Shown here piece after piece: positions 1 to 33,889 of a stretch of DNA of 33,889 nt. A program made the position numbers and the translations under genes. Location: positions 1 to 33,889 of the forward strand of contig QKHZ01000283.1 of NCBI GenBank assembly GCA_003249795.1, in the 5' to 3' direction. The notes under the pieces are model-generated. The model ran no database searches, was not told where the DNA came from, and saw only the letters and a list, made by a program, of their open reading frames with translations. Numbering within the stretch: position 1 is the stretch's first letter; each line of letters begins with the position of its first letter. Source of the DNA: a bacterium. Lineage in GTDB: Bacteria; Planctomycetota; SZUA-567.

Positions 1-1332
1 GGCAAGGGCAAGGTCGTGCATCTGGGGCTGAAGTTCTGTAATGTCCCGATCTGGTGGGGCGGAACGCAGATCACGAAGAAACTGTTTAATGATTTGTTCC
101 ATTCCTTCGGTGTCAAACAGCTTCCGGCGACGGTTTGGGATTCGAAGGAAGTGATCTTGCGGCACTATGTCAGTAACAACGGGCTTGCGGATGTTTGGGT
201 TGCTTGGAACCAGACGGACGAGACGGTTGAGACGGTTGAGACGACGATTGATTTTGCTGCCGGTGTTGCTCCAGCGTTTTTGCACGACATCGTCACAGAG
301 CAGGACCAGCAGCTGACAACCGACAGTGAAGGAACGTTCATGCCGCTGTCTCTGCAGCCGCGTCAGACACGGATGTTTGTCTCGCCGCGTTCTGAGTATG
401 TCAATGCCGCAGCAGACTGGTTCAAACTGCAGCGCGGTTGGTGGCGTGGCGGGATGCCTGCAAAAGCGGGGATGAAAAACCAACGCCCGATTCCCGATTC
501 GATAACCTCTGCGACGGTAAAAGAAATCAATACCGGATGGCAGCGTCATCTTGTAGGCGAAACCGACGATCCGGCGGCGCTGCTTGCGGATGGCGCTGAA
601 GGGTGGAGCGCTGTGGACTTGCGTTCGTATCTGATTCCGGAAGAGGTGCAGGTAAAACGCATTTTACTGCGCAATACATTTACCGTTCCTACTGAGTGGA
701 GTAATGGCGAAATCCGGTTATGGATCAGTAGCTGGAACAGCGATACGTTTGTGGGTGAAGCTGAGGTGAAGCTGGATGGTGTTGCTGTGAATCCTGACGA
801 GCATACCGGCGGTGTTCGCGGCAGTCCTCTGCTGGAAGCAGGCAGTAAGCACTCGCTAACATTTTTAGTGGACGCGCGCAATGACGTTGTCGGCATCCGC
901 GGGAGTGTCTGGCTTGCGTATCGTCCTGCTCCTGCCGAGTCACTGGACTTGTCCGGTTCCTGGTTGCCGTCTGTTGACGGGCTGGAGCGGGAGAATGCGG
1001 TGGTCTTGCCCGGAGAATTTGCGGGGATGATGGCAAAACGGACGGTTACGGTTCCCGCGTCGTGGCAGGGCAGCAAGGTTTATCTGCGGATGGAGTCGAG
1101 CCAGAATCTGATCGGGACAATAGTCAATGGCCATTGGGTTCGCCGCCATCATCACATGCTTGGTAATATCACGTTCTTGAACATTACGCCGTGGATCAAG
1201 TTCGGGCAGGAGAATGAAATCGAAATCTCGGCGCTGCGCAGTGCGAAGAAGAATACGGTTGCGATGATCCGTCTCGACCGGTATGAACAGCCGCCGGAGA
1301 ATGTCAATATCAAGACTGTGGAACCTCGCTAG
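1..1332 (+). CDS. C-terminal part of a large glycoside-hydrolase-like protein (5' end outside window)
   Basis: The reading frame is open from base 1 (GKGKVVHLG...) to the stop at 1330-1332, so the 443 residues seen are the C-terminal part of a longer protein. The first residues match the end of a beta-galactosidase-trimerisation/GATase-like domain (compare IGKGRVIALG in the next gene). Two beta-sandwich, GH2 sugar-binding-like modules follow, and the last carries the motif VRRHHHM followed by a FGQENEIEIS strand. The next gene has the same order of modules and the motif VRRHHHN, so the two are tandem paralogues. Only 63 nt separate this stop from the next start and no terminator is visible between them, so they are probably co-transcribed. 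A secreted enzyme on plant or host glycans is inferred from the paralogue; the catalytic part is outside the window. Confidence 0.7.
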   Translation, partial: GKGKVVHLGLKFCNVPIWWGGTQITKKLFNDLFHSFGVKQLPATVWDSKEVILRHYVSNNGLADVWVAWNQTDETVETVETTIDFAAGVAPAFLHDIVTEQDQQLTTDSEGTFMPLSLQPRQTRMFVSPRSEYVNAAADWFKLQRGWWRGGMPAKAGMKNQRPIPDSITSATVKEINTGWQRHLVGETDDPAALLADGAEGWSAVDLRSYLIPEEVQVKRILLRNTFTVPTEWSNGEIRLWISSWNSDTFVGEAEVKLDGVAVNPDEHTGGVRGSPLLEAGSKHSLTFLVDARNDVVGIRGSVWLAYRPAPAESLDLSGSWLPSVDGLERENAVVLPGEFAGMMAKRTVTVPASWQGSKVYLRMESSQNLIGTIVNGHWVRRHHHMLGNITFLNITPWIKFGQENEIEISALRSAKKNTVAMIRLDRYEQPPENVNIKTVEPR

Positions 1333-1395
1333 TTTCCAGAATCAATGCTGATGAGAATTTACAGAAAAAGTTTATACAGAAAAGGAGTGCAGCGA

Positions 1396-4300
1396 ATGCA
1401 GAAGCGGACAATGAAAGATAAAGTACAACCGGTGTTTTTGCATGTGCCGTATGTGTCGCTGTTTTGTGCGGTTTGTTTTTTCCTGATGCTTGCGGGGGCG
1501 GTTCACGCGGAAGAGTGGGCAAGCCGTTCGACGACGCTAGCGATCAGCGCGACGTTGCGCGGATACGGACAGGTGCGGACGGTGCGCGTTGACTGGGCCG
1601 CGGCTTCGGGCGAAGGACTTGTTGAGGAGCAGTTCTATTGCACGACAAATGAGAATGCGCAGACGCTGGGCGGGAAGTTTCTTGCCGATTTGGATATGTC
1701 GTACAAAACAGAAAATATCATGCTGGGCAAATCCGTGTCTGCACGGAAAACGTTCAGCGGATCATGTTATGTTGTTTGTCTGCAGGGCTCGCTTGTGCGG
1801 ATTTTCTGTGCCGAATCTGGAAAAACACTGACCGACTTTTTTGCCTCTCATGCAGAGTTGAGCGCGGGAGCAACGGTGCAGGCGAAGTACCCGACGTATC
1901 TGGATCGTTTTGACCGCTACGGCTGGGGCGTGTATGGTCTTGCCGGATTCTCAAACTTTCACAGCTGGATGAAAAAAGCGGATGGGGAAAATACGTTCAA
2001 AGATCCGTATGAGGACTTTGACTTTCTGGCAAAGCAACGCATCCGTTTTGAACCTTGGCTTGATCCGGCCGGATTTGACGATAGCGACGGCGTTCTGAAA
2101 AATACCGGAACCGATTGGAAGATGGCTGCAGCGCACAAGGCGGGTCTGCCGGTATCGTTTCGTGTCTACGGTTCTGAAGGCGGTGCAGACTGGACGGCGC
2201 GGCGTTTTCCGGAATACATGGAAAAACCGGCTTCATTTCTGCAGAGCGGCTGGCATGGCGGCAACCTGTTCTTCAAGGCGAGTCCTCACCTGAGCTGGTA
2301 TGATCCTGATCCGCAGCGGTACATGGCCGTGCAGGTGATGAAGATGATGAAAGCGCATGTGAATGATGATCTGGTGATGGGCTGGATGCATCCGCACGGG
2401 GAGCTTGCGCATGACACGTGGTATGATTTGCACGACGATTATTCCAACGCTTCGCAAAAGAGCTGGGTTCGCTATCTTCATGAAAAGAATGTGACGCTGG
2501 AGGAAGTGTCCGCTCTTGCTGGTCACAGGCTTGTGTCATGGGATGAAGTGACGGTGCCGGAGTTCGCCAGCTTTGCAGGCTTGCCGCAGCGTGTGTTGTC
2601 GCTTGAGGGCAAGTGGCAGTACCGTTCTGAAAATACGCCGGAAAAGATGGATGCCGGATGGCTGGCGTTGCCGAAGGAAGAACGATACGAGGGCGTGGGC
2701 GGAAAATGGTGGGATAATGCCGAGAATGCGTCGGAGTGGAACACGGTTCACATGCCCGGAGGCGAAGCGATTTATGCGATTCTTGGCGGCAAGAAAAATA
2801 TGTCGGCGGGCACATGGTTCCGTCGCCACTTTACATTGACAAAATCGCAACTAACGAAAACGCCGGTGTATCTGTATTGGTTCCCGATCAGCCACGTTTC
2901 TCTTCACAGCGGCGATCACCGCATGTACCACGGTGTTTATATTAACGGTCAGAAAGCGGGGGAAGTCGGTAGCTGGGGTGCGCTCGATGTCAGTAAGTTT
3001 GTTGCCGTTGGCGACAATAAAATCGCGCTTCATCTATTGGGTGGCATGTGGAACGGGCGGATCTTTTTGTCGACAGAAAAACCTGCGGCGTTTCCGTATT
3101 TTGGAAAAGAAAAGAACCGCCTGTTTCTGTTGTGGACGGAGTGGCACAAACAGGTCAAGTACGACGCGTGGGCCGATATTCTCGACGGCATGCGGCAGGT
3201 CGATCCGAATCGTCCGATCAAATTCATGGCGCCGATCCGTTTTGGCGAAGATCTCTGGCTGAAGCTGGCGCATGACTACGGCGGCTGGGGGCACTTCACC
3301 GGCGAAGGTATGTGGTTCTTTCCCTGGTACAAACGCTATGGATTTCTCTATGACCTGCCCGCGAGCAGTGAAACGGCGGGACCTGCTGACAGTCTTACGG
3401 ACCAGTTCAATTCGTTCCGCCGCACGTTCATGGCGGGGCTTAACGGTCACGATCCGGTGTTCCTCGCGCAGACCTATACGCGTAATCCGGAGCTGCGCAA
3501 GTTCTGGATCGAGCACGACACTGTACTCAAGCGCATGGGCAAGTATGATCTTGACGGCCCGCAGGTTTTGATTTACCGCAGCAGTTTTAATACGGGCGGC
3601 TCCCCTGTCTCTTCGCCGTATCCGGAGCTGGGACAGTCCACGCGTCTGGTGCAGTCGCCGTGGAACTGGGACATCGGCCGCGGTACGCTGCAGAGACTGG
3701 GGCACAGCTATCTGTACCTTGATGACGGCGGTGTGGCTGACGGCAAGATGACCGGCTACAAGTTGATGGTCGACTGTGGCAATGAGACGATCGATCCGGA
3801 GACGATCGTACAGATCCGCTCGTGGATTGAAAACGGTGGCATGTTTGTGGCGTTGCCGTTCACCGGCCGTAACACGCGTCTTGAACCGGATGTGTGGCCG
3901 GTCGAAAAATTGACCGATTGCAAGGTTGCAAAGCTCCGCATTCCGGGTAAAGGCAAGGTGACGATTCTGCCGGATAACGGTGTCTTTACTACTCTTGCCG
4001 GAAAGACGTTTGATGATGTCGGTCGCTGCCTTGACTATGTCGGTAATAATTATGATGTCATCAACGCCGTTCTTGAGCCGGGAAAAGATAGCAAGGTGCT
4101 CGCGAAATATGAAGACGGCAGCGCGGCGATTGTCGAGACCAGAATCGGCAAAGGCCGTGTGATTGCGCTGGGGTCAACATTCTGGCGTAGCGCACAGGAC
4201 CGCAACGGGGTGTGGTGGCCGGAAGGTATTGAGGCAGAGTTTGTCTCTGACCTGTTTGATGGTCTTGGATTCGGTAAGCCTGAGTTTGCAAGTTCCGATT

Positions 4301-5517
4301 CCCTTGTCTGGCCGCAGCCGTATCGCAGTAACAACGGCCTTGATCATGTGTGCGTTCTTGTCAGTTGGAATGAAGAGAAGGATGTGACTTCAGAGATTAC
4401 GGTTCGTCTGGCGAAGAAACCGGCCGCGATAGTCTGTTATGGAATTGACGGCGTGAAAGAACTGCCGTTTACCTATGCTGAGGGGCAGGCCGTTGTCAAG
4501 GTTGGGATGCCTGCACGCGAGGTGAAAGTGTTGTCGGTGCAGACGGAAAAACCGGATGATGCGCTCAGCCACTGGTGGTCGTATCAGCAGAAGATGTGGC
4601 ACACGCTTGCCGAACCGCATGTGGACTTCACGCCGTACACGCAGGGTAAGTGGGCAGATCCGGCGATTGACCTTGCGCGTGGTGCGAAGGCGACGGTCAA
4701 GAAACCCGCCGGTGACTGGATGGCTGCGGGCTTTGACGACAGCAAGTGGGATGACGTTTGCCTCGGCGTTCTGAATGCCAATGACAATATCCCGAAGAAG
4801 AGCGATGTCTGGGTGCGCAAGTCGTTCACGGTTCCGGATGAGTGGCTGCAGAGCGGGCGGACGTATCTGATCAGTGGCGCGTGGGTCGGCCCGCATTATC
4901 TTTCGTCGACAAGCATGTATTTTAACGGTGAAGAAATGCACGGGCCGTTGCGGACGGTTTATGGCAAAAGCAGTATTCCGGTTTTCAAACGGGATATTAC
5001 AAAGCTTCTGCAAGACGGAGCGAATGTCGTTTCGTTTGCGATTCAGGGGGACTTTGATTATCAGGGCTTTGCCGGAAACGTTTATCTTTACCATCGCGAC
5101 GCACCGCTTCGTTCAATCGATCTTGCCGGGACGTGGGACGCGCTTGATGCGTCCGGAAAGCCTGTTGTCCTGACGCTGCCGTCGGAGAAAACCGTCAGCG
5201 GCAATATGCCGAAGCGGACGATCCGGATTCCGGCAGAGTGGGAAGGCAAGTATCAGATCCGTGTGAGACTTGAAGGTGGCAAGCAGTCGACGATCGGCGT
5301 GTTTGTGAATGACTATATGGTTCGCAGACATCATCACAATCTGACCGCAGGCGCGGATCTGGATATTACAAACCGCTTGCGTTTTGGAGAGGACAATGAG
5401 ATTCGTCTGTCTGGGGCGATGGAGTGGCACGAATTGCATCTGGCAGAGGCACCGAATGGCAAGGTTGATTCATGGAACTTGACCACAATCCGGCTTGAGC
5501 TGTTTCCGGTCAAGTAA
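1396..5517 (+). CDS. Very large secreted glycoside-hydrolase-like protein (GH42/GH2-like modules)
   Basis: This is a 1373-residue protein. The ATG at 1396 is chosen because AAAGGAG (1381-1387) lies 8 nt upstream; the frame itself extends back to 1345. Residues 1-38 are a signal peptide (basic start, hydrophobic core, cleavage after AVHA), so it is exported. After a TIM-barrel-like N-terminal half with a GEL motif near residue 335, an inserted beta-sandwich (SLEGKWQYR, then FRRHFTL) is followed by more barrel-like sequence. A GATase-like segment lies near 790-900 (IRSWIENGGMFVALP), as in GH42 trimerisation domains. Two C-terminal beta-sandwiches (about 1070-1230 and 1240-1373) end with VRRHHHN. 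The family is recognised only in outline, and the nucleophile and acid/base residues cannot be assigned by eye. It is paralogous to the gene upstream and last in its transcript (hairpin at 5561-5588). An uncharacterised carbohydrate-active enzyme is the safest call. Confidence 0.72.
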   Translation: MQKRTMKDKVQPVFLHVPYVSLFCAVCFFLMLAGAVHAEEWASRSTTLAISATLRGYGQVRTVRVDWAAASGEGLVEEQFYCTTNENAQTLGGKFLADLDMSYKTENIMLGKSVSARKTFSGSCYVVCLQGSLVRIFCAESGKTLTDFFASHAELSAGATVQAKYPTYLDRFDRYGWGVYGLAGFSNFHSWMKKADGENTFKDPYEDFDFLAKQRIRFEPWLDPAGFDDSDGVLKNTGTDWKMAAAHKAGLPVSFRVYGSEGGADWTARRFPEYMEKPASFLQSGWHGGNLFFKASPHLSWYDPDPQRYMAVQVMKMMKAHVNDDLVMGWMHPHGELAHDTWYDLHDDYSNASQKSWVRYLHEKNVTLEEVSALAGHRLVSWDEVTVPEFASFAGLPQRVLSLEGKWQYRSENTPEKMDAGWLALPKEERYEGVGGKWWDNAENASEWNTVHMPGGEAIYAILGGKKNMSAGTWFRRHFTLTKSQLTKTPVYLYWFPISHVSLHSGDHRMYHGVYINGQKAGEVGSWGALDVSKFVAVGDNKIALHLLGGMWNGRIFLSTEKPAAFPYFGKEKNRLFLLWTEWHKQVKYDAWADILDGMRQVDPNRPIKFMAPIRFGEDLWLKLAHDYGGWGHFTGEGMWFFPWYKRYGFLYDLPASSETAGPADSLTDQFNSFRRTFMAGLNGHDPVFLAQTYTRNPELRKFWIEHDTVLKRMGKYDLDGPQVLIYRSSFNTGGSPVSSPYPELGQSTRLVQSPWNWDIGRGTLQRLGHSYLYLDDGGVADGKMTGYKLMVDCGNETIDPETIVQIRSWIENGGMFVALPFTGRNTRLEPDVWPVEKLTDCKVAKLRIPGKGKVTILPDNGVFTTLAGKTFDDVGRCLDYVGNNYDVINAVLEPGKDSKVLAKYEDGSAAIVETRIGKGRVIALGSTFWRSAQDRNGVWWPEGIEAEFVSDLFDGLGFGKPEFASSDSLVWPQPYRSNNGLDHVCVLVSWNEEKDVTSEITVRLAKKPAAIVCYGIDGVKELPFTYAEGQAVVKVGMPAREVKVLSVQTEKPDDALSHWWSYQQKMWHTLAEPHVDFTPYTQGKWADPAIDLARGAKATVKKPAGDWMAAGFDDSKWDDVCLGVLNANDNIPKKSDVWVRKSFTVPDEWLQSGRTYLISGAWVGPHYLSSTSMYFNGEEMHGPLRTVYGKSSIPVFKRDITKLLQDGANVVSFAIQGDFDYQGFAGNVYLYHRDAPLRSIDLAGTWDALDASGKPVVLTLPSEKTVSGNMPKRTIRIPAEWEGKYQIRVRLEGGKQSTIGVFVNDYMVRRHHHNLTAGADLDITNRLRFGEDNEIRLSGAMEWHELHLAEAPNGKVDSWNLTTIRLELFPVK

Positions 5518-5560
5518 CACGGGCGGTTGTTATTGAACAGAAATCCGGAATATGAAACGC

Positions 5561-5590
5561 AATCAGGTGCAATTGTCTGCACCTGATTTG
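5561..5590 (+). terminator. Hairpin terminator after the glycosidase pair
   Basis: A perfect 11-bp stem, AATCAGGTGCA (5561-5571) with TGCACCTGATT (5578-5588), encloses a 6-nt loop 44 nt after the stop codon. The T-tract is short and interrupted, so termination may be partial. The minus-strand remnant ends just beyond it (stop at 5632-5634), so it could also serve that strand. Confidence 0.6.
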
Positions 5591-5631
5591 TTATCGTTAA
5601 GAAAAACAGCAGTGTCGTTTGAATGCGTGAA

Positions 5632-6060
5632 TCATTTTTTGATGATCTTCAACGTGCCGGAAGTTTTGGCCGGAAGCGTGACTTCGCAGCAGCCGGATGT
5701 GCGCATCTGAAGCGGTGTCGGTGAGCCGTTTCATAGTGCCTGATCCTTCCATTCCAGTTCATACGGTTACTGAAATATTCCAGATCCGCCGATGCTTCCC
5801 ACGGATGGTAATTGCTCTCCCACAATGCACACGGCAACACTGTTTGCGGCGATAAAAACCAACTGCCGCGCAGAGGTCAAACCGCAGCCGCCGTTGTGCG
5901 CAGGCTTTGGGGATTTATTGAAATTCTTTCGTGTTGATTTTATGAACCCGTCTGCCGTCTTGAGGATGGCGAATTTCTTGACCGGTTTGGATGGATGGGA
6001 TACACTGCCACAATGCCAGTCGTTAACGTTTTCATAGGCCGGATCATGTTTTGAAATATC
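5632..6060 (-). pseudogene. Degraded remnant of a minus-strand gene
   Basis: On the minus strand one frame ends in a protein-like C-terminus (CCEVTLPAKTSGTLKIIKK, stop at 5632-5634). Going upstream, the same frame is interrupted by TGA at 5731-5733 and TAA at 5767-5769. The segment YELEWKDQAL before the TGA and the stretch ARQLVFIAANS further upstream read like coding sequence. Between them the plausible sequence jumps to another frame (ALWESNYHPWEASADLEYF). Two in-frame stops plus at least one frame change fit a decayed gene better than an expressed one. The LPAKTSGTL ending resembles beta-sandwich ends of glycosidases, and its neighbours are glycosidase-like, but the family was not recognised. 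The N-terminal boundary is uncertain. Confidence 0.35.
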
Positions 6061-6086
6061 AGCGAGAGAAAAGGCGGGAGTGAAGA

Positions 6087-6803
6087 ATGGATATTTATCA
6101 GAAGCTGAAAGAGGCAATGTACAATGTCGCTGAAAAAAACAATTATCTCGGCAGTTCCATCGAGATCAAGTGCAAGGCGCTGAGTTCAAAAGAGGCGATT
6201 GGTACTCCCGACCATAACGACTATCCGATCCAGAAAGGAAAAGAAGTTATGGTTGAGGCTGAGTTCATGGGTGCAAAGGGGCAGGCGTTTTCAGACAGTT
6301 TTGAAAACCGGAGTTATACGTTTCAGGAACTTGTTGATTTGCCGCTGGATAGTAATGCAAAGCGGGCCAGCTTTATTTCCGCATTGAATGCCTTGTGGAA
6401 GCACATTGGCCGCGCTGACAAAACGGTGCATTGTCGCGATCAGGAGCCGGTTGAGTGCGCACGCCATTTAGGGGAAGCGTTAGACTTTTCAAAGAAGACA
6501 TTACTTGTTGGCCTTCAGCCGCGTTTTCTGGAAGTCCTTTCCATAAATGCGGAAGTGCGGGTGCTTGATTTGGATCAAAACAATATCGGCACCATGAAGT
6601 TCGGCATTACGATTGAAGATGCCGATATTTTTCCCGAAGCGGTGCAGTGGTGCGAGCAGATCTTTTCAACGGGTTCAACAATCTGCAATGACTCTCTTGC
6701 CGGAATCCTGCAGCAAAGAAAGCCTACCGTCTTTTTTGGTGTAACGATCGCAGCCGCCGCAGACATTCTGGGGCTGAATGTCTATTGCCACTGCGGGCAT
6801 TGA
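6087..6803 (+). CDS. DUF4213/DUF364 (putative metal-chelation domain) protein
   Basis: This is a 238-residue soluble protein without signal peptide or membrane segment. The ATG at 6087 follows a GGGAG ribosome binding site at about 7 nt. The N-terminal half (residues 1-95) fits the DUF4213 enolase-N-like domain. The C-terminal half carries the DUF364 signature: LLVGLQPRFLE, a predicted Rossmann-like core, and FSTGSTICNDSLAGIL near residue 193, where these proteins have a TGST-xx-N-xT motif. The end, GVTIAAAADILGLNVYCHCGH, has Cys and His residues that could bind metal, as the family is suspected to do, but no reaction is established. Members often sit with metal or cofactor transport genes; here it stands alone between a pseudogene and a 940-bp gene-free stretch, so context does not help. 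Length is normal for the family. Confidence 0.7.
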   Translation: MDIYQKLKEAMYNVAEKNNYLGSSIEIKCKALSSKEAIGTPDHNDYPIQKGKEVMVEAEFMGAKGQAFSDSFENRSYTFQELVDLPLDSNAKRASFISALNALWKHIGRADKTVHCRDQEPVECARHLGEALDFSKKTLLVGLQPRFLEVLSINAEVRVLDLDQNNIGTMKFGITIEDADIFPEAVQWCEQIFSTGSTICNDSLAGILQQRKPTVFFGVTIAAAADILGLNVYCHCGH

Positions 6804-7685
6804 CAGCGGGCATTCGCGATCCCTATGGGCGCATCCTTCTTCCGAAAAAACGCAGGAAGTTCTGTTGATATTCGATTCAGTGGTTATGCTTCAATGGGCG
6901 ACAAGGCTTCATTGAACTGACATAATGCCGAAATATTAGATGATTTCCGATCAAAATTGATTCACTTTTCAGACCTTTTATTTCGGCAGATCTTTCTGAG
7001 CTGAAATGGTCTTTCGGTTGTTTGCGATTCTCATAAATATCAGCATGTTGCTTGCTCATGTCATGCTTTCATTTTATCTGGGATTATGAGACATTTTTAT
7101 TGAGGCGATTGTGGCGTTGCTATTTGGTTGTCTGCTCCAATGTCGCAAAATAAGGAGCTGAATGTGGCTGGTTGTGGGGTAAATGGACACTTTCGATTCT
7201 TTTTTTATCTAATTTGTGGCAAGTAGTTCATTGTTTATTTTTGAGATCGGTTGTGAGGATAACCGATTTCCCCTGAGTTCTTCATCTTTATGTTAAATAA
7301 GATGTTACTTGAATGTTAAATGAAAGATATGTGGGCGAATATTGATGAGTGCTGTTTGGTGTATCGCATATCGATCGCGTGATCCGGAGTAAAGAATTCT
7401 GAAAGATAAAGGATGGTAACGATTTTGTACGTTTCGGCATGAATCTAACTTTACATGATACATTAAGTATTTGTTATGTTAGATATATGTGAGTTCCTTT
7501 GTTGGCGAAATTGGCGTAATGTCTCAATGCAGGGATATCGTATAGCGCAAAATCCTCCACATGTCTGTTTCGTCGATAAATACAGGGTTTTATTTTTGGA
7601 GTGTCTATCTGGATTCTTGAGTGTCTGTGGAAATTTCCACTTTGCGTTGATTGATGATTTACCACACCAAATGAACAATATATGC
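6804..7685. other. Long AT-rich stretch without a convincing gene
   Basis: About 880 bases hold no open frame with protein-like composition or a good ribosome binding site. Two inverted repeats stand out: ATCGGTT (7246-7252) with AACCGAT (7261-7267) around an 8-nt loop, and the perfect palindrome at 7627-7640. The short frame right after the DUF364 stop (GIRDPYGRILLPKKRRKFC) looks coding-like but lacks a start. The 3' part is probably the upstream control region of the PEP-CTERM gene. Confidence 0.5.
7627..7640. promoter_or_regulatory. Perfect 14-bp palindrome, possible operator
   Basis: GTGGAAATTTCCAC is a perfect palindrome 46 bp upstream of the -35 candidate of the PEP-CTERM gene. The size and position suit binding by a dimeric regulator. 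A chance occurrence in AT-rich DNA cannot be excluded and no regulator is identified. Confidence 0.3.
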
Positions 7686-7713
7686 TTGCATCATCTAAAA
7701 GTGTTGGTATGAT
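7686..7713 (+). promoter_or_regulatory. Sigma70-like promoter candidate for the PEP-CTERM gene
   Basis: TTGCAT (7686-7691), a 16-bp spacer and TATGAT (7708-7713) precede the chosen ATG at 7742. Transcription would begin near 7720, just upstream of AAAAGGAAA. If it is used, upstream in-frame starts at 7682-7715 cannot be the translation start. The promoter candidate before the sugar transferase (27651-27678) has the same -35 and spacer. Confidence 0.4.
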
Positions 7714-7741
7714 TATGAGAAGTAGAAAAGGAAATACTACG

Positions 7742-8983
7742 ATGATCAGAACACGAGTAAAGTTTGTTTTCGTTGCAGGCCTGATGCTTTTGGCAACAAT
7801 GTTTGTTTGTCCGAAGAGCTTTGCGGCTTCAACTTATACAATTGAAGATATTACCGACTCGTATACATCAGGAACGATTTCAACACTCAGCGCGATCAAT
7901 AATTCCGGCACGGTTGTCGGTGCGGCTACGACAAGTGGCTGGTGGTCAAGCTATGAAAATGCTGTGATTTACTCGAACGGATCGACAACTGATATCTATA
8001 CGGCCGTAAGTAATTCCCTTTTCGACTCGGTTGCAAATGACATCAACTCAGGCGGATCCATTGCGACAACAGCAACATATTATGGTTATGGGACGAGCGA
8101 ATCAGGTGGGTATGGTACTACTGGCGCATATGTAACCGATAGTTCCGGTACGACTTATCTTGGTACGCTGGGCGGAACCGATAGTGGCGCTGTGGGAATC
8201 AATGATGCCGGTGTGATTGTCGGGTGGGCTGACACCAGCAGCAATTCAACACATGCATTTATGTATGTAAACGGAACTATGGTTGATCTGGGCACGCTTG
8301 GCGGGTCAGATTCGGTGGCAAATGCGATCAACTCATCCGGCGTCGTAACAGGTTCTTCAGATGTCGTTACCACCGTGAACAATGGTGGAAATAATACGCA
8401 GCAAGGTCATGGTCATGGTCAGGGAAGCGGATCGAGTAATTGGACGACTGAGACGAATACCCATGCGTTTCTCTACGCAGATGGCGTTATGACCGATCTG
8501 GGAACCCTTGGTGGTGACAACAGCTACGGTATCGATATCAACGACAGCGGTCAAGTGGTCGGGTACTCGGATGTGAGTAATACAGAACAACACGCTTTCT
8601 TGTATGACGGCGGTACGATGATCGACCTCGGAACCCTTGGCGGTTCTACAAGTCAGGCACTTGGAATTAACGAAAGCGGTACGGTTGTTGGTTGGTCGAC
8701 CGACTCAAGTGGTAGTTCAACAGCGTTTGTTTATCTTGACGGTACGATGATCGATCTGAATACGCTTCTGAGTGATTCGATTACCGGTTGGGATTTGCAA
8801 TACGCCTACGCGATTAATGACAGCGGCCAGATTATCGGATTTGGAACTTACAACGGTCAGGTTCGTGCGTTCCTCCTGACGCCGGTTCCGGAAGCGGGTG
8901 AATGGGCGATGATCTTCCTCGGGCTTGGATGCGTTGCTTACTATGCACGCCGCAAAAAAATGGCGCTTCAACTCGCGAGCTGA
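7742..8983 (+). CDS. Secreted HAF-repeat protein with PEP-CTERM-like sorting tail
   Basis: This is a 413-residue exported protein. The ATG at 7742 is preferred because AAAAGGAAA lies about 8 nt upstream and a promoter candidate ends at 7713. Residues 1-28 form a signal peptide (cleavage after SFA). The body has about six HAF-type repeats, with units such as AINDSGQVVGYSD, HAFLYDGG and MIDLGTLGG, predicted as beta-propeller-like surface repeats. One repeat is split by a Gly/Asn/Gln/His-rich insertion (near TQQGHGHGQGSG). The last 34 residues are a PEP-CTERM-type tail: VPEAGEWAM, a short hydrophobic helix, then ARRKK. The motif is PEA rather than PEP. Such tails are cut by exosortases in the inner membrane before export to the surface or matrix. 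The exosortase gene converges on it across a shared terminator, so it is the obvious cargo. It is the only PEP-CTERM protein in the window. Confidence 0.88.
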   Translation: MIRTRVKFVFVAGLMLLATMFVCPKSFAASTYTIEDITDSYTSGTISTLSAINNSGTVVGAATTSGWWSSYENAVIYSNGSTTDIYTAVSNSLFDSVANDINSGGSIATTATYYGYGTSESGGYGTTGAYVTDSSGTTYLGTLGGTDSGAVGINDAGVIVGWADTSSNSTHAFMYVNGTMVDLGTLGGSDSVANAINSSGVVTGSSDVVTTVNNGGNNTQQGHGHGQGSGSSNWTTETNTHAFLYADGVMTDLGTLGGDNSYGIDINDSGQVVGYSDVSNTEQHAFLYDGGTMIDLGTLGGSTSQALGINESGTVVGWSTDSSGSSTAFVYLDGTMIDLNTLLSDSITGWDLQYAYAINDSGQIIGFGTYNGQVRAFLLTPVPEAGEWAMIFLGLGCVAYYARRKKMALQLAS

Positions 8984-9046
8984 GGTCACCTTCTGGCCGA
9001 TAGACGCAGCTGATGACGAGAGAATGATAACCGAGCGTCTCTGTGC

Positions 9047-9084
9047 AAAACTGAGTGTGACTGCGGTGCGGCAACAGTTTTTTT
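9047..9084 (+). terminator. Possible first terminator after the PEP-CTERM gene
   Basis: AAAACTG (9047-9053) can pair with CAGTTTT (9075-9081) over a long loop, and the right arm runs into seven T residues (9078-9084). The loop is large for an intrinsic terminator, so this is weaker than the hairpin at 9107-9136. Confidence 0.3.
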
Positions 9085-9106
9085 GATGTGATACTCAAAA
9101 TTTATG

Positions 9107-9140
9107 AACCGGAGCAGATCTTATTCTGCTCCGGTTTTTA
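9107..9140. terminator. Strong bidirectional terminator between convergent genes
   Basis: A perfect 12-bp stem, AACCGGAGCAGA (9107-9118) with TCTGCTCCGGTT (9125-9136), has a 6-nt loop. Five T residues (9135-9139) follow on the plus strand and an AT-rich tract on the minus strand. The stop codon of the minus-strand exosortase gene (9121-9123) lies in the loop. It would end both the PEP-CTERM transcript and the 18-kb polysaccharide operon. Confidence 0.85.
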
Positions 9141-10824
9141 TATTGGTGTCCCCTTCCTGTGGGATCGTATAACGGAACGTATGAAGAAAATCGGTGAGAG
9201 TTTTTTCGTCATCAGCAATGACTCGGAAGAGAAACCATTGTCGGTCGGTCTGATAAAGTTGATTCAGCCAGCCGGACAACACCATTTGCGAATAATTTGA
9301 TTGAACAATATCCCCATTTGTGAACCAGTATGCCAGTTGGCAGCTTGTGCCGTTTCGCGTCATTGTGAGTCTGCTGATCTCTCCAATCTTTGTGGCGCTA
9401 TTAATTGCAGAAGTCTGTTGATGCCGGTTGTCAATGGCCCAACCTTGTGAGGTTAGGCAATACTCCGGAGGGTGATTGCGGCGCAGATCTCCATCGGATG
9501 CACTGACGAGAATCATGATTGTTTTTTTTCCGAGCTGGTATTGCCGTGACCAAAGCGCTTCTGCTCGGAACTCCGTTGACTGCATGACGGGAGTGTCTTT
9601 ACCAATCCAATCTCCTTGCAGGTAACTGATGGTCAATTCTGGTAACGAGGAATACTCGCCTTGTTCATGGACTGTCGGAGTGATTGTTTGTTGAAGAAAC
9701 AGCACGACGGCTGTCATCGAAATCAGAATTACGCGGAAATAGATAGAGCCGGAACCGGAAGATGTATCCGGTTGCAGTTCGTGTTCGCGTTTGGGTGAAA
9801 GAAGATATGCCGCAGCGAGTGCGACCGCACCAGCTCCTATTCTTATTCCAAGGTTATTATTGCTGGTGGAAAACCACAAAAAATCATCGGTCAATTCCCG
9901 AAGCTGTCGGGCAACCGAAGGAAATCCGAGGAATGCAACAAAGCCCAGACAAAAGAAAGCGGGAAGGATATGACGTCCTTTCAAAAAAGATAAGAATGCG
10001 CCCGTCCCAGCCAAAAGTGAAAATGCCAGAAGAAAATTGATCCCGGTAAAAATCGAAGCGCAGGCAATCAGCAGTGAGAATCCATAGAGTGTAGCGGAAG
10101 AAAGAAGCCGGATGTGTCTGGTCGGGGTTTTGTGGATGAGTGCTCCGGTGCAGAGTGCAGCGGCAAGGACGAAGAAAAGGCCAAGCCTATCGTCACGGTC
10201 ATATGCGTTTGCAGTCCAGGCCAGAATGCAGCGCGATAGAAACGGGATGTGAATGAAAAGAAACATCGCGATTGTCAGTTCAGGCAATGCGCTATGATTT
10301 TTGCTGTTGGATGGGGTTGTGGGCGATGCAAGAAATGCGAGGATTCTAAATAGGATTCCCATGGCCAAAATGAATGTGACGATGCCGACCAGTTCGTGCG
10401 AGAATGATCCGGGATAAAGGATCTCTGCGAAAAAACCGCAACCGGCTAGAAAAGCAATACGCAGGCTGTTGGTGACAATTGCAATCGGTAGCAGACAGGC
10501 AACAGCGAAGAAGCGCGAGGCTGCCGGAACTGACTGGTAAAGAAGGCACAGCAGGAGACCGCATGCAAACAGGACGCGCAACAGTGTTGAGCCGCTGCAG
10601 GCAGGCTCGACATCAAACTGGATGCCGGAATATTGCAAGGTTGTGCCCAAACGCGTGACGGGAATGCCTGCACAGTGAAGAGCGGCTTCAGCGATCACCG
10701 CAGATGCGTTGCGCATTGGAAGATTAACGATGGGCTCAATCGCCATCATCAGCAAATAAACCGCGATGACTGCAGCGAATGGAATCAGCTTTTTATACGG
10801 CGTGTGGTCTTGTGTCTGGTTCAC
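9121..10824 (-). CDS. Exosortase-EpsI fusion protein
   Basis: This 567-residue polytopic membrane protein starts at GTG 10824, overlapping the TPR gene stop by 4 nt (GTGA). The N-terminal part is an exosortase, the membrane cysteine protease/transpeptidase-like enzyme that processes PEP-CTERM proteins. The conserved triad is visible: Cys76 in EPACSGST, Arg122 in NSLRI and His143 in FSHELVG. About residues 175-375 add several further hydrophobic segments that a minimal exosortase lacks. The C-terminal part (about 375-560) is an EpsI/DUF3485-type domain with LQGDWIGKD and HPPEYCLTSQGW. Only about two membrane segments precede the Cys, fewer than in the common XrtA form. Exosortase-EpsI fusions are known, but I cannot place this one in a named subtype. 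It is the last gene of the polysaccharide operon and faces the likely substrate gene. Confidence 0.88.
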   Translation of the reverse strand: MNQTQDHTPYKKLIPFAAVIAVYLLMMAIEPIVNLPMRNASAVIAEAALHCAGIPVTRLGTTLQYSGIQFDVEPACSGSTLLRVLFACGLLLCLLYQSVPAASRFFAVACLLPIAIVTNSLRIAFLAGCGFFAEILYPGSFSHELVGIVTFILAMGILFRILAFLASPTTPSNSKNHSALPELTIAMFLFIHIPFLSRCILAWTANAYDRDDRLGLFFVLAAALCTGALIHKTPTRHIRLLSSATLYGFSLLIACASIFTGINFLLAFSLLAGTGAFLSFLKGRHILPAFFCLGFVAFLGFPSVARQLRELTDDFLWFSTSNNNLGIRIGAGAVALAAAYLLSPKREHELQPDTSSGSGSIYFRVILISMTAVVLFLQQTITPTVHEQGEYSSLPELTISYLQGDWIGKDTPVMQSTEFRAEALWSRQYQLGKKTIMILVSASDGDLRRNHPPEYCLTSQGWAIDNRHQQTSAINSATKIGEISRLTMTRNGTSCQLAYWFTNGDIVQSNYSQMVLSGWLNQLYQTDRQWFLFRVIADDEKTLTDFLHTFRYTIPQEGDTNIKTGAE

Positions 10825-13800
10825 TGTGCGGAGTCCTTGCTGTTATTAATATCATCAATGTTGTTCGTGTTCTTGCTGATCTTTTCTCGGATCGAACTGA
10901 TGCGGCTGTCCAGTGTGTCAAGGCTGGTCGGCAGTTTTTGGGATCGGGAGCCATCGCGGCAGCTTTCCAAGTCGGCCAAAGCTTGCGGCAACTTCCCTAA
11001 TGCTTCAAATGCAAGGCCACGGTAATAGAGCAGGCTGGCATTGTGTCGGGTAATGTGATCGGACTCCTGCAACAGTGTCAGGCATGTTTCATATTTATTG
11101 TAATGCATCAGCGCCGCCGCGTATGTTTCCATAAACGGAGGGATACCGGGACGGAGTTTGTTGGCTTTCTCTGCGGAAGAAAGAATTTCGTTTTCCGTTG
11201 CGAGACCACTTTGCAGGGAGACCCATGCAAAGTTGTTGAGAAGAACCGGATGGTCCGGATAGTGCATCAACGCTTTCTGATAGACCGAAACAGCTATATC
11301 AAGTTTCTTTGCAGATTCTGCGATCAGTCCAAGCAGTGTCCAATTCTCCGCTGCAAGGTCGGCTGCGGCGATATTGTCAAGAATTTCAGCCGACGGTGCT
11401 TGTGCCATTTTCAATAATGCCCACCGTGCTAGAACCCGCTTGATTTCATGATATTGCCAAAGCAGGTCAATTGCCTGCTGCAGCTTATTAGTGCGTTCAT
11501 AGAGCATCGACTGATAGAAAACAAAGTTTACTGGGTCAAGCGAAGGCTTCAAGTCTAGCAAAACCTCCTGTGCGTCAGCCATTTGTCCTGAGGCAATGAG
11601 CGCTTCAAGCCGGGCTCGTGCGGCAAGGGGGAAATCTGGATTGCGTTGTTGGAGTTCGTCAAGAGTATGAAGGGCTGTAGTATATTGCTTGTTTCCTGTG
11701 AGTGCGACGGAGAGCAGTAGCAGTGCAAGATCATCCGTTGGGTGTTGCGCCAGATATGGTTTGAGTACAACGGTGGCGGCCTCGAATTTTTTGAGTTGGA
11801 TCAGCGCCTGCGCCTTCATGATAATGGTGCCGGGAAGTGACGGCCGGAGCTCTTCAGCCTGAATGCAGTGCGTGATGACCTGATCAAACCGTTTGTCTGC
11901 AAGACAAATCCGTGCCAGAAGAAGATGGCCTTCGCCTGCTTTAGCCGGATCAGAAGTCATTTCTGTTGCTAATTTCTGTGCTTCGTCAGTACGTTCGGTT
12001 TCAAGTAGGATAAATCCGAGTCCCAGCGACGCGTCGGCGCGTTTCGGCGATTGTTCGATGATCTTGCGATACATCGTTTCCGCTTCAGGCGTTTTGCCGC
12101 CAACGCGTAGAAGCGCGGCATATTCACTTGCGACATTTGGATCATACGCAAAATCGCAGGCTTGTTTGTAGGCTGCCAGTGCTGCTTCTGTACGTCCAAG
12201 ACGGGAGAGGGCTTTTGCACGGACCGGGGCGACAAGTTCGGGTTTCAGCCCGCAGGTTTCAGCCTCCGAGAGGGCTTTTTCATACTCACCTTTCGCTATA
12301 AGAACAGACAGGCCGGATGAAATAATAATCGGATTCTCCGGATACTGTGCCGTAAGTTCGTCCATGATTTTCTGTGCAGCGTCAAACTTTCCGCGGGAGA
12401 CTTCCCACAGCCCTTCGCTGAGTTTTACGCTGGCGTCTTCAGGAAAGAGCGTGCTGAGAGCTTTACTGGTGGATTCGCTTTTTTGTGTTTCGCCGATTTG
12501 CTCTTCAAGTTTTCGTTGAAGCTGAAGTGAGCCACGCGAGTAGATTCCACGGTGATGCATTGCCACAAGTGCGTTAAGCGCTTCCTGCTTCTGGCCGTCA
12601 CGGATCAGCGCTTGCGCCAGTTCCATGGTTACCGTTGCGCTTCTATAAAATAGTGCGTTGCAGAGGCTGATTTGCTTATAGTTAGCAACGGCCTGCGAAA
12701 ATTTTTCGTCCTGATAAAGAGATCGCGCACAATAGAGTTGAAGGACCGGATTCGGAGTTGAAAGCATGCGGGCGCGGTTAAAATCATCGTGAAGCCCCTT
12801 GTTTTGCGTTGCGAACTTCTGAAGTGTTTTCAGAAAAATCTGTTCTGCTTCCAGATACTTTTCGTTTCCTGTGCAGAACGATAGGAGCCCTTCGATCTGT
12901 TCCAGTTTTCCTTGAGAAAAGTAGCCGTGTGCCAAAAGTAGACGCGCCTGATGGGCAATCTGCTTTGTCTGCCTTGCGTTTGTATAGGTTGTGTTCTCCT
13001 GCATCTGCACAAGGTCGTCGGGCTTGTTGTCGTTCGATTTCAGAACCGCATAAACGTCTGAAGAAGGGTTGATGATCGGTTGTAGAAAATTAACGGCAGA
13101 GTCAAAGTCACCGAGGGTGATGGCAAGTTCTGCCCGCTTTAACTGGATGACCGGATTGAGTCCGAGTTTCTCTTCCGCTTCCTGAAGGATCTGGGCCGCG
13201 CGTTTTCTATCGTCCTGAACGGCTAGAAGCACTGAGAGAATACAGTAGGACTCGACGTCAAACGCTAGGGTTTCCGGCTTGTTGCTGAATCGATCTGAGG
13301 CGGCTTTCAACTCACCTTGCCGGATCAGAGCCTGCGCGATTTTATTCATCAGTCGCGTGCTGGGGCTTTCGTGAAAGAGGTCGTTCCAGCGTTTGATCGC
13401 CTCATCAAACTTTCCGAATGCAAAGGATACGTCTCCGGAGAGTTCCTGTCGCTCATCGCCCTGCGGCATTTGCTCAACAAGTTCTTTGCCTTTTTCATAT
13501 TTGTCTGGTCCAGCTTTTTCTGACATCATCATCAGGAATAAAAAACATTCCCGATCCCGTTTGCCTGCATCCCATGCCTGTTGCGAGTAGGTGCGGCATG
13601 TGTCCGGATCACCAAGCATGAATGCCGTTTTGGCAGCAAGCCATGCGTAAGAAGTGTTTTGCAGTTCCATCGACGAGGCTTTTGCAAAGCAACGGTAGGC
13701 CTGCATGACATTGCCGTTTTGCAGGAATGTCTTACCGTGCTGGTGCCACTCTTCCGCCGTCGTCGTGTTCTCTGTGTCTTGCTTGAGGAAAAATGCAAGG

Positions 13801-13865
13801 CTGCCTGCGATGAGAACGACTGCAGCAAGCAGGATAATCCAGTGGCGGGAAGTAAATTTACTCAT
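10821..13865 (-). CDS. Large membrane-anchored TPR protein, PrsT-like
   Basis: This is a 1014-residue protein whose ATG at 13865 follows AAAGGAAA by about 8 nt. Residues 8-26 are one hydrophobic segment (IILLAAVVLIAGSLAFFL). The rest is soluble and helical, with many tetratricopeptide repeats showing the A-x-L/A-x-Y and P-x-x-P spacing, for example ASEYAALLRVGGKTPEAE and ASLGLGFILLETERTDEA. Size, repeat content and position match the long TPR proteins of PEP-CTERM/exopolysaccharide loci (PrsT type). Those are usually lipoproteins; here there is no lipobox Cys, so this one is a signal-anchored periplasmic protein. Such proteins are thought to scaffold assembly or export, but the role is not proven. 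The stop overlaps the exosortase start by 4 nt, so expression is probably coupled. Confidence 0.82.
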   Translation of the reverse strand: MSKFTSRHWIILLAAVVLIAGSLAFFLKQDTENTTTAEEWHQHGKTFLQNGNVMQAYRCFAKASSMELQNTSYAWLAAKTAFMLGDPDTCRTYSQQAWDAGKRDRECFLFLMMMSEKAGPDKYEKGKELVEQMPQGDERQELSGDVSFAFGKFDEAIKRWNDLFHESPSTRLMNKIAQALIRQGELKAASDRFSNKPETLAFDVESYCILSVLLAVQDDRKRAAQILQEAEEKLGLNPVIQLKRAELAITLGDFDSAVNFLQPIINPSSDVYAVLKSNDNKPDDLVQMQENTTYTNARQTKQIAHQARLLLAHGYFSQGKLEQIEGLLSFCTGNEKYLEAEQIFLKTLQKFATQNKGLHDDFNRARMLSTPNPVLQLYCARSLYQDEKFSQAVANYKQISLCNALFYRSATVTMELAQALIRDGQKQEALNALVAMHHRGIYSRGSLQLQRKLEEQIGETQKSESTSKALSTLFPEDASVKLSEGLWEVSRGKFDAAQKIMDELTAQYPENPIIISSGLSVLIAKGEYEKALSEAETCGLKPELVAPVRAKALSRLGRTEAALAAYKQACDFAYDPNVASEYAALLRVGGKTPEAETMYRKIIEQSPKRADASLGLGFILLETERTDEAQKLATEMTSDPAKAGEGHLLLARICLADKRFDQVITHCIQAEELRPSLPGTIIMKAQALIQLKKFEAATVVLKPYLAQHPTDDLALLLLSVALTGNKQYTTALHTLDELQQRNPDFPLAARARLEALIASGQMADAQEVLLDLKPSLDPVNFVFYQSMLYERTNKLQQAIDLLWQYHEIKRVLARWALLKMAQAPSAEILDNIAAADLAAENWTLLGLIAESAKKLDIAVSVYQKALMHYPDHPVLLNNFAWVSLQSGLATENEILSSAEKANKLRPGIPPFMETYAAALMHYNKYETCLTLLQESDHITRHNASLLYYRGLAFEALGKLPQALADLESCRDGSRSQKLPTSLDTLDSRISSIREKISKNTNNIDDINNSKDSAQ

Positions 13866-13904
13866 CTCTTGGTTTCCTTTATTGTCTGTTGAATTTAGTA
13901 TAAA

Positions 13905-15056
13905 TTATTTTTGGCCGGAGCAAAGTGCTTCAGCAACGATCCGCGCCTTTGCCGTCCACGTGTGGTCTTTCACGCGTGCACGCAGTGGCAGCGGGTCTGT
14001 TTTTTTGGCGATGGCCTTTTTGATTGCCTCAGCAAAACTATCCGCATCGGTTGCGATAGAGACATCGTCTTCATATCGTTTGAGTTCATAAAACCATGTG
14101 GTGACGACCGGTTTTCCGACGGCAAGATATTCCTTCAACTTTACAGGATTGCACGCGCGTATCCACTCGCCTTTATTCCACGGCATGATCAGAACGTCGC
14201 ATGCAGCCATGTACGCGGCAACGTCTGTATACTGCTTTCGTCCGAGAAAATAGACATTCGGATACGGGCACCACCCTTCAGGCAGTGAACATCCGCCGAC
14301 CAGAACAAAGGAGACGGCAGGAAGGCGTTTGATAACATCACAAAATAAATCCAGATCAAATGTATGCGAATCGATTCCGCCGACAAACCCTACGCGGGGA
14401 AACGGGATCGGTTCGATGTCTGTTGGAGCGGGAGCGCTTTCTGCTTTTGAAAATATGTCGAAGTCAACGCCGTGGTCGACAAACAGGGCGTTGCGGCACT
14501 GGCTGCCTTCTTCCTCATATAATAATGTTGAGCAAAAGACTGTGATGTCTGCCTGTTGTTTTGCCTGACGGTCGAACGAGCGGATCTGTTCTGCGTCGAC
14601 ATGGGAAAAACATTCGTACCGGTCTGTACGCTGATAGACCATAGCTGTGTGCGGTAAACTGTCAGCTAACGGTGTTGCGGGCGGACATGCAATCCATAGC
14701 AATGGATTTTTGCAGCCGACTCTGCGAGCTGCGATTTTTACCTGCAGGCAAAGAAGCCATGTTCCCAGTCTCGTGTTGTGCAGAGACGGGATCGTTACGG
14801 GGCTGAAGACGGAGAACGTGTCATTGATCCGTTTCAGGCCGCGGCTGAAACTCTTCAGTTTCCGGATGACCCGTTTAAAAAACATCTTGCCTTCTGTGAC
14901 CTTCGGGGTGCGCATGCCGATCGAGTTAACGTACAGTACCGGGACGTTGCGACTGAACTCACGCATCATTTGCATGTCATAGTGGCCGCGGTTGTGATAC
15001 CACCAGTCTTCACCGCCGAAGCAGATTACGGAATCAAACTTTTTGCCGTCTCTCAT
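13905..15056 (-). CDS. Glycosyltransferase, family 4-like (TuaH-type)
   Basis: This 383-residue cytoplasmic glycosyltransferase has a GT-B fold. The ATG at 15056 overlaps the stop of the preceding PssE-like gene (ATGA). The N-terminal half carries FDSVICFGGEDWWYHNRGHY and YQRTDRYE, a pattern seen in TuaH-like enzymes. The C-terminal half has the sugar-nucleotide site: PRVGFVGGID, FVLVGG and NPVKLKEYLAVGKPVV, where the Glu residues fit the E-x7-E element of GT4 enzymes. It would add a sugar to the lipid-linked repeat unit at the inner face of the membrane; donor and linkage cannot be read from sequence. It is followed after 39 bp by the TPR gene. The C-terminus is complete and no motif is missing. 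Confidence 0.82.
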   Translation of the reverse strand: MRDGKKFDSVICFGGEDWWYHNRGHYDMQMMREFSRNVPVLYVNSIGMRTPKVTEGKMFFKRVIRKLKSFSRGLKRINDTFSVFSPVTIPSLHNTRLGTWLLCLQVKIAARRVGCKNPLLWIACPPATPLADSLPHTAMVYQRTDRYECFSHVDAEQIRSFDRQAKQQADITVFCSTLLYEEEGSQCRNALFVDHGVDFDIFSKAESAPAPTDIEPIPFPRVGFVGGIDSHTFDLDLFCDVIKRLPAVSFVLVGGCSLPEGWCPYPNVYFLGRKQYTDVAAYMAACDVLIMPWNKGEWIRACNPVKLKEYLAVGKPVVTTWFYELKRYEDDVSIATDADSFAEAIKKAIAKKTDPLPLRARVKDHTWTAKARIVAEALCSGQK

Positions 15057-15541
15057 GCCGTGTCCCCATGTTCAATAAAAGTTCGGACAGCTTCGATTAA
15101 TTCATCCGATGCGTGGTGCGTAATCCGTTCGGACGCTGCAAGGGCATCAAGATTGTCAAGCGAGGTTAAAAACTCGTCGTCGGTAAATGCCGCAGCAACG
15201 CGGTTCATTTTCATCAGTTCCGTTGCGGTATCGACCTGATGGTCGCTGCGGGTTTCGTTCAACGCGGCTCTGCGCGGAAAAACAAGGATCGGCTTGCAGC
15301 ATTCGAGTGCGGTGATGATCGAACCCATTCCAGCGTGTGCGATAATGATATCTGCCTGTTGCATGCGGATTTTGAATTCCTTCGGCGATAGATATTCCTC
15401 CCACAAAAACGATTGCGGGTGGTATGTTCCCTTGCCGATCTGTGCGAATATTTCATGCTGCGGATGATTTTCTGCCCACTGGTCGAGCAGGCGGATCATT
15501 CGGTCAAATGGCATCTGATACCCAACGGTTACGAAGATCAC
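15053..15541 (-). CDS. PssE/Alg13-like glycosyltransferase catalytic subunit
   Basis: This 162-residue protein corresponds to the C-terminal, donor-binding half of a GT28-type enzyme. The start is set at GTG 15541, since AAAGGAG lies 7 nt upstream and the GTG overlaps the stop of the PssD-like gene by 4 nt. The longer open frame to 15604 would add unrelated residues before the conserved beginning IFVTVGYQMPFDRMIRLL. The UDP-sugar site is visible in ADIIIAHAGMGSIITALE and CKPILVFPRR. In known systems (PssD/PssE, Alg14/Alg13, CpsF/CpsG) this subunit works only as a complex with a membrane-bound partner, which is the gene directly upstream. Together they would transfer the second or a later sugar to the polyprenyl-linked acceptor. 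Confidence 0.85.
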   Translation of the reverse strand: MIFVTVGYQMPFDRMIRLLDQWAENHPQHEIFAQIGKGTYHPQSFLWEEYLSPKEFKIRMQQADIIIAHAGMGSIITALECCKPILVFPRRAALNETRSDHQVDTATELMKMNRVAAAFTDDEFLTSLDNLDALAASERITHHASDELIEAVRTFIEHGDTA

Positions 15542-15999
15542 AGAACCGCTCCTTTGTAGAAAGGCCCGTCCGGAGATGCAACCGAGGGCCATTGCGTTAG
15601 CCACAGGTCTGCGTATGGTTTTACCTTTTGGCCGGAGAGTGACATGACCCGTGCGTTGGCGACTGAGTCCAGCCAGATTGTCCGTGCGCGAAATAATTTT
15701 TTACCGAAGAAAAGCGCAAAGAATCCGGGAGCCGCTCCGGTTGAGACAATAATGTCCGGTCGTTCTTTCAGCAGGAGCAACAGAACGTTGAGTCCGAGCA
15801 GGGCCAGCCTGAACTTGCTGTGCAACGTTGCATCAGGAATAACGTAATAGCGAGCTGTGTCGACTTCGGGGCGGTAAGCGTCTGTAACTGTGGCGTATGC
15901 AACATCGTGTTCCCCAAAAGCTGGGGAGAGCCGGAGCAGTTGTGTCCAGTGTCCGCCTGCCGACGAAATGGCCAGAATTTTTTTCTTCCGCAACGTCAT
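15538..15999 (-). CDS. PssD/Alg14-like glycosyltransferase membrane subunit
   Basis: This is a 153-residue protein. The start ATG at 15999 overlaps the GT2 stop (ATGA) and follows GAGGA by about 6 nt; the frame is open to 16065, but the family begins at KKILAISSAGGHWTQL. That acceptor-side motif (SSAGGHWTQLLRL) is typical of PssD/Alg14. A hydrophobic stretch (LALLGLNVLLLLL, about 80-92) would anchor it, and IIVSTGAAPG plus KVKPYADLWLTQWP complete the pattern. It recruits the PssE-like catalytic subunit, encoded next with a 4-nt overlap, to the membrane. The two halves are separate genes here, as in most bacteria. Stoichiometric expression by coupled translation is likely. Confidence 0.85.
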   Translation of the reverse strand: MTLRKKKILAISSAGGHWTQLLRLSPAFGEHDVAYATVTDAYRPEVDTARYYVIPDATLHSKFRLALLGLNVLLLLLKERPDIIVSTGAAPGFFALFFGKKLFRARTIWLDSVANARVMSLSGQKVKPYADLWLTQWPSVASPDGPFYKGAVL

Positions 16000-16946
16000 T
16001 GCATATCCTCGGAGCATATCGTCAGGTCGTGCCACTTCCGGCGAAGCTTCCAAACCTGTACCCATGTTTGATAACGTTCGGCGTTTTTTCCTGAGATTGC
16101 CGCTATGCTGAAGCCTAGGATTCGGATAACGGTCCAGAGATCAAAGAGCCGAATTGCAATCATTGTCTGAATATTGCCATTGTGCTTTTGGAGTAGTTGG
16201 GCTTTGGCGCGGAAGAGTGAGGCCATTTTTCCGGCGCGCGATGGTTCGGAGCGGCCACCAAGGTGGATGATTTGCGCGTCAGGACAGATCCTGCAATCCA
16301 GATGCATCGTCTTCGCACGAAGGCACAGGTCGGCGTCTTCTGCGTACATGAAAAACGTTTCGTCAAATCCGTGAAGCTCTTGCCATAATGATTTTTTGAG
16401 CAGAAGAAAACAGCCAGTAACGATATCGACACTGCGCTCGGTTGACCGGTCCCACTCCGGCATTGCTTCGGGATTGAAAAATCGGGACGATGAAAGTAAA
16501 CGGGACAGACCGGTGGCGACGCAAAACAGGCTCCAGAGTCCGGGGCGCTTCCAGCATGAAGTCGGGTTCAGGCTCATGTCGGCAAATCGCGTGCGCCCAC
16601 CGACAATTCCGGTTTTCGTGTGATGTTGTGCAAAGGAGAGGATATTTGCGATTGCTCCGTCGAGAACGACTGTGTCCGGATTAAGCAACAGAATATACTC
16701 ACCGGTTGCATCTGCAGCGGCGCGGTTGTTGCCTGCAGCAAAGCCGAGATTGTCGGTTGATGCGATGAGCAGGACTTGTGGAAAAGCCGATCGGATCGCT
16801 TCAGCGGAACCGTCTTCTGACGCGTTGTCGAGTACGATAACTTCTGCTGTAATATCGCGCGTGTTTTCATGCACCGATTTCAGGCACGCCAGCGTCAATT
16901 CGCGTGTGTTGAAGGAAATGATGATAATGGAAACCAATGGCGCCAT
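15996..16946 (-). CDS. Glycosyltransferase family 2, rhamnosyltransferase-like
   Basis: This is a 316-residue GT-A enzyme. The ATG at 16946 is chosen since AGGAG lies 5 nt upstream; the frame could extend to a TTG at 17024, but that has no ribosome binding site and precedes the conserved start APLVSIIIISFN. Motifs in order are LDNASEDGS, DNLGFAAGNN, LLLNPDTVV (the metal/nucleotide region), VTGCFLLLKKSLW and FMYAEDADLCLRA, which matches the catalytic ED motif. The pattern is that of WbbL-like rhamnosyltransferases, but donor specificity is inferred only. The C-terminal segment has weakly hydrophobic helices that could bind the membrane. It is upstream of and overlapping the PssD-like gene. Confidence 0.83.
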   Translation of the reverse strand: MAPLVSIIIISFNTRELTLACLKSVHENTRDITAEVIVLDNASEDGSAEAIRSAFPQVLLIASTDNLGFAAGNNRAAADATGEYILLLNPDTVVLDGAIANILSFAQHHTKTGIVGGRTRFADMSLNPTSCWKRPGLWSLFCVATGLSRLLSSSRFFNPEAMPEWDRSTERSVDIVTGCFLLLKKSLWQELHGFDETFFMYAEDADLCLRAKTMHLDCRICPDAQIIHLGGRSEPSRAGKMASLFRAKAQLLQKHNGNIQTMIAIRLFDLWTVIRILGFSIAAISGKNAERYQTWVQVWKLRRKWHDLTICSEDMQ

Positions 16947-17049
16947 GCCATCTCCTGTTTCTTTTGTCAGCCGACCTTTGCGGCAGGCGGTTCTTGTACC
17001 GGTGATGCTGATTATTCGCGTCAACGGTTGGGGTCGTATGTCACGGCTG

Positions 17050-18024
17050 TTATGTATAAAGCCAGTCCCTGATCCATCGTTTGATTCGGGCTTTCGGGTT
17101 ATACTGCTCGATATCCATAAACACAGCCGACGGGTTTGTTGACAGGAGGCTTGCCACCCACGAGAACGTGGAGCTGCCCGGATAGATCAGATAGTCGCAC
17201 TTTGCAAGCAGATACATATCGACCAGCGCCTCGATTCCGTTTTCAGTCCGGTCGGGACATTCATTGTTCTGATGTAATGAATTCCCCGAGCGTGGGTACC
17301 ACTTGTCTGTCATGCACGCGCCGAAACGGTTTTGGAATATGGTGTTCAGCTCCGCATCGTCGGTTGCCAGAAATACGGTTGACTGCGGGATGCGTTTGCG
17401 CAGTGCTTCGACCCGTTTTAAAAACGGTTGAAGCCCGCAGGAACGATCCATATGGCGGATGTGGATGCCGATGGTCGGTGCGTGAAAGTTCTGATTGGCA
17501 AACGTGTCGACTTTCGTTTGAATTATGTCTGTGCAGATAAATTCCGAGAAAAGCCCGGAGAGAATGTTTGCGTTGGAGTGCTTTTTCAGTCGGGAAAACG
17601 CATCGGCAAAATGTCTTCGCAACGTTTTCATTCCATGCGTATACCTACAGAAAATGAGAACATCTTCTGCATAATTTGTGTTTCTGATATCGACGGAATA
17701 CTGTCGCAGACTGTCGCTGCCGTGTTGTCCGGGTGTGACAGATTCGACGCGGACTGATGCGGACTCGTCAAGATGCCCATCCCATATAGCTGGCGCGATG
17801 CGTTTTCCGCTGAAGTCTGGGACTTCTGAATGGATGTCATTGACATGGAAGAATGCGCCAAATGCGTTTTCATTCCGGTTCGAGTAAGTTTCATCTGACC
17901 AGTCGACGAAGACTTTTCTGCCGGTGATCCGTCCGTACAGGAGTCCGGTTGCAACCGACAGCAGACGGTTGCCCATTCCAGCTTTGCCTTTGATCAAAAT
18001 GCATTTTTCATTTTGTTCAGACAC
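17050..18024 (-). CDS. Fucosyltransferase-like protein (NodZ/GT23-type fold)
   Basis: This 324-residue protein starts most likely at GTG 18024, with GGAG 6 nt upstream; a TTG at 18030 is also in frame. It overlaps the methyltransferase gene by 8 nt. The N-terminus reads KGKAGMGNRLLSVATGL and TGRKVFVDWSDETY, as in NodZ/GT23 and related fucosyltransferases. The middle has IGIHIRHMDRS, the place of the family's HxRxxD motif for GDP-fucose, then VFLATDDAEL. The end reads CDYLIYPGSSTFSWVASLL. Transfer of fucose from GDP-fucose to the repeat unit is the best inference. No GDP-fucose synthesis genes are in the window. A 103-bp gap to the next gene shows no clear terminator. Confidence 0.7.
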   Translation of the reverse strand: MSEQNEKCILIKGKAGMGNRLLSVATGLLYGRITGRKVFVDWSDETYSNRNENAFGAFFHVNDIHSEVPDFSGKRIAPAIWDGHLDESASVRVESVTPGQHGSDSLRQYSVDIRNTNYAEDVLIFCRYTHGMKTLRRHFADAFSRLKKHSNANILSGLFSEFICTDIIQTKVDTFANQNFHAPTIGIHIRHMDRSCGLQPFLKRVEALRKRIPQSTVFLATDDAELNTIFQNRFGACMTDKWYPRSGNSLHQNNECPDRTENGIEALVDMYLLAKCDYLIYPGSSTFSWVASLLSTNPSAVFMDIEQYNPKARIKRWIRDWLYT

Positions 18025-18700
18025 GCTCAACTCCAGACTGAAGCGTGTACTCTTCAGCTTTATTTCCGACGACGATTATCTGAGTTGCCAAAAACTCGCG
18101 CAGGATGCCCAAGCTCATCCGGTTGATCAGCTTGTCTCTGCGACGAAGGATTCTATAGTCAACATGACACTGTTCGAGTCCGCATTCGGAAAACCAACGC
18201 GAAACCATTTTTCGTGTAGTCAGCCGGATGTGTGTGCGGTCTAGGATTCCTGCATTTGTATATTGTATTTCGCCCTTGATCCAAAGCGAATGAAAAACAG
18301 AATAATGCCGGAAGTTCGGAACGCTAACAATTACGCGGCCGCCGGGTTTCAGAAAACGGGAGTATCCAGATATGATGCTTGTTGGATCCGGAATGTGCTC
18401 AAGTACGTCGGAAAAAATCAGGCAGTCGAATTGTTGGTCTGTAAGAATGGCGGAACAGTTTTCTGCACTTTCTGTGAAAACGGTCAGGCCGCGTGCGCGT
18501 GCGCGCTCTGCAGCTTCCGGTTGCGGTTCAATGCCGGTCACCTGAACGCCGCGCTTCACAAGTTCCGCTTCTGTCACTCCTCCTCCGCAGCCGACGGAGA
18601 GTACGTGTGTTGTGCCGTCGTCAATCCACACCAGCACGTCTTCACGTAGCCATTCGTAATATTGTTTGTTTATTGAGAGTTCGTTTTTTACGTCGTCCAT
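18017..18700 (-). CDS. Class I SAM-dependent methyltransferase
   Basis: This 227-residue soluble protein starts at ATG 18700, 16 nt after the ligase-like gene. It shows the standard order of a class I methyltransferase: motif I HVLSVGCGGGVTEAEL for SAM binding, an acidic residue after strand 2 (TGIEPQ), CLIFSDVLEHIPDP for motif II, and LKPGGRVIVSVPNFRHYS for motif III. It is related to the MetW/UbiG-like type common in O-antigen and capsule clusters, where the enzymes O-methylate sugars or cap chains. Its place among glycosyltransferases suggests methylation of the exopolysaccharide. The acceptor sugar is unknown. The 3' end overlaps the fucosyltransferase-like gene. Confidence 0.82.
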   Translation of the reverse strand: MDDVKNELSINKQYYEWLREDVLVWIDDGTTHVLSVGCGGGVTEAELVKRGVQVTGIEPQPEAAERARARGLTVFTESAENCSAILTDQQFDCLIFSDVLEHIPDPTSIISGYSRFLKPGGRVIVSVPNFRHYSVFHSLWIKGEIQYTNAGILDRTHIRLTTRKMVSRWFSECGLEQCHVDYRILRRRDKLINRMSLGILREFLATQIIVVGNKAEEYTLQSGVERV

Positions 18701-18716
18701 TGATTTTTCTATCCGT

Positions 18717-20105
18717 TTACATCCAGTTTGAACCGGCGTAACTGGATGGTTGTTCCGGTTGCGCTAGTGTGGCCAAGGGCTGCGGGTTTGTCAGCCACAC
18801 GCCCGATCCGATAAAGAAGCAGAAGAAGACAAGCAATGTATTCCAAAAGTGCACCGTACATCCGGCAAGGCAATAGCCGATCAGTGACAACAGCCACCCG
18901 AGACGGATTGTCGCCTGTGTCGGTGAAAGTGTCGTGGTTTTGATCAATGAATAGCAGATACTCAGAACTCCTCCTGCCAGAAAACAGAATGCAGGAAGTC
19001 CATAGCGCATTGAGGTCAGCAGCCAGAAGTTGTCCATGCTGGAACTGAGCAACCACTCCGCGCGGATCCAGTCATTCAGGCCGATTCCGATCCACGGGTG
19101 GCGGATGACTTCGGCTGAGCCGTATTGCCAAATGACAATGCGCCCGTACGCGGTCGATGGGTTGAATGTCAAATAAGAAATCGCAACACGGAGCGGGTCG
19201 CGGTTAGAGAGGATGTCAATGCCGAGATACGCGACGGCCAGAATCCCGATAAACCCCCACCATTTCCGGCGGTTTGTCCATGGCGTAAAGTTCCAGATGA
19301 TCAGCGTAAGCTGTGTCATATAGGTTGTCACCGCACCGCTGGAGAAGGAAGACGCGGTGGCAAAACCGATTGCGATGCAGCGCAGCGTCCTGCGCAGCAG
19401 TTTACCGCCGATGATAAACCACGAAAGCGCCAGCGCGTTTCCGCAAAAGACACCGTACAGGATCGGGTGGTCAAAGGTCACAAACGCGCGATAAAATCCA
19501 AGACGCATATCTGTCTCTGGCATTGGCGCATTACGGCCAACTATCGCAGCTAATTTCCGGGCATACGGAATACCAGTCACTGATTCGGGAACAGACAACA
19601 CCATGAACAACAGAACAATTGAAACAAAGAGGCGGCAGAATCCCGCAAAGGATCTGTCATCTTTGATGTAGGTTCGTGCAAGCAGGTATGCACCGAGTCC
19701 GTCAAGTGCAAATGAACCTCCCGTTTCAAGTGCGACCGAGATGCCGTGGTTCAACAAAAGTGAGAGGAATGCCCATGCAAAAAAGAGAATGAACAGCGTG
19801 TCGCATCGATGTCTCTGGATTGTCCCGTTAAACAGCTTCCATAAACACGGAAGGAAGAAGAACAGGAACATGGTTCGGTACCACGAGAGATAAAGTGGCC
19901 CAACTTTAAACCCGAGTTCCGGCGGAAGGCACAGTACGATCATGAAGAAGATGATCGGCCAGCCGGCATCACGAATGCTGCCGCCGATGCCTGATGAGGG
20001 TGTATTCTGTCCGTTTTGATTTTGTCCGTGAGGATTCGCCGCAGCAGCGGCTTGCGCTGCGGATGACTGTGACTCCTGATTCGGACTCCACCATTGTTCA
20101 GGCAT
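18717..20105 (-). CDS. O-antigen ligase/polymerase-like membrane protein
   Basis: This 462-residue protein has about ten hydrophobic segments and fits the Wzy/WaaL/O-antigen ligase family. The start ATG is at 20105. A large loop before the last segments contains STAYGRIVIWQYGSAEVIRHP followed by WIGIGLNDW, where these proteins have the R-x3-W and H-P-x-x-G-x-G pattern. It would polymerise lipid-linked repeat units, or ligate them, on the periplasmic side. The N-terminal 45 residues are unusual: rich in Gln, Asn, Ala and Gly without charge, ahead of the first membrane helix. The C-terminus is also a soluble Gln/Pro/Ser-rich tail. Polymerase is more likely than ligase in an exported-polysaccharide operon, but the sequence does not decide. 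Confidence 0.8.
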   Translation of the reverse strand: MPEQWWSPNQESQSSAAQAAAAANPHGQNQNGQNTPSSGIGGSIRDAGWPIIFFMIVLCLPPELGFKVGPLYLSWYRTMFLFFFLPCLWKLFNGTIQRHRCDTLFILFFAWAFLSLLLNHGISVALETGGSFALDGLGAYLLARTYIKDDRSFAGFCRLFVSIVLLFMVLSVPESVTGIPYARKLAAIVGRNAPMPETDMRLGFYRAFVTFDHPILYGVFCGNALALSWFIIGGKLLRRTLRCIAIGFATASSFSSGAVTTYMTQLTLIIWNFTPWTNRRKWWGFIGILAVAYLGIDILSNRDPLRVAISYLTFNPSTAYGRIVIWQYGSAEVIRHPWIGIGLNDWIRAEWLLSSSMDNFWLLTSMRYGLPAFCFLAGGVLSICYSLIKTTTLSPTQATIRLGWLLSLIGYCLAGCTVHFWNTLLVFFCFFIGSGVWLTNPQPLATLAQPEQPSSYAGSNWM

Positions 20106-20177
20106 GAACTCGTTTTATCCTGTTTTTTCTGAGTATATACATTCTTCTGTCTTTATAATGATTCGATCATCTGCTGA

Positions 20178-21686
20178 TTATTCCTGTTGTGGTGATACGA
20201 CATTCTGGCGACGGAAGAGTCGGGCAGCGATTGACTGAAATGAAATCCCGCCAAAACGGCAAACAAACAAAATAATTCCGACAGCAATGCATCCATAGAT
20301 CCCGGTGTTTATCATAAGCGATTGTTCGTGGTGAATGAAGGATCGCAGAGTCTCTGCAAGTCCAGCGGCCGCGATAGTCACTGCGACCGGAGCGGTCGCA
20401 AACCAAAGCGGAATTGCATGCCGGATGCGCGCGAGAATCAGGATCGATGCCAGTGCCGTCGCTTCTCCGATCAATCCGCAAATCGCAATCCAAACCAGCG
20501 GCATCTGCAAGGCTGCGACAATGATGGCTCCAATCAACGCCGTCGCGCGGATTCCGGTAGCGACTGCCGTGCAGCGCGTATCGCCGAGTGCGATTGTTAC
20601 CATCGTCGGCGCATCCCGCAGAATCCTCAGTGACTGCATCATCCCTAGCCAGCCGATTAAGACCATTGCGTTTCTGTAATGTTCGCCCATCAAAAGAATG
20701 ACAAGCAGCCCCCCGATCAGGATGCACCCCGACGCCATTAATCCTGAGAGGATACTCAATCCATGAAAGGCTTTTTGATATTTGTCGAGCAACTGTCCGC
20801 GTTGTTCCTGACTAGCGGAAAATGACGGCAGCATCAGGCTTGAGGTGACGCGCGAGATCATCGCCACCGGCTGGCTGGTTACCAGAAAGGCCATGGAGTA
20901 AAGCCCCAGTTCGCCGACACTATAGCCGCCGCTCTTAAAGAGCTGTGCTGATGAGCCGATGATAAACTTGTCGCCCTGAAAAATCAGGAACATGAAAATT
21001 CCGTTTAAAAGAAGCGGCCAGCCAAATGAGATGATCCGCTGAAGGTACTCGGTTTGCCAGCCCCACCGGTACGGGCGTTTCCTGATCAGATGCGATCCGA
21101 TGCACCGGAATACCTCCTGCGCTAGCAGCAGGTAAAGCATTGCGGCATAATCAGGACAATGTGCTGCTACCGGCCACGCGATGATGACGGAGAAAATCTG
21201 TGCACCTGTGTCGGCGATAACGTATGGCTTGAACTGCATCTGCCGCTGAAGGCGCTGAAGGTCAAAGTGCCGCAGTCCTCGCAGCAGCGGAAGCAGCGCC
21301 AGTAACTGGAACCCCCACTTTGCCTGCGGAACGGAAAACCACTGTGCTACCGGTCCCGCAAGAATTAGTAGAATGACGGCGATAGCGGTGCCTCTGATTA
21401 CTTCCAGTGTTTGTGCCGATTTCTGGAACTCAGGATTGTCGCCGTCCCGTGCCTGAATCAGCAGCTTCTCCGTGTTCATGTTGCTGATCATGTCAAAGAG
21501 CGCAGCAGTCAGTGCAAAGGTTGCGGCGATGCCGAAGTCCTCGCGGGTGATGATGCGGGCGACAATCATTGTTCGCAGAAACTGGCAGGCCGCACCGATT
21601 GCAGTCCCCAGGCTCAGGCTGATGCTGCCCGAGAGGATACCACTCGTTTTTTGGATGCCTGTTGCGGATACGTCCACGTTTTCCAT
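20178..21686 (-). CDS. Wzx-like polysaccharide flippase (MOP superfamily)
   Basis: This 502-residue protein has 12-14 predicted membrane helices. ATG 21686 is preferred over the TTG at 21695; AAAGGCGG lies upstream. The N-terminus (GSISLSLGTAIGAACQFLRT, then MIVARIITREDFGIAATFAL) is typical of the polysaccharide-transport branch of the MOP family, as are QMQFKPYVIADTGAQ and GWPLLLNGIFMFL. It would flip the undecaprenyl-linked repeat unit across the inner membrane. It lies between the dockerin gene and the ligase-like gene, with gaps of 112 and 72 bp. The 112-bp gap contains a 27-codon frame ending 5 nt before this start. Confidence 0.85.
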   Translation of the reverse strand: MENVDVSATGIQKTSGILSGSISLSLGTAIGAACQFLRTMIVARIITREDFGIAATFALTAALFDMISNMNTEKLLIQARDGDNPEFQKSAQTLEVIRGTAIAVILLILAGPVAQWFSVPQAKWGFQLLALLPLLRGLRHFDLQRLQRQMQFKPYVIADTGAQIFSVIIAWPVAAHCPDYAAMLYLLLAQEVFRCIGSHLIRKRPYRWGWQTEYLQRIISFGWPLLLNGIFMFLIFQGDKFIIGSSAQLFKSGGYSVGELGLYSMAFLVTSQPVAMISRVTSSLMLPSFSASQEQRGQLLDKYQKAFHGLSILSGLMASGCILIGGLLVILLMGEHYRNAMVLIGWLGMMQSLRILRDAPTMVTIALGDTRCTAVATGIRATALIGAIIVAALQMPLVWIAICGLIGEATALASILILARIRHAIPLWFATAPVAVTIAAAGLAETLRSFIHHEQSLMINTGIYGCIAVGIILFVCRFGGISFQSIAARLFRRQNVVSPQQE

Positions 21687-21691
21687 GAAGA

Positions 21692-21775
21692 TCAACCGCC
21701 TTTGTATATAGATTCAGGCATCAGCTCGAGGACAGTGGAAACCGGATGTCGGTTATGTAAAAAAAATTGCGCCAT
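21692..21775 (-). CDS. Possible 27-residue leader peptide before the flippase gene
   Basis: An ATG at 21775 opens a 27-codon frame that ends in TGA at 21692-21694, five nucleotides before the flippase ATG. The peptide would start MAQFFLHNRH and end ESIYKGG. Codons 4-6 lie in a run of eight T residues, a place where polymerase or ribosome could slip. The ribosome binding site of the flippase falls inside its last codons, so translation here could control flippase expression. Its own ribosome binding site is weak and no homologue is recognised, so it may be a chance frame. Confidence 0.25.
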   Translation of the reverse strand: MAQFFLHNRHPVSTVLELMPESIYKGG

Positions 21776-21798
21776 GTCTTCTGCCTGTTGCCGTTTTT

Positions 21799-23817
21799 TT
21801 ATTTGATCGGGTTTAATACCCATGCGCCGATATTAGGTTTTCCGCTGCCGTGGTTCACGAACCCCGGAATAACTGTGCCGTTGTGCTGCAGGTTGGCTGC
21901 ACCGAGGCCTGTGTACATAAAGCCTCTCGTCGAGATCGGAATGATCCGAACCTGTCCTTGCCGTCCGGACTCCGCTGTGGGGAGTGTCGTGCTGAAGTTG
22001 CAGCTTGTTACGGTTACGCCGGATGGCAGCCCCGGGATCAGCGGTTGCCGTGTCATCTTCTCAAGAATGCAGTTGACAAACGAGACATTAACGGCTGTGA
22101 ATTTTCCGTCAATCTGATGGTCTTCGCGGAAGATCCACGATTGGCCAGGGTTGCTGATGTGTGCAAACAGGACGTTGACGCAGTCGGAACTCAGTTGGCA
22201 GAGTGTCGGTCCGCTGTCGCTGTTTTCGACCATGACATTGACAAACGCGCAGTTGGTGAATGAGCTCTTTTTGTGCCCGAAGAAAAAGTTCTGCGTCTGT
22301 CGGATACCGAAGGCGCTGACATTGTAGACGATGAGGTTTTCCATGTGTCCGAAATATTGGAACAGGTCGCTGTGGTGTTCCAGAAGTGTGCCGTCGACGG
22401 TATCGATAATGCTGTTGACGACAAATAATGAGTTCTGAAAGACGTCACCGGAAATTCGTCGTGCGGTGCAATTTCTCACCAGAGATTGCTCGACAAATCC
22501 GTACAGCATATTCTCTGCGATGCAGTCAGTGACATATGAACCGCCAATATACTGGAGTGTTCTGATCGGTGCTAAGTGCGGGGCTGGATGTTTTGCAAGC
22601 CAACCGGCCGAGTCTATCCAACGGCAGTGGTTAAACCAGACGTGCTGGTTGTTGTCAGGATAATATTGGCTGATGGTTTTGAAGTCAAAGGTTACTCCCT
22701 GCCAGCGCAGTAACCGGATGTGCGGCAGGATTCGCGTCCGTTGCTCCGGAGCGATCAGTACCTCGCTACGGTCCAATCCCGGACGGGCGAGGATCGTGAT
22801 CCACCGGCGGTTGTTTGAAAGATTCGGGTTGATCCGTGCAGAGGTGAAAGGATACGTGCCTTTATCATTCAGGATTATTTTCCCGCCGTCATGAACCTTG
22901 TCGATTGCGGCGGCGATGGTCTTAAGCGGATGGGTTTCCGACCCCTCATTTTCGTCCGATCCGTTGGGACTGACGTAGAGTGGAAGATCCTGCGTGTGGC
23001 GCACAATCTGCAGCGGCAGTGGCGTGAGCTCGCGCGTGACGCCATTTACCGCGTATGCGGTCGCGCGTAGCGGAAGATCTCCATCCGGGAAATCATCTGC
23101 ATTGAGTGCAATCCAGTACTCAGACACACCCGTCCGTGGGTTAATTGAGGCTTCTTTGACAATAACCGGTTTTCCACCGAAGGCCGAGAACTCGACGCGG
23201 TCGATACCTGAATGGTGGAACGCAACTACGCCGATCCGGAACGTTCCTGAAATCGTCTGGAACGGAACCGCGTCCCATTGGGCAATCGTTTTTTCCGTGT
23301 TGCCCGCAGCATCCGGATTTTGCGTCACAATGGCGGTGCGGTCTGTTCCCGGAAGCAGCAACCGTTCGGGCGCGATTTTATCGGTTGCCGCAGATGGTAA
23401 TGCCGTGCTGCTGATCCCCTTTTGCATTGATGTGACATTGCGCAGAATATCAAGGTCCTTTTCGGTGAACTTGCCGTCCTGATCCAGATCTGTTACACTC
23501 AGGAAATTGTTGTCGTCGTGCAAAAGAGCGGTTTTGCGGAATGTGCGTTCGTCAACAAGCGCGTTGATGCATTCAGTAATATCTTGGTTGTCGACACTTC
23601 CGTCACGGTTGAAATCTCCCCGAACCAGCGGTGCGTTTTTCGCGATGAGGTTGGCTGTTTTGGTTTGCGGTTGCAGCAGGGATGTGGTTGCGGATGCAGA
23701 CGTTGTCCCCGATATTTCCTCCTGCTCCGTGTGCGGCAGGAACATGACCGTGAGGATCGTCACGGTTGCAAAAAGGAAAACGCCAGCGAAGATGAAGTTA
23801 CTATATCGTTCTTGCAT
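21799..23817 (-). CDS. Membrane-anchored dockerin and right-handed beta-helix protein
   Basis: This is a 672-residue protein. ATG 23817 has AAGGG about 10 nt upstream and is preferred to the GTG at 23838 that overlaps the preceding stop. Residues 8-27 form a single hydrophobic anchor (IFAGVFLFATVTILTVMFL). Residues 67-127 are a type I dockerin: two calcium loops, GDFNRDGSVDNQDI and TDLDQDGKFTEKDL, each followed by a helix. After a beta-rich linker, YVSPNGSDENEGSETHPLKT (281-300) opens a right-handed parallel beta-helix of the Nos/pectate-lyase-like type that continues to the end. Proteins of this fold bind, cleave or epimerise polysaccharide, as with alginate epimerases and lyases. In this operon an enzyme modifying the nascent polymer in the periplasm is plausible. 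No cohesin partner is visible in the window. Confidence 0.8.
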   Translation of the reverse strand: MQERYSNFIFAGVFLFATVTILTVMFLPHTEQEEISGTTSASATTSLLQPQTKTANLIAKNAPLVRGDFNRDGSVDNQDITECINALVDERTFRKTALLHDDNNFLSVTDLDQDGKFTEKDLDILRNVTSMQKGISSTALPSAATDKIAPERLLLPGTDRTAIVTQNPDAAGNTEKTIAQWDAVPFQTISGTFRIGVVAFHHSGIDRVEFSAFGGKPVIVKEASINPRTGVSEYWIALNADDFPDGDLPLRATAYAVNGVTRELTPLPLQIVRHTQDLPLYVSPNGSDENEGSETHPLKTIAAAIDKVHDGGKIILNDKGTYPFTSARINPNLSNNRRWITILARPGLDRSEVLIAPEQRTRILPHIRLLRWQGVTFDFKTISQYYPDNNQHVWFNHCRWIDSAGWLAKHPAPHLAPIRTLQYIGGSYVTDCIAENMLYGFVEQSLVRNCTARRISGDVFQNSLFVVNSIIDTVDGTLLEHHSDLFQYFGHMENLIVYNVSAFGIRQTQNFFFGHKKSSFTNCAFVNVMVENSDSGPTLCQLSSDCVNVLFAHISNPGQSWIFREDHQIDGKFTAVNVSFVNCILEKMTRQPLIPGLPSGVTVTSCNFSTTLPTAESGRQGQVRIIPISTRGFMYTGLGAANLQHNGTVIPGFVNHGSGKPNIGAWVLNPIK

Positions 23818-23834
23818 ACAAACAGAACCCTTGA

Positions 23835-25994
23835 TCACTGTTTTCGTTTTGACCAGAATTTATACTTCTTTGCCGGACTCTGATTTTCACCGGCTTCATA
23901 CTCGTTCATCAGGTCTGAAAGGTAACCGCTCTTCTGGCGGACAAGCACACGGTTGACGACAACGCCGATTTGCGCCGGGGCGATCTGTTTGAGCATCGAC
24001 GCCGCACGCCTGACTTCACCGCCGGTGACGCCTTCAGCTTCTACCACAAGAATGACAACATCGGCAATGCGTGCGAACTTTTCAGCCTCTGATGAGATCA
24101 AGATCGGGGGAAGGTCGAGAAGGAAGATCTCGACATCTTCTTTTGTCAGAAGTTGCCGAGGGTCAGTCATGATCGGGATGGTTCTCTCGCCGCAGGTAGA
24201 TCCGACCGGCACACGCTCCGGCAGATCGTCCTCCGCACTGACGATGCAGTCTCCGATTTTACAGATGCCTGCCATGGCAAAACCGAATCCCTGTACGTGT
24301 TCGTTCTCGTTCTCCGCGCAGAAACGCGGCGAGGGCTTATAGGCGTTTGCTTCCACCGCAAGAGAGCGTACACCAATGTTGTTGAGTTCCCGCGTAAGAT
24401 CCAACGTCATCGACGTCGCTCCGCCTCCAGGTTTTACAGAGACGATGGCAAAAATGCGGTGCGCGTTTGCGCTATATTGCCGCAGGATCGCCAGTGCGAT
24501 ACGCCGGGTCATTTCTGTGGCGAAATCCTTTTCCCGTTTATTGGTGTAGTTGATGACCGATCCCAGCGGCGCGAGTCCAAGCAGCCCGACAATGTCGGCC
24601 GGGCTTTGTACCAGCGGATTGAGCAGGTCAAATGCTGTCGGCACTGCGATACCGAGAATCAAGCCCATAACGAGAAAGAATAACAGGACCTTTGCCCGCC
24701 GCCCTTTTTCTGGTTCGGTCGGGATCATTGCGGGGGAGGTGAGGCGGACCTGCCCAGGGCCTTTGTCTTCGAGTTCAAAAAAGTCAAGCCGGTCGTCGAT
24801 GGCCGTCAGTTGTTCACGGCAGCGTTTGATCTCCCAGTGGATGCCGAGGGCATCGTTGTAGAGGGCGGCGTAACTTGCGGATTTACGCTTGTGCTCTTCC
24901 GCTTCGACATCGATCGATTTTTCGATCACACGCAGTTGGCCCAGTAGCGAGGTTTGCGAGAGGATCTCCTGCTGGGTGACTGCCGACATGTTTTTCAGCT
25001 TTGTCGAGAGGATTTTTTTGCGGGCTTCCTCGCGGGCTTCGGCGACCATCTGGTTGAACCGGGCGATTTTTTCTTTTGCCTGACGCACACCGGGATGACT
25101 TTCTGCAAGCGATGCGATAGAGACCAGAAGTAGCGCTTTTTTATGATCGGTCTCGCGGGTGAGGGTCATGACATACGGGTCTTTGTCGATCTCGTCTTCC
25201 GTGATTTCATAGTCGGTGAGGTTTTCCAGACGCTTGGCTTCGTTTTGCAGGCTCGCCAGTTTTGCATCCGCCTCAATGCGGCGTTGGCGGGCTTCATTCA
25301 GAGCGCGGTTGGTTTCGACCAGCATCTGGTCATAAGGGTTTTCCAACTCGTCCTGAAAGGTGACGACTCCAAGTTCCTGTACAAGTGAAGTCTTCTTGGC
25401 AAGCAGCTGGCGCAGTTCTGACTGCAGGTCGATCTTCCGTTTGTAGAGGTGGTCGACCCGGACGTCTTTGCCGATAAACTTCTCCTGATTGGCGCGTTGC
25501 GCGTAGGCTTCGGCAATCATGTTGATGGTTTCGGCAAGTCCGTGCGGTTTTTTGCCGGAGAGGCTGACTGAGATCCGGTAAGTGTGTTCGATATGGCGGA
25601 TCTCGATGGCGTTTCTGATCTGCTCGGTAATTTCGCGTTCTTCGCCTGCATTGATGCCTTTGACGCCGGACTTGGCCATCTTTTCGACAGCGTCGTGGAC
25701 AACCTCATAGCTTCCGATTGCCAGCACCTGTGTCTGGACAAAATCACGGTATCCCGAAATCGAAAGTTCCTTGTCCTCACTCAGCACCGCTACCGATTTT
25801 GGTGATACTTCAATTTCCGCTTCGGCTTTGTAGATCGGCCCCATAAACCAGACCGTCAGCAGTCCCAGAATCACCATTATCGCATAGATGATAACAAACA
25901 TCCGGAAATGTTCGCGCAAGCTGGCAAACGGTGAGATCTTTCTCGCCGGGAGTGCCATCGGTCTGGGTTGGGAGTTTGCTGCGCCTGCTGTCAT
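23835..25994 (-). CDS. Wzc/GumC-like chain-length determinant with degenerate tyrosine-kinase domain
   Basis: This is a 719-residue inner-membrane protein; ATG 25994 lies 5 nt after the Wza-like stop. Membrane helices at about 32-52 and 435-457 enclose a Wzz-type periplasmic domain with long coiled coils (about 185-395), as in polysaccharide co-polymerases. The cytoplasmic C-terminal third is shaped like a BY-kinase ATPase but its motifs are altered. The Walker A region reads SVKPGGGATS (519-528), with Ala where the ATP-binding Lys should be. The Walker A' position reads LAVEANAYKP instead of an LxDxDxR-like motif, while FLLDLPPIL remains as Walker B. The C-terminal tail has a few Tyr residues (YLSDLMNEYE, KYKF). 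It probably controls chain length and couples to the Wza-like pore, with kinase activity doubtful. Confidence 0.85.
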   Translation of the reverse strand: MTAGAANSQPRPMALPARKISPFASLREHFRMFVIIYAIMVILGLLTVWFMGPIYKAEAEIEVSPKSVAVLSEDKELSISGYRDFVQTQVLAIGSYEVVHDAVEKMAKSGVKGINAGEEREITEQIRNAIEIRHIEHTYRISVSLSGKKPHGLAETINMIAEAYAQRANQEKFIGKDVRVDHLYKRKIDLQSELRQLLAKKTSLVQELGVVTFQDELENPYDQMLVETNRALNEARQRRIEADAKLASLQNEAKRLENLTDYEITEDEIDKDPYVMTLTRETDHKKALLLVSIASLAESHPGVRQAKEKIARFNQMVAEAREEARKKILSTKLKNMSAVTQQEILSQTSLLGQLRVIEKSIDVEAEEHKRKSASYAALYNDALGIHWEIKRCREQLTAIDDRLDFFELEDKGPGQVRLTSPAMIPTEPEKGRRAKVLLFFLVMGLILGIAVPTAFDLLNPLVQSPADIVGLLGLAPLGSVINYTNKREKDFATEMTRRIALAILRQYSANAHRIFAIVSVKPGGGATSMTLDLTRELNNIGVRSLAVEANAYKPSPRFCAENENEHVQGFGFAMAGICKIGDCIVSAEDDLPERVPVGSTCGERTIPIMTDPRQLLTKEDVEIFLLDLPPILISSEAEKFARIADVVILVVEAEGVTGGEVRRAASMLKQIAPAQIGVVVNRVLVRQKSGYLSDLMNEYEAGENQSPAKKYKFWSKRKQ

Positions 25995-25999
25995 ATGCG

Positions 26000-27232
26000 T
26001 CAATCACTCGAATCTGTGGTACTGTGCTCAAGTGTGTACTTCAACACGGGTGACGGGCTCAGATTCGAGTAGTAGAACATCAGCCAGCTAAGCGGTGTCA
26101 GCTTCTGCAGCAGATACCCGATATCTGCACAGCGGTTGGACGGAACGAAAACAATATCTCCTTCGTTGAGGATCGTATTGGCATCCTTGTCGCCTTTTAG
26201 CAGCTTGCGGAACGAAACTTTTTTGCGGATGTCTTTTCCTGGGTTGATGATTTGTATCCGCCCCTTGTCCGCATCGCTTGTGAAGCCGCCGACCTGGCCG
26301 AGGGCGTCTAAAATCGTCATATTTGGGAAGCTTTTGACAATCCCGGGGCGGCTAACTTCGCCGAATACGTAAATCGGTTTCGTGTTCCATTCGGAAATGT
26401 AAAGGATATCATCCGGCTGCAGGATGAAGTTAAGGTTAAGGTTGCCGCCGTAAAGGATTTCCTTCAGGTTAATCCAGGCGAATTTATCGCGCCCCCGAAT
26501 AATGCCGCAACTCGGCATCATCTGGTCTTCACCAACAACCGCAGTATTGTTTGAGTTCGCGCGTCGGAAAATACCGCCCGCCCGGCTGATGGCTGCAAGT
26601 AGCGTCGGGCGGTTGACAAATTCATAGACTCCTGGACTTTGAACTTGTCCGAAGATTGAAATCGAGTTGGCTGTGAACTTTTTGATTCCGACAGTAACAG
26701 ACAGGATTCCATAGGATGGCTCCAGCGCTTTTTGGATAATCTCGGCTGCTTCTTCACGTGTTTTTCCCACAAGCTTCACGACTCCCGCTACCGGAAGCGT
26801 AATTTCCCCGTCAGGCCCGATGACATAGTCACCGGCGATCTCTTCATGATCCCAAACGTTCAGCCTGATTTCATCGCCGGCACCGAGTTTGTATTTGGTA
26901 TCGGCTGAGCCCTCGAAGGCTTTGAGAATTTTGCCGCTGTCGAGAATTGGATCAACGATATTCGGGTAGCTTTGCTTTGGGGGAAATTCACCGATCAGGT
27001 TTACGTTCTTGTCTGCAGCAGAAGAGTCGACCTCATCGGCATCTTGGGGAGTTGATTCCGGAATCTTGCTGTCGGGGGTATTGGGGCTTTTCGAGGAATC
27101 GGTTTTTGAGTCAGAGTCCATCGAAAGCATACAGCCTGAAACGCAACACAGGATCATCAGACAGGTTGCCAGAGCCGGATAGCATTTTTTGACGAAGCTG
27201 GATGTCGGGAATGCGTGATGGGGATTTACCAT
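26000..27232 (-). CDS. Wza-like polysaccharide export lipoprotein
   Basis: This 410-residue outer-membrane lipoprotein starts at ATG 27232; a GTG at 27262 is in frame but would lengthen the signal peptide needlessly. The signal peptide ends in a lipobox, VSGC, with the modified Cys at 34. A Ser/Asp/Pro-rich linker follows (about 37-75). The polysaccharide export domain begins at YKLGAGDEIRLNVWDHEE (about 113), then come two SLBB domains: SISIFGQVQSPGVYEF (about 197) and IYVFGEVSRPGIVKSF (about 290). The C-terminal helix (LSWLMFYYSNL) could form the membrane-crossing part, as in Wza. It forms the exit pore and works with the Wzc-like protein encoded next. It is the first gene of the minus-strand operon. 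Confidence 0.9.
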   Translation of the reverse strand: MVNPHHAFPTSSFVKKCYPALATCLMILCCVSGCMLSMDSDSKTDSSKSPNTPDSKIPESTPQDADEVDSSAADKNVNLIGEFPPKQSYPNIVDPILDSGKILKAFEGSADTKYKLGAGDEIRLNVWDHEEIAGDYVIGPDGEITLPVAGVVKLVGKTREEAAEIIQKALEPSYGILSVTVGIKKFTANSISIFGQVQSPGVYEFVNRPTLLAAISRAGGIFRRANSNNTAVVGEDQMMPSCGIIRGRDKFAWINLKEILYGGNLNLNFILQPDDILYISEWNTKPIYVFGEVSRPGIVKSFPNMTILDALGQVGGFTSDADKGRIQIINPGKDIRKKVSFRKLLKGDKDANTILNEGDIVFVPSNRCADIGYLLQKLTPLSWLMFYYSNLSPSPVLKYTLEHSTTDSSD

Positions 27233-27418
27233 GCTTTCTCTAACCTTGCAAACATCCACCATTGTGGCCAGACTCTAACTGGTGCACAAGTAATCACCGT
27301 GTTTTCCACGCAAACCGCACAACGAGCATCGCGCATCTTCACTGTCGAATCTGCACTTGATTTCAGATACGATCTGCTGGCATGCGCATGTTCATCCGAT
27401 AACGGTTGCCCTGAGAAC

Positions 27419-27446
27419 AGAATAGCAGAATATTGTATTTTTGCAA
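27419..27446 (-). promoter_or_regulatory. Promoter candidate for the polysaccharide operon
   Basis: On the minus strand TTGCAA (27446-27441), a 16-bp spacer and TATTCT (27424-27419) lie about 190 bp upstream of the Wza-like ATG. The -10 box is imperfect and other AT-rich hexamers nearby could serve, so this is only a candidate. Confidence 0.25.
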
Positions 27447-27650
27447 GATCTTGTTAAATAAAGTTTTATATTTCAAATACAAGATAACTCCTGTTCCTGA
27501 TTGGAGGATAAATAAACGCAAAATTTTCAGGAGACAGTTTTGTATGTATTGTTTTGTAACTCTCAATATGTAAAGCGGTTATGCTGATTTATGTAAAGAT
27601 TGGTTTTTGTATCTGATTATGTTAAAGATTTATTTTATTAAATTCGTCTG

Positions 27651-27678
27651 TTGCATTAAATGAATTATTCGCTATAAC
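27651..27678 (+). promoter_or_regulatory. Promoter candidate for the sugar transferase
   Basis: TTGCAT (27651-27656), a 16-bp spacer and TATAAC (27673-27678) lie about 110 bp before the transferase start. The -35 box and spacing are identical to the candidate upstream of the PEP-CTERM gene. Confidence 0.35.
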
Positions 27679-27787
27679 TGTATTTCTCCCGTAGTAAATA
27701 TAATAATCAAAGTATGTTTTATATAGATATTATTTGCATAAAGATGTGATTATGTCTGGTTTTTATTATTGGTAGCGTGAGAAAATA

Positions 27788-29266
27788 GTGACAGAAACAA
27801 ATTCAGAACGGAAACACAATTCTATGTGTTTTGCTGCTGTATTGCGTAGCTATTGGGCTGTGTTATTATTTGTGGTATCAGACCTGATCAGCGCGTTTTT
27901 GGCGACATGGTTAGCAGAGTTGTGCCGGGAATTCGCTCGCATTCATTCGTGGATCAGCGGTGAACCGCTGAACACGGTATATTTTGAGGTGTTGAAATAT
28001 GCATTACCTTATTACAGTGGATTGCTGATTTTTCTCTTCTTGTATTTCGATTTGTATGAAGATCGCAGGTTGCTGACTCGCTCGCGCGAATGGGGGCGTA
28101 TTGCTACAGCTCTTGGCTGGTTGATGCTGATCACAATCTGTGTGGACTTTGTGTTGCCAACGTGGATGGCCTTCAGCCGTCTCTCTCTGGTTTTGTCTGT
28201 CATATTTTCCTTTATCTTTATTGCATTTGGACGGTTTTTGATCCGCAGATACCGGGAGCATCTCCGCAGTCGAGGAAAAGACCTGCGTGTTGCGATTGTC
28301 ATTGGCGAAGGGAAAACGGCGCTGAACCTTTGTCATGAACTGATCTGCAAAACGCAGCATGGATACAGGTTAGCTTGCGCTGTATTGGATGATTTTCAGG
28401 GAAAAAGGACCGAAGGGATTCGGGTTTATCAGTCTCACGAGAAGGCCCGGGAAATGATGCGGCTGGTTCGTGTGGATGATGTTTTTCTGTGCTATCCGAA
28501 TATGAATGCGACCGATTCAATGGCGTTGTTAAGAGAGTTTGGTCAGCAAGGGGTTTGCATCCGTTTTGTCAGCCACTTATTTGACCGCATGGTCGAAAAT
28601 CTGCATATCCTGGTAGACATGGTTGACAATATTCCGATTCTTGACTATCGGCAAAAGCGGAGAAAGCCGTGGCGGGATATGGCCAAACGCATAGTCGATT
28701 TCTTCTTTGCATTCCTGCTTGTTCTGGTGTTGAGCCCTGTGTTCTTGGTACTGTCATTCGTCGTCTTTTTTACGTCCGGCTGGCCAATTATCTTTATGCA
28801 GGAGCGGTTGGGGCAAAACCAGAAGCCGTTTAAATTTTATAAATTCAGAACGATGAAAGTTCATGATGACGCCGAACGCGATGCGTTGCAGGGGCGGAAT
28901 GAAGTTCAAGGGGCGATGTTCAAGATCCGTAATGACCCACGAATTACCCCGTGCGGAAAATGGATGCGCAAGTTCAGTTTGGACGAGCTGCCGCAGCTGT
29001 TTAATGTCTTGAAGGGGAACATGTCGCTGGTGGGGCCGAGACCACCGCTTCCTCGTGAGGTTCAGAGCTATGATATCTGGCATTTTTACCGGTTTACCGC
29101 TCCGATGGGAATCAGCGGCTTGTGGCAGGTCTCGGGACGGAATGCATTGGATTTTGAAGAGATGATTCTTCTTGATGTTTATTATTTTGGTAATTACGGG
29201 CTGTTACTGGATTTGAGGATTATGATCCGGACATTATGGGTGATATTGCAGGGAACAGGTCACTGA
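27788..29266 (+). CDS. Polyprenyl-phosphate sugar-1-phosphate transferase (WcaJ/WbaP-like)
   Basis: This is a 492-residue membrane enzyme. The start is given at GTG 27788; no strong ribosome binding site is visible and ATG 27824 is an alternative. The N-terminal 160 residues hold about four hydrophobic segments, followed by a nucleotide-fold-like domain (RVAIVIGEGKTALNLCHEL, about 178-290). The C-terminal catalytic domain (about 300-492) has a membrane helix, then QERLGQNQKPFKFYKFRTM, DELPQLFNVLKGNMSLVGPR and GISGLWQVSGRN. These are the hallmark motifs of the bacterial sugar transferase family. It moves a hexose-1-phosphate from a UDP-sugar to undecaprenyl phosphate, the first step of repeat-unit assembly. 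It is transcribed away from the operon whose glycosyltransferases would extend its product. The sugar is not deducible. Confidence 0.9.
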   Translation: MTETNSERKHNSMCFAAVLRSYWAVLLFVVSDLISAFLATWLAELCREFARIHSWISGEPLNTVYFEVLKYALPYYSGLLIFLFLYFDLYEDRRLLTRSREWGRIATALGWLMLITICVDFVLPTWMAFSRLSLVLSVIFSFIFIAFGRFLIRRYREHLRSRGKDLRVAIVIGEGKTALNLCHELICKTQHGYRLACAVLDDFQGKRTEGIRVYQSHEKAREMMRLVRVDDVFLCYPNMNATDSMALLREFGQQGVCIRFVSHLFDRMVENLHILVDMVDNIPILDYRQKRRKPWRDMAKRIVDFFFAFLLVLVLSPVFLVLSFVVFFTSGWPIIFMQERLGQNQKPFKFYKFRTMKVHDDAERDALQGRNEVQGAMFKIRNDPRITPCGKWMRKFSLDELPQLFNVLKGNMSLVGPRPPLPREVQSYDIWHFYRFTAPMGISGLWQVSGRNALDFEEMILLDVYYFGNYGLLLDLRIMIRTLWVILQGTGH

Positions 29267-29271
29267 CGGGA

Positions 29272-29355
29272 ATGAACAATACGCAGCAAGGTGCTGATGG
29301 AAGACCCCAGTTGACGCATCGGGCACAATATGGTCTTGATCTTACGGATGAATGA
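29272..29355 (+). CDS. Possible 27-residue peptide between transferase and STAS gene
   Basis: ATG 29272, five nucleotides after the transferase stop, opens a 27-codon frame (MNNTQQGADGRP...GLDLTDE). It ends in TGA at 29353-29355, overlapping an in-frame ATG of the STAS gene at 29352 as ATGA. This tight arrangement suggests translational coupling, but GGG directly abuts the start and no homologue is recognised. It may be a chance frame. Confidence 0.25.
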   Translation: MNNTQQGADGRPQLTHRAQYGLDLTDE

Positions 29356-29378
29356 AAAAGGATGCACTAAGGTTACAC

Positions 29379-29702
29379 ATGGACGCAACAATATTAATGA
29401 TGCCTACAGCGAACGGCACTAAGCCGACCCTGCGAGTTGACGGGGCATTGAAGCTTTTTAATGCAACTGTGTTTCTCCAGAAACTCAAAGAGTTGTTTGC
29501 GCATTCAAGCGAGAGTTACTGTCTGGATCTGCAAAATGTGAAATGCATGTCATCCGTTTTCATCGGATATATTATTGAACAGGTTTCTGCAATGTCCCAA
29601 GCGGGTGCAACCATTACAATTATACTTCAGCCGCAACTTGCCTCTGCATTTAAGGCGGTGGGTGTGGATCAATTTGCAGACATTGTGGAAGTAAAATCCT
29701 GA
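29379..29702 (+). CDS. STAS-domain protein (anti-anti-sigma-factor-like)
   Basis: This is a 107-residue single-domain protein. ATG 29379 has AAGG 6 nt upstream; ATG 29352 in the same frame is an alternative that adds 9 residues and would overlap the small upstream frame. The STAS fold is indicated by LRVDGALKLFNATVFLQKL, then YCLDLQNVKCMSSVFIGYII, where SpoIIAA-type proteins have the D-S-S/T-G phosphorylation loop. Here the Asp is replaced by Ser and the Gly by Phe, while a Ser stays at the phosphorylated position (MSSVFIG). It then has GATITIILQPQLASAFKAVG. Such proteins act in partner-switching regulation, for instance of exopolysaccharide or biofilm genes. No cognate kinase or phosphatase is in the window. 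It probably shares the sugar transferase transcript, so control of polysaccharide synthesis is a reasonable guess. Confidence 0.75.
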   Translation: MDATILMMPTANGTKPTLRVDGALKLFNATVFLQKLKELFAHSSESYCLDLQNVKCMSSVFIGYIIEQVSAMSQAGATITIILQPQLASAFKAVGVDQFADIVEVKS

Positions 29703-29889
29703 TGCCATTTTTCTGTGTCCTCTTGGGTCATTTACACGCGGGTGAGTCGGATAGAAATGAAAGAGTAGAGCTCAGCCACACGTGATGATGCTGATCCGCC
29801 AATTGGTGAAAATATCGCAATAATCTAAAATGTAAAACCAATCATGTCTGTTTTGCGGCTTGCTGTTGCGCTGCGATCGTGTTGAGGGG

Positions 29890-29907
29890 TGAGGCTTTGA
29901 TGCCTCA
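29890..29907. repeat. Short inverted repeat at the 3' end of the GntR-type gene
   Basis: TGAGGC (29890-29895) pairs with GCCTCA (29902-29907) around a 6-nt loop and includes the regulator's stop codon. There is no T-tract on either side, so it is at best a weak terminator for the minus strand. Confidence 0.25.
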
Positions 29908-30954
29908 GGTCTGATAATTCGGATTGCTATAAATTCGGAAATCCCGATTCTGCTCTGGTGTGACTTCGGTACCGTTGCGGATTGCTTCAACCAAGCGGGT
30001 GCAGGCAAGTTCATAAACCGGATTGTCGAAGTCGAAGAAACCGGTGATCATCGAGCTGTAGCAATCGATGAATTCGCGGTTGTACTGCACTTCCGAGGAA
30101 AAGACCAGTGCTGGGCGTTTTTGTGCGGGGAGCTTTCTGACCACGTTGCAGATTTGTTGCGCGTGAACCGGGTTGCACTTTGTATAGATCATGTCGGCTT
30201 TGGTCTTTTTAATCCGAGCAAGGAGGTTTTTTTCAATTCGCGTGAACGGAAGAAAATGGTCTTCTGTAAAATCCCGGCCTGAACGCGTGAAGACAGTCTG
30301 AAAACTTTTGGTCAGGATTGTGCGCTTGGGATCCAACAGCATGACCGATTTGTATCCATTTTTTTCTGCAAAACTGCAGGCTTCGCTGGCGACCGTATCT
30401 GGCGCGGTGTGGAAATACGGCAGTCCGTATGTCATTGCCTTCTCGATCTTCTCGTAGCAGAAAAACTCAATTATCGCCAGCGGTATCTTCTTTTCCTGAA
30501 TGGCTTTCAGGCTTTCATAAAATTTCGGTTCGGGATTAATCACATACAGTGCGCACAGATTCAGGATCGTAATCTGATCCAGAAGATTTTCAGGTTTTGC
30601 CGACTGAATCATCTGAATGGCATACTGCATCCTTGGGGTCTGGTTAAACAGGTGCATTAACGGTTGCTGGGGAATCAGGGGATTGGTGCCTGAAGGGATA
30701 AGGCCGATCTTCTGTGTTCGTTGCGATTCCGGCAGGATCTGCGTTCCGCCACGCCCCTGTCTGGCATTGGCAAGGCCGTGCTGACAGATCAGCCGCAACG
30801 CTTTGCAGTAGGTGTTTTCCGCGACATTAAGGCGTCGGCTCATCTCTGGCACAGGTGGCAGCTTTCCTCCATCCGGATACTCTTTTTTGATCAGTTCGGT
30901 CAGGTGGTAGAGTGCTTCCAGCCACGAACCGGATTCATTTTTCTTTTTTGCCAT
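29905..30954 (-). CDS. GntR-type regulator with LacI-like ligand-binding domain
   Basis: This is a 349-residue cytoplasmic transcription factor. The ATG at 30954 has AAGG about 9 nt upstream. Residues 10-75 form a GntR winged helix: WLEALYHLTELIKKEYPDGG, LPPVPEMSRRLNVAENTYCK and HGLANARQGRGGTQIL. Residues 80-349 resemble a periplasmic-binding-protein/LacI-type sensor, with IGLIPSG, IPLAIIEFF, AEKNGYKSVMLLD and the C-terminal MITGFFDFDNPVYELACTRL. Such regulators are abundant in Lentisphaerota genomes, typically beside sugar-utilisation genes and prepilin-like genes. Here it diverges from a broken prepilin gene, so its target operon may be lost. The inducer is presumably a carbohydrate. It could control itself through the 300-bp upstream region. 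Confidence 0.82.
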   Translation of the reverse strand: MAKKKNESGSWLEALYHLTELIKKEYPDGGKLPPVPEMSRRLNVAENTYCKALRLICQHGLANARQGRGGTQILPESQRTQKIGLIPSGTNPLIPQQPLMHLFNQTPRMQYAIQMIQSAKPENLLDQITILNLCALYVINPEPKFYESLKAIQEKKIPLAIIEFFCYEKIEKAMTYGLPYFHTAPDTVASEACSFAEKNGYKSVMLLDPKRTILTKSFQTVFTRSGRDFTEDHFLPFTRIEKNLLARIKKTKADMIYTKCNPVHAQQICNVVRKLPAQKRPALVFSSEVQYNREFIDCYSSMITGFFDFDNPVYELACTRLVEAIRNGTEVTPEQNRDFRIYSNPNYQT

Positions 30955-31273
30955 TCAATATAACCTTACATGCCATAAAAGGTCGGGTTGTTTCTGCGGG
31001 TGAATCCTATTTTCCACACCTACATCACAATAAAACTTAACATAAATCCATTCCATGTCAATGTGTCGGCATATTTTGATTATCGTCTAGCAAAAGTAAG
31101 TTCTATTATTTTGTCGTAAAAATGGTTGTGATGTAATCCGAAAATGCCATCTAGTTTGAGATGTTATCTTTATTGTAAGTTATGGTGATATAAAACGATT
31201 TTCCTGATTGGGTTATTCTTTTTAGAAAAGCATATGACTAGAATTATTGCTGACCGGCCGAATGGAGAAGATG
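30955..31273. other. AT-rich spacer between the regulator and the broken prepilin gene
   Basis: This holds the promoter region for the minus-strand regulator and the former control region of the plus-strand prepilin gene. It is rich in A/T runs. I see no gene, no convincing -35/-10 pair and no clear palindrome. Confidence 0.4.
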
Positions 31274-31576
31274 ATGGCTACGGGATTCGGTGGAAGAAAA
31301 GCAGTGAATTGTATTTGTGGCGTCTTCGTGAGGAGCTGCAGTGGCTCTGGGTATTCTGTCTGATTTGCGCTGGTGGAGCTTTTCGTTGTGATCGCGATTC
31401 TTGCAATTCTTGCGTCTTTACTGATGTCTGCGCTGAGGAAGGCGGTCGACTCTACGCGGGATATCTCGTGCCGTAATAATATGAGGCAGATTACACTTGC
31501 TTCAATCCAATATTCAGGTGACCATGCAGATTGGATTATTCCTTTGACTATGGGTACAACTACATCCAATGAATAG
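31274..31576 (+). pseudogene. Broken prepilin-like gene (DUF1559-type), nonsense codon at cleavage site
   Basis: ATG 31274 follows GGAG by 6 nt and opens a frame starting MATGFGGRKAVNCICG. The frame meets TGA at 31361-31363, then continues without a break as FALVELFVVIAILAILASLL, the conserved type IV prepilin methylation/helix segment. It goes on to CRNNMRQITLASIQYSGDHA, where DUF1559 proteins have CxxNLRQ, and stops at 31574-31576. The TGA stands where the Gly before the prepilin-peptidase cut should be, so a Gly codon GGA probably mutated to TGA. The protein is also cut short, at about a third of the usual 200-280 residues. A short downstream plus-strand stretch (DILSAPSMRYTISRRNYGW, about 31583-31640, other frame) may be a piece of the lost C-terminus. 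It is not expected to give a working pseudopilin. Confidence 0.7.
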
Positions 31577-31726
31577 CAATCCTGACATCCTTTCTGCGCC
31601 TTCAATGCGTTATACAATCTCGCGTCGTAATTACGGGTGGTAATGAACCCGACGAACCGATTGTCCCCGTCCTGCCGTTTGTTGTGAGTCATGATTTTCT
31701 GTTCGGCGGCGCTTGACATGCAACTA

Positions 31727-31982
31727 GAGGGCGTTCTCACTTAATCAGCCAAAGCAAGGATGTCGTCAGACAGATCATCGCGCCATAAGTAATCGATAAT
31801 CGGTCGTAGCGTGTCGAGATCCTACGGAAGTTCTTCAGCGTCAGGATGTACCGCTCAACCAGATTGCGGCTACGATAGATCGATTTGTCATAATAACGTG
31901 GAATTTTCCGGTTGCGTTTAGAGGGGATGACAGCTTCACCACCGGACTGATCGATAGACTCAACAACATAAACTGTCAGCTA
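31727..31982 (-). mobile_element. Remnant of an IS5-family insertion sequence (transposase C-terminus)
   Basis: On the minus strand the frame from 31979 to the stop at 31737-31739 encodes 80 residues matching the C-terminal end of IS5-type DDE transposases. It reads GGEAVIPSKRNRKIPRYYDK, then YRSRNLVERYILTLKNFRRI, with the catalytic Glu in NLVERY, and ends TSLLWLIK. A TAG at 31980-31982 closes the frame upstream and the N-terminal two thirds with the first two Asp residues are missing. The outer end may be at 31727, where CTAG (31724-31727), a common IS5-type target, meets GAGGGCGTTCTCAC. The matching inverted repeat was not found, so one end is lost. The element is dead. Confidence 0.65.
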
Positions 31983-32143
31983 TGTCTAACGCAAATTACA
32001 ACATCAAATCGATACAATTCTCCCAAATAGAACCAACACAAATTATGGCAGAAACCGGTTCATATCGCAAGAGAATGAACAAAACAGTTTTCTGAATCAC
32101 CCACAATATGAATCATTCCCCTTTGCCCATTGACAGTAAAGCA

Positions 32144-32160
32144 CCACCTTGCCAAGGTGG
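32144..32160. repeat. Palindromic element, likely terminator of the response-regulator operon
   Basis: CCACCTTGCCAAGGTGG forms a 7-bp stem (32144-32150 with 32154-32160), 31 bp beyond the stop of the receiver-only gene. On the minus strand it is followed by TGCTTTACTG, a poor T-tract. The G/C-rich flanks (GGGGGTCGAGGAG) resemble dispersed intergenic palindromes of other genomes, but a second copy is not in this window. Confidence 0.35.
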
Positions 32161-32191
32161 GGGTCGAGGAGTTGTGATAGCAGAGACGATT

Positions 32192-32641
32192 CTAAGGGAT
32201 TTCAGGCAGGATGTTCCAATCGCGGCGAAAAGCATATTGCAACATTTTCCATTCAAATGGCTTTGCAAAAACTGCGTCAATAGAAAGTTCCTGCGCACGG
32301 ATATGGTGTTCTTCGTATTCGGCGTCCCCCGAAATAACGATGACTTTGCCGCTGAATTTATCCGTTCTGCAAAGCCACTCAAGGATATCGAGTCCGCAGC
32401 CATCAGGTAAACACAGATCAAACGTGATCAGATCAAAGTCAATCCGGCTGGTGAGCTCGTCAGCGGTTTTACAGTTATAAGCAAAGGAAAATTCAAGCGG
32501 AGGCGGTGATCCTGATTCTGGATGAGAGAGGATTTCGGTAAGGACATCACGCAGGAATTCGCCCTTGGTTAGGAGAAAGCTGAGGTGATAATTATGTTTA
32601 TATAGCCGAATCGAATTCAGGCGTCGGACAGTGTCATTCAC
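32192..32641 (-). CDS. Stand-alone receiver-domain protein, divergent
   Basis: This 149-residue protein has a receiver domain only, with no output domain. The start is GTG 32641, overlapping the stop of the OmpR-type gene (GTGA). The phosphoacceptor Asp is in LITFDLCLPDGCGLDILEWL, followed by the Ser switch residue in KVIVISGDAEYEE and the Lys in AVFAKPFEWK. The acidic pair that binds magnesium after strand 1 is missing: the corresponding segment reads LSFLLTKGEF, with one Glu at most. It may be phosphorylated poorly or act as an adaptor. It is the last gene of a three-gene two-component operon and probably shares the kinase with the regulator upstream. Confidence 0.75.
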   Translation of the reverse strand: MNDTVRRLNSIRLYKHNYHLSFLLTKGEFLRDVLTEILSHPESGSPPPLEFSFAYNCKTADELTSRIDFDLITFDLCLPDGCGLDILEWLCRTDKFSGKVIVISGDAEYEEHHIRAQELSIDAVFAKPFEWKMLQYAFRRDWNILPEIP

Positions 32642-33330
32642 GTGCAGATCGATGCCTCTTCGAAAGAATAGCCGCGATTACGATAGGTCGTTATAGGCAG
32701 ATCAAGTCCGCACTTTTCCCTGCATTTTTTTCGAATCCGAGCGATGAGAACATCCAGCGAATTGTTATTTTCCGGATTGCTGATATCATAGTTAAGCAGA
32801 GATAAAATTTCTTCTTTTGAAACAATTTCTCCGCGTTTGGCTATAATCGCAGAAAGAAATGTCCCTTCCTTTGATGTAAGAATCATCCGTTTGCTGTTTG
32901 GGGCAATCAATACCCAGCTCTTGTGCTCAAAAACCCATTGATTTGAATTGCTTTTTTCGTTATTTTTCGCTTCAATCTTTGCAGAAATAGAATTGATTGC
33001 AGCAATAAGTTCAACACTCTCAACCGGTTTTACAAAGTATATATCCGCACCGGCACCATATCCGTTAACCCGATCTTCAACAGTTTCGCGAGCTGATAAA
33101 ATAATGATTTTGCAGGTAGTTTTCTGATGGAGATATTCGACTAATTCAAAATCATTTTTATCCGGAAGACCAATATCGACAATAACAATATCAAAGTTAT
33201 CAGAGAGAATAATATGATAAAACTCTTCGGCACTCCCTACGCCCGAGACGGAAAATCCATTATGCTGAAGGATCGCAATTAGATTGTTTCGTAGTTCTAC
33301 GTTATCTTCGATAATTAATATTTTATTCAT
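32638..33330 (-). CDS. OmpR/PhoB-family response regulator
   Basis: This 230-residue DNA-binding response regulator starts best at ATG 33330, 6 nt after AAGG; two further ATG codons (33333, 33336) precede it. The receiver domain (1-118) is complete: KILIIEDN acidic pair, Asp in IVIVDIGLPDKNDFELVEYL, Ser in IIILSARETVEDR, and Lys in IYFVKPVESVE. The winged-helix output domain (about 130-230) has MILTSKEGTFLSAIIAKRGE, the recognition region NSLDVLIARIRKKC and the wing TTYRNRGYSF, as in PhoB-like proteins. It overlaps the kinase gene by 8 nt and the receiver-only gene by 4 nt, so all three are co-expressed. Its targets are unknown. This region is visibly more AT-rich than the polysaccharide operon. 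Confidence 0.88.
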   Translation of the reverse strand: MNKILIIEDNVELRNNLIAILQHNGFSVSGVGSAEEFYHIILSDNFDIVIVDIGLPDKNDFELVEYLHQKTTCKIIILSARETVEDRVNGYGAGADIYFVKPVESVELIAAINSISAKIEAKNNEKSNSNQWVFEHKSWVLIAPNSKRMILTSKEGTFLSAIIAKRGEIVSKEEILSLLNYDISNPENNNSLDVLIARIRKKCREKCGLDLPITTYRNRGYSFEEASICT

Positions 33331-33889
33331 CATCATCCTTATTGAGGGGAATGGAAATCATAACCGTTGTTCCGATATTCCACTCGGATATGATTTCAAT
33401 TGAACCGTGATGTAACTCGACAATCTTTTTTACAAGATATAATCCGACTCCCGCACCAGGTTTCTGGTTGGTCATTCCGCTGCGATAATATTTTTCAAAG
33501 ACAGCATCAAGCTCGGATGAATCAATTCCAAAGCCTTTGTCGCTGATTTGAACCTTGCAATTTAAATCCTCTTGGATTAAGCAGACATCAATACGCGAAG
33601 GATTAGAATACTTACATGCATTATCAAGCACATTAATCAGCGCGGTTGTTAATAATTCATTGTCAGCGATTGTCATTACAGTATGGCAGTGCTCGTCATC
33701 AATGAAGATTGTATGCGCCGGATAGCTGCTGCGAACAAAATCTGCCGCGAGCTCTACAATCGAAAGCAAGTCAACTTGCTTTTTATAGGGCATGAGCCCT
33801 GCGGCATTGATCCGCTTTTCATGAAGGGATGATCCGTAAATGCTAAGCAGTCGCCGGCTTGCCTCGCGAATTGTTTTTATGGTATGACT
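33323..33889 (-). CDS. Sensor histidine kinase, C-terminal part (5' end outside window)
   Basis: The minus-strand frame is open from the window edge at 33889 to the stop at 33323-33325, giving 188 residues of a longer protein. The segment seen begins within or just after the dimerisation helices (SHTIKTIREASRRLL). The ATP-binding domain follows: N box LINVLDNACKYS, G1 SDKGFGID, F box VFEKYYRS, and G2 GAGVGLYLVKKIVELHHGSI. All ATP-binding motifs are intact, so the catalytic domain should work. The sensor, any membrane part and the phosphorylated His are outside the window. The 3' end overlaps the response-regulator gene by 8 nt, which makes them a cognate pair. Confidence 0.85.
   Translation of the reverse strand, partial: SHTIKTIREASRRLLSIYGSSLHEKRINAAGLMPYKKQVDLLSIVELAADFVRSSYPAHTIFIDDEHCHTVMTIADNELLTTALINVLDNACKYSNPSRIDVCLIQEDLNCKVQISDKGFGIDSSELDAVFEKYYRSGMTNQKPGAGVGLYLVKKIVELHHGSIEIISEWNIGTTVMISIPLNKDDDE

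Follow-up and report, generated by a model that had tools for sequence, protein, structure and literature searches.

An exosortase-EpsI fusion of planctomycetes and Lentisphaera-type bacteria with a probable circular permutation

Genes and features of the locus

We analysed the whole of a 33,889-nucleotide contig from a planctomycete draft genome (the window; GenBank QKHZ01000283.1), which carries the following features:

9121..10824, minus strand: putatively permuted exosortase-EpsI fusion, 567 residues, GTG start, with homologues of identical order
10327..10785, minus strand: catalytic (C-terminal) half of the exosortase, residues 14-166; PF09721 model positions 104-253; C-half profile 90 bits
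10597-10599, 10459-10461 and 10396-10398, minus strand: the triad Cys76, Arg122 and His143
9910..10287, minus strand: relocated N-terminal half of the exosortase (equivalents of transmembrane helices 1-5), residues 180-305, predicted from the N-half profile, hhalign, shuffles and Pfam matches in relatives
9796..9861, minus strand: predicted extra transmembrane helix, residues 322-343, from hydropathy, a helix at 321-342 in the structural model, and charge pattern
9664..9750, minus strand: residues 359-387, predicted by hydropathy and the model to anchor the EpsI part in the membrane
9172..9699, minus strand: EpsI/DUF3485 periplasmic domain, residues 376-551; PF11984 44.6 bits (cutoff 26.1)
10821..13865, minus strand: TPR protein (PrsT-like), first gene of the pair; TIGR02917 161 bits, below the cutoff of 312
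7682..8983, plus strand: HAF-repeat protein with the PEP-CTERM-like tail VPEAGEWAMIFLGLGCVAYYARRKK; TIGR02913 207 bits
13905..27262, minus strand: exopolysaccharide cluster with glycosyltransferases, a methyltransferase, an O-antigen ligase-like protein, a flippase and an SLBB export protein

The GTG start of the fusion gene overlaps the stop codon of the upstream TPR gene. A same-strand ORF lies directly upstream in 11 of the 12 loci of the family described below, and in 8 of the 10 others it is recognisably like the window TPR protein. On the other side, the tail of the HAF-repeat protein (8882-8956) gives the genome's best PEP-CTERM-like match (16.3 bits, below the Pfam cutoff) and is the sole plausible PEP-CTERM-like tail found in this genome; the adjoining HAF-repeat protein is likely the substrate. 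PEP-CTERM-like neighbours occur elsewhere in the family at L020 (LPEPGEW), L022/L108 of Lentisphaera marina (VPEPEE, in L108), L110 (VPEAQE) and L169 (VPEPAAF); the tails of L108 and L110 were read by eye, and a relaxed sorting-signal filter misses both.

Other genes of the window deserve mention. Within the exopolysaccharide cluster, a 679-residue protein (21799-23838, minus strand) scores 28 bits in a dockerin type I-like match (cutoff 22.9), and a NodZ-like fucosyltransferase (67 bits) lies at 17050-18030 (minus strand). Beyond the HAF-repeat gene, two consecutive large ORFs (16-5517, plus strand) have weak matches to glycosyl hydrolase family 2 sugar-binding domains.

The middle of the protein resembles the N-terminal half of an exosortase

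PF09721 matches residues 14-164 of the window protein at 81.3 bits (cutoff 25.7), covering model positions 104-253 only, and TIGR04178 scores 36.7 bits, above its cutoff of 23; with the triad, these matches mark the predicted protein as a member of the exosortase/archaeosortase superfamily. The triad lies where an earlier note, made from this DNA alone, had placed it (Cys76, Arg122, His143), and is invariant in all 12 family members. That note had counted about two hydrophobic segments ahead of the Cys, a fair reading because it is preceded by one clear segment (14-32) and by another helix, amphipathic in character, that the model places at 30-51. It had also described further hydrophobic segments between triad and EpsI, and these are present as about 160 residues of membrane helices, with hydropathy peaks at 183-201, 214-232, 249-267, 286-304 and 325-343 ahead of the EpsI anchor at 359-377. 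The EpsI model TIGR02914 scores 33 bits on the window protein, under its cutoff of 42.8, and exceeds that cutoff in L020 and L022. We detected no second exosortase and no second EpsI domain in the window genome (G000; a draft, about 82% complete, in 291 contigs).

Exosortases are membrane enzymes that cleave and sort proteins of the cell surface. Canonical exosortases have eight helices, in which an N-terminal half of five helices (the N-half) precedes a catalytic half of three helices that bears the triad. We built separate profiles of the two halves from 46 non-redundant ordinary exosortases. In the first six family members the catalytic-half profile fell on residues ~20-175 (69-91 bits) and the N-half profile fell behind it, at ~170-305, an order seen in just these six among the 68 exosortase ORFs then collected. 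Reversed middle segments reached at most 4.8 bits against the N-half profile, over a short part only, and in a background of about 400 kb (20 spaced 20-kb stretches of one genome plus several loci) the best non-exosortase multi-helix protein scored 7.4 bits with partial coverage. The Pfam model, which is independent of our alignments, matches twice and in swapped order in four relatives: in G236 at model positions 101-252 (3096-3551) and then 4-124 (3618-3983, 41.0 bits), in G017 at 105-251 and then 2-126 (29.9 bits, above the Pfam cutoff), and in the remaining two at 114-252 then 2-145 (23.9 bits) and 111-250 then 3-122 (20.8 bits). Profile-profile comparison (hhalign) of the family's middle segment with the N-half gave 97% (E 1e-10), against 0.9% for the reversed N-half and 3.5% for the catalytic half; reciprocally, a profile of the family's middle segment matches the N-half of ordinary exosortases at 26-32 bits.

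In the window protein itself the N-half match is of modest strength (9.5-14.8 bits), and the case rests on the family. None of 200 pattern-preserving shuffles reached the window score (14.8 bits; shuffle maximum 11.7), and six other members likewise exceed all shuffles that keep the hydrophobic pattern. Five divergent members score below some shuffles against the N-half, yet reach 52-79 bits against the family's middle profile. The YSHG motif of canonical exosortases is absent from the relocated half. The earlier note had suspected a rearranged topology, and the rearrangement we found is a specific one: residues 180-305 appear homologous to the exosortase N-half, with the order of the halves swapped, which argues for circular permutation and not for fusion of extra helices. 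The Pfam, profile, reciprocal and shuffle tests rule out helices foreign to exosortases. As judged from sequence, the order is thus very probably a circular permutation: catalytic half, N-half, EpsI.

The draft state of the genome invites the suspicion that a frameshift, misassembly or wrong start has cost the protein its N-half and that the later helices are unrelated. We give this almost no credence. Frameshift and truncation are excluded because stop codons close the upstream frames and the TPR gene lies there, and because eleven full-length homologues at other loci, one from a cultured isolate, share the order; the later helices, moreover, are N-half homologues.

Predicted topology and a possible route to permutation

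The moved half keeps the canonical helix count. With loop boundaries taken from hydropathy and an AlphaFold model, every predicted cytoplasmic loop in the 12 sequences has 17-24 Lys plus Arg per 100 residues and every predicted periplasmic loop has 1-6. Canonical N-halves show the identical charge alternation, and this positive-inside match suggests that the moved half keeps its normal membrane orientation. The extra helix at 322-343 would then return the chain to the cytoplasm.

Equivalents of the helix that joins the two halves (FP..FL.F..P) are found at either end: in several members the C-half profile starts inside this helix, and in several the N-half match extends to where the helix stops. 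Such an arrangement would result if an exosortase had been duplicated in tandem and the outer parts then lost, and we infer that the family arose in this way.

The AlphaFold model of the window protein is weak (mean pLDDT 65.6, pTM 0.47). Searches by sequence and by fold found no solved exosortase, Foldseek against the PDB returning nothing at E <= 0.001. For the EpsI part (9172-9699) the top Foldseek matches were SciW/EagT6, PA94 and DcrB (probability 0.84-0.99, E 0.06 or worse, from a low-confidence model). SciW and EagT6 are chaperones that bind transmembrane segments, a lead by which EpsI might hold the sorting-signal helix. The function of EpsI was stated as unknown when it was described (PMC1569441).

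A small family in PVC phyla

Homologues with the same order came from two genomes of the window's family or order, and a scan of 84,980 species genomes added two planctomycete MAGs and the cultured L. marina. With later searches the family grew to 12 members, whose open frames span 539-574 residues. Full-length homologues sharing the order are 24-29% identical, and one is encoded by the cultured strain Lentisphaera marina IMCC 11369. We found the family in 5 of 392 Planctomycetota genomes and, among 338 genomes of the L. marina phylum, again in 5; none of 398 genomes of the Psychromonas phylum holds a full-length match, the best match there spanning profile positions 22-179 only. In a catalytic-half tree of 92 exosortases the family forms one clade (support 98/93). 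The expectation that related fusions would be found in PVC genomes was borne out, all members found being from PVC phyla. We conclude that this is a small, previously unnamed family of predicted permuted exosortases in planctomycetes and Lentisphaera-type bacteria. Besides two such permuted exosortases, the L. marina genome (L138, L139, L140, L022) encodes an XrtZ and a short canonical exosortase.

Comparison with known exosortase subtypes

No NCBIfam exosortase subtype reaches its cutoff on the window protein. Canonical exosortase (PF09721/TIGR02602, XrtA type) with EpsI (TIGR02914) shares with it both halves, the triad, EpsI, an exopolysaccharide cluster, a TPR partner and a PEP-CTERM-like neighbour, but the window protein differs in its swapped halves, in having equivalents of the junction helix at either end and in an extra helix ahead of EpsI; TIGR02602 scores 55.6 bits against a cutoff of 105.55, over model positions 93-240 only, which leaves the protein outside the canonical eight-helix type. 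XrtD (TIGR04152) and XrtW (NF038142) also carry an EpsI-like region behind the exosortase in one chain. Their order, however, is N-half, catalytic half, EpsI, and the window protein scores far under their cutoffs of 400 and 425; XrtD is nevertheless the best-scoring named subtype (62 bits against 400). Against XrtT and the other named subtypes, too, the window protein stays below the curated cutoff.

XrtZ (NF050190, 460 positions) resembles the window protein in layout: its Cys, too, lies early (residue 81 in L139), with a membrane segment and then an EpsI-like end behind it. The earlier note had suggested a possible undescribed subtype, and this stands in so far as no NCBIfam subtype reaches cutoff, whereas the gross layout of early Cys, membrane segment and EpsI-like end is already present in XrtZ. 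The shared layout, and the presence of both types in L. marina, would fit the window protein being XrtZ or a diverged relative and nothing new. This is very unlikely: L139 scores 624 bits against NF050190 and the window protein 19 (cutoff 475), over residues 27-138 only, and none of 294 Planctomycetota genomes passes the cutoff. The middle of XrtZ, in contrast to that of the window protein, is not detectably an N-half, matching N-half profiles no better than shuffles do, and the catalytic-half tree places XrtZ apart from the family clade, at the end of a very long branch. We rejected XrtZ membership on score, coverage and the nature of the middle segment, and no defined subtype with the domain order of the window protein gave a full-length match. 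The XrtZ gene of L. marina follows one for a secreted-looking protein ending APGAPTPPIFALMFFIAAIIKTKFLGI, possibly the XrtZ sorting signal.

Short exosortases and two-gene relatives

The short exosortases XrtK, XrtM, XrtR and XrtS resemble the window protein in having a catalytic half with no N-half in front, but they stop just past it, where the window protein continues with the N-half and EpsI. Their curated models, like those of the archaeosortases ArtE and ArtF, are 150-166 residues long. Exosortases without any N-half therefore exist, and an N-half is not always required.

A second relevant arrangement occurs in the phylum of L. marina, where at 20 loci (adjacent ORF pairs; L113-L122, L124-L131, L134 and L137) an exosortase of ~280-360 residues adjoins a protein (open frame ~350-500 residues) consisting of an N-half plus EpsI. 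The partner's N-half is closely related to that of the permuted proteins (hhalign 99%, E 1.6e-18) and matches canonical N-halves (96.6%, E 5e-10), as the relocated half does; neither of two partners tested received an NCBIfam name above cutoff. By their N-half units, fused and split proteins group together in one clade (98/97), and monophyly of the fused units alone is compatible with the data (p 0.175). The N-terminal region of the two-gene exosortase itself is a degenerate N-half (83%, E 8.5e-6, partial coverage). In the catalytic-half tree, a sister relation of the family to these exosortases is unsupported.

These relatives allow a reading in which the catalytic half acts alone and the helices derived from the N-half serve as an EpsI accessory, for docking or substrate reception, so that the protein is permuted in sequence and not in fold. 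The short curated subtypes fit this, as do the two-gene loci, in which a gene of its own encodes N-half plus EpsI, next to an exosortase that has retained an N-terminal region, and the close kinship of the fused and split units. Against it, the moved half retains the canonical orientation and helix count, and because the exosortase's N-half is degenerate while the partner's is better kept, the two-gene loci equally suggest supply in trans. We consider an accessory role unlikely, though less so than XrtZ membership.

Discussion

The best explanation of the window protein is probably a circularly permuted exosortase fused to EpsI, and it seems fairly likely that the permuted fold works in cis. 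The relocated half would pack against the catalytic half, reaching it from the opposite side of the chain, and so restore the usual fold. The Cys-Arg-His centre, at the periplasmic face, would then cleave the PEP-CTERM-like tail of the HAF-repeat protein, with transfer to an acceptor assumed by analogy, and EpsI and the TPR partner may assist within a surface sorting system linked to exopolysaccharide. A wider reading, which we offer tentatively, is that the moved N-half rebuilds the fold in cis while the N-half plus EpsI protein of the two-gene loci acts in trans for an exosortase with a decaying N-half of its own; the fused and split forms would then illustrate how nature can permute and divide membrane enzymes.

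To our knowledge, natural circular permutation of a polytopic membrane enzyme has rarely been documented, and none of the open-access papers searched deals with exosortase together with circular permutation. From the swap one can see where the exosortase fold tolerates a cut; it also suggests that N-half and catalytic half can be separated as modules, and it ties EpsI physically to the N-half. Since the genome appears to have one such enzyme and one plausible adjoining substrate, the system is small enough for direct reconstitution.
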